Positions 1 to 64,000 of a stretch of 64,000 bases of DNA are shown here, piece after piece. Below the pieces are notes generated by a model. The model did not search any database. It worked only from the letters and a program-made list of their open reading frames with translations, and was not told where the DNA came from. The first letter of the stretch is position 1. Every line of letters starts with the position of its first letter. Made by a program: the position numbers and the translations under genes. This DNA is from Botryococcus braunii (Eukaryota > Chlorophyta > Trebouxiophyceae). The stretch spans positions 365,064-429,063 of the forward strand of contig KV908382.1 of NCBI GenBank assembly GCA_002005505.1. The letters are read 5' to 3'.

Positions 1-1125
1 TTCATGAAATACCCTGCCCAAGTGGGAGTACGGGTAGTGACGCCATAAAAGCACGAGTCGCGAAGAATCAAGGCATAAAGATGATCATGAGGCAAAGACA
101 CCAACGAGTTCCAAAAGGTGGCCATACGCTTCAGCCAGAGATGAGCGAGGGGTTGAAGCCCCAACTCAGCTAACAAAATCGGAGTGGCCACCGAGGGCGC
201 ACCCCTAACAACATCTTCAACATGACCAAGTAACTAGACTCTAAGAGCTGAACAGAAGGGGCCGCAGCCGGTGAACGAAAAGAACGCCATCCCCAAATCT
301 CACATGCATATGACGCCGTGGGCACAACACACATGAGAATCAACTTAAGAAGAAGACCTATAGAGGCCGCGCACTGCAGGTTACCATACTTACGCATAAG
401 GGAGCTCCACGTGGCCCACATTTTACCATTCAGCAGGCCAAAGGTGCCCCCACACCCCCAACCGAGGATAAAATAACACCCAAGTATTTCTTAGTATATA
501 CGACGGGAAGCATGACCCCGTCACAAACCCACTGAAAGGAAGGGGGCGACTCGGGCGACGATGGAAAGACCATGACATCGGTCTTAATGGGATTAATACG
601 CATATACGAAAAGCCACACCAATGAACAACGGCGTCAATGAGTTGTTGCAAGCCCTCTGCCGTTTCAGCAAGAAGTATCAAATCATCAGCGTACATTTGA
701 GCCGGGACATGAGTCCCATCTCGAGTTTGGGGACCAACCCCAGGACAAGTAGCCCGAATCTGCCTAAGGAGCCCATCAGCATAAACCGTGAATAACGTGG
801 GACTAATCGGAGACCCCTGGGTAACCCCAGCACCCGAAGCGTGGAAAGATCCAGCCATGCCCCCAGCAACAACCGTAAACCGAACACCATCATACGTGGA
901 CCGTACCGCGCGGATAAAACCTTCAGCCACCCCGAGGCGCCTGAGGGCCTCCCATAAGTAATGCCGAGGAACACGATCATAGGCTTTAGATAGATCTAAG
1001 AAACAGCAATACAACGGGGCAGTGGGCGTAGCTAAGTCAACAAAATGCTGTAGAGTAAACAACGCATGTAACGTCGAGAACCCAGGGCGGAAACCACATT
1101 GCTCAGAACGGAAGTAACTCTGTGA
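1..1125 (-). pseudogene. LINE (non-LTR retrotransposon) reverse transcriptase fragment
   Basis: Read on the minus strand this encodes the reverse transcriptase of a non-LTR retrotransposon. The start is broken: homology begins near 1110 with a CGFRPGFST-like block. It continues through FLDLSKAYDRVPR (palm), GVTQGSPISPTLF and the catalytic YADD box near 680-690, then the thumb segment ending KYLGVILS. Near 430 the reading frame shifts, and the C-terminal part (PTASYACEIWG, about 420-170) continues in another frame. No 5' ORF, endonuclease or 3' tail is visible inside the window, so it is a truncated dead copy. The family is clear from the order of RT blocks; the clade is not resolved. Confidence 0.85.
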
Positions 1126-1300
1126 TCAACTCAGGATCCGAACGTTCCTACGGAGTTCGTGCCTAGTTCCGAGTCAGTTTACGGAGCGAGGGGTTGGCTG
1201 AGCCAACTTGGCTCCAAGCTCTTTGATCGAAGTGCTTGTGGATAGATCGTGTCGTTTAGACGGATCGAGGTATGTCAGAGTCGGATCTGCGATAGATCGG
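1126..1300. other. Unassigned stretch
   Basis: No gene or recognisable repeat was seen between the broken 5' edge of the LINE fragment and the candidate TIR element. Confidence 0.4.
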
Positions 1301-2083
1301 TACACCCCCCCAAATAAGTTATTCCCACCCTGACCGTCAATTGGCGTAATTCGTGTGGCATTTCGCAAGGAAATTAATATCGGCTCTGAAATTCCAGCAC
1401 GTGATAGTACATCAGTACACGTGACTGCCATGCCAGCACTCTTCCCAGGTCCGCCCTTAAAGACGGTGCCACGTCGCCTTAGAGAACCCCCTGCAGTACA
1501 AACCTCGCGGAAGCAAACAGGGCCTTCGAAACAAGACGCCGCAGCGTCTTGAGCATGAAAGCTTCTTACGATTAAACTTGAGGTTAAGTATTGTTACTAT
1601 TAAAGATTGTTGTCACGTAGTTTGGCGTTATTCGGTGCTGTGGGGGCTGCGTTGTAGCGGACATGACGAGATCGAGGTTAAGGAGCCATGCGCTCGGCAG
1701 TTTTTGAGAACAAAAGGGCTTTGTTCCTTCTCTCTAGGGCCCAGCTGACCAAAAGAGGAGAGTTTTGGGTGGACTCGTGGGGGACTTGAGGTCTGCATGG
1801 GGCCCCAATCGGAAGCCGGGATTCGGTGTTGCCTTGGAAAAAAGAGGCAAGAGATGGGATGGGTCCCGCCGTTAAGGCCGGAATTTCTGGTTTTTGTCAA
1901 AAATGATATTTCGATGCTACTACTGCTATAGGAATGAACCAAACTCTGTTTTTACGGACATAAGTTGCAAGCACGAAAGGGACCATTTAATGCCTTCAGT
2001 GGCAGGAAAAGGCGAATCCCTGACAAGCAGTGCCCAAATTACGGGTGGGAATAACTTATCTCGGGGGGGGGGGGGGGGTGGTA
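1301..2083. mobile_element. Candidate non-autonomous DNA transposon (MITE-like) with imperfect TIRs
   Basis: The left end (1301-1330) reads TAC, a C-run, then ATAAGTTATTCCCACCC. The right end (2043-2083) is its inverted copy with an expanded G-run. The 17-nt core is identical in the two arms. The roughly 0.78-kb interior has no convincing coding region. A short TA or GTA flank is present on both sides but is too short to prove a target duplication. It could also be two unrelated inverted fragments. Confidence 0.35.
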
Positions 2084-2253
2084 GGAGTCCTACTAGGACT
2101 GAGCAATGCATGTACGGATTCACGATTTCACGCACCGCCACGGAGCCGTAGATCAGTGCTCCGTTGCATTAGAGTGGCAGCGACTAGCTAGGGGAGGAAA
2201 ATGATGTCAGACCTCCTGACGTATTTTAGGGGTGAGGGCAGAAGTGACTGGTC

Positions 2254-2505
2254 AGTTCAGACGTTCTGCAACTCCAGTGTGTGATGCCCATCGTGTGGAT
2301 AGGACTGTCCAACAGCTCTTTGCATGCTTTGCTGAGATTGCAATATCGTGCAGGTATACCTATAATGCTGTTCTTAGCCTAGAAGTGTCACATTACAAAC
2401 ACTTAACATTGTAACAAGTTCAGACGTTCTGTAACTCCAGTGTGTGATGCCCATCGTGTGGATAAGGATGTCCAACTGCTTTGCTGAGATTGCAATGTCG
2501 TGCAG
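2254..2505 (+). repeat. LTR-like duplicated leader (family G): unit1 - GT spacer - unit2
   Basis: Two copies of a segment of about 90-100 bp (2254-2353 and 2417-2505) start AGTTCAGACGTTCTG and end GTGCAG. The spacer 2354-2416 starts GT directly after CAG and ends at TGTAA (2410-2414). A TATA-like TATTTTAG lies at 2222-2229, 32 bp before unit1. This is the same layout as in the LTRs of copia elements B, C, E and F in this window, so this is probably a remnant LTR whose outer ends and primer site are lost. Unit2 lacks about 11 nt of unit1, not bounded by splice sites. Confidence 0.5.
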
Positions 2506-2624
2506 GCTGTCTTGAGCTGTTCTCAAATGTGTTTGATCAACGTTGACGGTGCCATTTTCATAAAGCATGTGTCCAACCTCAACAGGAACAACCATCGTCC
2601 GTCTGTCTTGTTCCTTGTCTTACA
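2506..2624. other. Unassigned stretch between LTR-like leader and microsatellite
   Basis: No gene is seen. It may hold the U5 and flank of the family G remnant. Neither primer-site motif found elsewhere in the window (TGGTATCGGC or GGTTATGGGCCCAC) is present. Confidence 0.3.
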
Positions 2625-3207
<583 letters not shown>

Positions 3208-3377
3208 TGTAACGTACTTCCGGATACGTCCACCCGTCGGATACGGGTCTCACGTGGTCTTCGACCACGAGGGTGCATACGACTCGGTATGCACCTGTGT
3301 GAGGTCATTCTCACACGAGCCTTTGTCTTAGATCTTGCATCTAGCCTTTGTCTTCGTGAATTTCCTAGATCATTACA
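3208..3377 (+). repeat. A1 5' LTR (170 bp)
   Basis: Starts TGTAACGTACTTCCGG and ends CATTACA. The same sequence occurs at 27809-27978, 29300-29469 and 32639-32808. It has no internal duplication, unlike the copia LTRs here. Confidence 0.95.
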
Positions 3378-3396
3378 TTTGTTTTGGTATCGGCGA
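3378..3396 (+). promoter_or_regulatory. A1 primer-binding site (TGGTATCGGCG)
   Basis: TGGTATCGGCG lies 8 nt after the LTR and fits the 3' end of a tRNA ending CGCCGATACCA. The same motif follows the D1, D2 and TRIM LTRs, and a shorter match (TGGTATCGGC) follows E. The tRNA identity was not determined. Confidence 0.7.
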
Positions 3397-3430
3397 AAAT
3401 CTATTCTCTGTACTTTGTCCGTGCTCCACT

Positions 3431-4285
3431 ATGGCCGAGCTCGTTTTGCCTCGCGAGTCTACAATCGAATTCATCTTGACGAACGAGCCATCTTTCACGA
3501 AATCGGAATATGTGCCTACATCAACTCTCGCGACTGTACAAGATTTTCTTCGGAAGGAATTCCGTGTACCTGTGGTTGCGGGGACGAGTTCGTCTACGGC
3601 TTTTTGGTTGTGCGTGCAGGAGTACGAAACCTATGATGATCTTTCTGTTGTCATATCTGATGTACAGGCAAAACTCTCAGAGGCCACTGCCTCTCTCCGT
3701 CAGCGCCACGCCTCCTGGCTGGCTGCTCACGCGAGCTCCTACATGGTCGCACCCACGGCCTTTGGCGCAAACACAGCGTTTGCCGCCCATCAAATTGCCA
3801 TAAGGGACCTCCAGTCCGCAACGAACACTTATTGGGATTATAAGTTTCTGTTGCGTGACTTGGAGGGGCCAATTCCCTCCTACGCAGGGGACCTCACGGT
3901 GGCGCTTGAAACCCATCGTGAAGAAACCAATGCCCGGCTTACGGTAGTCGAGGGCGACGTCCGATCCATGAAGGACACCCTCTCAGAGCTCCGCGACTTG
4001 TTGCTCAAGGGTACGCCTCCGCTTACCCCGACTACCGAGCTTCCTCTCAATCCGGAATTCCCTCTCGATTACGACCAAATCAATCGGAGTTCCTTCCCTT
4101 CCAAGCCTATTCGTGTTCCACCACCCAAATTCGATGGGTCCAAGGAAGGTACCAAGGTCACCACCTGGTTTGAGCAATTTGACGACTATGCCTCTCTCAT
4201 GCACATTGCACCGGGTGACTTAGTCGCAAATGCTTCACTTTGCTTGTCGGGACGTGCAGCCGAGCAATGGGCCTTAATGAAAAAG
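3431..4285 (+). CDS. A1 Gag, N-terminal part (interrupted by D1)
   Basis: This encodes the first 285 residues of a Ty3/gypsy Gag, the structural protein that forms the virus-like particle. The start chosen is the ATG of MAELVLPREST, the first after the primer site. There is a helical N-terminal region, a predicted coiled stretch around residues 150-200, and then the capsid block beginning PPPKFDGSKEGTKVTTWFEQF, typical of plant gypsy Gag. The frame is cut after residue 285 by D1, with target duplication aaaag; capsid coding resumes in the same protein at 8326. The few residues past 4285 in the open frame are encoded by the D1 LTR and are not original. Confidence 0.85.
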
Positions 4286-4546
4286 TGTAGCATTTCCTAG
4301 GGTATAATGCTCTAGTATGGTCCTTGGCATTGCTCTTTGACTTGCCATGTGATCTGGATTCGCAGTACAACCTCGCTCAAGTAGTTCGCTCGGTTGCCCG
4401 ACTACGCGTCTGTGGCAGTACAGTATAATTCAATCCACCCTGGGTTTAAGAGTACGCTTGCGAATCAATCATGTAACACTCTTTCGTTGCACACCACGAA
4501 CGTCTCACTGTCTCATAAAAACCTCTTCCGCTTAGTTAACGCTACA
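4286..4546 (+). repeat. D1 5' LTR (261 bp)
   Basis: Begins TGTAGCATTTCC and ends AACGCTACA. It contains TGTAAC about 75 nt before its end, a possible poly(A) signal of the green-algal TGTAA type. A diverged copy is split around copia F (42345-42475 and 49914-50042). Confidence 0.95.
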
Positions 4547-4617
4547 GTGGTATCGGCGACAAGGATTAGTTCCTTGTCGTTCGTTCGTGGTGCGTTTCTT
4601 TTCCTTTCGGATTGTGA

Positions 4618-5174
4618 TGTCTCGGCATCCTCGTTCGGGTTCAAGGGCTCGTGCACCTAGTCCTGGCATCGCGGAGCCAGATCCATCCATAGATCTTCTT
4701 GCTTATGTATATGTAGATCGTTCATGGGTAGATCCTCGTTGTATGCTTAGGCGTTTGGTAGATATCGGCGCCCTGCTCGAAGGAGTCGTTGCATTAGGAT
4801 CTAGTGTTCCGTCGCATTCCCCTCCAGTTGATACCGCTCAGAGCATTTCAGAGGGACTTGAGATGTTAATTCAGTGCTCTCTCGCGCAACCTGCACCTGT
4901 GGTCGTGCCGCAGCCCATACCAACGGCAACTCCGGCATCGGCTACAGCCTCGTCAGGTTCAGGGAAGCCCTCGCTCAAGTTGCCAGACCCATCTGTATTC
5001 GAGGGAGATCCAATAAAGTTGGATCCTTGGCTTATGCAGACTGAAATGTTTTTGGGGACCTACGATGTAGGCTTGTCATCCGCTCGGTCCGTGGAGGTGG
5101 CTACGACGTTCTTCCGTTGCTTCCAATTACACCTTGAGTTGAGGAAGCACTTTTACAAATCAAATACAACTTGA
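4618..5174 (+). pseudogene. D1 Gag fragment
   Basis: The reading frame starts at the ATG of MSRHPRSGSRARAP; an in-frame ATG also lies upstream at 4587. It covers the N-terminal Gag region up to KLPDPSVFEGDPIKLDPWLMQTEM, the start of the capsid, and then runs into unrelated residues and a stop. The matching region of D2 (50110-51086) continues through the rest of capsid to a CCHC knuckle, so D1 has an internal gag deletion near 5115. Confidence 0.75.
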
Positions 5175-5183
5175 TTTGTTGGA

Positions 5184-5600
5184 CTTCTTTGGTATTACAG
5201 CAGTGTGAGGCCTGTTTCAGATGTCTGCCAACTGTTCAGTGACCCAGTATGGGATTCCTGTTTTGTATGGGCTTGGTAATCTGCAGGATTTCTTTCACAG
5301 TTGTTGCCATTCTTTCATGTCCCATATTGTGGATGGGCATGGTTTGTGTAGAGAGTTTCAGACATCCCCCCATGCCAGTGACTTGATCAATCCTGTGTGC
5401 ATGTATAAGAGAGATGCAGCTCCTCACCTTCTTTCTAGTGATGCTCATGTTGTCTTGTTTGTTGATGGTAGTAACAGGGAGTGTACTGTTAGCCAGCTTG
5501 TGTCACAGCTACTGCCAGGTACTAGATTGACTGTGCTCTCTTGCCTGAGCCACTGTGAACAGGTGCTGGAAGGGACTACACAACAACAACTCTCATGATG
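5184..5600 (+). pseudogene. D1 linker region between Gag and protease
   Basis: An open frame with DFF..., CREFQT, LVSQLLPGTRLTVLS has a clear counterpart in D2 at 51116-51481, so it is a conserved part of this family upstream of protease. The function is unknown. It lies in a different frame from the protease segment that follows. Confidence 0.6.
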
Positions 5601-5605
5601 TATTG

Positions 5606-7303
5606 CTCTCGGCTTCTGTTTTGGATGCACTGGGTCTTACTTCCACCTTTAAGAGCTCACCCCACTGCAGTTCCCATACAGGCTTGCCCTTATATCGTTG
5701 CCTGGTACAGACTGGTTGTCTCAGTGTGAAGGAGAAACCCCTGCCCGCAACTTCTTTTGACTCTTTTGTTCAGCTTGACAGTAGACACATTGTGAATAGT
5801 CTTGATCTTTCCTCCACTTGCATAGAGTTTGAGGGAATTCTTGCTAGTAGACCTGTCAGGATTTTGTTGGACAGTGGAGCCTCTGCAAATTTTATTGATG
5901 ATAAACTTGTGCAGGAGCTTGCCCTTCCCACTGTGCCTTTGAGTTCACATGTTACTGTGAGAGTGGCTGATGGTAGGACATCTGTGGTACGACATAGTGT
6001 GCAGTCAGGTAGAGTGTATGTCCCTGATGCATTGCGAGAGAAGGTACTGAGAGAGTGTCATGCCACCCCCTTTTCTGGCCATCTTGGGATTAACAAGATG
6101 CATGAATTAGTGTGCAGGGAATTTTGGTGGCCACGTCTCAGCTCATCAGTCAGGGACTTTTGCAGGCCTTGTGACACCTGCCAGCGCACTAAGGGGACTG
6201 GAGCCGTACCTTATGGTCTACTTCAGCCACTGCCTATTCCGGATGGACCTTGGCAGAGCATTTCCCTTGACTTAGTGACTGATTTACCTGTCTGCTGTGG
6301 TTTTGACTCGATTGTGGTATTTGTTGATAGGTTTTCCAAGTTGTGTGTCTTGGCTGCATGCACTAAAACCATCACTGCACCTCAACTTGCACAACTGTTT
6401 ATAGACAGGGTCTTTGTGAGATTTGGAATGCCTACCTCCATTGTGAGTGATAGAGATCCAAGGTTCACTAGCCATTTTTGGAAGGCCTTTGTGAAAATAT
6501 TGGGTACTGAGATTGCTATGTCTACTGCTTACCACCCTCAGACGGATGGGCAGACTGAGAGAATGAACAGGACCATGGAAGACATGCTGAGAGGGTTTGT
6601 GGGTCCCAGGCAGGATGACTGGTACAAGTATTTGAGTATGGTGGAGTTTGCATATAATAACTCACTTCAGGCTTCAACACTGCAGACACCCTTCTTCCTG
6701 AATCATGGGCGCCATCCCCTTACTCCCTTGTCTTCTGCTGTTCCCTCACGTTCTGTGAATCCTGCCGTTTCTGAATGGGTTGAGGGGCTGCAGACTGCCA
6801 TAAAGAGTGCCAAATCTAATCTTGCCTCTGCACAGCAACGGCAGAAATCTTATGCAGATAGAAAGAGACGAGACCACCCTTTCAAGGTGGGGGACCAGGT
6901 GTTGTTGGCTGCAAGGAAAAACCAGCTTTCACCTGGGCTCTCGTCAAAGTTATCAGCTAAGTATTTTGGGCCCTTTACTATTGCTGCAGCAGTTGGTTCT
7001 CGAGCTTTTAGACTCGTCTTGCCTGAGACTGTAAATATTCATCCTGTGTTTCATGTTTCCCAGCTGAAGCCTTATGTGTCTTCATCTGTACCAGTTACTG
7101 TTACTTCACCACCTCCTTTGTATGCAGACAAGCGTGGCGGCGTTTATGAAGTGGAGGCCATCATAGCTAAGAAGAAAGTTGGAAAGTCTTGGCGCTACTT
7201 AGTCAAATGGAAAGGCTACGATGAGACTGAGAATACTTGGGAGCCTCTTGCCCATGTTCGCCATCTGGCTGATGACGTGGCAGCTGCCCCAGTCCTTTCT
7301 TAA
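5606..7303 (+). CDS. D1 protease-integrase-chromodomain fusion (RT/RNase H deleted)
   Basis: One uninterrupted frame. The N-terminal part is an aspartic protease with the active-site motif LLDSGASANFID (about nt 5863-5900). Near nt 6000 it passes in frame directly into an integrase: zinc-binding H-H-C-C block (HLGINKMHELV...CDTCQRTKG), catalytic D in SLDLVTDLP, IVSDRDPRF, and [14 protein letters not shown]. The C-terminus has a chromodomain (YEVEAIIAKKKVGKSWRYLV, then WEP). Comparison with D2, which still has the RT start, shows that the rest of the protease, RT and RNase H were lost by a frame-preserving deletion. The family role would be cDNA integration; this fusion could supply integrase in trans but cannot reverse transcribe. 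Confidence 0.88.
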   Translation, partial: LSASVLDALGLTSTFKSSPHCSSHTGLPLYRCLVQTGCLSVKEKPLPATSFDSFVQLDSRHIVNSLDLSSTCIEFEGILASRPVRILLDSGASANFIDDKLVQELALPTVPLSSHVTVRVADGRTSVVRHSVQSGRVYVPDALREKVLRECHATPFSGHLGINKMHELVCREFWWPRLSSSVRDFCRPCDTCQRTKGTGAVPYGLLQPLPIPDGPWQSISLDLVTDLPVCCGFDSIVVFVDRFSKLCVLAACTKTITAPQLAQLFIDRVFVRFGMPTSIVSDRDPRFTSHFWKAFVKILGTEIAMSTAYHPQTDGQTERMNRTMEDMLRGFVGPRQDDWYKYLSMVEFAYNNSLQASTLQTPFFLNHGRHPLTPLSSAVPSRSVNPAVSEWVEGLQTAIKSAKSNLASAQQRQKSYADRKRRDHPFKVGDQVLLAARKNQLSPGLSSKLSAKYFGPFTIAAAVGSRAFRLVLPETVNIHPVFHVSQLKPYVSSSVPVTVTSPPPLYADKRGGVYEVEAIIAKKKVGKSWRYLVKWKGYDETENTWEPLAHVRHLADDVAAAPVLS

Positions 7304-8064
7304 GTCCCACTTGCGGGCATCCCTTGATTAAGCCATTTGCGGCTTGAGACTTTTCCAGCCACTTGCGGCTGATGACCCTTGGAGCTTCAACACCAGCCAG
7401 CTTGGATCTGGGAGGGAGGGAGGGAGGGTGGAAGGGTCTGGGAGGGGGATTCGTGAATTGGGGCTTGCATGCATGTCTCTTGGTTAATTGTTTTGCATGG
7501 GTTATGTTTCCTGACCCACGGCTCCATTTTGTGATGCACTTGCTGTGGCAGTGTAGCTGCAAATTGTAGTTCCGTGCATGAGTAACTTGCTTTGGTATCT
7601 TACCCATGAGATACACTATGTGGCAGTTAGTTGTGTATAGCTTGCTGCTCTAGACGATATGCCTTATGCCTTTAGTTGGAAAGCCACCTCAAGCGAAGGT
7701 TACACTGCAGTGCAGGGTAACTGGACCTAAGGTTTGGACAAGTGCTAGTCTAATGACTCAACCTAATTGTTTCATCATTGGTGTGAGTGCTGTCTAGGGA
7801 GTTCGTCCCCTAAGTTAGAGGATCCGCCTTGCAGACGATAGTCCTTAGAATGTTGAGGTATTCGAGCATTGAGCAGATGAGTCCCTCGTCTGTGTCGTGC
7901 TAACTTGCTTTGTGGACTTCATCCTCTGACTTGCGTTGTTTCGTAACTATAAGAGGTGTGATTGTCTATAGTTACAGTAAGCAGGGTTCGTGATGCCCCT
8001 GTCTTACGTTTATGGCCCCATTGCCATAAACAACATCTCATAGCTTATGCCAAGGGGGAGGGCA
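7304..8064 (+). other. D1 3' untranslated region and polypurine tract
   Basis: No coding sequence seen. It contains a GGGA-rich patch at about 7410-7430 and the polypurine tract CAAGGGGGAGGGCA immediately before the 3' LTR, where plus-strand synthesis would start. Confidence 0.6.
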
Positions 8065-8325
8065 TGTAGCATTTCCTAGGGTATAATGCTCTAGTATGGT
8101 CCTTGGCATTGCTCTTTGACTTGCCATGTGATCTGGATTCGCAGTACAACCTCGCTCAAGTAGTTCGCTCGGTTGCCCGACTACGCGTCTGTGGCAGTAC
8201 AGTATAATTCAATCCACCCTGGGTTTAAGAGTACGCTTGCGAATCAATCATGTAACACTCTTTCGTTGCACACCACGAACGTCTCACTGTCTCATAAAAA
8301 CCTCTTCCGCTTAGTTAACGCTACA
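8065..8325 (+). repeat. D1 3' LTR (261 bp)
   Basis: Same sequence as 4286-4546, followed by the aaaag duplication and the resumption of A1 gag. Confidence 0.95.
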
Positions 8326-8954
8326 AAAAGTCTCTCACTCAGCGGGGACGTGATCCTAGGGACTTTTCCACCTTCAAAACTGAAATGCTTGCTCAGTTTG
8401 TGGAGGGTAAGGTCGAACACACTGTTCGAGTTCGTCTCGCATGCTTACGACACATTCACTCTGTTGCTTCCTATCATGCAGCTTTCAGAGCAATCATGGT
8501 AGAGGCAGTTCAACACCCCATCTCGGGGCCAGAGGCTTGCTCAGCTTTTCGCAATGGTCTCAAGCCAGCTGTCTACCAGTTGGTCATGAGGGATGCCATG
8601 GCCAAGGATGAGTTCGAGCACCTTGACGTGGTGGTAAAGGCTGCCAAGGAAGCTGAGGATCATCTCACTGTCCTTGCAGGGGGCTCTCACACTGACCACC
8701 GCAAGGAGGGTGGTTCACGTGCGGACAAGCGTCGCGCGCCACCCTTGGCCACCAAGCCTGCCAAGAAGCCTGCCCTCAACCTGCCTCCCAAGGCACTCGC
8801 TGAGGAGGTGGCCAAGTGGGCCAAGAAGGGCCTCGCTGAAGCCCTCTTCCACAGGCGCAACTCTGACGGGCGCTGCATCAATTGCGGCGTCCACGAGCAC
8901 GACACCGCGTCTTGCCCGCATCCTAACGTTGTCTTGCCACCTGCTAAACGCTGA
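8326..8954 (+). CDS. A1 Gag, C-terminal part with CCHC zinc knuckle
   Basis: This continues A1 Gag after D1. It holds the rest of the capsid (FRAIMVEAVQHPISGPEACSAF region), a Lys/Pro-rich basic stretch, and the nucleocapsid knuckle CINCGVHEHDTASC (CX2CX4HX4C), which binds retrotransposon RNA. It ends at TGA 8952-8954. The protease continues in the same frame after this single stop, so the product is either read through or the TGA is a mutation. Start here is the TSD boundary, not a start codon. Confidence 0.85.
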
Positions 8955-9580
8955 AGGTCTGGGCCTTCAGTCTCTCCTGCACCTCCTGCAGATGTGGCTG
9001 GAATAAGTCCGGTTCCTCCTACGCCCAATTCACACTCAGATGAATTGCCTGCACCACCACTTCTAGCTGCCCATGCTTTTCATCCAGACCCTGCTGTACA
9101 AGGCCTCACCATGGTCTTTGCGGGGCAGGTGTTGGACCAGCATGGCCACATCCTCTTCGACTCCGGAGCGGCGTGTAACGTCATCAGCTCCGCCTCGTGA
9201 AGAAGCATGCATTGGAAGTGTCCCCACGGGGAAACGTGCACCCACAGCTACAACTAGCCAATGGGACGCGCGTCAACCATATGGGCCAAGTCACAGTGTC
9301 CGTTACCGTCCAGGGTCAACGTTTCACAAGGGTTCCTTGTGTTGTGTTAGACTTAGCTATGGATTGGACTCTCATCTTGGGCAACCCGTGGTTACGTCGT
9401 TGTCGTGCTCAGTTGGACTTCGATGAGCTGACCATCAGAGGTTACACGAACAAAGCAAAGCCATTTGTTTTACGGTGTGCACCTTTGGACAAGCCTTGCC
9501 CTGGCAGCTGGTGTCAGGATACTAAGGTGTTCGTCATCTCTGCAGTGAAGGCTAAACGCTTAGTCCGTTCAGGATGTAAG
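8955..9580 (+). pseudogene. A1 protease region (frameshifted, interrupted by B1)
   Basis: In frame with gag beyond the TGA there is a linker and then an aspartic protease active site ILFDSGAACNVIS (about nt 9150-9190). A frameshift near 9195 moves the reading frame, and the protease continues (LQLANGTRV, DWTLILGNPWL) to the B1 insertion at 9580. The coding frame resumes at 24418. The protease would cleave the polyprotein in the particle. The DSG motif replaces the DTG of some families, as usual in chromoviruses. Confidence 0.8.
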
Positions 9581-10283
9581 TGTTGAGTTGTGAACATACA
9601 TTATAGAATGCCTTGTGCTTTAGGTGATCTTCAAATGTACATTATTAGGATACGGGTCCACTATCCACATAAGGTACCTCAAGACACGTTCGGATGAGGT
9701 CTATTTCGAACATAAGGTACAATCTGATTTAGATTACGCGTTAGCGTGAAAGGACTATTAAAGCTGCGATCACCGCATAGTCGAGCAACTGGTTTGGAAA
9801 GATACTGGGCACATAAGGATGCCAGTCTTGTTCATGCAGTTGCATGTGTCTAAAAGAGCAGACAGTCGTCAAGGACTGTAGCTGGAGAGGCACGAACTTA
9901 CGACCTGTCTGCTTGCTTACAGGTGCGGTGACGCAGGATGTGTATTGGTAATGTGTTCATGTTTGATTGCTTGTTTGTAAGTGAACCATCTTAGTGGACA
10001 ATCAAGTCTCCCAAACAGCTAAGGGACGGAGTCTTGATTGAGTATAGGAAGGTACTTGCTTTCAGCCGTCAGGAGCTTATCCGTGTGTAGATGCTCATTG
10101 ACAGATCAACATGTAACGGAACTGGTTTGGAAAGATACTGGGCACATAAGGATGCCAGTCTTGTTCATGCAGTTGCATGTGTCTAAAAGAGCAGACAGTC
10201 GTCAAGGACTGTAGCTGGAGAGGCACGAACTTACGACCTGTCTGCTTGCTTACAGGATACGCCACTGCCCATAACCTTTTACA
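9581..10283 (+). repeat. B1 5' LTR (703 bp) with duplicated leader
   Basis: Starts TGTTGAGTTGTGAACA and ends CCTTTTACA. A TATA-like TATTAAAG at 9756-9763 lies 31 bp before unit1 (9787-9922). The spacer 9923-10119 starts GT and ends with TGTAACGG (TGTAA at 10112-10116). Unit2 is 10120-10255, followed by a 28-nt U5. Both units end CTGTCTGCTTGCTTACAG, a good 3' splice-acceptor context, and the first is followed by GTGCGG. The B2 LTR has three such units and the B3 LTR has one. Confidence 0.93.
9923..10255 (+). other. Predicted leader intron inside B1 LTR (spacer + unit2)
   Basis: The donor CAG/GTGCGG at 9923 and the acceptor TTGCTTACAG/GATACG at 10255 would remove spacer plus unit2 from the 5' leader, joining unit1 directly to U5. 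The B3 LTR at 33705-34074 has exactly this joined form (unit then GATACGCC). This is inference; no transcript data are available. Confidence 0.5.
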
Positions 10284-10297
10284 GGTTATGGGCCCAC
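10284..10297 (+). promoter_or_regulatory. B1 primer-binding site for half-tRNA initiator Met
   Basis: GGTTATGGGCCCAC is the exact complement of the anticodon stem-loop segment GTGGGCCCATAACC of plant initiator tRNA-Met, rather than of a tRNA 3' end. Drosophila copia is known to use the same internal region through a cleaved tRNA. It lies immediately after the LTR. Confidence 0.85.
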
Positions 10298-10775
10298 GCC
10301 CTTCCAGCTGAGCCAAGGGCAGACAGGAGTGCATGGCATCATCGGATGCATCTGTACTGGGTTTTCCACGGACTCGCCTGACGGCAAGAAGAAGTAAAAA
10401 AGGAACAACTGGATATTCACTCAGAAGGCCTACGGACAGAGTCTTCAATATCTTGGGAAGTTTTTTTTTTTTTTTTTTTTTCCGTGAAGTGACCTGAGAT
10501 TATCACCCGTCGTCGTTGTCGTGAGACCGTCAGTAGGTCCGGGTGGTCAAGCAATTGAATTGCTGAAGAATATTTTGCATATCTTGCATATTAAGGGTAC
10601 ATGCTAGACCTCGAAAGGGTGGAATACTTGAAAGTGCTGTGGTGCACGCCGGAAGGGTATACTTAAACCAGCTGTGTCAGGCTGAACGCTGTGAGAGCAA
10701 GTGAAGTGTATGACCAGACCTTAAACTCGTTCCCAAATCAAGGTTTCTGAAAGTAATCCCAGCAGTACAGAGACT
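10298..10775 (+). other. B1 untranslated leader with short uORF and T-run
   Basis: Contains a 21-codon ORF (10331-10396, MASSDASVL...) and a homopolymer of about 22 T (10459-10481). No long coding region. C and F place larger ORFs at the equivalent position. Confidence 0.5.
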
Positions 10776-11795
10776 ATGGCAACACCAGCAGGAGGCAGCA
10801 CGGCCTCCTCAGGAGCTGGACAGTCAGGACAGACCACTGGAGGCACTGCAGCCAGCTCGTATGCATACACGATGAACTCCTCCAATCCCAAGATGTCTAC
10901 ACAGCTGAAGGCTGATCGCACTAATTTCAGTGCCTGGCGTGAAGAGCTGGAGTCTTGCGCAATGCAAAAAGGAGCAATGGGAGCGTTGGAGACAGCTATG
11001 CCTAAGACCGCAGAGAACGCAGCAGTAAAACATTTCATTTTGCAGTCTGTCCCGTCCATGTGGCACGACGAAGTCAAACAGCGGGGGAGCGCTTTTGACT
11101 TCATTCAGTGGATGGCAGACCGCTGCACTGGAGGGAAGGACAGGGAAATCAACGAGAAGTGGATCAAGGGGCTCAAACAAGGCATGGTAAAGGGAGAGAC
11201 AGTGCAAGAATGGTGCCACCGAGTCATCAGTATTGCCGCCTCCCTGGAGGCCAATAACCATCAGCTGAGCGACCGCCAGATCTGCAGGTATATGTATAAG
11301 GGACTACCTGCAGTCTTGCAGAACGACGCTTGGGCAATTACCTCCGCCAAGTCAGACCCCTACAACATGCTGGAGACGATCCTCACTGCCATTGAGAACT
11401 TGGAGTACCAGGATATCCCGCTGGCAGAGTCAGTGCAAGTCACAGCATCAGCTGCAGCAGTTATGGCAGCAGCAGCAGCAGCCGTGCCAGCTCAGGGTGG
11501 AATCCCTGGGCCTCCCCAAGGCGCTGGAGCTGCACCGGGCGCTGGAGCAGCACCAGGAGTGGGAGCTGGAGCACCTGCTGATGGTCAGGCCCCCTATGGC
11601 CCTTCTGCTCACAACGCTGGAGGCAGGGGGCGAGGGTCTGGACGTGGCAGGAGGCCAAAGGAGGAACTGGCGTGTCGCTTCTGCAACGGGACGGGACATT
11701 TCTGGAGGGATTGCCTGGAACTGAAGAGGCTGCAAGCTCTACGTGGCACAATGCAAGCTGCAAGTGCGGGCCCAGCTGCGTGGTGGGGCACTGGA
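10776..11795 (+). CDS. B1 Gag (N-terminal part of Gag-Pol, up to TRIM)
   Basis: This encodes a copia-type Gag. The start is the ATG of MATPAGGSTASSGAG. A UBN2-like capsid region (LKADRTNFSAWREELESCAM, then the SMWHDEV and GLKQGMVKGETVQEW blocks) occupies residues 40-220. An Ala/Gly-rich stretch follows, then an RGRGSGRGRR patch and the zinc knuckle CRFCNGTGHFWRDC (about residues 300-313). The frame is interrupted after residue 340 by the TRIM, with target duplication ctgga. The TRIM plus its duplication is 612 bp, so the frame is preserved on the other side. Confidence 0.9.
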
Positions 11796-11950
11796 TGTAG
11801 TGCGGAGCGGATCGGGATCTCTTGTCCCCGGTCCGGCTCGGATACATAAGCAGGCGATTATTCGTACAAGTACCTTGGTACTTTTAGCCGATCGGTTAGA
11901 GCCGCGACTCTGGGTAGAGTCGGTCGAGGGTTCGATCCCCCGGCACAACA
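11796..11950 (+). repeat. TRIM 5' LTR with tRNA-like segment
   Basis: The last 66 nt resemble a tRNA. An A-box-like TAGCCGATCGG lies at 11885-11895, an anticodon-arm-like hairpin CGACTC-loop-GAGTCG in the middle, and a B-box/T-arm GGTTCGATCCC at 11929-11939, with an A-to-B spacing of 33 nt. No matching acceptor stem was found. The repeat at 12248-12402 is the same. Confidence 0.75.
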
Positions 11951-12247
11951 TTTGGTATCGGCGATCTGGTTGATGGGCCATTTTTCATGGTAAAATCGCC
12001 TCGGGTATGAGCGCGAGGCTGAAATGGGCCCAAATCGATCGCAGGTGCTTGGTGCACGTGTTTGAGGCCCCACGGGAGTGGCCACGTGATCAGGCACAGT
12101 GCGAAGGGGGGATTCGGTGATCGGTGGCGATAATCGCGGGATGTCAGCGCGGTATATCTCTTTCCCTGGCGGCCAAGCGGGCCGTTGAGTAACGCCTAAG
12201 AGTGGTGGTGTGCGAGCGAGAACGCTCGATTCTTAGGTGGGGGGAGA

Positions 12248-12402
12248 TGTAGTGCGGAGCGGATCGGGATCTCTTGTCCCCGGTCCGGCTCGGATACATA
12301 AGCAGGCGATTATTCGTACAAGTACCTTGGTACTTTTAGCCGATCGGTTAGAGCCGCGACTCTGGGTAGAGTCGGTCGAGGGTTCGATCCCCCGGCACAA
12401 CA
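12248..12402 (+). repeat. TRIM 3' LTR
   Basis: Copy of 11796-11950, with the A-box-like segment at 12337-12347 and the B-box at 12381-12391. Confidence 0.9.
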
Positions 12403-15238
12403 CTGGAGCTCCTCAGCAACAAGCCAGCTGGTGGGATGCTGGCCAGTCCAGAGGAGGCCCTCCCGTGTCAACCTCACATCCTCCTGGATCTGTGTCCACT
12501 ATCTTCCCCTTCTTCCCAGGCTGGCATCTCCCACCACCACCTCCTCCAGGTGCTGGTGAGCCTATGTTCGTTTCGTTAAATGTGCTTACCCCTACATCTC
12601 ATGGGGCTTGCAGTACCTCGTGGCTGATAGATAGTGGTGCATCGGTGCACCTTGTAAATGATCTGTCTTTACTACACAACCCAGTCATGCATGCTCAACC
12701 CCTCCCTCTTCATTTGGCCACTTCTGATGCCAAAGGAGGGATAGTTGCAACTGGGTCTGTGTGTCTGGTCAATGCCAGACAAGAGGTGTTTTGGCTGCAT
12801 AATGTGCAGTGTGTGCCCAATGCACACACTAATCTGATTTCTGTCACAGGAGCCATTCAGGATGGAGCATCATTCCTCACTGACAGTGCAGGTGGGTACA
12901 CGACCATGAAAGGCCCAGCAGGCTGGTCTGGTAAGATAGCCAGAGAGCGAGGGCTGTTTTTTTTAGAATGGGTGTGTCCCGTCAAGAGCCAGCATGATGC
13001 GCAGCCACAGTCCAGTCCTCATGTGGCCTCGTATCATGCCAGGAAAGGGCACGTGTGTACAGATCGACTACTGTGGCATGCAAGGTTGGGGCATCCTGGG
13101 GTTAAGAGTATGACAAGGTTGGACAACGAAGACCTGGTCACTGGGATCAATGTGTCCCTTGCTCCATGCTCAGAGTGTTCTCCCCAGTGTGAGTCATGTA
13201 TACAAGGGAAACATTCTCGCCCCCCCTTTCCAGCTTCCTCTAGGCCTGCAGAGAGTGTGTTAGATAGAGTGCATGTGGACACTGTGGGTCCCATTTCACC
13301 AGCTGCAATCACGGGAGAGCGTTTTTGGGTTACTGTTGTTGATGAAAAATCCCATCTGATAGCCTCATTGGCAGTGAAGTCGAAAGAAGCCATTCCCAAG
13401 GCCCTCATTGAGCTCTTGAAGTACTGGCAGACATTTCATGAGAAAGTGGTGAAGTGTGTGAGATCTGATAGAGGGACAGAATTTCTGAATCAGCAGTTCA
13501 AAGAATTTTGTGCTCAGCAGGGCACTAAAATGGAGACCTCAGCTCCATCCACGCCTCAGCAAAATGGACTTGCTGAGCGCATGAATCGGACTCTGAAGGA
13601 GCGCACAAGGACCCTGTTGGTGCACGCTGCAGCAGACCCTTCCTTGTGGAAGGAGGCATTGGAGTCTGCCACCCTGCTGTACAACGTGGGCCCCACCACA
13701 GGCAGGCCTCTGACCCCTACTGAGATGTTCTATGGGGTAAAGCCTGATGTTGCTTCCTTGCGCACATGGGGCTGTGTGGCACATGTTCACATTCCCCCAG
13801 GTCAGCGGTCTGTATTTGGACCAAAGACCATTCCAGGCATGTTCACTGGGTATTGCCCACAGTCCAAGGCCTATAGAGTGTACGTAGGCAATGGTGTATG
13901 GAAAGAGAGCAGGGATGTTACATTCCTTGAGCATTTGAGAGGAGGGGAGAGAGTGGGTATGTCTAAGGTGCAACCTGGATCCTCTCAATGGCTCTCAGGA
14001 GCGTCCTTGCAGGGCAGGGGAGGCAATTCCAATGTCCCCAGCTCACCAACAGCCATTCCCGTGAATTTTTGGGAAGCAGAGGATGACCCAGTGGTGGAGT
14101 GCAAGCCCACTGGATCTCCTGCTACCACTGCCAGCTCTCCAGAGGATCACAGCAGGCTGAGGAGCTCAGTCGGACCTGTGGCTGGAGCCCCCAGCAGCCA
14201 AGATGGTTCCCCTGCCACTTCAGAGACCTCACAGCAGTCATGGTCAGTGCTGGGCCATCTTCAAAATTTAGCTCGGGGGGGTGCTGAAGCGCACTCGCAG
14301 CTGGACAAACTGCAGAAGATGCAGGAGGGGGTCAGGTTCCAGGGGAAGTCTCAACATAGACTTCCCCCAGGAACCACCCTCACAAGGGATCAGCGTTATG
14401 AACAGCGCCAGGCTAGGAGGGACTCAGTAGGGGTCCCCATGCATGACCCTGGCTCAGGCCAGGTACTTGTGAGTGAGCCACCCTCGGTAGGTCTCCCTGA
14501 TTTGCAGAGGCAGGTTGAGACAGGGGAGGCTATGCTTGGAGAAGATGTTAGCGAGAAGAGTAGTGGGCTAGAAGTGCCAGCAGCAGGGGAAGCACGTAGC
14601 CAAGTTGAGCTGGGAACCAGTCATGCTTATGGGGTGCAGCCTGACACAGTAGGCGCAGCTCAGGAAAGTCAGAGTAGTGTACCTAGGTGTGAGTCCAGGA
14701 GAGAGAGAGAGCTGCTGCTTCCACCTGCATTGAGAAAGGTGAGAGATTGTAATGGTGGAGCGCATGAGTCTGGCAGTTCAAGAGAGAGAGTTGGGGAGGG
14801 CTCTGGCAGTTCTGGCTGTACTGCAGGATCTCAACATAAGGTACAAAATGTACCTTATTCTGGGAACCAGGATCAGAGGAATATAAAAGACAACAGTCCC
14901 AGGAGTGCTGACAGTACTGCAGAGTCTCAGCATAAGGTACAAAATGTACCTTATGTCAAGCTGGGAAAGGTTCACGTGCCATCTAACCTGAGGGAAGCCC
15001 AATGCTCCCCTCAGTGGGATTTTTGGCAACAAGCAATGAGGGAAGAGATGGATTCCCTTGATACCCATGAGGTTCTAGAGTATGTGGACAGACCACATGG
15101 ACAAAAAGTTATTCCTGTCCATTGGATATTCTCCACTAAAATTGATGCACATGGGAATGTTACTCGCTTTAAAGCGAGGTTAGTTGCCCAAGGGTGTAGA
15201 CAGATCCCTGGGATAGATGTTGGGGAGGTATTTGCACC
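12403..15238 (+). CDS. B1 Gag-Pol middle part: protease, integrase, start of RT (split by C)
   Basis: This continues the B1 polyprotein after the TRIM. Order: protease WLIDSGASVHLVND (about nt 12621-12662); GAG-pre-integrase and zinc block (HARLGHPG...CSPQCESCIQGK, 13075-13210); integrase core with HVDTVGP (13272), SDRGTEF (13467) and AERMNRTLKERTR (13577). A long Ser/Gln-rich spacer follows (about 13950-14960), then the RT start (WDFWQQAMREEMDSLDTHE, VHWIFSTKIDAHG, FKARLVAQG). It is cut at VFAP by copia C and resumes at 22378. The spacer holds two copies of a QHKVQNVPY segment whose DNA forms short hairpins (14836-14861, 14933-14958). The start here is the end of the TRIM, not an initiation codon. 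Confidence 0.92.
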
Positions 15239-15929
15239 TGAAATATTCTGGGCTTGGCGTATCCTGCATGGTGGCGGCACGGAGGGTGTTAGACGATGTC
15301 CTCCTACTTGTGCGTTGTTAAGTAGGCACGGACATATACAAGTCAAGGACTGGTTAGCAACTGATTGATAGACACCCGGAGTGCCACTATAGTTCCAACC
15401 AAGTGTTACAATATCTCTCATCTCTCCTAACAAGGTGACGCAGTTCAAACACGCCTAACCTGCTCTCACCCAGGTCGTGTTCATTACTTTGTCCGATGAG
15501 CTAAACTCAACTCTATATGTCTAACATGTTCTAACAATGTTCATCTGAGTGCTAAATCCAGGAATACAATAAGGATTAAGTCACCTGCATGGTGGCGGCA
15601 CGGAGGGTGTTAGACGATGTCCTCCTACTTGTGCGTTGTTAAGTAGGCACGGACATATACAAGTCAAGGACTGGTTAGCAACTGATTGATAGACACCCGG
15701 AGTGCCACTATAGTTCCAACCAAGTGCCTTCCCTATCCGTGCTTGCCCCATATGCCTCCTTTCTACAAACGTGTCTGTAACTTGCGTTATGATAGTCTTC
15801 GTTCAAATGCATGTATTGCCTGGCAGAACTCAGGGTTCTGCCTCTCTTTCCTAATTGGTATTGTCTTCATACGGAGACTTGCCATTATTACTCCTCTGAG
15901 GGAAAGGCATAAAATTAATTAACACAACA
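15239..15929 (-). repeat. C 3' LTR (691 bp) with duplicated leader
   Basis: On the minus strand it starts TGTTGTGTTAATTAA and ends AGAATATTTCA. Unit1 is 15726-15585. The spacer 15584-15406 starts GTGACTTAATCC and ends TGTAA exactly at the junction. Unit2 is 15405-15264, and U5 is 15263-15239. Both units end CATGCAG. Confidence 0.93.
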
Positions 15930-15947
15930 CTTCCCCTTGCCTTTACC

Positions 15948-18900
15948 TCACAGAAACTTGGCCAGTCCCAGTGAGTTACGATGTCCCAGAAACACTTGTC
16001 TAACTAGTGGTTTGGTAAAAATGTCAGCCACATTTCTAGCAGATTGAATGTACTTGAATTCAACCTGCCCCTTTGCAATAGCTTCACGTGCGAAATGACA
16101 GCTAATTGCAATATGCTTTGTGTGTTTGGAGTACACCGGATTCCTCAGGTGGTTTATACACCCTTGGTTGTCACAATGAATCTTCACTATCCACGGTAAC
16201 ACTCCAATTTCCTCCAGGAAACCTCTCAGCCAATTTGCTTCCTTCACAACAGCACTTGCTGCCATGAATTCAGCCTCCACTGTTGAAGTGGCAACAGCAG
16301 ATTGCTTTTTACTTCCCCACACTACTGCTCCTCCAAACACAGTGAGGACAAAGCCAGTGGTAGAGAAGCGATGATCCTGATCACCTCCATAGTCGGCATC
16401 CACATAGCCTTCTAGCTCTATCTCCCCCCCTCCGAGAGTTAGAACCAAATCTCGGGTTCCTTTCAGATACTTCAACACACGGATGGCTTCATTCCAATGT
16501 GCTGTGGTGGGAGATATGCGATAACGAGACAATACACCTACTGCCTGAGCTATATCGGGACGTGTGGTGTTGGCTATATACAGAAGAGACCCTACTAACT
16601 CACAGTAACGGTGACCTGGAGGTAGTGGACTGCCAGCACCAATGCTGTCGCTCCCATCTCTCGGTGCAGGCCTTTGGGACATTACGAAATCTTTTGTCAT
16701 GGGAGTATCAGGTCCCACTGACTCAAGATCCAAGCCAAATTTCTCTACAAGTGCATCGATTTTAGGGATGCAACTCAGGGTGATCAGCCCTTTATCTCTA
16801 TCTCTCATCACTTGACATCCCAAGAAATCCTTCACTTCCCCAAGATCATGGATGGTGAATTCTTTCTTGAGAAGTCCCTTCACTCTCTCGATTTCTGACA
16901 TGCCCTTGGAAACTATCAGAAGATCATCAACATAGATCAGCACATAGGACTTTCCTCCATCAGTAGAGCATCTCACATACACTCCCGCATCACTCTTGCA
17001 CACCTCATACCCCATGACTTCAAGTTTGTCATTCAGGGTTTTGTGCCAGGCACGTGGAGCCTGCTTCAGGCCATACAACGCCTTTCTCAATCGGCACACA
17101 ATATTCTTATCACCATTCTCAAAGCCAGGAGGTTGCGTTACATATACTTCCTCCTCGAGCTCACCATTCAGAAAGGCGGTCTTAACGTCCACCTGATGAA
17201 TTTCACAGCCCTCTCTTGCAGCAACAGCAAGCAGAGCTCTTCTAGCTCCATAGCTACTAGTAGGAGCAAAGACCTCCATCACATCCACTCCAGGGATTTG
17301 TCTGCATCCCTGTGCCACTAATCTGGCCTTGAATCTCACAACATTGCCATGTGCATCCATTTTCACTGAAAATATCCAGTGAACTGGAATAACCTTATGT
17401 CCACGAGGTCTCGGAACATACTCCATGACCTCATGAGTATCTAGAGAATTTTGCTCTTCCTGCATAGCTGCCTTCCAGTATTCCCACTGGGGAGACATCT
17501 GTGCTTCTCTCAAATTAGAGGGAACGTGAATTTTCCCAAATCTGACACCTGTGTGCTTTTCCTCTGAATTGCCTGATTTTCTCTCACTTTGTCCAGAACC
17601 CACTACTCTTCCACTGACACTCGCTGAGTTACACATCACAGGCTCTCCAGTAGAAGTAGAATGCTCTCTCATAGCACGCTCTCGCTTGGACTCACACTTG
17701 GCTTTGCACAAGTTACTCTGCTCATCCCTCACATCATCCTCCCATGCACAGGTACCTCTCGGACAGTCTTTGTAATTTGGAATCCCTTCACATTGTCCAG
17801 ACTTCCGATTCACCTCCTCAGACACACTCTGACATGCCTGCAAGAGTTCAGACTCTTCAGGTCTCTCACAAGCAACATCGGGATATGGCAGAGTGTCTGC
17901 ATACTTCCCCTGATTTATGTGATCCACATGCCTCTCAGACCGACTGCATGTCACTGTTGGGAGTGACCTCACATCTCTGACATCACTCTCCCAGGCACAG
18001 GTACCTCTCAGTGAGCACTTGTAATTTGGTCTGTCTCCACAATGTCTGTGCTCCTGATTCACCTCCTCCTCTCGTCCCTTACATGGAGTCAAGGATGCAG
18101 ATCCTGTCTCCCGCTCACAATCATGTTTGGCTGGTGCAGAGAAAGCATATGATGCTTCCTCTGACCGGTGGCTGCCACCACAGTCCCGTCCAGGAGTGCT
18201 CTGACTGGACGGGTTGCCAGAAGAACTCTGCATGGTCACATCTCTTACATTTCTCTCAGTCACTGAACAAGACCCACCCATACTGCTCAGCTCCCCGGGA
18301 CCATTTGCAGCTTTGCATGTAGCTGCCCCCCTCACTGCACTCACATGCAATTCATGCCCCTCATGTGAATCACCCTCTAGCTGCACTTCCCCTGGTCCCT
18401 GTGACAGAGAGTCACATTCAGTCAACCCCTCTCGCTCTCTGCTCTCTCCCTTCTCCTGTGGCAGCAGGAGGTCTTTGGCGGCAGTGCGTTGTTCGTGTCG
18501 TTGAGCCCGGGTCAGGCCATCCAATTGGTGGTTGCGGCAATCAGACCTAGTTGGTCTGAGGACCTCCTGGGCTCGCTCCATCTGCGGTCGAAGGTGGGAG
18601 TCCTGTCTCACTCCTCTGGCTAAGTCCTGTACTGCCTCCAGGGTTTGATCCATCTCCACTGGGTCACACAGTCTTCTGGATTCAGGCTCGGGCTCAGCCT
18701 CACTGGGGGGTCCTGTGACAGGCTGTGTGGGGAGGTTGCTGGAGGCTGGCAGGTACTCAGGCTCACTGTGTGGGTCATCAAGATCTGTCTCAAGGCTGAT
18801 GTTGGTTGTGCCAGGGGAGGTGCCGGGAAAGACTGGGGGAGTGTCACTTGCAGAGGGCTCAGGACACAGAAACTCTGTAGACTGTGTTGAGGAAACGCTC

Positions 18901-19120
18901 ATGCCAACCCGAGAGGCTCCCCTGAGGTGCTCCACGAAAACCACATCTCTGCTCTCCTTCCAGATACCCCCTCCCACATAGATCCGATAGGCTTTGGAGG
19001 AGGCTGAGTAACCAGTAAGCATCCCTGGCACAGTTTTAGGGGAAAACACAGAGCGCTGGACATCAGGAATGTGCACAAAGGCCAAGCAACCCAGGTACGC
19101 AGTGGGGTTACATTTGGTTT
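15948..19120 (-). CDS. C Pol, C-terminal part: integrase end, spacer, RT, RNase H
   Basis: Minus-strand frame joining the integrase tail (GCLAFVHIPDVQRSVFSPKT) to reverse transcriptase and RNase H. The RT has FKARLVAQGCRQIPGVD, KTAFLNGELEEEVYV, LYGLKQAPRAWH and the catalytic YVDDLL (near 16920-16935). The RNase H has VDADYGGD, STVEAEFMA and CDNQGC, and the frame ends at 15948 after RNVADIFTKPL. Between integrase and RT is a spacer of over 400 residues. It includes a Cys-rich motif present twice (PNYK..., RGTCAWE, DVRD) at about 18080-17965 and 17825-17725. A 1-nt deletion near 19095 (TWG became TWV) separates it from the upstream frame. Start given at the frameshift, not an ATG. Confidence 0.9.
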
Positions 19121-21349
19121 GTAGCCAAAAAATAATTCTGATGGCGTGCGGTCCCTCCCGGTACTGGGACCCATGTTCAGTAGGGTGCATGCAGTTTCCA
19201 GGGCCTCCTTCCACAACGTTGGACTGGCAGCTGCAAAAGCCAGAAGAGTCCTGGTACGTTCCTTGAGGGTGCGATTGGCTCTTTCAGCCGCTCCATTCTG
19301 TTGCGGGGTGTAAGGAGCTGAGGTCTCCAATTTAGTCCCCTGGGATGCACAAAATTCTTTGAACGTGGCATTCAGAAATTCAGTTCCACGGTCACACCGG
19401 ACACACTTCACTTTGGTTTTCTTCTGGGTCTGCCAGTATAGAATGAGGTCCCTCACAGCAGCACTGATGGCATCTTTGGACTTCACAGGCAGGACCGCCT
19501 TTAACTGAGATGACTCATCCAAAGCAGTCACCCAGTAACGTTCACCAGTTACTGCAGCAGGAAAAATGGGGCCCACAGTGTCAATATGTACTCTGTCAAG
19601 TGGTTCAACAGCTGGTCTACTGCTTATTCCAAATGGAGGCCGAGACGTCTTTCCCTCAATACATGCTTCACAGTAGACTGGACAATTGGAGCAGGGACAT
19701 AGGGATGTATCAAGTCCCGAGACCAGGTCCTCATTGGTTAGGCGCTGCATCCATGTTTCACCTGGATGTCCCATTCTGCTATGCCAGAGGTATCGTCTGG
19801 CACAGTTGTGTGAGTTTTGGGTGGGGGTTTTGGACTTCACAGCAGCTGAAATTCTTCTGTGGTTAACACTGGGACTCAGAGCTACAACTTGATGAATATA
19901 AAATAGCCCTTTCTCTGCACTGATCCGAGACCTCCAGCTGTTTGGACCACAGACTTCAGTGAACGCTCCAACATCATCTGTGCGAAAGACTGCCCCATCC
20001 CGCAATGCTGCAGATACTGACAGTATGTTTGAGGTTGCAGAAGGAACACACTGAACATGATGTATCCACAGGGGAACTCCCACTCGACTGAGGATGCAGA
20101 CAGAGCCTGATGCTACAATTCCTCCAGTGGCATCTGAAGTGGCCAGATGTAATGGGATGGGTTTGGCATGCACAGTTGGATTATGTAGTAGGGTCACATC
20201 ATTCACCAGATGTACAGATGCTCCACTGTCCACCAGCCAGGATTGCAGAGACGAATTTCTGACAGGAGTCTTCAGGATGTTGAGGGAAATTATGTATGGC
20301 ATACCTCCAGGTGGTGGAGGTGGGGGAGCTGGGGGTTGGAACCATGCCGGAAAGGCATCCAGTCCAGGGTGCGCCAGCTGGGCTGCAGGAGGGTGTGGGC
20401 CACCCATATGTGGAGGTCCCTGTGGCCACATTCCCTGCAATTGTTGGACCGCTGCCACTACGTTCCGTTGGGTCTCCTCGTCCCGCTTCCTCTTTCGACA
20501 GTCCCTCCAGTAATGCCCCTTCTTATTGCAGTAGTTGCAGATGCCCTTAGTCTCGGACTTGGCCTCAGAGACAGTTGGTTGGGCCTGCTGATGGACTGCA
20601 CTGGCAGCTGGTGGGGTATTGGCTCCACTGGAGCCTTGTCCAAGAGCCAAAACCCTTGGTTGGCGAGGAGCATATTCATCAAAACCCACTGCAGCTGCTG
20701 TGTTGCGCAGAAGTCCAGCCAGCTTCTCCAGGGGTTGTGCTGCAGCAGTTGTGATCATTCCTGGCTCTTTAGCTGCATCAGGCAAGCCCTGCACAATCTG
20801 GGTTGCAACGTGTGCATCCAGTAGAGCATGGTTGTTCCTGTCAAGGCATGCCTTCAGGTTGATCATTCTGTTGACATATTGCGAAATCGTCTCGTCATGT
20901 TTCATTCCCTGGCTCATTTCTTGGAGCCAATCTGCATTGGCCTCGATATTATATCCACCAATAAACTTTCTGCAGATGAACTCATATGCATCATAAGCAG
21001 AGGGCAGATTAGACAGAGGTCCCAGCCATTCCTCTGGGACTGACTCATAAATCAGTAACATTGCGGCTGCGTCATGTGCTGTACCAGGCATAGCCTCCAG
21101 GATGGCAGGCAAAGACCCTTTTGACTCATTTGCTGCCAAAAATGCATTCTTCCAAACAATAATATTTGTCCCCCGTTCCTTCAGTTTTATGTGTACCTTG
21201 ACATTTGTTGGGATAATCTTGGGCAGCTCATCTCCGCTGCCTCTTGAGGTGCTGGGAGTACACGGTTCTCTGATGGGTGTGGATGAGGCTGGTTCACTGC
21301 TTGACGTTGATGCTCCACTAGCTGATGATCCTTTCTTCTTGGAAGTCAT
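19090..21349 (-). CDS. C Gag-Pol, N-terminal part: Gag, zinc knuckle, protease, integrase core
   Basis: The start is the ATG at 21349 (MTSKKKGSSASGAS). It overlaps the stop of the leader ORF as ATGA. The copia capsid spans about residues 45-230. The zinc knuckle CNYCNKKGHYWRDC is at about 270-283, and the protease WLVDSGASVHLVND at about 371-384. The GAG-pre-integrase block has HSRMGHPG and CPVYCEACIEGK (520-566). The integrase core has HIDTVGP (588), RCDRGTEF (650) and AERANRTLKERTR (690). The true frame ends at the frameshift near 19095; residues beyond are out of frame down to a stop at 18899. The family function is particle assembly, processing and cDNA integration. Confidence 0.9.
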
Positions 21350-21618
21350 AATTCCCCAGTTGTCTTATAACTCCAGTACTCGCAAGGTAGCAGCAAGATC
21401 TTACTTCTGAACCAGGTGGGTTGAGCTAACGGACAGCCAACGTGAAGGTGAAAGATGTAGTCTTTGACGATAAAGGCTCTCTCGTCAGGATTGCGGTCTC
21501 CACGTTGTCCTCCTTCTCTGATTAGTTCGTTGTATGACGGAGGTCCTGATCTCAAGCGCGCTGGAACGTTGAGGTTGGTGGTCTTCCTGGCTGTTTGCTT
21601 TGTCCGCTTCTTCGCCAT
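21346..21618 (-). CDS. C leader ORF with histone H3-tail-like N-terminus (90 aa)
   Basis: Minus-strand ORF between the primer site and gag. It starts MAKKRTKQTARKTTN: residues 5-12, RTKQTARK, match residues 2-9 of the histone H3 tail (including K4 and K9), followed by TT where H3 has ST. A Pro/Arg-rich stretch (PARLRSGPPSYNELIREGGQ) and a hydrophobic C-terminal third follow. The stop TGA overlaps the gag ATG as ATGA, so gag translation may depend on reinitiation. No such ORF is standard in Ty1/copia. Function unknown; H3 mimicry, a nuclear-localisation patch and chance are all possible. Confidence 0.6.
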   Translation of the reverse strand: MAKKRTKQTARKTTNLNVPARLRSGPPSYNELIREGGQRGDRNPDERAFIVKDYIFHLHVGCPLAQPTWFRSKILLLPCEYWSYKTTGEL

Positions 21619-21668
21619 TCACAGTCTAGTGAGCTCCGATTTAGGCGCCACCCACTCTCAGCATCCGA

Positions 21669-21686
21669 GCCCGTGGGCCCATAACC
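21669..21686 (-). promoter_or_regulatory. C primer-binding site (half-tRNA iMet type)
   Basis: On the minus strand GGTTATGGGCCCACGGGC directly follows the LTR. The first 14 nt complement the anticodon arm of plant initiator tRNA-Met, as in B and F. Confidence 0.85.
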
Positions 21687-22377
21687 TGAAATATTCTGGG
21701 CTTGGCGTATCCTGCATGGTGGCGGCACGGAGGGTGTTAGACGATGTCCTCCTACTTGTGCGTTGTTAAGTAGGCACGGACATATACAAGTCAAGGACTG
21801 GTTAGCAACTGATTGATAGACACCCGGAGTGCCACTATAGTTCCAACCAAGTGTTACAATATCTCTCATCTCTCCTAACAAGGTGACGCAGTTCAAACAC
21901 GCCTAACCTGCTCTCACCCAGGTCGTGTTCATTACTTTGTCCGATGAGCTAAACTCAACTCTATATGTCTAACATGTTCTAACAATGTTCATCTGAGTGC
22001 TAAATCCAGGAATACAATAAGGATTAAGTCACCTGCATGGTGGCGGCACGGAGGGTGTTAGACGATGTCCTCCTACTTGTGCGTTGTTAAGTAGGCACGG
22101 ACATATACAAGTCAAGGACTGGTTAGCAACTGATTGATAGACACCCGGAGTGCCACTATAGTTCCAACCAAGTGCCTTCCCTATCCGTGCTTGCCCCATA
22201 TGCCTCCTTTCTACAAACGTGTCTGTAACTTGCGTTATGATAGTCTTCGTTCAAATGCATGTATTGCCTGGCAGAACTCAGGGTTCTGCCTCTCTTTCCT
22301 AATTGGTATTGTCTTCATACGGAGACTTGCCATTATTACTCCTCTGAGGGAAAGGCATAAAATTAATTAACACAACA
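21687..22377 (-). repeat. C 5' LTR (691 bp)
   Basis: Copy of 15239-15929. Same duplicated leader with GT spacer and TGTAA junction. Confidence 0.93.
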
Positions 22378-23694
22378 GCACCCACCAGCAGCTATGGGGC
22401 AAGGAGGGCTGTGCTGGCAGTGGCTGCCACACAGAATCTTGAGATCCACCAAGTGGATATCAAGACGGCTTTTCTCAATGGAGAGTTGGAGGAAGAGGTC
22501 TATGTGACCCAACCACCAGGATTTGAGAATGGCAACACGAGGGTTGTGTGCAAGCTCAGGAAGGCACTATACGGTCTAAAACAAGCCCCACGGGCTTGGC
22601 ACAAGACCTTGACCGACAAGTTGAGCGTGATGGGGTATAGTGTGTGCAAGAGTGATGCGGGTGTATACATCAGGAGGGCCCCTGATGGCAACCTGTCCTT
22701 TATTCTTGTTTATGTTGATGATCTTCTCATAGTTGCCAGATTGCTTGCAGAGATTGAGTGGGGGAAAGAGTTGTTGAAGAAGGACTTCACCATCCATGAT
22801 TTGGGAGAGGTGAATGATTTCCTGGGGTGTCAGGTCCTACGCAATAGAGTTCAGAGCACTATTTCCATGAGTTGCACTCCCAAGATTGATGCTCTTGTGG
22901 AAAAGTTTGGGGTTGCTGATGATGGGCGTGTGGTTGATACCCCCATGTCCAAGGACTTCGTGGCTAGCAGCAGACCCGAGTCCTCAGATGGTTTGTCACA
23001 TGGGGCAGGTACCCCACTGCCACCTGGTCATCGGTACTGTGAGTTGATTGGATCGTTGCTATATATTGCCAATACGACCCGGCCTGACATTTCTCAGGCG
23101 GTTGGAGTGTTGTCAAGGTATAGAATGACACCCACTACCTCACACTGGAATGAGGCCATTCGAGTGCTGAAGTACTTGAGAGATACGAGAGAATTAGCTC
23201 TTACTCTGGGTGGAAAGGGGCCTGAGCTAGAAGGCTATGTTGATGCCGACTATGCTGGGGACCTGGACCACAGGTATTCCACCACTGGCTATGTTCTATC
23301 AGTCTATGGTAGTGCCGTGGTTTTAGGAAGCAAGAAGCAGAGCTCAGTTGCTACCTCAACTGTGCAAGCCGAGTTTATGGCAGCCGGCCATATTGTGAAG
23401 GAAGCCAACTGGCTTAGGGGCTTCTTGGAAGAGATTGGAGCTGCACCTTGGAGAGTCAAAATTTTCTGTGACAACCAAGGATGCATTTCCAATTTACGGA
23501 ACCCCCTTTATTCCAAATTCACAAAGCATGTTGCAGTAAGCTTCCACTATGCTAGGGAAGCTATGGCACTTGGGCAGGTAGATATCCTCTATGTAGAATC
23601 TGCTCGAAATGTGGCTGACATTATGACCAAGCCACTTGCTAAGCCCGTGTTTGTTGGTCATCGTGATTCACTAGGTTTGAGAAGATACACATAA
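22378..23694 (+). CDS. B1 Pol, C-terminal part: RT and RNase H
   Basis: Resumes the B1 frame exactly after the gcacc duplication (TSSYGARRA). RT blocks: HQVDIKTAFLNGELEEEVYV, LYGLKQAPRAWH, the catalytic YVDDLL near 22711, and FTIHDLGEVNDFLGCQV. RNase H blocks: GYVDADYAGD near 23236, STVQAEFMAA and FCDNQGC. It ends after NVADIMTKPLAKPVF with a stop at 23692-23694. No lesions seen. The polypurine tract and 3' LTR follow at 23703-23715. The start is the insertion boundary, not an initiation codon. Confidence 0.93.
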   Translation, partial: APTSSYGARRAVLAVAATQNLEIHQVDIKTAFLNGELEEEVYVTQPPGFENGNTRVVCKLRKALYGLKQAPRAWHKTLTDKLSVMGYSVCKSDAGVYIRRAPDGNLSFILVYVDDLLIVARLLAEIEWGKELLKKDFTIHDLGEVNDFLGCQVLRNRVQSTISMSCTPKIDALVEKFGVADDGRVVDTPMSKDFVASSRPESSDGLSHGAGTPLPPGHRYCELIGSLLYIANTTRPDISQAVGVLSRYRMTPTTSHWNEAIRVLKYLRDTRELALTLGGKGPELEGYVDADYAGDLDHRYSTTGYVLSVYGSAVVLGSKKQSSVATSTVQAEFMAAGHIVKEANWLRGFLEEIGAAPWRVKIFCDNQGCISNLRNPLYSKFTKHVAVSFHYAREAMALGQVDILYVESARNVADIMTKPLAKPVFVGHRDSLGLRRYT

Positions 23695-23714
23695 AGCATG
23701 CAGGCAAGGGGAAG

Positions 23715-24417
23715 TGTTGAGTTGTGAACATACATTATAGAATGCCTTGTGCTTTAGGTGATCTTCAAATGTACATTATTAGGATACGGGTCCACTATCC
23801 ACATAAGGTACCTCAAGACACGTTCGGATGAGGTCTATTTCGAACATAAGGTACAATCTGATTTAGATTACGCGTTAGCGAGAAAGGACTATTAAAGCTG
23901 CGATCACCGCATAGTCGAGCAACTGGTTTGGAAAGATACTGGGCACATAAGGATGCCAGTCTTGTTCATGCAGTTGCATGTGTCTAAAAGAGCAGACAGT
24001 CGTCAAGGACTGTAGCTGGAGAGGCACGAACTTACGACCTGTCTGCTTGCTTACAGGTGCGGTGACGCAGGATGTGTATTGGTAATGTGTTCATGTTTGA
24101 TTGCTTGTTTGTAAGTGAACCATCTTAGTGGACAATCAAGTCTCCCAAACAGCTAAGGGACGGAGTCTTGATTGAGTATAGGAAGGTACTTGCTTTCAGC
24201 CGTCAGGAGCTTATCCGTGTGTAGATGCTCATTGACAGATCAACATGTAACGGAACTGGTTTGGAAAGATACTGGGCACATAAGGATGCCAGTCTTGTTC
24301 ATGCAGTTGCATGTGTCTAAAAGAGCAGACAGTCGTCAAGGACTGTAGCTGGAGAGGCACGAACTTACGACCTGTCTGCTTGCTTACAGGATACGCCACT
24401 GCCCATAACCTTTTACA
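23715..24417 (+). repeat. B1 3' LTR (703 bp)
   Basis: Same as 9581-10283 apart from about one base (near 23881). Followed by the gtaag duplication and the A1 pol. Confidence 0.95.
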
Positions 24418-27071
24418 GTAAGTCTTTCCTTTCCACTGTAACCAAAGTCGACGAGTCTGCCATGTCTGGACCATCCCTGGTCGATGATATACTCAAGGGG
24501 TATGCTGATGTCTTTCCGGACGAGGTACCTGGGTTACCCCCAGACCGTCCTGGAATCTCTCACACAATCCCTCTGACTGACCCACATGGCAAACCTCCTT
24601 CTCGACCACTCTACCGTCTCTCTTGCGCTGAATTCCTTGAAGCCGAGAGACAGACCAAACTGCTTTTGGAAAAGGGATCCATAGAGCCCTCCACGTCACC
24701 ATATGGAGCACCTATCCTCTTTGTCCAAAAGAAAGACGGGAGCTTGCGCATGGTCATCGACTATCGCGCACTTAACAAACTCACTGTCAAGAACAAGTAC
24801 CCTATGCCACGCATAGATGATACTCTTGACCAACTCCAAGGCTCCACCGTCTTCACCAGTCTGGATCTCACCTCTGGGTACCACCAGATCCGGATCACTG
24901 AGGAGGATGTTCCGAAAACTGCTTTCAGGACTCCTATGGGCTTGTATCAATGGAAAGTCTTACCCTTCGGTCTCACCAATGCACCAGCCACTTTCCAAAC
25001 TGCTATGAATACAATCTTCCGCCCATACCTCCACAAGTTTGTCTTGGTTTACTTGGATGATATCCTCATCTATAGTAAAACCCCTGAGGAGCATCGTGAA
25101 CACCTGCAAAAGGTTCTGGACCTTTTGCGAGAGCATCAGCTCTATGCCAATCTCAAGAAATGCTCCTTCGCCCAGCCCGAAGTCACGTACTTGGGTCATG
25201 TGGTGTCTGCGGATGGAATCAAAGTGGATCCCCGTAAGACAGCTGCCGTAGCTGATTTTCCTACTCCTAGGAATCTCAGTCACCTACGGTCCTTCCTGGG
25301 CTTAGCCACCTACTTCCGCAAGTTCATTCGTAACTTTGCGATGCTGGCTTCCCCTCTCCACCGCCTTTCTCGTAAAGGTGTGGCTTGGGTCTGGTCTCCT
25401 GCTTGCGCTGCTGCTTTCCAAGCAATCAAGCAGGCCTTGACCACTGCTCCCTGCCTAGCTTTCCCTGATTTCTCTCAACCATTTGAAGTGCACACTGATG
25501 CCTCCCTTCATGGGCTCGGGGCCGTGCTCTATCAAAATGGTCGTCCAGTGGCCTTCGAAAGCCGAGGTCTTACACCTGCGGAAATCAACTATGCCACTGG
25601 GGAAGAAGAGCTCCTGGCTGTGGTGCACGCCCTCACTGTCTGGCGCTGCTACCTTGAAGGTGCTCCTGAGTTCCGGGTCGTCACAGACCACAAAGCCATC
25701 ACCTACTTGGACTCGCTTCCTACCCTTAGCCGACGTCAAACACGATGGGCTGAGTTCCTTTCCAGGTTCCACTTCCGTTGGGATCATGTTGCTGGCAAGT
25801 CCAATGTGGTAGCTGATGCCCTCAGTCGTCACCCTGCCCTCGGCAGTGATTACACTCCACCGTGTGGCTTTGTCAATGCCATTGTGGCATCTGGGGTCTT
25901 AGCACCCCCTGACTCTCCCTGTCTACCGAGTCCATCCCTATCTGCCGTCCTCCGTTCCGGTGTGACTTCAGGGGGGGGAGAGCCCACGAGCCTGTCATGG
26001 AAAGACAAGTTCGTGCAAGGTTATTCTGTGGACCCATGGTTCCAGGATGCTGACAACTTGAAGGGTCTCCTCTCACACGAGGGTCTCTTCCTACACGTCG
26101 GCAAAGTTGCCGTACCCGATGCATTTGGGTTGCGAACCCTTCTCCTTAAGGAAATGCATGACAGCCCTTACGCTGGACACCAAGGTGTTCGGAAGACCCT
26201 GAAGCTCATAACCCGCCATTACTGGTGGCCTTCTATGACTCAGGAAGTGGAGAGGTATGTCACCACATGCCATCTGTGCCAAAAGAACAAAGCCAGGAAC
26301 CTCAAACCAGCTGGTCTCCTGCAACCTCTGGGCTTACCCTTGGCTCCTTGGCATACAGTCACGATGGACTTCATCACGCAACTACCGTCCACAGAGCGCG
26401 GCCACGATGCCATCTTCGTCATCGTGGACAAACTCTCCAAGATGGTCCATCTGGTGCCAACCACGTCGCGAGCGACAGCGGAGCAAACGGCACGCCTGTA
26501 CGTTGACAACGTATGGAAGTTGCATGGGGTCCCCCAAGTGATAGTGTCTGACAGAGATCCACTCTTCACCAGCCACTTCACCAAGGCTTTGTGCGAGATA
26601 CTCGGTACCAAACAGGCCATGTCCACTGCCTACCACCCTCAAACGGATGGTCAGACAGAAAGGACCAACCGGGTACTGGAAGACATGCTACGCATGTACG
26701 TGTCGTCCAGCCAAACTGACTGGGACACCAAGTTGTCCTGCGCCGAGTTTGCTATCAACAACGCAGACCATGAAAGCACAGGAACTACTCCATTCATGCT
26801 CAACTACGGGCATCATCCATACCTCCCAGCCACGCTCCTACCCAACCTACGGGTTCCGAGCGCAGCCGGCTTCGTTCAGCGCATGCAGCGTTTGATCAAT
26901 GAAGCTCGGATGGTACACCGAGTAGCCACCAACCGACAGGCACAGGCAGCCAACACAAAACGTAGGGATCTCCAGTTCTCACCAGGGGATTGGGTCCTTC
27001 TGTCCTCCAAGGACCTACGTTTTAAGCAAGGCACTCCAAAACTCCTCCCTCGCTGGGTAGGTCCATTCTAA
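24418..27071 (+). CDS. A1 Pol: RT, RNase H, integrase (premature stop before chromodomain)
   Basis: Continues A1 after copia B1. [56 protein letters not shown] and the catalytic YLDDILIYS near 25050. RNase [38 protein letters not shown]. Integrase: zinc block [18 protein letters not shown]...CHLCQKNK, catalytic [24 protein letters not shown]. It ends at TAA 27069-27071 after RWVGPF; the same frame continues as VHKRIGKQAYELVLP into a chromodomain. The same stop is present in A2, so it predates their divergence. The start is the B1 insertion boundary. Confidence 0.93.
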
Positions 27072-27416
27072 GTCCACAAGCGCATTGGCAAACAAGCTTA
27101 TGAGCTAGTTCTGCCTGCACGCTGGAGAATACATGATGTCTTTCATGTATCCAAGTTGGAACCCTACCGTAGGGATGGATCAGTTCAACCACCGCCTCCA
27201 GCGGAACTTCTCCTTGGAGAAGAGGAATACGAGGTGGACTCCATCGTAGCCCACCGTCGTGTCAATTCTCGAAATCCCGCCAAGTACGAGTACCTCGTCC
27301 AGTGGACAGGTCACTCTCCGGAACACAATACTTGGGAACCACAAGGGAATTTGACCAATGCTCCTGAAGTGCTCAAGAGGTACTGGGACACAGTCGGTCG
27401 CAACGCACCGACATAG
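27072..27416 (+). CDS. A1 integrase C-terminus and chromodomain (downstream of in-frame TAA)
   Basis: In frame with pol after one stop. It contains HDVFHVSKLEPY and then a chromodomain (YEVDSIVAHRRVNSRNPAKY, LVQWTGH, WEP), which in chromoviruses directs integration toward modified histones. It may be produced only by readthrough, from an internal start (MEPYRRDG-like ATG at 27156 region), or not at all. The identical layout in A2 (31902-32246) argues that the arrangement has not stopped the family from moving. Confidence 0.75.
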   Translation, partial: VHKRIGKQAYELVLPARWRIHDVFHVSKLEPYRRDGSVQPPPPAELLLGEEEYEVDSIVAHRRVNSRNPAKYEYLVQWTGHSPEHNTWEPQGNLTNAPEVLKRYWDTVGRNAPT

Positions 27417-27808
27417 GAGGTTCACCAGCGGCCTTGAGCCCCCGCGCCTGCGGGAGGGTCGTGGTTATTTAGCCGCATACTCGAGTGCACCGAGTATCCT
27501 TCCGACTTGCAGGTCAAGTGCTAGCCTTCCTACGCCCACTCCCTCGGGTCCCAGCATAAGCTGTGTCTTACTGCTGTAGTGACTTAGCTCTTCGAATCAG
27601 TGGCGTTTGGCCTGTGGCCGGCGTTACCCCGTTCACTGCGGGCTTATTACTTAGTACACCCAAGGCAAGTTCGAACCCAAGTCCTCGGGCCTGGTGTCTT
27701 CGGGTCGTCGCTCATCAGCTCACCATCTTGTGGATGTGTTACAGTGAGCCTTCCACACTCACCCTTTGTTAGCCTCCCAGGAGCTCGGCTAGCTAAGAGG
27801 GGGAGAAA
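27417..27808 (+). other. A1 3' untranslated region and polypurine tract
   Basis: Non-coding. Ends in AAGAGGGGGAGAAA just before the LTR, the likely polypurine tract. Matched by 32247-32638 in A2. Confidence 0.65.
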
Positions 27809-28094
<286 letters not shown>

Positions 28095-29186
28095 TGTTGT
28101 GATAATCTAATTGCAGATGAGACCCTAATTGTCATTATCCAATAAATTGTCATGTGATTTTGGGGACAAGGATCACTGAACAAAGTATCTAGGCCATGCC
28201 GACCTCATCTGCCACGTGGTTTGTACTTACTGAGCAATGCGAGATACGTATCTGCTGTTTATTTGTAATCTTCAAGAGTGTCTATGTACTCTTTAAGAGT
28301 GTCTATGTACTCTTTAAGAGTGTCTGCGGGTGCTCAGACAGTTTCTAAGGCATTCCATGCGTGAATACTTGTATAGAAGCTGTTTGGACGCTGATCTTGG
28401 TGTTCTCTCATGAACTCCAGTATGACCTTATCATTTGTCTAGTCTTATGATGAAATGCTGAGGCCTGGAATTGACTAAGCACTTAGATCTTGGCAATTCA
28501 TAAGCCTCAATGTGTTGTGCCACTTCTGGAAGTCAACTAGCACCTCCAGGCGATAGGAATATGAGTGGGCAAACCCAAGGGGTAACCCGAAAGGTTGACC
28601 GTATGCATTCACGGTCCTTTCCCCTTGATTAGCCATTTAGTAGCCAGCACCGACGATCGTGACTAGAAACATGAGTGTTCTGGTCCGAATCAGGGCCCGG
28701 ATGTTCGGACTTACAAATTCGAACACGAAGCCCGGTGTATTGTACACCATGTACAAGGTAGACGTACTTGGGCTGACTCGGGTACGGCTACGTAGCTTGT
28801 CATGATATTTAAGAGGGCCAGTCTCTTGAAGTCAACAGTTCGTTGGCTTTCCATATGACCACGGCTCACGTCTTAAGCTTGTTGTTATGTGCCTTCAATA
28901 AGGCTTGTTTGAAGTCCTGGTGTCGGCGCGCATGCAGGTAATCACCTTCATTATAGCTTGCTTAGCTATAGGCTATAATTACAAGACACACACATTGTAA
29001 CAAAGTTCGTTGGCTTTCTATATGACCACGGCTCACGTCTTGTTGTTATGTGCCTTCAATAAGGCTTGTTTGAAGTCCTGGTGTCGGTGCGCATGCAGGC
29101 ATTATCCTTACTGACGATGGTGTTCCGTCAGCAAGGTTTGAAGTAATTGTTGAAGTAATTGTTTATTTCATGTTGTTTTATCTACA
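28095..29186 (+). repeat. E 5' LTR (1092 bp) with duplicated leader
   Basis: Starts TGTTGTGATAATC and ends TTTTATCTACA. The TATA-like TATTTAAG at 28806-28813 lies 31 bp before unit1 (28837-28937). The spacer 28938-29003 starts GTAATC after GCATGCAG and contains TGTAA at 28996-29000. Unit2 is 29004-29098, then U5. It also has a short triplicated TCTATGTACTCTTTAAGAG repeat near 28270-28322, reduced to fewer copies in the 3' LTR. Confidence 0.92.
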
Positions 29187-29197
29187 TGGTATCGGCC
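29187..29197 (+). promoter_or_regulatory. E primer-binding site
   Basis: TGGTATCGGCC immediately follows the LTR. This is tRNA 3'-end type priming, unlike copia B, C and F in the same window. Confidence 0.65.
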
Positions 29198-29219
29198 GTA
29201 CCACTGAGAAGTCGATGGC

Positions 29220-29299
29220 AGAAGGTCCACTTCTGGCCATGTCTTTCTCAGTGGTACGGCTGCCATCTTATGGGGGAGTAAGCTGCAAAAGGTCACAGC
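29220..29299 (+). pseudogene. E RNase H, first part (split by A2)
   Basis: An open frame reads RRSTSGHVFLSGTAA, then WGSKLQKVTA, the start of the copia RNase H C-terminal half. It begins within about 35 nt of the primer site, so a single large deletion joined the leader to RNase H. The frame continues at 32814. Confidence 0.75.
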
Positions 29300-29469
29300 T
29301 GTAACGTACTTCCGGATACGTCCACCGGTCGGATACGGGTCTCACGTGGTCTTCGACCACGAGGGTGCATACGACTCGGTATGCACCTGTGTGAGGTCAT
29401 TCTCACACGAGCCTTTGTCTTAGATCTTGCATCTAGCCTTTGTCTTCGTGAATTTCCTAGATCATTACA
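29300..29469 (+). repeat. A2 5' LTR
   Basis: 170 bp. Differs from A1 by CCGGTCGG for CCCGTCGG. Primer site TGGTATCGG follows at 29477. Confidence 0.95.
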
Positions 29470-29485
29470 TTTGTTTTGGTATCGG

Positions 29486-30528
29486 CCACTGGACGACCAT
29501 TTTGATAGAGCACGGCCCCGAGCCCATGAAGGGAGGCATCAGTGTGCACTTCAAATGGTTGAGAGAAATCAGGGAAAGCTAGGCAGGGAGCAGTGGTCAA
29601 GGCCTGCTTGATTGCTTGGAAAGCAGCAGCGCAAGCAGGAGACCAGACCCAAGCCACACCTTTACGAGAAAGGCGGTGGAGAGGGGAAGCCAGCATCGCA
29701 AAGTTACGAATGAACTTGCGGAAGTAGGTGGCTAAGCCCAGGAAGGACCGTAGGTGACTGAGATTCCTAGGAGTAGGAAAATCAGCTACGGCAGCTGTCT
29801 TACGGGGATCCACTTTGATTCCATCCGCAGACACCACATGACCCAAGTACGTGACTTCGGGCTGGGCGAAGGAGCATTTCTTGAGATTGGCATAGAGCTG
29901 ATGCTCTCGCAAAAGGTCCAGAACCTTTTGCAGGTGTTCACGATGCTCCTCAGGGGTTTTACTATAGATGAGGATATCATCCAAGTAAACCAAGACAAAC
30001 TTGTGGAGGTATGGGCGGAAGATTGTATTCATAGCAGTTTGGAAAGTGGCTGGTGCATTGGTGAGACCGAAGGGTAAGACTTTCCATTGATACAAGCCCA
30101 TAGGAGTCCTGAAAGCAGTTTTCGGAACATCCTCCTCAGTGATCCGGATCTGGTGGTACCCAGAGGTGAGATCCAGACTGGTGAAGACGGTGGAGCCTTG
30201 GAGTTGGTCAAGAGTATCATCTATGCGTGGCATAGGGTACTTGTTCTTGACAGTGAGTTTGTTAAGTGCGCGATAGTCGATGACCATGCGCAAGCTCCCG
30301 TCTTTCTTTTGGACAAAGAGGATAGGTGCTCCATATGGTGACGTGGAGGGCTCTATGGATCCCTTTTCCAAAAGCAGTTTGGTCTGTCTCTCGGCTTCAA
30401 GGAATTCAGCGCAAGAGAGACGGTAGAGTGGTCGAGAAGGAGGTTTGCCATGTGGGTCAGTCAGAGGGATTGTGTGAGAGATTCCAGGACGGTCTGGGGG
30501 TAACCCAGGTACCTCGTCCGGAAAGACA
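29486..30528 (-). pseudogene. A2 inverted RT / RNase H segment
   Basis: Reads on the minus strand from [15 protein letters not shown] through YRALNKLT, the catalytic YLDDILIYS and [13 protein letters not shown] to NGRPVA, then runs into the LTR leader. It corresponds to A1 positions of about 25553 back to 24508. The right junction shares CATC and the left shares GG, consistent with microhomology template switching. The segment cannot be expressed as part of the A2 sense polyprotein. Confidence 0.9.
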
Positions 30529-31901
30529 TCACCTACTTGGACTCGCTTCCTACCCTTAGCCGCTGTCAAACACGATGGGCTGAGTTCCTTTCCAGGTTCC
30601 ACTTCCGTTGGGATCACGTTGCTGGCAAGTCCAATGTGGTAGCTGATGCCCTCAGTCGTCACCCTGCCCTCGGCAGTGATTACACTCCACCGTGTGGCTT
30701 TGTCAATGCCATTGTGGCATCTGGGGTCTTAGCACCCCCTGACTCTCCCTGTCTACCGAGTCCATCCCTATCTGCCGTCCTCCGTTCCGGTGTGACTTCA
30801 GGGGGGGGAGAGCCCACGAGCCTGTCATGGAAAGACAAGTTCGTGCAAGGTTATTCTGTGGACCCATGGTTCCAGGATGCTGACAACTTGAAGGGTCTCG
30901 TCTCACACGAGGGTCTCTTCCTACACGACGGCAAAGTTGCCGTACCCGATGCATTTGGGTTGCGAACCCTTCTCCTTAAGGAAATGCATGACAGCCCTTA
31001 CGCTGGACACCAAGGTGTTCGGAAGACCCTGAAGCTCATAACCCGCCATTACTGGTGGCCTTCTATGACTCAGGAAGTGGAGAGGTATGTCACCACATGC
31101 CATCGGTGCCAAAAGAACAAAGCCAGGAACCTCAAACCAGCTGGTCTCCTGCAACCTCTGGGCTTACCCTTGGCTCCTTGGCATACAGTCACGATGGACT
31201 TCATCACGCAACTACCGTCCACAGAGCGCGGCCACGATGCCATCTTCGTCATCGTGGACAAACTCTCCAAGATGGTCCATCTGGTGCCAACCACGTCGCG
31301 AGCGACAGCGGAGCAAACGGCACGCCTGTACGTTGACAACGTATGGAAGTTGCATGGGGTCCCCCAAGTGATAGTGTCTGACAGAGATCCACTCTTCACC
31401 AGCCACTTCACCAAGGCTTTGTGCGAGATACTCGGTACCAAACAGGCCATGTCCACTGCCTACCACCCTCAAACGGATGGTCAGACAGAAAGGACCAACC
31501 GGGTACTGGAAGACATGCTACGCATGTACGTGTCGTCCAGCCAAACTGACTGGGACACCAAGTTGTCCTGCGCCGAGTTTGCTATCAACAACGCAGACCA
31601 TGAAAGCACAGGAACTACTCCATTCATGCTCAACTACGGGCATCATCCATACCTCCCAGCCACGCTCCTACCCAACCTACGGGTTCCGAGCGCAGCCGGC
31701 TTCGTTCAGCGCATGCAGCGTTTGATCAATGAAGCTCGGATGGTACACCGAGTAGCCACCAACCGACAGGCACAGGCAGCCAACACAAAACGTAGGGATC
31801 TCCAGTTCTCACCAGGGGATTGGGTCCTTCTGTCCTCCAAGGACCTACGTTTTAAGCAAGGCACTCCAAAACTCCTCCCTCGCTGGGTAGGTCCATTCTA
31901 A
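30529..31901 (+). CDS. A2 RNase H end and integrase
   Basis: Forward frame resuming at [12 protein letters not shown]. It includes the RNase H tail ([17 protein letters not shown]) and the full integrase (zinc block ending [32 protein letters not shown]). It ends at the same premature TAA as A1 (31899-31901). By eye only a handful of differences from A1 occur over about 1.4 kb (for example CHRC versus CHLC, where A2 has the more usual charged residue). An integrase without RT might be supplied in trans to others, but no start codon is obvious beyond MDSLPTLS. Confidence 0.88.
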
Positions 31902-32246
31902 GTCCACAAGCGCATTGGCAAACAAGCTTATGAGCTAGTTCTGCCTGCACGCTGGAGAATACATGATGTCTTTCATGTATCCAAGTTGGAACCCTACCGT
32001 AGGGATGGATCAGTTCAACCACCGCCTCCAGCGGAACTTCTCCTTGGAGAAGAGGAATACGAGGTGGACTCCATCGTAGCCCACCGTCGTGTCAATTCTC
32101 GAAATCCCGCCAAGTACGAGTACCTCGTCCAGTGGACAGGTCACTCTCCGGAACACAATACTTGGGAACCACAAGGGAATTTGACCAATGCTCCTGAAGT
32201 GCTCAAGAGGTACTGGGACACAGTCGGTCGCAACGCACCGACATAG
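31902..32246 (+). CDS. A2 integrase C-terminus and chromodomain after in-frame TAA
   Basis: Same as 27072-27416: HDVFHVSKLEPY, then a chromodomain with YEVDSIVAHRR, LVQWTGH and NTWEPQGN. Confidence 0.75.
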   Translation, partial: VHKRIGKQAYELVLPARWRIHDVFHVSKLEPYRRDGSVQPPPPAELLLGEEEYEVDSIVAHRRVNSRNPAKYEYLVQWTGHSPEHNTWEPQGNLTNAPEVLKRYWDTVGRNAPT

Positions 32247-32638
32247 GAGGTTCACCAGCGGCCTTGAGCCCCCGCGCCTGCGGGAGGGTCGTGGTTATTT
32301 AGCCGCATACTCGAGTGCACCGAGTATCCTTCCGACTTGCAGGTCAAGTGCTAGCCTTCCTACGCCCACTCCCTCGGGTCCCAGCATAAGCTGTGTCTTA
32401 CTGCTGTAGTGACTTAGCTCTTCGAATCAGTGGCGTTTGGCCTGTGGCCGGCGTTACCCCGTTCACTGCGGGCTTATTACTTAGTACACCCAAGGCAAGT
32501 TCGAACCCAAGTCCTCGGGCCTGGTGTCTTCGGGTCGTCGCTCATCAGCTCACCATCTTGTGGATGTGTTACAGTGAGCCTTCCACACTCACCCTTTGTT
32601 AGCCTCCCAGGAGCTCGGCTAGCTAAGAGGGGGAGAAA

Positions 32639-32808
32639 TGTAACGTACTTCCGGATACGTCCACCCGTCGGATACGGGTCTCACGTGGTCTTCGACCACG
32701 AGGGTGCATACAACTCGGTATGCACCTGTGTGAGGTCATTCTCACACGAGCCTTTGTCTTAGATCTTGCATCTAGCCTTTGTCTTCGTGAATTTCCTAGA
32801 TCATTACA
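32639..32808 (+). repeat. A2 3' LTR
   Basis: 170 bp, one change from A1 (CATACAACTCGG). Followed by the acagc duplication. Confidence 0.95.
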
Positions 32809-32813
32809 ACAGC

Positions 32814-33207
32814 CCTCTCTACAGTGGAGGCAGAGTTTGTCTCCATGTGCAGCGGAGTACAGGAAGCCCTGTGGATCTCCAAGCTCGTGTCAGATTTTGG
32901 GGGAGTTCCAGCGCCAATCATGATCTACACCGACAATACGGGAGCGCTGGCCAACATCAAGGGCATTCCGATCTCGCCGCGCATGAAGCACATCGGGGTC
33001 AGATACCACAGAGTCAGGCAGGAAGTGGAGCAAGGATCAATCAGCCCCTTCTATGTGGAGTCTGCATCAAATCTGGCGGACATGTTCACTAAAGCGTTGC
33101 CTAAAGTGCAATTCCAGAAATTGAGGGCTGGGATTGGGATGGAGGTATTCATGGATGTCAAGTTGCTACTTGATTGCCTTGCGTATCATAGAGCTTCTCC
33201 ACCATAA
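32814..33207 (+). pseudogene. E RNase H, second part
   Basis: Continues the copia RNase H after A2: LSTVEAEFVSMCSG, IYTDNTGALANI, VRYHRVRQEV, NLADMFTKALP, ending at a stop at 33205-33207. The remaining 150 bp to the LTR are non-coding and end with CATGGGGGAG, the polypurine tract. Confidence 0.85.
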
Positions 33208-33363
33208 ACCCACAGGGTGGGAGTGGCTTCGCACCCAAAAAGGGGGAAGTCTCTGGTGGCTGGATAGCAGGGTGGTGGAACGACACGGCGTAGAAGACCG
33301 TGCCACCGTGTAGCTCCTTGACACAAGTCTACATGAATATTGTCCCCTTCAGTCATGGGGGAG

Positions 33364-34802
33364 TGTTGTGATAATCTAATTGCAGATGAGACCCTAATTG
33401 TCATTATCCAATAAATTGTCATGTGACTTTGGGGACAAGGATCACTGAACAAAGTATCTAGGCCATGCCGACCTCATCTGCCACGTGGTTTGTACTTACT
33501 GAGCAATGCGAGATATGTATCTGCTGTTTATTTGTAATCTTCAAGAGTGTCTATGTACTCTTTAAGAGTGTCTGCGGGTGCTCAGACAGTTTCTAAGGCA
33601 TTCCATGCGTGAATACTTGTATAGAAGCTGTTTGGACGCTGATCTTGGTGTTCTCTCATGAACTCCAGTATGACCTTATCATTTGTCTAGTCTTATGATG
33701 ATGATGTAAAAGGTTATGGGCAGTGGCGTATCTTGTAAGCAAGCAGACAGGTCGTAAGTTCGTGCCTCTCCAGCTACAGTCCTCGACGACTGTCTGCTCT
33801 TTAGACGCATGCAACTGCATGAACAAGACTGGCATCCTTATGTGCCCAGTATCTTTCCAAACCAGTTGCTCGACTATGCGGTGATTGCAGCTTTAATAGC
33901 CCTTTCACACTAACGCGTAATCTAGATCAGATTGTACCTTATGTTCGAAATCGTCCACAACCTAACGTGTCTTAAGGTATACCTTATGTTCTCAATGGAC
34001 CCATATCCTAATAGTGCACACCTGAAGATCACTTAAAGCACAAGGCATTCAATAATAATGTTCAGAACTCGACAGAAATGCTGAGGCCTGGAATTGACTA
34101 TGCACTTAGATCTTGGCAATTCATAAGCCTCAATGTGTTGTGCCACTTCTGGAAGTCAACTAGCACCTCCAGGAGATAGGAATATGAGTGGGCAAACCCA
34201 AGGGGTAACCGAAAGGTTGACCGTATGCATTCACGGTCCTTTCCCCTTGATTAGCCATTTAGTAGCCAGCACCGACGATCGTGACTAGAAACATGAGTGT
34301 CCTGGTCCGAATCAGGACCCAGATGTTCGGACTTACAAATTCGAACACGAAGTCCGGTGTATTGTACACCATGTACAAGGTAGACGTACTTGGGCTGACT
34401 CGGGTACGGCTACGTAGCTTGTCATGGTAATTAAGAGGGCCAGTCTCTTGAAGTCAACAGTTCGTTGGCTTTCTATATGACCACGGCTCACGTCTTGTTG
34501 TTATGTGCCTTCAATAAGGCTTGTTTGAAGTCCTGGTGTCGGTGCGCATGCAGGTAATCACCTTCATTATAGCTTGCTTAGCTATAGGCTACAATTACAA
34601 GACACACACATTGTAACAAAGTTCGTTGGCTTTCTATATGACCACGGCTCACGTCTTGTTGTTATCTGCCTTCAATAAGGCTTGTTTGAAGTCCTGGTGT
34701 CGGTGCGCATGCAGGCATTATCCTTACTGACGATGGTGTTCCGTCAGCAAGGTTTGAAGTAATTGTTGAAGTAATTGTTTATTTCATGTTGTTTTATCTA
34801 CA
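33364..34802 (+). repeat. E 3' LTR, interrupted by a B-type solo LTR
   Basis: Matches 28095-29186 with the insertion 33705-34074. The duplicated leader is at about 34460-34735, again with the GTAATC spacer and TTGTAAC junction. It ends TTTTATCTACA, followed by gggag. Confidence 0.9.
33705..34074 (-). repeat. B3: solo copia-B-type LTR with a single leader unit
   Basis: On the minus strand it starts TGTCGAGTTCTGAACA and ends CATAACCTTTTACA, recognisably the B LTR. It has one unit joined directly to U5 (GATACGCC), 370 bp against 703 in B1 and 1027 in B2. Diverged from B1 by many substitutions. The flanks (gatgatga / gaaat) do not give a clean duplication. Confidence 0.85.
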
Positions 34803-36726
34803 GGGAGGGAGGGAGGGAGCGAGAGAGCTCCCTCCCTCCCTCTCTCCCTCACGTTTCACCCGACACAGCTGCTTGTGGCTCGTGACTTCCGCGTACCAGC
34901 ATGTCGGATGCGTGTTTGCGGGTAGGATCTGCTTCACTTATGTTTTAAATACATCTGTCTAGCCCAGAGGGCAGCTGCCTGCAGGATGACCTGCAAACGG
35001 TGGGGAAGCTCGATCCTTAATAATAATGTGTCTGAAGACTCGTACTCCAATTTGGAGATTTCGAGCCTGCAAACCTACTACGTGAAATTCTACTGCCGGA
35101 AGACACCTAGAGCTCGAGCCCATGGACACACCGAACTTCGTCGACCCGCATCAAGGAAGGCCCCGGAATGCACCGTCATGGGGTCTGGAGGATTTCGCCT
35201 AGTAATTTCCTGCAAAATCAAAGTTATCGGAAAGAATTGTTGCTTACAATCGAATTCGGAATCGATCAAGCCGCCGTGCAGTACAATGCTACAACTACAG
35301 AATGTCCGAAACTCCGACACTTTCCGTCGATGGCCGCCAGGTAGCACAGTTGGGCGCTCTGTAATCCAGCCAATGTTCCTCATGAAGCTTCTTTGAACAG
35401 TCGGAGCAGATTGGGACGGGTTGAAGCTCTTTCCTAAAGCTCATTCAACCAAGGGGGCAGCGTCACACCTTGATTGTCCCAGGTCCGGCCTCGATCGAGT
35501 GTACTGCTTGCAACGTTTTTCGCATGTCGAAATAAATTAATCCACTGCTCAAAAGTATCATTGGGCTTATCTGACATGTATACTCTGCAGAGAGATATAT
35601 TTGGTGGTTTCGTGGGCAGGGCCGCTGGTCCTACGCATCCCCGCCTTGTTGACACTGTCGGTAGTGAATGGAACACCTAAAGAATGTAAAGGGGCACAAT
35701 TTCATAGGACTTCCGGCGTGATTCTTGAAATTCTGCTGTTGATGGACTGATCTCCACTCTTTGCTTGTAAAAGGAAACGCAGGGCCAGTCTACGTAGCCC
35801 CTGCCACCATATTCATAGAATCCCCCACACTGCTCCTGCAGCATTTCAGCTACGTCAAATAAAAACGGCCTTGAATACGGTGGTAAATGCACGTGTTTGT
35901 TTGTGTGTATGTGTGACTGTGTGTTTGTGTGAGTGTTTGTATCAATTTTCGGTCCTTCATATACCAACGCTTTGCAGAACTAGTTTGTTGTGGCGCCATC
36001 CGACTACCACATGTTTTCCACTTTTTTTGGTAAATGCATTTTGGGGTGTCGCTCTACGTTGTAATAGCAAATTAATGTATGTCGCAGCGCAGGGCTATGG
36101 CTTCCTATGGTGGTAACGCAAACACCTCGCTAGTCAACCCTGCGGGGTGCTCAGCTCCTTACCCTCTCGAAAGAGTTTTATCTGCTTTTAATTTGATCCC
36201 AATGCCCTCCTCTTTGTTGCCGGAACCTTCTGGCGTGCTGGACGAAGCCCTGGGGTGTTGGTTGTCGATGGTGCGATTTTCCCGTCCACACTCCGGCCTG
36301 ATCATAGTTTCTAACAGTATCCTTGACGGCATCGCAATTAACATTTTAAAATACTAAGTTAACGATATACATATGAAACGACTAAGAACATATAGTTTTT
36401 GGGTTTGTGAAGAAAGAGTTTGATCCGGGAAGGAGCATCATGCATGTTATGGCAATCAGCGGAAGAGTATTTGACTGAGGCAAAGAGATCCGTTCATGAA
36501 ACGAAGATAGGGACTGATGACAATGTGTGAAGTTCTCGTCTTAAATGCGACGCAGAGCGGCCACATATAGAATGTACGCGTTCATTTAAGTATATGAAAA
36601 CCAGAGAGAACTGTACGGGATCTCCCCATGCACGCATATGAAGTACAAGGTAATGGTTGTCTTTACAATGCATATATGTTGAATGCTTGTATATGTAGCA
36701 TGTATACTTATATACTATACTAGCAG
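34803..36726. other. Unassigned, mostly unique sequence
   Basis: Starts with a GGGA/CCCT inverted microsatellite (34803-34850). Short open frames here show no recognisable domain. A GT-rich patch lies at 35890-35942. It may contain upstream exons or the promoter of the bZIP gene, but none could be defined. Confidence 0.4.
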
Positions 36727-39365
<2,639 letters not shown>

Positions 39366-40193
39366 GTAAGGTGGGGTTAAACATTGATGGTCTGTTGTGC
39401 CAATTGATTTTTGGTAATATGGGGGTGTGGCAATGGTGGGTTTTGTTCATGAGCCCGACATGGTGGCAGTTGATCTTTTAGATTATGTCGCAACCCACTC
39501 GAAGTGGCTCCATAGCGTAACCTGCAAATGAACCTTTAAATTTTTCATGATAGCAGGCAACCTTCCGTGCTTGAACAGATCGGGTGTCTCAGTTGGGAAT
39601 GTTATCCCGGTCACAAGGTCCAAATGCTTGGCTTTCTCTGTCGTGCTGTGTATTTGTTCACAGCATGTTCAGTGCAATGGCAAAGTTTGTACTGCTGTAC
39701 TGCAACTCAAGGGTCCGTTTCCTTGCCAATACTCATGCGTGTGTGGAGATGGGGTGTGTTTGGCCTCCATGCTGGTGAAGGTGCACATGAGCGGGGCATG
39801 CTACTGGATGTGAGATGTCTGGTCCGTTTTTCATGTTTGATCTGATTTTGGTGTCGTATCCCCCCACCACTCGCAGTGTCACCTCCATTCTTCTTTTGCA
39901 AAGCTCATATTATTTCACGAACTTCATCATGTTGCTGTTTGAAGAGTTATGGCAGAGTCTCAGAAGAGTATTTGCGAATGTCAATTGTGCATTCGAACAG
40001 CATGGCATGCTTTCTCCTTAAAGCCAACCTCCGCTTTTGTATTCCGTCGTAGTGAATCTTAAAACTCAAGGATGCAGGTGAGGTGAGGATGCAGATGGCC
40101 ATCTGCTGTCATGGAGCCGGGACTGACTTGCACGCCTATGTGATGAGCTGGCCAGCTGGCTATGGCAGAGGAGGATGCAGATGCTTCTCATAG
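39366..40193. other. Unassigned sequence downstream of bZIP exon 4
   Basis: A candidate continuation exon starts after TAGCAG at 39557 and would be in phase, but its end and the stop are unclear. No other gene seen. Confidence 0.3.
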
Positions 40194-40363
40194 AATAACC
40201 GTATTGTGCCTGGATTAATGGGATTGCGCAATTTCTTACAGCTGTGCACATGCCATGATATACCAAAGACATGCCACGCATGGCATGTCTTTGGTATATC
40301 ATGGCATGTGCACAGCTGTAAGAAATTGTGCAATCCGATTAATCCAGGCACAGTACGTTTATT
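40194..40363. repeat. Near-perfect long hairpin (arms about 83 bp, 4-nt loop)
   Basis: The left arm 40194-40276 and right arm 40281-40363 are inverted copies with only a few mismatches. The loop is CGCA. No coding sequence. It could be a fold-back (MITE-like) element, a young MIRNA-type precursor, or a recent inverted duplication. Confidence 0.85.
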
Positions 40364-42344
40364 GACGGCATATGCTATGTGACTGGATGTACTTCGTATA
40401 ATATTTCTGATCATGGCTTGGAGGAAATTGAGGTCACAAAAAGGGCGTGCACTTGGGAAGTGGAGGGAATATGGCATCTTGAATGCAGCTGGTCCTCGGC
40501 AGGCGGTGGCCTTGTCCGGCCTTGTTTATGTGCGGCATATCAGATTTAATCAGGTCATGAGCTCCTGCTGGGCTGCTGACGCCGATCTATGGTGCTCATC
40601 CCATGCCTTGCCCTGTTAAAAGGTTTGAGGCGCAGGCACAGCACACTCGCGGGATATGTCGCGTGCTGAGGCTATCTGGATGCATAGACGTGAGGACTGT
40701 GCTTAAAAAGGCCGCATTGCTGGAAAATTTAGCTAGAGTAATAGAGTGTGGTGTGGTGTCATGTATGTACATTAGCTGCGATGTGCATTCCGCACCTCAT
40801 GTTGCAATTGGTGTATATGCGCACATATGTGTCGGTGCAGAGGCCTCCTTTGAGCTGCAGTCAATTGAAAGTGAGTGCATGCGCAACTGAGTTGCGTCGT
40901 ATACGTACTTGGTTCAGCCGACGAGGTCAGCTGTTCTTTCGCTTCATTTAACACGCTGTACAGGTGTGGGTTTCTAACCGGTACCGTTAACCATATATTG
41001 ACATGTATGTTTTTAAAAGCATGTACGACCACACGCCTGTGTGTTCATTCCATCAGATTTCGTGGTTTGTTGCAACACGTAGTTTCGTCTTATTCCATCA
41101 CCATTGTGTGTTTCGTTGCAACACATAATTCCTTGGACATTTCATCACAGTGCAGCTCTCTGATGGTCAGGGGCACACTAAGGATCGTTGAACGTTGGGC
41201 GTTGGTATTGACACTACCGTATACGTAGTGTGCCCTGTCTTTTAACGGGTCGTATTTTGGGGGAGGGAAGTTTGCACAAGGCCCCGCAACCCCGGTGTCA
41301 AAGCTTAATGGGGGCGTACCTCCAGTGTCATTGTGTTCGCCGTTGACGGACTGGATGTAGGTGTGTGGGGAGGTTTTGTATGGAGCATACACAGCTTATA
41401 ATCAGCGGGAAGCCGGCATGAGCTTCCGGTGGATCTGCTATATTGCCAGATGCCTCCGGCGGATCTGCTATATTGCGAGATGTCGAGGATTTAGGTGAGC
41501 CATGTCCTCATTGCATGGCTTTGTATATATTCACTTGTTAGGAACTCGCAAACCTCATTCGTCTCTGCGCCTTCCCAGCTATGTACATGTCAACGTATGT
41601 TAGCACGTGTACCACGTGCAAGAAGGTCGTTTTGTTTAGAATAAAAAATGAAGTCTATCCTAACCGCACACCATGAATCCTGCATGCAGGTACGGATTTT
41701 GTTTGTCGCCACTTGTTTTGGGACCTGGCGCTGACGCCATTTAGGATACGGCAATTCAGGGGCATCGCTTTTGAATCAGTTGCATCGTCAAGTGAGGACG
41801 TGTCACATCTACAGCCAAAAGAGTGCACGCATGATTATGGGGCATGGCGCTTATTCCTGTGCTGCATGCTTACAGCTGACTTACTGAATGTCGGCTTGAA
41901 TTAGTTGCAACTTATTGCGTCGTCAAGTGAGGACGTGTCACAATTACAGACAAAAGGTTGCACGCATGAATAGGGGCCTGGCACATTCGTTGCGGTATAG
42001 TAGTGGTATCTGGAGTGACAGAGCAAACCCGCCAATTGCAGTGCCCTTGTCACTGGTCGTGTGCACTGTGAGGATATGAATTTACGTATCTTTTAGGCTA
42101 CTTTGAAGTCAGAGGTCGAACTCCCTTAAGTGTTGCCGAGTCCTCTACACTTGACCGGGGTTGGGAAAGGATGGAGAAGCACTCAGGCCCTGACGTACTT
42201 AAAAGAAAGTATGTACAGGCTGGAAGACCGTGCACGTGGCATAAGTAAACGTCTTTGCCGCGGGTCTCATAGCCACAGCTTCGTTGCTGAAATATTGCAG
42301 GCAGCATGTGAAGGCTAGAAGCAGCATTACTGAAGCAGTACAGT
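40364..42344. other. Unassigned sequence with short duplications
   Basis: No gene recognised. A tandem pair of about 33 bp (GGATCTGCTATATTG) lies at 41430-41485. A duplicated segment of about 60 bp (CGTCAAGTGAGGACGTGTCAC) occurs at about 41787 and 41922. Confidence 0.4.
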
Positions 42345-42475
42345 TGTAGCATTTCCTAGGGTATAATGCTCTAGTGGTCCTTGGCATTGCTCTATGACTT
42401 TCCTTGTGATCTAGGTTCGCAGTACAACCTCGCTCAGGTAGCTCGCTTGGTTGCCCGACTACACGTCAGAGGCAG
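42345..42475 (+). repeat. D2 5' LTR, left half
   Basis: TGTAGCATTTCC... up to AGAGGCAG, where copia F inserted. It continues at 49914 with GCAGTACACTATAATTC. Confidence 0.9.
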
Positions 42476-42829
42476 TGTGGATCCTGCAAGATCCAGTTTG
42501 GATTTAATATTATAAATCACAGATAATAAGACACACACATGTGTCATCCAGATAAGTGAACACTTTCAATATCAACACCATCAAACGGTGGAAGCAGTTT
42601 AACAGGTCAGACTGATCTTCTCTTGATCTGACCAATGCATACACGATGCCAAACACAGATGAGAGTGAATGTAGATCAGGCTGTGAGTCAGAGTTTTTGA
42701 CAACAAGACGTTTCAAAAAACACTACGGAATGACTTACACGGGCAGTATACGACGCTGACCTATCTAACGATTACCTGCAAGATTTAATATTATAAATCA
42801 CAGATAATAAGACACACACATGTGTCATC

Positions 42830-42911
42830 CTGTGCATATTAATCCATTAGTGTCTTGCTGGTAACTATCACACGATCACTTGCATGCGAACGTGTAGCAT
42901 AAACTGCTTAC
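42830..42911 (-). other. Intron 2 in F 3' LTR unit1
   Basis: GT...AG intron of 82 nt, flanked by CACTTATCTG and GATGACACAT. The flanks are joined in unit2 at 42548-42549. Confidence 0.85.
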
Positions 42912-42970
42912 CAGATAAGTGAACACTTTCAATATCAACACCATCAAACGGTGGAAGCAGTTTAACAGGT

Positions 42971-43060
42971 CTGCACATTAACAATAACATTATTAGTATA
43001 AGATTAACAAACAGCACTTATGGCTGTCAAAATAACGTCAGCGACGAACATACGCCTCAC
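42971..43060 (-). other. Intron 1 in F 3' LTR unit1
   Basis: GT...AG intron of 90 nt, flanked by GATCAGTCTG and ACCTGTTAAA. The same flanks are directly joined in unit2 at 42605-42606. Confidence 0.85.
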
Positions 43061-43596
43061 CAGACTGATCTTCTCTTGATCTGAACAATGCATACACGAT
43101 GCCAAACACAGATGAGAGTGAATGTAGATCAGGCTGCGAGTCAGAGTTTTTGACAACAAGACGTTTTAAAAACACTACGGAATGGCTGCTTGAGACTTCG
43201 TTCAGTCGCACCTAGTATTATCAGATCAGCGCGTTGAATTGCGCTGATCTGGCCCTTTTCACGAATTCCTATCAGAATTTAGGTTCAGAGCCTTGGAAAT
43301 TGACCCTTATCCTAATATGAGATTATCACGTTCTTAGTTACTAGGATAATCCCATGTTTGATAGCCACAAGCAACAGGAAGGACATTCTCTACCATGTTC
43401 TTAGATACCTTTATACATTAATACTTGTGGCCAAAAGACCACTGGCTGTCTGTCAAAGAGTTTCCCTTGAGTTGAGCACATGGGTCAACTATACAGCTAA
43501 TTTATTCTTGCTAGAATTGTCATCTTTGGATTGGCTTGACAGTACACAAATTCCCACAATCTTCCCCTTGTACTTTCAGGACATGCCAACATTAGT

Positions 43597-44409
43597 TTAC
43601 TGCATCCCCAAAGTTTTACGACGCCTTTCGAATACAGTAGATGCTAGTGGCTTTGTGAACATGTCAGCTACGTTTTCGGTAGTAGGCACATATGTAGGAT
43701 CAATTTGACCCCAAGCCACCTTCTCTCGAGCATGATGATAACTCACACTAATGTCTTTAGTGTGCTTTGAGACCATGTGATTTCTGAGGTTTGACACACA
43801 TCCCTGATTATCACAATACATGGTTACACATGTGATATCTTCTCCCAACTCACAAAGCATACTTCCCACCCACATGGCCTCCTTTACTGCTGCACTCACG
43901 GCAATATATTCAGACTCCACAGTGGATGTTGCTATGGAAGTTTGCCTCTTACTTGACCAAGACACAGCAGATCCGTTAAGTAGAAACACAAACCCAGTTG
44001 TGGATTTTCTACTATCCAGATCACCTGCAAAATCTGCATCCACAAAGCATACCAGTTCATTTCGATTAGATCCAATATACTTAATCCCCATATATTTGGT
44101 ACAGTTGAGGTACCTCAGTACCCTAATTGCTCCATTCCAATGGGATGTTGTTGGCTGTCCTCTAAACATGCTCAACATTCCCACAGCTTGAGAAATATCT
44201 GGCCTTGTAGTGGTTGACAAATACTGAAGAGAACCGATCAATTCTAAGTACCTATGACCTTCTGGTAGAGGGACTCCTGATCCAATCTGCTCTCCAGTCA
44301 TCCCTTTAGGAGGCTCAGGCATTTGAGTAGGTAAGAAGGAACCTGAGATTGGTGTATCCACCTCCTTCTCTTGATCAGGTAGCCCATATTCTCCCACTAG
44401 TTTCTCAAT
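43597..44409 (-). pseudogene. F RNase H and RT tail
   Basis: In frame with the upstream RT after one TAG. It includes the RT connection (DTPISGSF), PDISQAVG, then RNase H: VDADFAGD, STVESEYIAVSAAV, YCDNQGC, HAREKVAWGQ, NVADMFTKPL. Ends at 43597; the polypurine tract CAAGGGGAAGA lies 30 nt on. Would degrade RNA during cDNA synthesis; the upstream stop makes it non-functional in this copy. Confidence 0.85.
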
Positions 44410-45807
44410 CTATAGAACATTAGTCGTTTTAAGAGTATGTGAGGATTCGTCTATCTTAATTTCACACCTCAAAAATGACTTTATTTCACCAAGATCATGA
44501 ATTGAGAATATGCTAGTCAGCTGTTGCTTAACACACTGAATAGATTCCACATCCTCACTCACAATCAACAAATCATCCACATACACTAACAAGTATACGT
44601 GTGACTTGAATGACTCTTTGTTAATGAAGAGAGCTGGATCACACTGACAGGATGTAAAACCAAACTTTCCAAGCTCTTCCACCAGACACTTATGCCATGC
44701 ACGTGGTGCTTGCTTTAGACCATATAAGGATCTGAGTAGCTTGCACACTATATTAGAATCACCATTAAAGAAACAGGGAGGTTGGGCTACATACACTTCC
44801 TCATCTAGTGTTCCATTTAGGAATGCTGTCTTCACATCGACTTGGTGTATTTTCCACCCATCTGACGTGGCTAAATTTAACAGCACCCCCCTAGACGTGT
44901 GTGTACTGACTGGAGCAAAGGTTTCAAAGTAGTCAACACCTGGCCTTTGCTTGCAACCTTGGGCCACCAGTCTCGCCTTGAATCTGACAATATCACCAAA
45001 ACTGTCAGTTTTTAAAGCATAGACCCATTTCAGACGAATACTTTTGGCATCAGCAGGTCTCTCACAATATTCAAACGTTTCATGAGAGTCAATCGAGTCC
45101 ATCTCTTCATTCATGGCCTCCAACCAATATGCCCACTGTGGTGATTTTTTAGCTTCCCACCAGTCCTCTGGATCCTTGATATTCCTTGATGATAATTTTA
45201 CTTGCTCTTGTGCCCCATTTTGATTTGGAGGGATTATTTCTGATGCATCTGTAACTGGCGTTTCCCCAATGTGGTATGTACCAGGAACATACCTGTCTGG
45301 TTCTGCCAACGTTTGCCTCAGTTCATATCTACCTCCACCACCTTTGGCACCATTTTGTAATTCATCACTTGAGTCACTGTTTTCAGCAGAGGGGTGATTA
45401 TCTGACTCCTCACGTGAACTATCTGATACGTGTGACTCTGGATTCTGTGTGTCCCCAGTGCCCACTGCTCCTTCCCCTGGAGCTTCTGACCCAGATAGCC
45501 CACTTGGACCACTCTCTTCCGCTGTTCCCAGGCCCCTCAAGATGTCATTCATTCTTTGCATGACTTCTATGTTAGCTGGAAGGATTGGTGCAGTACCCCT
45601 TCCTGCTTCCCTGCTTAGTTCCAATGCCCCTGTGAGGTCAACCGGTACAAAGTCCCAATCATCCCCATCATCAGTGTGATGGCAAAGGAAGAGAGAGAGG
45701 GACGAGACACCAGTCAGGTTAGAGCATTCAGCCGAATCTGTTACAAGCCGGTCAGCACCGGGACTTCCTTCGACGCCAAGACGCGTGCCACTTTCCAGAG
45801 CCTTCAT
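44410..45807 (-). pseudogene. F reverse transcriptase region
   Basis: After an acidic Ser-rich spacer it reads WAYWLEAMNEEMDSIDSHE, LKWVYALKTDSFGD, FKARLVAQGCKQRPGVD, KTAFLNGTLDEEVYV, LYGLKQAPRAWH and the catalytic YVDDLL near 44580. It is in a different frame from the integrase; the junction is an overlapping stop and ATG at 45804-45807. The frame ends with a TAG at 44410-44412 before RNase H. Confidence 0.85.
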
Positions 45808-46439
45808 TTCAGGACCCGGCAGATTCCTGCCTGAAATCCTGGCATTGGACCTGGCAGCTTCCTGCCGTTACAATCAGTGCATGGAACTTGATCGAAGTTA
45901 ATCTCATGGGAGAACTCAGCAGGCAAGGAGTTACTAGGAGAGAGAGCCTGAATTCCTAGTTTATCTTCAAAGAATTTGACGTTCTTTGATACCTTTACCT
46001 TGTTGCCCACCCTGACTCGATAGGCCTTTGATGCAGGCTCATATCCTACAAACATCCCAGCCTCAGATCTGGCCGAAAAGGCTGATAGATCCTTATCTGG
46101 TATCTTAATAAGCGCCAGGCATCCCCACACTCTCAAGTAGTGCACTGATGGTTTCCTCCCAAACAGCAGTTCAAAGGGAGTGGCAGTCTTCCCCTTTACT
46201 GCTCTGAGATTTAACAACCTGACAACTGTTGGGAGGGCATCCGCCCACATGCTTTGTGGAGCTTTTGCCTGCAGCAGAAGTATCCTAACTGTCTCTTTTA
46301 ATGATCTGTTAAAACGTTCTGCTCTCCCATTATGCTGAGGGGTATAAGGGGCAGACGTTTCGTGTCTGATCCCTTTAGACAGAAAAAAGTCAAGCAAGTC
46401 AGAATTTACAAACTCACTTCCCCTGTCAGACCTAACCAC
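45804..46439 (-). pseudogene. F integrase, C-terminal part
   Basis: In frame with gag-protease after one TAA near 46465. Catalytic block VVRSDRGSEFVN, then TSAPYTPQHNGRAERFNRSLKE, WADALPTVV and GCLALIKIP. Ends at a stop overlapping the next ATG. Family function: integration of cDNA. Confidence 0.85.
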
Positions 46440-46463
46440 CTTGACATTGTGATTAGTCTGATT

Positions 46464-48209
46464 TTATAAGTACAGGATGATGGACTTAACGGCACCACCC
46501 ACCTGGGACTTGGAGGTCAATGCCACAGATTCACCGGCTCTAGAGTAATCATCTAGTACTGTGAGCATGTAGCGCTCACCCTCAGCTCCTGGCACTGGTA
46601 GCTCACCAATTACATCCAAGTGCAACAGCTGAAGACGTTCAGTTGCTGATACTGGAGATCGTTGGTAGCTCTCTCTAATCTGCTTGCCCATCACACATAC
46701 GTCACACAGTGAATGACCATGCAAACAAGGAGAAAGAGATGTAGATATTCCTTTCACCATATCCTCAGTCTGCAATCGTTCCAGGTTTTTACTCCCTGGA
46801 TGTCCCAAACGTTGATGCCACAAATCATATTCAGAACATTTGTGCGCATAACCCACACTGTGTGATGGCTGAATTTTGCAGCACAGGCAGTGAACAAAAT
46901 ACAATCCCCTTTCCTTTCTGACCTCTGGAGTGAATCTTGAGGTGTTGCTAGACATGCATATGATCTCTCCATGTGCATTAATTGAAAAAGTTATGCCATC
47001 CGTTACTGCACTTGAGACTGACAATAGATTCTCAATGGCAGTAGGCACATACTCTACATTTTTTAGTTTACACATATTACCCATTTCATCTACTAAACAT
47101 ACAGAGCCACATGCCTTGCGTTGTGCAATATGTTCACCAGTTGCCAAGTTCAGGCCCTTTGGTTGTGTATACCAGTGAATGTTTTGCATGAGTCTGACAT
47201 CATTGCATATGTGCGTTGAAGCTCCTGAGTCTACCACCCATATGGAAAATGGATTACCTGAGTCAGAGGAGTCACCCAATGCAATACCTCCAACCGGATT
47301 TGCTTGGTTTTTGCGTGCTGCAATAAGGGCAGCCCTTTTCTCCTTTTCTGCTAGGAGTTTTGGACACACGTTTCTGGAATGTCCATCTTCCAAGCAGTGC
47401 CAGCAGCCCCTGAAGTTGTCAGGCAGGTCTTCCGGCATTCCCTGTGGTCTGGATCCTGGGGCATTCCTTGGACGAGGGGGACCTCTGACTAAGTTGGCAA
47501 TATTGGCAGAGTGTGAGGGGGCCTTGAATTCATCAATTCCAAGCAACCTTGAACATGCCTGAATATTGAGCGTGACCTTATCCTCATCCTGACCAAGACA
47601 GGAGGTATAGAGATTTGACTTCGCATGCTCAAACTGCTTTGGCAAACCTTCCACAATTCCCATTTTCAACCTTCCATCAGAACATGGGTGGTTGTTAGCT
47701 TGCAGACCTCTGGCCAGCCTGAACTTCCTAGCCACATATGCATGGTGCTCTTGACCATCATCGATACGCCCATAGTCCAAGACCTTGGACCATTTTCTCA
47801 GTAACTCTTCATTGTGTCCACCAGTAAACTTGCGCAGCAGCCAATCATAGGCGTGCTTTGCACTTGGCATGTCCAATGCCCTGTCCACCCAAACGTCAGG
47901 AATTTTTTCAGTGAGGAGACTCATAGCAAGAGAGTCTCCAGCTGCATTAGGATGCTCCTCCTCAAGACATAGCTTAATGCGTTTACTATTGGCAACATTC
48001 AGAACATCTTTCTGCCACCTGAAACCATTCTCACAATCCAGGTCCAATGCCTGAACTAATTTTAGATTATTATAGACAGGGTTTGTCTGATCTATACCAT
48101 TTCCTGACTGGGCAGAGTGACTGGTGGTGCCAGCTGAAGGATTTGTGGGTGGATTTGATTGTGGATTGGATAAATCACCTGGGGTAGGGTTCGTAGCCAA
48201 TGTTGCCAT
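46464..48209 (-). CDS. F Gag, protease and integrase N-terminus
   Basis: Starts at the ATG 48209 (MATLATNPTPGDLSN). The copia capsid lies at about residues 50-230 (FRWQKDVLNVANSKRI, LLRKWSKVLDYGRI). The zinc knuckle is CWHCLEDGHSRNVC (about 270-283), and the protease IWVVDSGASTHICND (about 325-340). The GAG-pre-integrase block has LWHQRLGHPG and LCDVCVMGK, then the first integrase strand HLDVIGELP. It ends at an in-frame TAA (46464-46466), beyond which integrase continues. The ATG overlaps the end of the leader ORF by 35 nt in another frame. Confidence 0.87.
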   Translation of the reverse strand: MATLATNPTPGDLSNPQSNPPTNPSAGTTSHSAQSGNGIDQTNPVYNNLKLVQALDLDCENGFRWQKDVLNVANSKRIKLCLEEEHPNAAGDSLAMSLLTEKIPDVWVDRALDMPSAKHAYDWLLRKFTGGHNEELLRKWSKVLDYGRIDDGQEHHAYVARKFRLARGLQANNHPCSDGRLKMGIVEGLPKQFEHAKSNLYTSCLGQDEDKVTLNIQACSRLLGIDEFKAPSHSANIANLVRGPPRPRNAPGSRPQGMPEDLPDNFRGCWHCLEDGHSRNVCPKLLAEKEKRAALIAARKNQANPVGGIALGDSSDSGNPFSIWVVDSGASTHICNDVRLMQNIHWYTQPKGLNLATGEHIAQRKACGSVCLVDEMGNMCKLKNVEYVPTAIENLLSVSSAVTDGITFSINAHGEIICMSSNTSRFTPEVRKERGLYFVHCLCCKIQPSHSVGYAHKCSEYDLWHQRLGHPGSKNLERLQTEDMVKGISTSLSPCLHGHSLCDVCVMGKQIRESYQRSPVSATERLQLLHLDVIGELPVPGAEGERYMLTVLDDYSRAGESVALTSKSQVGGAVKSIILYL

Positions 48210-48795
48210 GTCTGGGAATGTAGCACCTGCACTTTTGTTCTGTGCTGTCCTCTAGATCACTGGCAATGGACTCAATTGTCTCAGCAAGTTTTTCTGTCAA
48301 GGTTTTGTAAGGTGATTCGTCTCGTGCGAGCCAAGGACTCAACGCTACACCCGCTCCTTTACTTAATGCAAGGAGTGTTGCATACTCAATGAGAAGACAG
48401 TGATGTGAAAAATCCAAAGGGATTTCGTATCTAGCTAACGTAGTATATTGCTCGCGAAGACTCTGTGAATAACTTTCTCTATCGATTAGTCTAGCCTCCC
48501 AAGTGTAAAGAGAGAATTTGCGACGGGAACCTTTTGGAACTGGATACTCAGAGTTTTCAACTGATTGAATTAGCTTAGAATTACGATTGTTAAACTTAGC
48601 TTGATAGTACCCTTCTTGCTCAATACCTTCTCGGCAAAAGTCTTCAAACACAATAATTCCACGTTCAATAGCACGATTTACGTTCTCAACAGGAACTTTT
48701 CCTGACACCCAGTTATTGCATAGATCGCAGTGGAAGTGCCCTTCGCGGAGCAGATTGAGCTCGTCGTCCGTCAGTAGAGGTGGTCGTCGCTCCAT
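48175..48795 (-). CDS. F leader ORF (206 aa) between primer site and gag, unknown function
   Basis: Begins with the ATG directly after the primer site (GGGCCCACGCCCATGG). Sequence features: MERRPPLLTDDELNLLREGH, then CDLCNNW (a CXXC pair), an Arg/Lys-rich middle, and an Asp/Glu-rich tail with TEKLAETIESIASDLEDS that may be helical. Length and composition suggest a real protein, uninterrupted although downstream pol has decayed. No family recognised. Ty1/copia elements normally lack an ORF here; C has a different, shorter one at the same position. It could be captured host sequence or an element-specific factor. Confidence 0.65.
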   Translation of the reverse strand: MERRPPLLTDDELNLLREGHFHCDLCNNWVSGKVPVENVNRAIERGIIVFEDFCREGIEQEGYYQAKFNNRNSKLIQSVENSEYPVPKGSRRKFSLYTWEARLIDRESYSQSLREQYTTLARYEIPLDFSHHCLLIEYATLLALSKGAGVALSPWLARDESPYKTLTEKLAETIESIASDLEDSTEQKCRCYIPRHGNIGYEPYPR

Positions 48796-48798
48796 GGG

Positions 48799-48813
48799 CG
48801 TGGGCCCATAACC
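48799..48813 (-). promoter_or_regulatory. F primer-binding site (half-tRNA iMet type)
   Basis: On the minus strand GGTTATGGGCCCAC lies 2 nt after the LTR, complementary to the anticodon arm of plant initiator tRNA-Met. Confidence 0.85.
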
Positions 48814-48815
48814 AT

Positions 48816-49913
48816 TGTGGATCCTGCAAGATCCAGTTTGGATTTAATATTATAAATCACAGATGATAAGACACACACATGTGTCATCCAGATAAGTGAA
48901 CACTTTCAATATCAACACCATCAAACGGTGGAAGCAGTTTAACAGGTCAGACTGATCTTCTCTTGATCTGAACAATGCATACACGACGCCAAACACAGAT
49001 GAGAGTGAATGTAGATCAGGCTGTGATTCAGAGCGTTTGACAACAAGACGTTTCAAAAAACACTACGGAATGACTTACACGGGCAGTATACGACACTGAC
49101 CTATCTAACGATTACCTGCAAGATCCAGTTTGGATTTAATATTATAAATCACAGATAATAAGACACACACATGTGTCATCCTGTGCATATTAATCCATTA
49201 GTGTCTTGCTGGTAACTATCACACGATCACTTCCCTGCATGCGAACGTGCAGCATAAACTGCTTACCAGATAAGTGAACACTTTCAATATCAACACCATC
49301 AAACGGTGGAAGCAGTTTAACAGGTCTGCACATTAACAATAACATTATTAGTATAAGATTAACAAACAGCACTTATGGCTGTCAAAATAACGTCAGCGAC
49401 GAACATACGCCTCACCAGACTGATCTTCTCTTGATCTGAACAATGCATACACGATGCCAAACACAGATGAGAGTGAATGTAGATCAGGCTGTGAGTCAGA
49501 GTTTTTTACAACAAGACGTTTCAAAAACAATACGGAATGACTGCTTGAGACTTCGTTCAGTCGCACCTACTATTATCAGATCAGCGCGTTGAATTGCGCT
49601 GTTCTGCCCCTTTTCACGAATTCCTATCAGAATTTAGGTTCAGAGCCTTGGAAATTGACCCTTATCCTAATATGAGTTTATCACGTTATTAGCTACTAGG
49701 ATAATCCCATGTTTGATAGCCACAAGCAACAGGAAGGACATTCTCTACCATGTTCTTAGATACCTTTATACATTAATACTTGTGGCCAAAAGACCACTGG
49801 CTGTCTGCCAAAGAGTTTCCCTTGAGTTGAGCACATGGGTCAACTATACAGCTAATTTATTCTTGCTAGAATTGTCATCTTTGGATTGGCCTGACAGTAC
49901 ACAAATTCCCACA
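48816..49913 (-). repeat. F 5' LTR (1098 bp): unspliced and spliced leader copies
   Basis: Same layout as the 3' LTR: unit1 with introns at 49415-49326 (90 nt) and 49266-49181 (86 nt), spacer 49115-49074 (GTAATC...TGTAAG), intronless unit2 (49073-48824), U5 48823-48816. A leader intron from 49115 to 48824 would remove spacer plus unit2. Confidence 0.93.
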
Positions 49914-50042
49914 GCAGTACACTATAATTCGACTCACCCTGAGTTAAAGAGTGGGCATGCGAATCCTTCATGTAACATCTTTTCCGTGGACACGAGACCT
50001 TGTCTGAATCTAAAACCTCTTCCGCTTTGCTATATCCTAACA
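49914..50042 (+). repeat. D2 5' LTR, right half
   Basis: GCAGTACACTATAATTC... to TATATCCTAACA, matching the right half of the D1 LTR, including TGTAAC. The primer site follows. Confidence 0.88.
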
Positions 50043-50115
50043 TCTGGTATCGGCGACATAGGAGAGTTCCTTTGTCGTTCGTTCTTGGTGAGCACTTTTT
50101 CTCTTTGTTTCCACG

Positions 50116-51086
50116 ATGTCTCGTTATCCCCGTCCGGTCTCGAGGGTCCGTGCCCGCAGTCGTAGCTTCGCCAGGTCTGATCCACCTGTAGACCCTCCTC
50201 AAGAAGGAGACTTAGATCTTTCAGGGGTAGACAACCTCTAGATACCACAGCTCAGAACATATTGGAAGGACTTGAGACTTTGATCCAGCGCTCTCTGGCT
50301 CAACCTCCTCCAATGGCTCCTCCTCCACCACCGCCAACAGCCACTACGGCTACGGCACCGGTCACGACGAGTTCAGGGAAGCCCTCGCTCAAGTTCCCTG
50401 ATCCTCTAGTGTTTGAAGGAGACCCATTTAAGCTTGATGGTTGGCTGACCCAGACCGAGATGTATCTGAGGGCCTACGATGTAGATCTGTCATCATCTCG
50501 TTCGGTGGAGGTGGCGACGATGTTTTTGAGGGGAAAGGCGCAAGATTGGTGGACAGGGCAATTCCATTTGATTGCCTCTGGGTCTCTGCCTAGTTTTAGG
50601 ACGTGGCGTTGTTTAAGAAGGCTATGACTGATGCCTTCAGGCCAGTTGAGCTGCACAGGAAGCATCTGGACAAGCCGTTGCATATTCCGCAGGGGAAGAG
50701 TGATATGAGAACTTACATTTCTTCATTTAATGCCTTAAGAGCTAAGTTCCCAAAGCAATTCCTGAAGGGACGTTGGCTATCTATTTTTGCAGGGCTGCAG
50801 GGCAGGTTTGCAGAAAAACATCACTCTCCAATATCCCAAGACCCTTGCTGAGTATTTCCAACATGCGGTGACTATCTCAGACTTACCAGGAAGCTCTAGA
50901 CTGCCGCACCCCTATCCAAAAGGCCAGACTGAGCATAAGGGCTCAGCACCGAAAACCCCTTCTGCGCAGACCTGCACCCATTGTGGGAAGCAAGGCCACA
51001 CCACAGAGCGCTGCTTTTTGCTTCATCCCAAGTTGAAGAAGCAACGTCCCAAGCCTAACCAAACTTGTTTTGGGCTTGTGGGTTAA
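50116..51086 (+). pseudogene. D2 Gag, frameshifted
   Basis: Starts near the ATG of MSRYPRPVSRVRA. Segments in three frames cover the N-terminus, KFPDPLVFEGDPFKLDGWL, FKKAMTDAFRPVELHRK, YISSFNALRAKFP, AEYFQHAVTISDLPG and a CCHC knuckle CTHCGKQGHTTERC near 50980. The capsid order is complete but at least three frameshifts make it non-functional. Confidence 0.8.
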
Positions 51087-51115
51087 CTCCAGCACTGTAG
51101 GACCTGATTTTTCTG

Positions 51116-52000
51116 ATGTTTCCAACCTGTTCTGCAGTGCAGTATGGCCTACCTGTATTGTATGAAGTTGGGCAGTTTCAGGATTTCCTCTCTGTTTGTG
51201 GTGGTTCTATCATGACCCATATTGCTGATGGGCATTGTGTATGTAGAGAGTATCAGACACCACCATCTGCCAGTGACCTGATCAGTCCTGTTTGTCAGTG
51301 TAAGAGTGTTGCAGCTCCTACCCTTCCTGCAAGTTCTTCCCATGTTGTCTTGGTTTGTAATGGTAGTGACAGTGAGTCCACTGTTAGGCAGCTTGTGTCT
51401 CAGTTGCTTCCTGGAACCAGATTGACTGTGCTCTCTGTTCCAGCCCACTGTGCACAGGTACTGCACGGGAATACCATATAGCAGTATCATGGAGACATCT
51501 TGCTTTCTGCAGCTGTAATGTCTACTTTGGGAATTCCTCCAACGTTTGAGAGCTCCAACCCATTTAGTTCTATTATAGGCTTGCCTCTTTTTCGGTTGTC
51601 TGTGCATACTGGGATTTTTGTTGTGAGGGAGAAACCCCTGCCTGCAACTGTCTTTGATTCCTTGGTCCAGCTAAACAATAGCCAGGTTGGGAACGGGCAT
51701 GACTTGTCTTCTACATGTATTGAGTTTGAGGGAACTCTTGCTGGTAGGACTGTCAAGGTTTTGTTAGATAGTGGTGCTTCAGCAAACTTCATTGATAATG
51801 AACTTGTGTCTCAGCTTGCCCTTCCCACTATTCCTATGAGTTCCCCTGTGACTGTGAGAGTAACTGGTGGAAGAACCTCTATGGTAGGCAATAGTGTGAC
51901 AACTGACCTGACTGTGGGAACCTTGCACCTTGGAATCACGTGTATTCCTACTGAGTTGTCTCATTATCACCTTGTCTTGGGGAAACCTTGGCTTACTTGA
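51116..52000 (+). pseudogene. D2 linker and protease
   Basis: A linker resembling D1 5184-5600, then protease with LLDSGASANFIDN (about 51760-51800) and LVLGKPWLT. Ends in a TGA; a second stop follows before RT. The PR segment is longer than in D1, which marks where the D1 deletion begins. Confidence 0.8.
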
Positions 52001-52024
52001 TTTAATCCAGTAGTTAATTAGAAG

Positions 52025-52742
52025 TTGAATGCTGTCTCACTTGTTCATAACAGTAAAACACATATACTTTTGGGCTGTCAGAGGCCCGGCCTCCCTGAGT
52101 ATGTGGTTTCTTCCTTGGAAGTGGAGGAACTTGTCAAACTGGGTGAACCTTTGTATGTCATTCAACTGAATGCAGTAGACAGTACCCCTGATACTAATGC
52201 ATATGATGTGCCAGAGTTGGAGCAGCTTTTGCAGGAATTCAACGATGTTTTATCAGGACTTCCTCAAGGCCTCCCCCCTTCTCGTGCCGGAGACCACAAC
52301 ATTAGATTGGAGCCAGATACAACTCCTCCAGCCTCCAGAATCTACCCGTTGTCTGGAGCCCAGCTTGCTGAGCTTCGTGCACAACTGCAAGAGCTCCTAG
52401 AAAGAGGTTTTATCCGCCCATCTACATCACCCTTTGATGCACCCATTCTCTTTGTCCCAAAGAAGGATGGTGGCTGGCGTCTATGTATACATTATAGAGC
52501 CCTTAATAAAATCACCATTAGGAACCAACACCCCCTTCCTCGCATTGATGAAATGATTGAGCAACTGCATGCGAGTTGTGTATTTTCTAAGCTTGACCTT
52601 GCATCAGGATATCACCAAACTAGGATGCATGAGGAAAGTATAGAGAAAACAGCGGTTAAGACTAGGTATGGACATTACGAGTTTACTGTCATGCCACTTG
52701 GCTTAACAAATGCACCTGCAATGTTTCAGTCTGTGATGGATA
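52025..52742 (+). pseudogene. D2 reverse transcriptase, truncated by B2
   Basis: [35 protein letters not shown] and [17 protein letters not shown], then the copia B2 LTR begins. The catalytic YxDD block, RNase H and integrase are not in the window. Confidence 0.85.
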
Positions 52743-53769
52743 TGTTGAGTTGTGAACATACATTATAGAATGCCTTGTGCTTTAGGTGATCTTCAAATGT
52801 ACATTATTAGGATACGGGTCCACTATCCACATAAGGTACCTCAAGACACGTTCGGATGAGGTCTATTTCGAACATAAGGTACAATTTAGATTACGCGTTA
52901 GTGTGAAAGGACTATTAAAGCTGCGATCACCGCATAGTCGAGCAACTGGTTTGTAAAGATACTGGGCACATAAGGATGCCAGTCTTGTTCATGCAGTTGC
53001 ATGTGTCTAAAGAGCAGACAGTCGTCAAGGACTGTAGCTGGAGAGGCACGAACTTACGACCTGTCTGCTTGCTTACAGGTGCGGTGACGCAGGGTGTGTA
53101 TTGGTAATGTGTTAATGTTTGATTGCTTGTTTGTAAGTGAACCATCTTAGTGTACAATCAAGTCTCCCAAACAGCTAAGGGACGGAGTCTTGATTGAGTA
53201 TAGGAAGGTACTTGCGTTCAGCCGTCAGGAGCTTATCCGTGTGTAGATGCTCATTGACAGATCAACATGTAACGGAACTGGTTTGGAAAGATACTGGGCA
53301 CATAAGGATGCCAGTCTTGTTCATGCAGTTGCATGTGTCTAAAGAGCAGACAGTCGTCAAGGACTGTAGCTGGAGAGGCACGAACTTACGACCTGTCTGC
53401 TTGCTTACAGGTGCGGTGACGCAGGGTGTGTATTGGTAATGTGTTAATGTTTGATTGCTTGTTTGTAAGTGAACCATCTTAGTGTACAATCAAGTCTCCC
53501 AAACAGCTAAGGGACGGAGTCTTGATTGAGTATAGGAAGGTACTTGCGTTCAGCCGTCAGGAGCTTATCCGTGTGTAGATGCTCATTGACAGATCAACAT
53601 GTAACGGAACTGGTTTGGAAAGATACTGGGCACATAAGGATGCCAGTCTTGTTCATGCAGTTGCATGTGTCTAAAGAGCAGACAGTCGTCAAGGACTGTA
53701 GCTGGAGAGGCACGAACTTACGACCTGTCTGCTTGCTTACAGGTGATGCCGAATGCCCATAACCTAACA
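52743..53769 (+). repeat. B2: copia-B-type LTR (1027 bp) with three leader units
   Basis: Starts TGTTGAGTTGTGAACA and ends CCCATAACCTAACA. Units at about 52943-53077, 53277-53411 and 53608-53742, separated by two GTGCGG...TGTAACGG spacers. U5 is diverged from B1. Inserted in D2 RT. Confidence 0.9.
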
Positions 53770-53783
53770 GGTTATGGGCCCAC
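53770..53783 (+). promoter_or_regulatory. B2 primer-binding site (half-tRNA iMet type)
   Basis: GGTTATGGGCCCAC immediately after the LTR, so 52743-53769 is a 5' LTR rather than a solo LTR. The following sequence does not match the B1 leader. Confidence 0.8.
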
Positions 53784-56374
53784 CCAACTCTGGGTGCTGA
53801 GGACAAGCCGATATGTGGTTTTTGGGCAAGGCACTGGAGGCCAGCGGACACTACAGAAGTCTACTCCAGTCCCACAGGGAGCGACAGCCCCGCAGTTTTG
53901 TACCCCGCCTTCATGTCGCAGTATATGCTTCAGAATCCATTCGAATGGATTCTGAAATGCCAAGAAATCTTGGCCGTTTCATCCGCAAGGCGAGCTGGTG
54001 AAATCCTGGTTGGAAGGGGACGAGGCGGAAGACCACCTTGGGAGTGCATATTGGAGGTTGTGTATGATTTGGGTCCTGAAGTTGTGAGTGTGTGGCTCAA
54101 TGAGTTGAGAGAGGAAGTGATGCTCCTGTGTTACAGTAAGTGTAGTGGTTGAGAGGTGAACCAATAGAAAGGCTTCTTTTTAAGTCTGTCACCCTCTTAA
54201 GGCTGGAGATCAAGGTGGTCAGATTTACAAAAGTAGTAATGAATGACCTCTACCCACTGACAGCAAGTGTGATTCTCAGCAGGAAGAAGTGGGTGGACCC
54301 TAGGGAGCCCCCACCCAGGTATTGGTAGACACCATGAGCAACAGTACAGGTACTGCAGCATGGGGATGGGCTTACATATGTGTTGTATGTGTAAGCGTGT
54401 GTAAAGATGTCCATGAGCTGGGGCTTGAAAGACATTGATTGTGTATGTGTAAACAGCCAGGAGTTGGTGCAATATGGTGGTAAGGGACTTTTGGTTCCCA
54501 AGTCCACTGAGCACATTCTTATTGTGGTTTGCGCTGCTACTCGCTGATGGCTAGTCCCTAATGCTGAGGGTGAGAAAGGCTGATCAGGTGTCGCGTTCGG
54601 ACTCGCTGATGGCTAGTCCCTAATGTTGAGGGTGAGACAGGCTGAGCAGGTGTCGCGTTCGGACTTGCTGATGGCTAATCCCTAATGTTGAGGGTGAGAA
54701 ATGCTAAATCGGGAGTCGTGTGCCTCATTGAATTGTCGTGCACTTGCGGAGTCAAGACCTCTTATCGGAACTGCTGTGTAATCAATGTCATGACTTGTCT
54801 TATGTGCCTGGCATTCCTTCCATGTTTTCCAGAGTGCGAAACTAGACATTGACTGGTTGTGTCTGGTCAATGATGTGTAGTCAATGCAATGTGTGGCTGA
54901 ATTGTGTGGCCAATGCTGTTTTCAAACCTTGAGTGGTCCTACATAGGGTCATATATGGGTCCAGTGTGGCTTGTGAGACCTCTCTATGTGTGTCTGTGTA
55001 TGTGGTGTTGTGATGGTGCTTCTCGTCCTTAAGCTTGTTGTAGATCACACGCAATCTAAGTCCGTACGAGCACGTGTGTCTCGCGTTAGCAGTACGTGCA
55101 AATCACCAGTAACGGATCGCCTTTAAGGCACCCGGCTGCTAACTGATCCTCAGATTTGCCTTGGGGCTGAGGTTTTTTGTGGTAGGAAACAGATCTTGCA
55201 AACACTGTAAGAGACTAAGATCCACGCAAAGTATAATCCTCAAGTAGGTGGTGTATGTGTGTTAACCTGTGTCTTCCAGGTTCGAGGGACGACTGAGATC
55301 GCCTTCCGCTGCCGCCTACATTCAGAGCAAAGAGGTAATCCCGTATATGGTAGACTTGTCTAGGGCTGGCCAAGTCTTCCCTGTTGTGTTTCTTGTGGAA
55401 GAGACAAAGTTAGGGAGACGTCCCTCAACTTTCCACGCGCATTGTGGAGATACAACTAAAACGGCATATTAGGTGCGGAAGTACACCAAGAGCCAACCAG
55501 TGCCCATTATTGTGTCTATCTTGACCATCGAGGTCTCTGTATCATTGATTGTGAAAGAATCGCGTACGTTTTGCACCAAATAGGGAACCCGATCAAGTCC
55601 TTGTACGTAGTCAGTCGGGGGCATTTTCCACACGCTGGCAAACATAGGCATCAGGTTGGAATCCAGACGTTCGGCTCACAAAGAGTATACACTGCTTGAA
55701 CGGTTGGCCATCATTTGTCGAACCTTGTTAGATCTCGTTACGGGCAGCGCGCCTCGCTGTTAATGGCGCCGGCACATGCTGTGTTGTTTAGCCATCTAAA
55801 TGTTCTGACACTTACATCTAAGCCGCATTGCAATAGTTCAAGCTAGGTAAAGCCGTCAATTTGCCAAGGATTGTGCCGTGTTGGGAGTGATCTGCCCAGA
55901 GCATCAAGCTCAAAAGTACCTAACAGTATTCCAGAGAGGTTTAAAAGCTAAGCTGTGTCCTAACGTAAGTGACAGGCTGCTCCGGATGGTTCTCTAGAAC
56001 ATACAGGGTTGCATCCCGGTTCGGAGTAGTGTAACCTGCCCGGCGGACGTAGCATTGCACGAGCTTCTCGTTATTGGAATTGTTAAGTAAGTGCTAAGAT
56101 CGGCCATTGTGACATTGCACAGGCACAATCAAGGTGAATTGGTTGCAATCGTAGCTCAAACGCCGTGTGTGGCTTGTCGATCAGTTGGGCATCGTAAGGA
56201 CTAAGCAACAGAGTGAAGCATGGCTGGGTAACTTGGTCGATTGTTCAATAAGCAGTAAAATATTTTCTTCTGTGTGGCGCGAATTGGGGGGACAACCGAG
56301 AACGGTTGGTCTGAGATCCACTAGATCCTGAGCTTTGTTCGCAACGGTTTGTGTCCTTGTAATTCTGACAGTAC
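53784..56374. other. Unassigned: interior of B2 and/or leader of H
   Basis: No recognisable coding region. It holds a perfect 24-bp palindrome (CAGAATCCATTC and its complement, about 53932-53955) and a 62-bp tandem repeat (about 54538-54700). An exon-like segment (55281-55335) sits between TTCCAG and GTAATC. The 5' LTR of H, if present, must lie here but could not be delimited because the 3' LTR is outside the window. Confidence 0.35.
54538..54720. repeat. 62-bp tandem repeat, nearly three copies
   Basis: CTCGCTGATGGCTAGTCCC starts at about 54540 and 54602, with a diverged copy near 54664. Each contains GAGGGTGAGA and ends near GTGTCGCGTTCGGA; the third decays at its 3' end. Confidence 0.85.
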
Positions 56375-59300
56375 TTGGTGTGTTCCATGATGGATCCTTT
56401 TGATGTAGATCCTGGTGACTTAAGTACTGAACCCATCCGTCGTCGCAACACTCACTCTGAGATTGATGAAACTGAAGACCAAACACATCAACAACTCCCA
56501 GAGACGGATCAACTTACAAGTGCAATTTCAACTGACATTGAAACACTGCATATGTACGAGCAGCTAGTTACGGTACTTGAGGCTAGTCCTGTACCTGGGC
56601 TTGCATCTGAATTTGCATCTTATTGTGTCCCGAGGCTTGGCCAGCCTGACAGGTCCGACATATACTGGGTCTTGAAAGGATTTACGCGTGTGACCACTAA
56701 GTTGCACAGGCAGTTCCACATGAGGATGCAGGGAGCAATCCATTCAGCAGTACATAGTGCTATCCAGTACAGCAACTCTCGGCAAACCACGCCCCAGCCT
56801 CGAGATGTGACACCTCAGGAAGTGGCAGCTCGACGCAAGAACTGCTACGAAAGAATGCCAAAACTGAAGAAGGGTGCCGACATTGAACTACATTTTATCC
56901 AGGTAAGACGTGCCCTGCAGATGGATGGCATGGGGTTGTCAGATCCTGAGAAGGTAGACATAGTGAGGCGTGCAACTGAAATTGATCAAGATGTAGCCAG
57001 GAGAGTAGAGGCTAATGTTGGAAGAAAATTGTATCTCAATGTTGAGGAGTATGCATCTGACCTTCAACAAATCTTCAAACCAAACCAACACGCGTATCGC
57101 GAAGCAATTAAGGGCAAAACACAAAGGCCTGATCAGACAGCCGTCAATTACATTGCCCACATTCGTGAGGTAGGATACCATTATTGGATTGGGGTACCTA
57201 CATCTGTTGATACATTTATATCTATCATTGAAACTATGACAAGGGAACACCAGCTCAACATGATGAACTTTCTGGACAATTCCCATGCTACACTTGAAAG
57301 AGATCCCAATGCAAAACCCATAACTTTCAATGATCTTGAAAATTGGGCCGCACGTTCCGACGCAAGACTTCTCAAGGCTAAGCGCGACAAGTCAGCCCAT
57401 AAGCCGCCTGCTGCCAATGGTGTCAACACAGATGATGCCAAAGAAGGTAAGGAGGAAGGTGGTAGGGGTGGACGTGGTCGTGGAGGCAGAGGGGGTCGTG
57501 GAGGACGTGGCGGGGGTAGAGCAAATGGGGCAGAAGCAGATTTTGTCCCTCTTTCATGTGTACTCTTGGCAGGATTTGGCTCAGATGATGAAAGTGAAGA
57601 GATTGACATTGTGCATAATTCACCTGCCACCCCATCTGGTCTGCAAGTTGCTGCAAGAGAGGGTGATGTCCATGTGTCAACTGTGCCATCATTGCATAGA
57701 AGTGCCAGGCATACCCGCAGCAACCCCTGCAATTTTGATCAAACGTTTCATGTTAACCAAATCACCAGTCCAATTAGGAAACAGTATGTTCCTACACCTG
57801 TTGTCACCACTAGTGCTGTGCCCTTGCCTCCTCTCAATAACCCATGTGTAAGAGGAACGGTAAGTCCACGGGTCGTCACACCGGCGCAAGTGTCAGCACT
57901 CAGGCAGTCAGCATCGCCAGTGCAACCCAGCACAGCAGTCAAATATCAGACAGATGTGACCTCATCACCACAGCAGAGTGAGCCTGCAGAGGAGTCAGAA
58001 TGGCGTCTGGTTCAGGGGCGAAAGAAGAAAAAAGTCGCTCCGAATCAAATACCGCCTCCAAGACCCCTGTCAGTCACACGCAGGCAATTAAAGAAGGCAG
58101 CCGTAGTTCAGAGACCGGCTCCTTCAGCTACTACACCTCAGGTGGTTGGTGAGCCACGTGCAGCGGCAGCCAGGCCAGTGGCAGCACCATCCTTTGTGGA
58201 TCCTCGGCTGCAAGAGAATTACGACTCGCTGCCAGGACCACGACACACCGCAAGACCAGTACGGCAACCGCAGGTGCCAACTAGGGTGTCAACTCAGCCT
58301 CATATCAGCATGCTTGCACCTATGCAACCAAGGGCAGCACAGCACAGGCCAGCAACACACCAACCGGCACCTCCGCCTCCAATCTACAGCAGTCACTTTG
58401 GTAATCCTGCATTTGGATCTTACGTGTCACCTTTAGGTCAGAACACCTTACCAATTCCTAACCCAAACAGGCCCATGCATTGGCAACCACACATTCCTGA
58501 TCCAAACCCAGTCACACTTGGTCATTTTGGTGCTGGATTGACTGAAAAGGATGTAGTGAACCCCGATGGGTCTATCAAAAATCCTGAGCACATATTTGAC
58601 AATTGTGTTGATAGTAATGTTTCGCACTCTGGTAGATCACCGGCAGATCTTGCTAGGTTTTGTAGGCAATATGGGTGCAATGTGGAGCCTGTGTACAAAC
58701 CAAATCCAGAAAACCCGTCGCAAATGCTTGCTCTGCACAACACCCCTGACAACAACCCGGTATTGCGAATGATTACTTCACAAGACATCAAATATGGTAA
58801 GCCAATTGTCACTACTATTGCTCCTCAAGTGCATATCACTGATGATGGTAGCTTGTGTATCACTACCCTTACACAAGACACAAGCGACCCCTTCCCTGTT
58901 TTTCATTCATTTGTTGTGAATTATGGTATTTTATACGAGCACTCCGAGCAATTGCGTCAACAGCGGATTCCACGGCAAACGGCGTTGTACAACGAGGGCT
59001 TCCTGGCAAATCTACACAAGAGAGCGCAGACAGTTGTCAACAACCGCACAGCTTTTGCCAACTCCCAGAACATGATGCAAGCTCAGTTCCACCGCGTGTC
59101 ACACTTGGCCCAGCATCAGCCAACACCGCAGCCGGCACAGCAGTCAGTCCCGCCACCTACTTCTTTACCAACAGTGAGCGGCCCTTCTGACACGCATGCC
59201 CCTGTATTTTGCAACATGATGTCTACCAACCTTGGCCCTCTGTCTGGCAGTGTGTACAACTCTTCTCTCAATCCAGTTGATGCTAATGCGATGCAAGGCC

Positions 59301-60328
59301 GGCGCCCAAACCGTGCCGAACATTTTCGCAATCAGGACAGACAAGACCCAAGGCCTAACCCGCCCAATCCATACTTCTATAGTCCTGAAAGCAGAATAGG
59401 CAATGCATCCTTCAACATCACCTTTGCAAGCTTATCCCAAATGGTTAGAAATCCCAAATTTCCTCCTTTTATCAACGCACTCAATGATTTTTTAGACAAT
59501 CCTCCTGTTGATCGTGCATCCATGGTAAACCTCACTGCTGCCCTGATGAATATGGCTGAAGAGGTGGGGATCCCTCTTAATTGTTCGATAGATTCTCAGC
59601 CCATTCAGTCTAAGGGGGGGGAGAGAGACACTGACTGTGATGCAGCTCGTGCGCGGGTAATAAACTGCCCGAGCCGAGAATCTTACGCTCCCGCAACCGT
59701 CAATCGCGGAAACTTGGATGACATTCCTGTATTTTCGCTGCTTTCTCCGTCATGGCAAGTTTCGGTGCCTACTGAGGACGACATCTCGCAGCTAACCTAC
59801 CTTCAAGCGGCTGCAGCTAAGTCCCCCACCATCTCATTCCCAACTGCATCGATGCCTACTGTAACGGTTAACCTTACCGACGCATCTGGAAAAGTCAAGT
59901 CTGACACCAGGAATGCATATTTGGACACTGGATGTAATGTAAATTTAATATCCAGGAAGGCATTCATGGCAGACAGCAACTCGTTCGGCCCTGACATGAA
60001 GGTGTACAATATAAAACCTTTCAATGTTCACTTGGCTGACGGGAAATCGGAAACCACTACATTTCAGGTAGTTTTGAATGCTTGTATTGCCATTGGCAAA
60101 GCATTCTACCCCTTGTCTTTCTTGGTAGTAGAAAACTGTACTGTTGACTACCTGATCGGTTTCCCATTCTTCTTTATGTACGATGCGCAATTGAAACCCG
60201 CACGTTCAAAAATGTCCCTAGGCGTGCCCAAAAAGAACCTCATTGACAAAGAGGCTGGGCATCATGGACCTTATCAAACTGTTGATGTTAAATTTCACAC
60301 TCGCAAACTCACACTCACCACAATTTAG
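56375..60328 (+). CDS. H Gag-protease (1317 aa) with RGG box
   Basis: Long single frame of a distinct Ty3/gypsy element. The start may be MVCSMMDPFD or the second Met six residues later. A helical N-terminus is followed by a capsid-like region (about residues 150-350: RRKNCYERMPKLKKGADIEL, FKPNQHAYREAIKGK). An RGG box (GGRGGRGRGGRGGRGG, about 365-385) stands where a CCHC knuckle is usual. A low-complexity Pro/Gln-rich linker of nearly 750 residues follows. The aspartic protease motif AYLDTGCNVNLIS lies near residue 1185, and the frame stops at 60326-60328. The length is far above typical gypsy Gag. Intact ORF, so the copy may be recent. Confidence 0.82.
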   Translation: MVCSMMDPFDVDPGDLSTEPIRRRNTHSEIDETEDQTHQQLPETDQLTSAISTDIETLHMYEQLVTVLEASPVPGLASEFASYCVPRLGQPDRSDIYWVLKGFTRVTTKLHRQFHMRMQGAIHSAVHSAIQYSNSRQTTPQPRDVTPQEVAARRKNCYERMPKLKKGADIELHFIQVRRALQMDGMGLSDPEKVDIVRRATEIDQDVARRVEANVGRKLYLNVEEYASDLQQIFKPNQHAYREAIKGKTQRPDQTAVNYIAHIREVGYHYWIGVPTSVDTFISIIETMTREHQLNMMNFLDNSHATLERDPNAKPITFNDLENWAARSDARLLKAKRDKSAHKPPAANGVNTDDAKEGKEEGGRGGRGRGGRGGRGGRGGGRANGAEADFVPLSCVLLAGFGSDDESEEIDIVHNSPATPSGLQVAAREGDVHVSTVPSLHRSARHTRSNPCNFDQTFHVNQITSPIRKQYVPTPVVTTSAVPLPPLNNPCVRGTVSPRVVTPAQVSALRQSASPVQPSTAVKYQTDVTSSPQQSEPAEESEWRLVQGRKKKKVAPNQIPPPRPLSVTRRQLKKAAVVQRPAPSATTPQVVGEPRAAAARPVAAPSFVDPRLQENYDSLPGPRHTARPVRQPQVPTRVSTQPHISMLAPMQPRAAQHRPATHQPAPPPPIYSSHFGNPAFGSYVSPLGQNTLPIPNPNRPMHWQPHIPDPNPVTLGHFGAGLTEKDVVNPDGSIKNPEHIFDNCVDSNVSHSGRSPADLARFCRQYGCNVEPVYKPNPENPSQMLALHNTPDNNPVLRMITSQDIKYGKPIVTTIAPQVHITDDGSLCITTLTQDTSDPFPVFHSFVVNYGILYEHSEQLRQQRIPRQTALYNEGFLANLHKRAQTVVNNRTAFANSQNMMQAQFHRVSHLAQHQPTPQPAQQSVPPPTSLPTVSGPSDTHAPVFCNMMSTNLGPLSGSVYNSSLNPVDANAMQGRRPNRAEHFRNQDRQDPRPNPPNPYFYSPESRIGNASFNITFASLSQMVRNPKFPPFINALNDFLDNPPVDRASMVNLTAALMNMAEEVGIPLNCSIDSQPIQSKGGERDTDCDAARARVINCPSRESYAPATVNRGNLDDIPVFSLLSPSWQVSVPTEDDISQLTYLQAAAAKSPTISFPTASMPTVTVNLTDASGKVKSDTRNAYLDTGCNVNLISRKAFMADSNSFGPDMKVYNIKPFNVHLADGKSETTTFQVVLNACIAIGKAFYPLSFLVVENCTVDYLIGFPFFFMYDAQLKPARSKMSLGVPKKNLIDKEAGHHGPYQTVDVKFHTRKLTLTTI

Positions 60329-60501
60329 TTAGTCGGTTTTTGCACTAACATGTGGTGCAGCCACACATGAACCTTACATTCGAATGCATATGGAGGGATA
60401 ACGTTCCCCAGCAGCACTTGCCTCCGGACTTGTGGGTGTATGACCCGCTGCAGCAAGTCATCCGGAGCTGTTAATGCGATGCAGCACTTCTGCCATTTTC
60501 T
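60329..60501 (+). other. H protease-RT junction, frames broken
   Basis: About 170 bp with stops in the relevant frames between the Gag-protease stop and the next pol segment. It may hold a frameshift site or mutations; not resolved. Confidence 0.35.
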
Positions 60502-61307
60502 GTGGCTCTGAGAGATGAGCTTCAATATTATGGTGACGCTGATCCAGCCCCTTCTCTCATCCCTCAGTCATTAATCTCCATGCATTCCGTACAGATTGAT
60601 GACTTAGATTTGTTTAATGAAGATCTTCACCTAGCTGAAATTATAGCTAAACCTAGAATTGTTCCTGAAGATCTGAGCAAGAAAGACGATATTGAATTTC
60701 TCCTGTCTAAGTACTCCTGCCTGTTTAGTACTGGGCAATCTGATTTAGGTCGAGTTGCCAACCCTGAGATATCTCATCGTATCGTTGTACATGAAGATGC
60801 CACTCCTCCCACGAGACTGAGAGCCATGTCTCAATACTCTGGAGAGAGAGAGAATTCATGATTAAAGAAGTTCAAATGTTACTTGATCTTGGCATTGTGC
60901 AACCTACGGACACTCCTTGGATATCTGCCCCTGTCATTGTTAAGAAACATGACGGCACACTTCGACTATGCATAGATTTCCGTCCTTTAAACAAAGTCAC
61001 TGTTCCTGATCCGTACCCCTTACCAGTGATTGATGCAATGCTTAGAAGAATGTCTAAAGCTAAGTATTTCTCTTCTGTTGATATTGCCTCTGCATTTTGG
61101 CAAGTTCCCATGCATGTCTCGGATAGGAAATACACTGGATTTATGACACCCACTGGCAAATATGAATGGTTGCGTATGCCGTTCGGCCTGAAAAATGCAT
61201 CAAGTACTTTTCAACGGTTAATGGATCATATAATTGGACAGACTGACTTTACTGCCGTATATCTAGATGACATTTACATATTTTCAGAAACATGGGAAAT
61301 CATGTGA
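60502..61307 (+). pseudogene. H reverse transcriptase, N-terminal and palm, frameshifted
   Basis: Three frames. 60502-60855 is upstream of the RT (SKKDDIEFLLSKYSCLFSTG). Then a length change in a GAGAGAGA run near 60850 shifts to the frame reading MIKEVQMLLDLGIVQPTD, LRLCIDFRPLNKVTVPDPYP, FSSVDIASAFWQVPMH, PFGLKNASSTFQRLMD and the catalytic YLDDIYIFS (about 61259-61285). A single-base loss near 61296 shifts again into the RNase H-integrase frame. RT would copy element RNA to cDNA; this copy is disabled unless these are assembly errors. Confidence 0.85.
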
Positions 61308-63751
61308 TGCATCTTGATATTGTTTTTGGTAAATTATTTGACAATGGCATTAAACTCAAACTCCCTAAATGTATCTTTGGAGCTCCTCACATTAAAGCTT
61401 TGGGACACATAGTGGGAAATGGGGAGATGAGGCCTGACCCTCAAAATGTTGAAGCCATCCTTGCCTTGCCTGTGCCTCGTGATGTCCACATGGTGCGGTC
61501 GGTGCTAGGTGCGTACGGTTACTACAGAGGTTATGTAGAAAACTTCGCACTTAAAACTGCCCCCTTAACCTACTTGACTAAGAAATGTGCTCAAGGAAAG
61601 TGGGACTGGACACCTCTCTGCCAGAAGGCATACGATGAACTCAAAACTGCCTTGACCTCTCAACCCATACTGAGAATGCCTCGTTTTGATTTAGTTTTTA
61701 TTGTAACCACTGATTGGTCCAAGCTGGCCATTGGTGCTGTTTTGAGTCAAGTTGATCCTGATACCAACTTCGACCACCCTGTTGCGTATGCGTCTCGTCT
61801 TCTTTCCGCTGCTGAGCAAAATTATTCTCCTACTGAAGGGGAGTGTCTAGCTCTTGTATGGGCAGTACGGAAGTATAGAATTTATCTTGATGGACGCAAA
61901 TTTATTGTTTACACTAATCATTCCGCATTGCAGTGGCTAAATTCTAAGAGACATGAAAACAGCAAGTTAGAGAGATGGGCACTTGCACTGCAAGAATTTG
62001 AACATGAAATCAGATACAAACGAGGGGAAGAAAACCTAGTCGCTGATTGTCTTTCTCGTCTTGTGTCTGCTGCTGCTATCTCTGTATATGCTACAAAATC
62101 TCTTTGGCCCGCACATGCGAAGAAGCAAAAGGAATTGGATGATATTCCATGTGTTGTATGTGGTTACCCTCAAGGGCATGACAACATTGTTATATGTGAT
62201 GGCTGTGATCGATGCTTTCATCTTCGATGTCTCCTTCCCCCTAGGTCAGTCGTGCCTAATGGATGTTGGTACTGCCCAGCTTGCGACCCCTTCTTTGGTG
62301 AAAAAGGTGGATCTAGGCTTGAGGAAGTACGGGATAAGCAGACACCTTTCAAATATCGTCACACCGAGCCATACTTGCCTGAAAATGACCCCATGATGCA
62401 ATACATTGAATCAGACCATGACCTAGCTTTGTTATCTGACTTACCCCCATCAAAAGCAGCCAACATCCGCATTCGTGCATCCTATATGTTCAAACACCCA
62501 AAAATTCCTGGCTGGCTGATGATGTTTAAAAAGATTAGGGGTAGGCCTTCTCGCTGGCTTGTGTATCCTCCCTTGGAGTATAGGTGGGATATTATATCTA
62601 TGATACATGATGTGTTAGGACATTCAGGCATTTCCCAAACTTTGGTAGTTGTTCACCAGCATTTTCACTGGCCGGGCATAAAAGATGATATTGCCCTGGT
62701 CATTAAAACTTGTGATGCATGCCAAAGAGTGAAAGCCAATGTGCCTTTCTTTCCTCCTCCAGAGCGTCCTGCACTGTATCAGCCACTTGGTCATGTGCAT
62801 GTTGATTTGTTTGGCCCCTATGATAAAGAAATGGCTGATCCTCCCTCTGGCAGACGCAACACCACCCGTGTCTTTGTATTTATTATGATCGATTATTTCA
62901 CGAAAGTTGCAGAATGGGTTGTGATTGACAACAAACAGCCCATGACTGTAGCCCGAGCCTTCTATGACCATTGGATTTGTCGTTATGGTGCCCCTGCTGT
63001 CATTACGAGTGACAATGGCAACGAATTCAAGTCCGATTTTGCTCACATGGTCTCCCGGCTCGGCATCTATCACATTTACACATCCGCAAATCATCCCTCA
63101 GCTAATGGTGTGGCAGAGAGGATGGTGCAGACCATTAAGAGAATGCTTACCACTCACTTTAATGAGCATCCCCTTAATTGGATCTCTGCACTTCACACCA
63201 TGAGACTTGCTTACATGTGCAGCCCACATAAGGCATTGAATAATATCTCTCCGTGTGAAATGTTGTTCGGATTCCGACCCAAGCTTCCACTTCCTGTCTC
63301 TGATGTATTGTGCAACTCATTTAATGTTGAACCTCCTCTCAATCATGTTGAACACTTTCACTTGTTGCAAGAAAAACTAAGGTTGTATCAGGATGACGCT
63401 GCCCTTGCTCTAGATCAAGCTATGCATAGAAATGTCATGTCAAAGCTCAAGAAGAAAAAGGTGAATAAGGACATTAAGGTAGGGGATTTAGTGCTTGAAA
63501 TCACTCCAACAGCAAGCCCCCTCAGAACAAACCTTAAAGGCCCTTTTCTGGTTGTCAAACTGAATCACTCACGCAATGTTGCACTTCTGCGCACCGGCGC
63601 AACGCAACATCGGCAACCGCGATATTTTAAACGGCACACCTCACACTTAGTTAAGTATCATGAAAAGCCTCCAGCTGGCTTGGGGGGGGAAGATGCCGTG
63701 GACGACCTCAAAAACCCAGCAGTAGTCAAATTCATGGAAGAAATGTCTTGA
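61292..63751 (+). CDS. H RT thumb, RNase H, PHD finger and integrase
   Basis: Continuous 819-codon frame. RT connection (residues 1-130: LKLPKCIFGAPHIKALGHIV), RNase H (VTTDWSKLAIGAVLSQ, GECLALVWAVRKY, YTNHSALQWL; about 140-265). A PHD finger follows at about 286-332, with CVVC, VICDGCDRCFHLRC and WYCPAC, giving the C4HC3 pattern and the Trp before the last CxxC. Integrase comes next, with HDVLGHSGIS and CDACQRVK (zinc), HVDLFGP, TSDNGNEF and GVAERM (DDE; 34 residues between the second D and E). No chromodomain is visible at the C-terminus. The PHD finger, a histone-tail reader fold, in this position is unusual for Ty3/gypsy and may act in target choice. Confidence 0.9.
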   Translation: MGNHVMHLDIVFGKLFDNGIKLKLPKCIFGAPHIKALGHIVGNGEMRPDPQNVEAILALPVPRDVHMVRSVLGAYGYYRGYVENFALKTAPLTYLTKKCAQGKWDWTPLCQKAYDELKTALTSQPILRMPRFDLVFIVTTDWSKLAIGAVLSQVDPDTNFDHPVAYASRLLSAAEQNYSPTEGECLALVWAVRKYRIYLDGRKFIVYTNHSALQWLNSKRHENSKLERWALALQEFEHEIRYKRGEENLVADCLSRLVSAAAISVYATKSLWPAHAKKQKELDDIPCVVCGYPQGHDNIVICDGCDRCFHLRCLLPPRSVVPNGCWYCPACDPFFGEKGGSRLEEVRDKQTPFKYRHTEPYLPENDPMMQYIESDHDLALLSDLPPSKAANIRIRASYMFKHPKIPGWLMMFKKIRGRPSRWLVYPPLEYRWDIISMIHDVLGHSGISQTLVVVHQHFHWPGIKDDIALVIKTCDACQRVKANVPFFPPPERPALYQPLGHVHVDLFGPYDKEMADPPSGRRNTTRVFVFIMIDYFTKVAEWVVIDNKQPMTVARAFYDHWICRYGAPAVITSDNGNEFKSDFAHMVSRLGIYHIYTSANHPSANGVAERMVQTIKRMLTTHFNEHPLNWISALHTMRLAYMCSPHKALNNISPCEMLFGFRPKLPLPVSDVLCNSFNVEPPLNHVEHFHLLQEKLRLYQDDAALALDQAMHRNVMSKLKKKKVNKDIKVGDLVLEITPTASPLRTNLKGPFLVVKLNHSRNVALLRTGATQHRQPRYFKRHTSHLVKYHEKPPAGLGGEDAVDDLKNPAVVKFMEEMS

Positions 63752-63905
63752 AATCTTCACTGTTTTATTGTTGTCATTACTGTATGCACTGTGTTTTTCA
63801 TATTTGTACTTGCATACATATTTTGGCAACATGCATTACCTTGCTGGAACCTTGGCTGGAAAGTGGGTACATCCCATAAGTACTTCCATGGTTCACTATT
63901 TATAT
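63752..63905 (+). other. H 3' untranslated region
   Basis: AT-rich, no coding. A G-run (63680-63687) near the end of the ORF could be part of a polypurine tract. No LTR start could be assigned. Confidence 0.35.
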
Positions 63906-64000
63906 TCGTGGACGTGTACGAGTACCTGTACGTGGACGAGTACCTGTACGTGGACGAATGCCTGTACGTGTACGAGTACCTGTACGTGGACGAGTACCTG
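63906..64000 (+). repeat. 18-bp minisatellite, truncated by window end
   Basis: Repeats of TACGTGGACGAGTACCTG with small variants (GAATGCC, GTGTACG), about five copies to the window edge. Confidence 0.9.

Follow-up and report, generated by a model that had tools for sequence, protein, structure and literature searches.

The LTRs of copia F, a Ty1/copia element in a 64,000-nucleotide stretch of Botryococcus braunii DNA (the window), carry an intron-bearing leader, unit1, followed by a second copy of that leader, unit2, which lacks both introns exactly at their GT and AG borders. Comparison of 55 LTRs of the family establishes this anatomy and demonstrates, as far as genomic DNA can record it, that unit2 tracks the spliced form of unit1 through essentially every cycle. 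The best explanation, which we consider very probable, is that the spliced 5′ leader would rebuild unit2 through strand transfer in each cycle.

Anatomy of the copia F LTRs

Copia F spans 49913-42476 on the minus strand, as do all of its features given below, and resembles Ty1/copia elements in its copia-type RT domain, 5-bp TSDs, TG..CA LTRs and a PBS adjoining the 5′ LTR. The TSD is ACTGC, one base of which overlaps the LTR end on the 3′ side. Between the LTRs, gag_pre-integrs and Pol_BBD match at 46464-48251, rve (under the curated cut-off), rve_3 and SH3_retrovirus fall within 45804-46463, and an open frame at 44410-45867 matches the copia RT in Pfam (RVT_2, E 9e-61); this order, with the integrase upstream and RVT_2 downstream, is the copia gene order. 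Between the PBS and gag lies an open frame (48175-48819, minus strand; about 200 codons) that has no Pfam match at E 0.001. Beyond the 3′ LTR, there is a 62-nt direct repeat (41780-41841 and 41915-41976) whose copies are 87% identical.

The 5′ LTR (48816-49913, 1098 nt) runs from TGTGGG to GATCCACA and is followed by the PBS region ATGGTTATGGGCCCACG (48798-48815), which we take to be a copia-type tRNA-Met half. Its U3 (49543-49913) holds the predicted promoter and adjoins a predicted cap site at A49542, where the homology between the units starts. Self-comparison of each LTR resolves three repeat blocks with borders at GT and AG. In the 5′ LTR, unit1 consists of exon 1 (49416-49542, 127 nt), exon 2 (49267-49325, 59 nt) and exon 3 (49116-49180, 65 nt, ending in CTTGCAG), separated by intron 1 (49415-49326, 90 nt, GTGAGG...TGTGCAG) and intron 2 (49266-49181, 86 nt, GTAAGC...TGCACAG), both of which also emerge from the parse of the family. 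A 40-nt spacer (49115-49076) leads to UGUAA (49079-49075), a chlorophyte-type poly(A) signal, at the point where unit2 starts; unit2 itself (48824-49075, 252 nt) consists of exons 1, 2 and 3 joined. Spacer and unit2 together make up a predicted third intron of 292 nt (48824-49115).

The 3′ LTR (42476-43558, 1083 nt) has exon 1 at 43061-43187, intron 1 at 43060-42971 (90 nt), intron 2 at 42911-42830 (82 nt), an exon 3 of 54 nt that has lost 11 nt relative to the 65 nt of the 5′ LTR, a spacer (42736-42775) ending in UGUA|A, and unit2 at 42484-42735, about 10-25 nt inside which the RNA is predicted to end. An initial annotation had given the same intron coordinates in both LTRs, and self-comparison confirms them. 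It had also recognized the location and spliced form of unit2 in the 3′ LTR; the start that it gave, 42733, has to be moved, as homology begins two bases before it, at 42735. A third junction that it proposed, joining 49116 to 48823, has the GT..AG borders in the DNA that such a splice would use (cttgcag|GTAATC ... cttgcAG|GATCC). The two copies of exon 3 thus read CTTGCAG|GTAATC in unit1 versus CTTGCAG|GATCC in unit2. Were both CAGs also spliced together, the spliced leader would be exactly unit2 followed by GATCCACA, and the structure would therefore reproduce itself.

A whole-LTR query against the 176-Mb assembly gave at least 42 matches that are 84-100% identical, and shorter or more divergent queries added further copies; the genome searches scored the best 40 candidates, and copy numbers are lower bounds. 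We parsed 55 LTRs from 36 contigs and 40 loci (the two LTRs of one element counting as one locus), requiring two exon-1 hits, one spacer and an exon-3 hit; neither introns nor likeness of the units was selected for. Fourteen of 69 sequences were set aside, namely three LTRs with three units (L012, L067 and L078), one with a single unit (L047) and ten without a landmark (L014, L016, L026, L031, L033, L055 and four reverse-strand partners). Another 23 loci had been omitted beforehand: 19 that duplicated an LTR already included, and four (L019, L020, L040 and L041) with an interruption of the LTR within exon 1. At L085-L088 (contigs C477 and C324), copia F LTRs lie inside other copia F LTRs in the opposite orientation, with breaks in exon 1 or intron 2.

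All 55 parsed LTRs have a spliced unit2 and an intron-bearing unit1, which is longer by 145-383 nt. Among the 54 LTRs in which both gaps are measurable (L023 is excluded from this count), the script finds GT-AG at intron 1 in 53 and at intron 2 in 52, and this exact agreement of the gaps between unit1 and unit2 is far beyond chance. The claim that the inserts are missing from unit2 exactly at GT and AG therefore holds across the 55 LTRs; four depart from it by script, through one-off changes in a single LTR. The scripted exception at intron 1, L018, has a normal GT and AG on inspection and a base change in unit2, while in L028 the AG is changed. In L083, an insertion lengthens intron 2 in one LTR only, and we reject this long intron as a real variant. 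Likewise, 32 extra nt in the unit2 of L023 reflect a local palindromic change or rearrangement and not a retained intron, and alternative splicing is rejected. The proposed reading thus survived a search of the 55 LTRs for unit2 gaps that lie off GT/AG boundaries.

The spacer starts with GTAATC, the predicted donor of intron 3, in 55/55 LTRs; CAG, the predicted acceptor, ends unit2 in all 55 and also ends unit1 in 54; and in 53, the final A of UGUAA is the first base of unit2. A genome-wide search by exact pattern, which covered intron 2 and skips mismatched or diverged copies, recovers intron 2-exon 3-spacer at least 35 times and exon 2-exon 3-LTR end at least 37 times. The crossed forms, spliced with spacer and intron-2-retained with LTR end, each have 0 exact matches in the same search.

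A putative cycle of leader splicing and strand transfer

The LTR would be laid out as a promoter, the unit1 leader (in copia F, three exons and two introns), GT, a short spacer terminated by UGUAA, and unit2. Transcription would begin at the first base of unit1. From the 5′ leader, introns 1 and 2 would be spliced out together with a third intron, which comprises the spacer with its UGUAA and the whole of unit2, and the resulting 5′ end of the RNA would read exon1-exon2-exon3-GATCCACA-PBS. The introns would be retained, and UGUAA used, at the 3′ end either of this RNA or of another packaged with it; the RNA would terminate about 10-25 nt inside unit2, and this stub of unit2 would be the repeat R. 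Minus-strand strong-stop DNA would copy the spliced leader, jump to R and proceed through the spacer, unit1 and U3, and the new LTR would again be U3-unit1(unspliced)-spacer-unit2(spliced)-GATCCACA. The leader would have to terminate in CAG, which would act as a 5′ splice site where it precedes GT in copy 1 and as a 3′ splice site where it ends copy 2.

We infer the cap site, the poly(A) site, the splicing of intron 3, the retention of the 3′ introns and the transfer step from the arrangement of the DNA. A cycle of this kind had been put forward in the initial annotation, and it gains support from the concerted evolution described below and from the UGUAA at the expected transfer point; its unspliced 3′ end is argued indirectly, in that introns persist in unit1 and the 3′ end of the RNA would therefore stay unspliced. 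The sequence offers no explanation for how the 3′ introns escape splicing, which counts against the cycle. A plausible reason is that the cap would define exon 1 at the 5′ end only, the 3′ copy following several kb of unspliced coding RNA.

Retroelement particles usually carry two RNAs, and in one version of the cycle, strong-stop DNA made on a spliced RNA would transfer to the 3′ end of a second RNA, one from which no intron has been removed. Such a two-RNA version would account for the survival of the 3′ introns, and the DNA pattern that it predicts is identical to that of the one-RNA version; it also requires two RNA species to be co-packaged, and genomic sequence cannot tell the versions apart. 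We give it the minor share of the confidence placed in the cycle as a whole.

The start of the RNA is suggested by the units themselves. Position by position across the 55 LTRs, they are unrelated through -1 and alike from +1: the first unit base is A in 55/55, the base preceding unit1 is C in 54/55, and the subfamily-diagnostic sites +6 and +12 are concordant in 55/55. This abrupt start of homology is the trace expected from copying off a cap site, for which the first unit base is the candidate; had transcription started further upstream, ordinary strand transfer would give an LTR with only one spliced unit. Several families have weak TATA-like boxes near -30 of unit1, or none, and a TATA box at this position was rejected as proof of the cap site, as only X and V2 reach a score that is met by 3.8% of random window stretches.

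At the other end, UGUAA at -4 to +1 of unit2 predicts that R would be short, and removing intron 3 would strip this signal from the 5′ leader. According to one study, UGUAA is the top poly(A) signal candidate in the chlorophytes studied except Pyramimonas, with a peak about 17 nt before the cleavage site, and was at that time without experimental proof as a signal (PMC1868727). We looked for depletion of UGUAA in internal regions and did not find it (6 sense occurrences in that of copia F versus 6.8 expected); the pentamer alone, therefore, cannot define the poly(A) site.

Concerted evolution of unit1 and unit2

An inherited unit2 should resemble other unit2s, whereas a remade unit2 should resemble its own unit1. 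The unit1 and unit2 of one LTR differ by 0.9% on average (maximum 4.0%) and are without substitution in 16/55 LTRs, whereas the unit1s of different elements differ by a mean of 9.7% (maximum 19.2%). When ordered pairs are compared, the own unit2 is closer than a foreign unit1 in 2847/2940, with 49 ties and 44 in the opposite direction. At 49 variable sites, defined by a minor state in at least five of the 55 unit1 copies, 2670 of 2695 cells are concordant within the LTR versus 1562 expected if states were randomly dealt, and the majority state is the same in both units at every position. Constraining all unit1s to one clade lowers the log-likelihood by 412, and such a tree is rejected (AU p 5e-6; 11 sets of identical rows that occurred on both sides were exempt from the constraint). 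On the 40-locus tree, the label switches 35 times between unit1 and unit2. The own unit1 is nearest or tied to unit2 in 27/40 loci by tree; that this is not so in all of them counts against the explanation we favor.

Fifteen loci have two LTRs, and 13 of these, including the window element with its one overlapping base, have matching 5-bp flanks. Among the 15, there are 37 substitutions between unit1 and unit2, all private to one LTR and none common to both; the 13 loci with matching TSDs hold 36 of the 37, with none shared. The units therefore matched at birth apart from the introns, with the exception of an indel in a T run, whose length differs between the units in both LTRs of the copia F in the window, so that identity at birth is not absolute. 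This shared difference is compatible with the proposed cycle because unit1 and unit2 would descend from two different parental LTRs. Together, concordance within LTRs and identity at birth argue that essentially every cycle makes unit2 anew from spliced unit1, and the concerted evolution of an LTR's own units supports the earlier suggestion that the U5-proximal copy would derive from spliced RNA and be rebuilt each round.

Gene conversion or unequal crossing-over at the DNA level could also homogenize unit1 and unit2, with no splicing per cycle, and LTRs with other numbers of units do fit unequal exchange within exon 1. Three units are found in copia F LTRs L012, L067 and L078 and in one relative of family X (window 52944-53742), two of the units having a downstream GT and one standing at the LTR end; the copia F LTR L047 has the spliced unit only. 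C228 and C261 each have a two-unit LTR with a triple one about 6.1 kb downstream of it, the arrangement expected of the 5′ and 3′ LTRs of a single element. Both the triple and the single forms would result from unequal recombination in exon 1. However, these would arise equally from the transfer step, unspliced strong-stop DNA transferred to unit2 giving a triple LTR and spliced strong-stop DNA transferred to unit1 giving a single one. We therefore reject L047 as proof of transfer to unit1, since recombination explains it too. Exchange across exons 2 and 3, on the other hand, should shift introns into unit2 or out of unit1, and no such LTR is present among the 55 or among the exact-pattern matches; identity at birth, moreover, links homogenization to the replication cycle. 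We consider exchange at the DNA level an improbable source of the pattern.

A single ancient capture of a spliced leader, after which both units were inherited in an ordinary LTR with a promoter at either unit, would need only one rare step and would explain the exact splice borders, but it predicts clustering by position and is hardly credible given the likeness of own units relative to those of other elements, the lack of any position with a differing majority state, the rejected unit1 clade and the 0 shared substitutions in the 15 two-LTR loci.

Recurrence of the plan and comparison with known systems

The initial annotation presented the design as that of one LTR family. It is indeed present in copia F, but it recurs in seven other repeat groups, including a gypsy LTR, and at the level of sequence this recurrence in both copia and gypsy LTRs is clear. 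The LTR pairs of families X, Y and Z, found by a plain repeat search of the window, have the plan without internal introns. Family X (copia, plus strand, TSD GTAAG as read from the sequence) has its 5′ LTR at 9581-10284 and its 3′ LTR at 23715-24418, with a 136-nt unit that appears as unit1 (9787-9922 and 23921-24056) and unit2 (10120-10255 and 24254-24389), and RVT_2 at 22348-23694; in the 5′ LTR, the predicted intron is 9923-10255 and UGUAA lies at 10112-10116. A variant of this family (W, 52944-53742, plus strand) has three units in a row, spaced 332 nt apart, the first two followed by GTGCGG and the last by a changed tail, GTGATGCCG. Family Y (copia, minus strand) has its 5′ LTR at 21684-22377 and its 3′ LTR at 15236-15929, a 142-nt unit (unit1 at 22174-22033 and 15726-15585, unit2 at 21853-21712 and 15405-15264) and RVT_2 at 15948-19283.

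Family Z belongs to Ty3/gypsy and has a 95-nt unit. Its LTR at 28095-29186 (plus strand) contains unit1 (28837-28937), GTAATC, UGUAA and unit2 (29004-29098), and a second LTR at 34459-34714 (plus strand) has unit1 at 34459-34553 and unit2 at 34620-34714. RVT_1, RNase H, Integrase_H2C2 and rve match within 24321-27071; RVT_1 and RNase H are found again in 29457-30728, and Integrase_H2C2 and rve in 30504-31901, in a locus that is rearranged. Within 24321-34805, one LTR (28095-29186) is apparently common to two gypsy copies; gypsy internal segments at 25692-27978 and 30522-32808 are 99.65% identical and the RT frame at 29457-30728 is on the opposite strand, which suggests a rearranged tandem.

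The window contains a fifth LTR pair (261 nt, 4286-4546 and 8065-8325), which has UGUAA and lacks a repeated unit; between its LTRs lies a gypsy-type integrase with a chromodomain (5549-7303), and this chromodomain gypsy is a useful negative control family. From a reading of eight repeat pairs, the plan is present in 4/5 LTR pairs of the window, where, by our reading, it is common and not universal.

We also scanned 325 kb, overlapping loci included, for close repeats with AG at the end of each copy, GT after the first copy and UGUAA at the start of the second. Further plan-type repeats lie beside copia F copies in L006, L014, L027, L047 and L058, and the plan is present in 7/13 close-repeat groups not derived from copia F; the six groups without it include coding, low-complexity and tandem repeats and one repeat cut by the locus end. 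Downstream of the repeats in L006 and L027 lies the same PBS sequence; flanking repeats outside the window are known as repeats, not as LTR pairs. The distance from the end of UGUAA to copy 2 is 0-3 nt in these other groups, whose units all end in CAG but for copy 1 of L047 (TAG). The leaders of Y-like groups are 68-93% alike between groups (7-32% different) and 99.3-100% alike within one LTR (0-0.7% different). A 75-nt repeat at the end of L034, with UGUAA upstream of copy 2, is clipped by the locus end and possibly represents another family with the plan.

We regard it as probable that this is a general strategy of LTR elements in the alga, Ty1/copia and Ty3/gypsy alike, in which the genomic RNA would be leader-spliced, the LTR would be a two-state memory holding unspliced and spliced forms, and one CAG would take the roles of 5′ and 3′ splice site by turns; splicing would be obligatory and self-templating in reverse transcription, and would solve the problem of two poly(A) sites.

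In the canonical U3-R-U5 scheme, the template for U5 is the parental U5 in an unspliced RNA. The U5 of copia F is, unlike this, a spliced copy of upstream sequence in the same LTR that would be remade each cycle; rather than being inherited from a parental U5, unit2 follows its own unit1 minus the introns. The major splice donor of HIV-1 and the donor in R of HTLV/BLV, both near the 5′ end, guard against the promoter-proximal poly(A) site, and the genomic RNA of these retroviruses is unspliced. Copia F, like them, has a poly(A) signal in both LTRs that must be ignored in the 5′ one; unlike theirs, its signal lies within a predicted intron and would be cut from the leader.

Among plant elements, Ogre (gypsy) and EVADE (copia) are described as notable intron-bearing exceptions, with introns that reportedly serve subgenomic RNAs (PMC12786077). 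Copia F resembles both in having spliceosomal introns in an LTR element, and differs in that its introns lie inside the LTR and that the spliced and unspliced forms are both kept as DNA in each LTR. In tests of spliced-intron retrotransposition with marked Ty elements (PMC12786077), introns are likewise lost via an RNA intermediate; there the loss is permanent, whereas in copia F the intron-bearing copy would be restored each round from the other end of the RNA. The design had been thought undescribed, and in the open-licence literature, searched by titles and the starts of abstracts, we found no description of an LTR with an intron-bearing leader and its spliced copy. One scan of viral contigs gave no relatives, and a second gave four matches that look phage or bacterial by eye and are without direct repeats. 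Relatives do appear among metagenome proteins (P0001-P0004), at the protein level only, with 72-85% identity over 48-69% of the query.

A host rbcS pieced together from its exons is 98% identical to a B. braunii protein (jgi Botrbrau1), with 73% for the next hit, and the host is very probably this chlorophyte. In the B race of B. braunii, to which this assembly may or may not belong, class I transposable elements consist mainly of LTR elements (PMC11286282). Two superfamilies have the plan, which suggests that it either arose convergently under the RNA processing of the host or spread by the exchange of LTR modules; other green algae could be searched for it. If the proposed cycle is true, the textbook rule that U5 is copied from the parental U5 via an unspliced genome would need revision, and the spliceosome would become part of the replication cycle. 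The LTRs of these elements would then hold a genomic record of splicing that is readable without RNA, and would provide a different answer to how a poly(A) signal is used only at the 3′ end of elements with identical ends.
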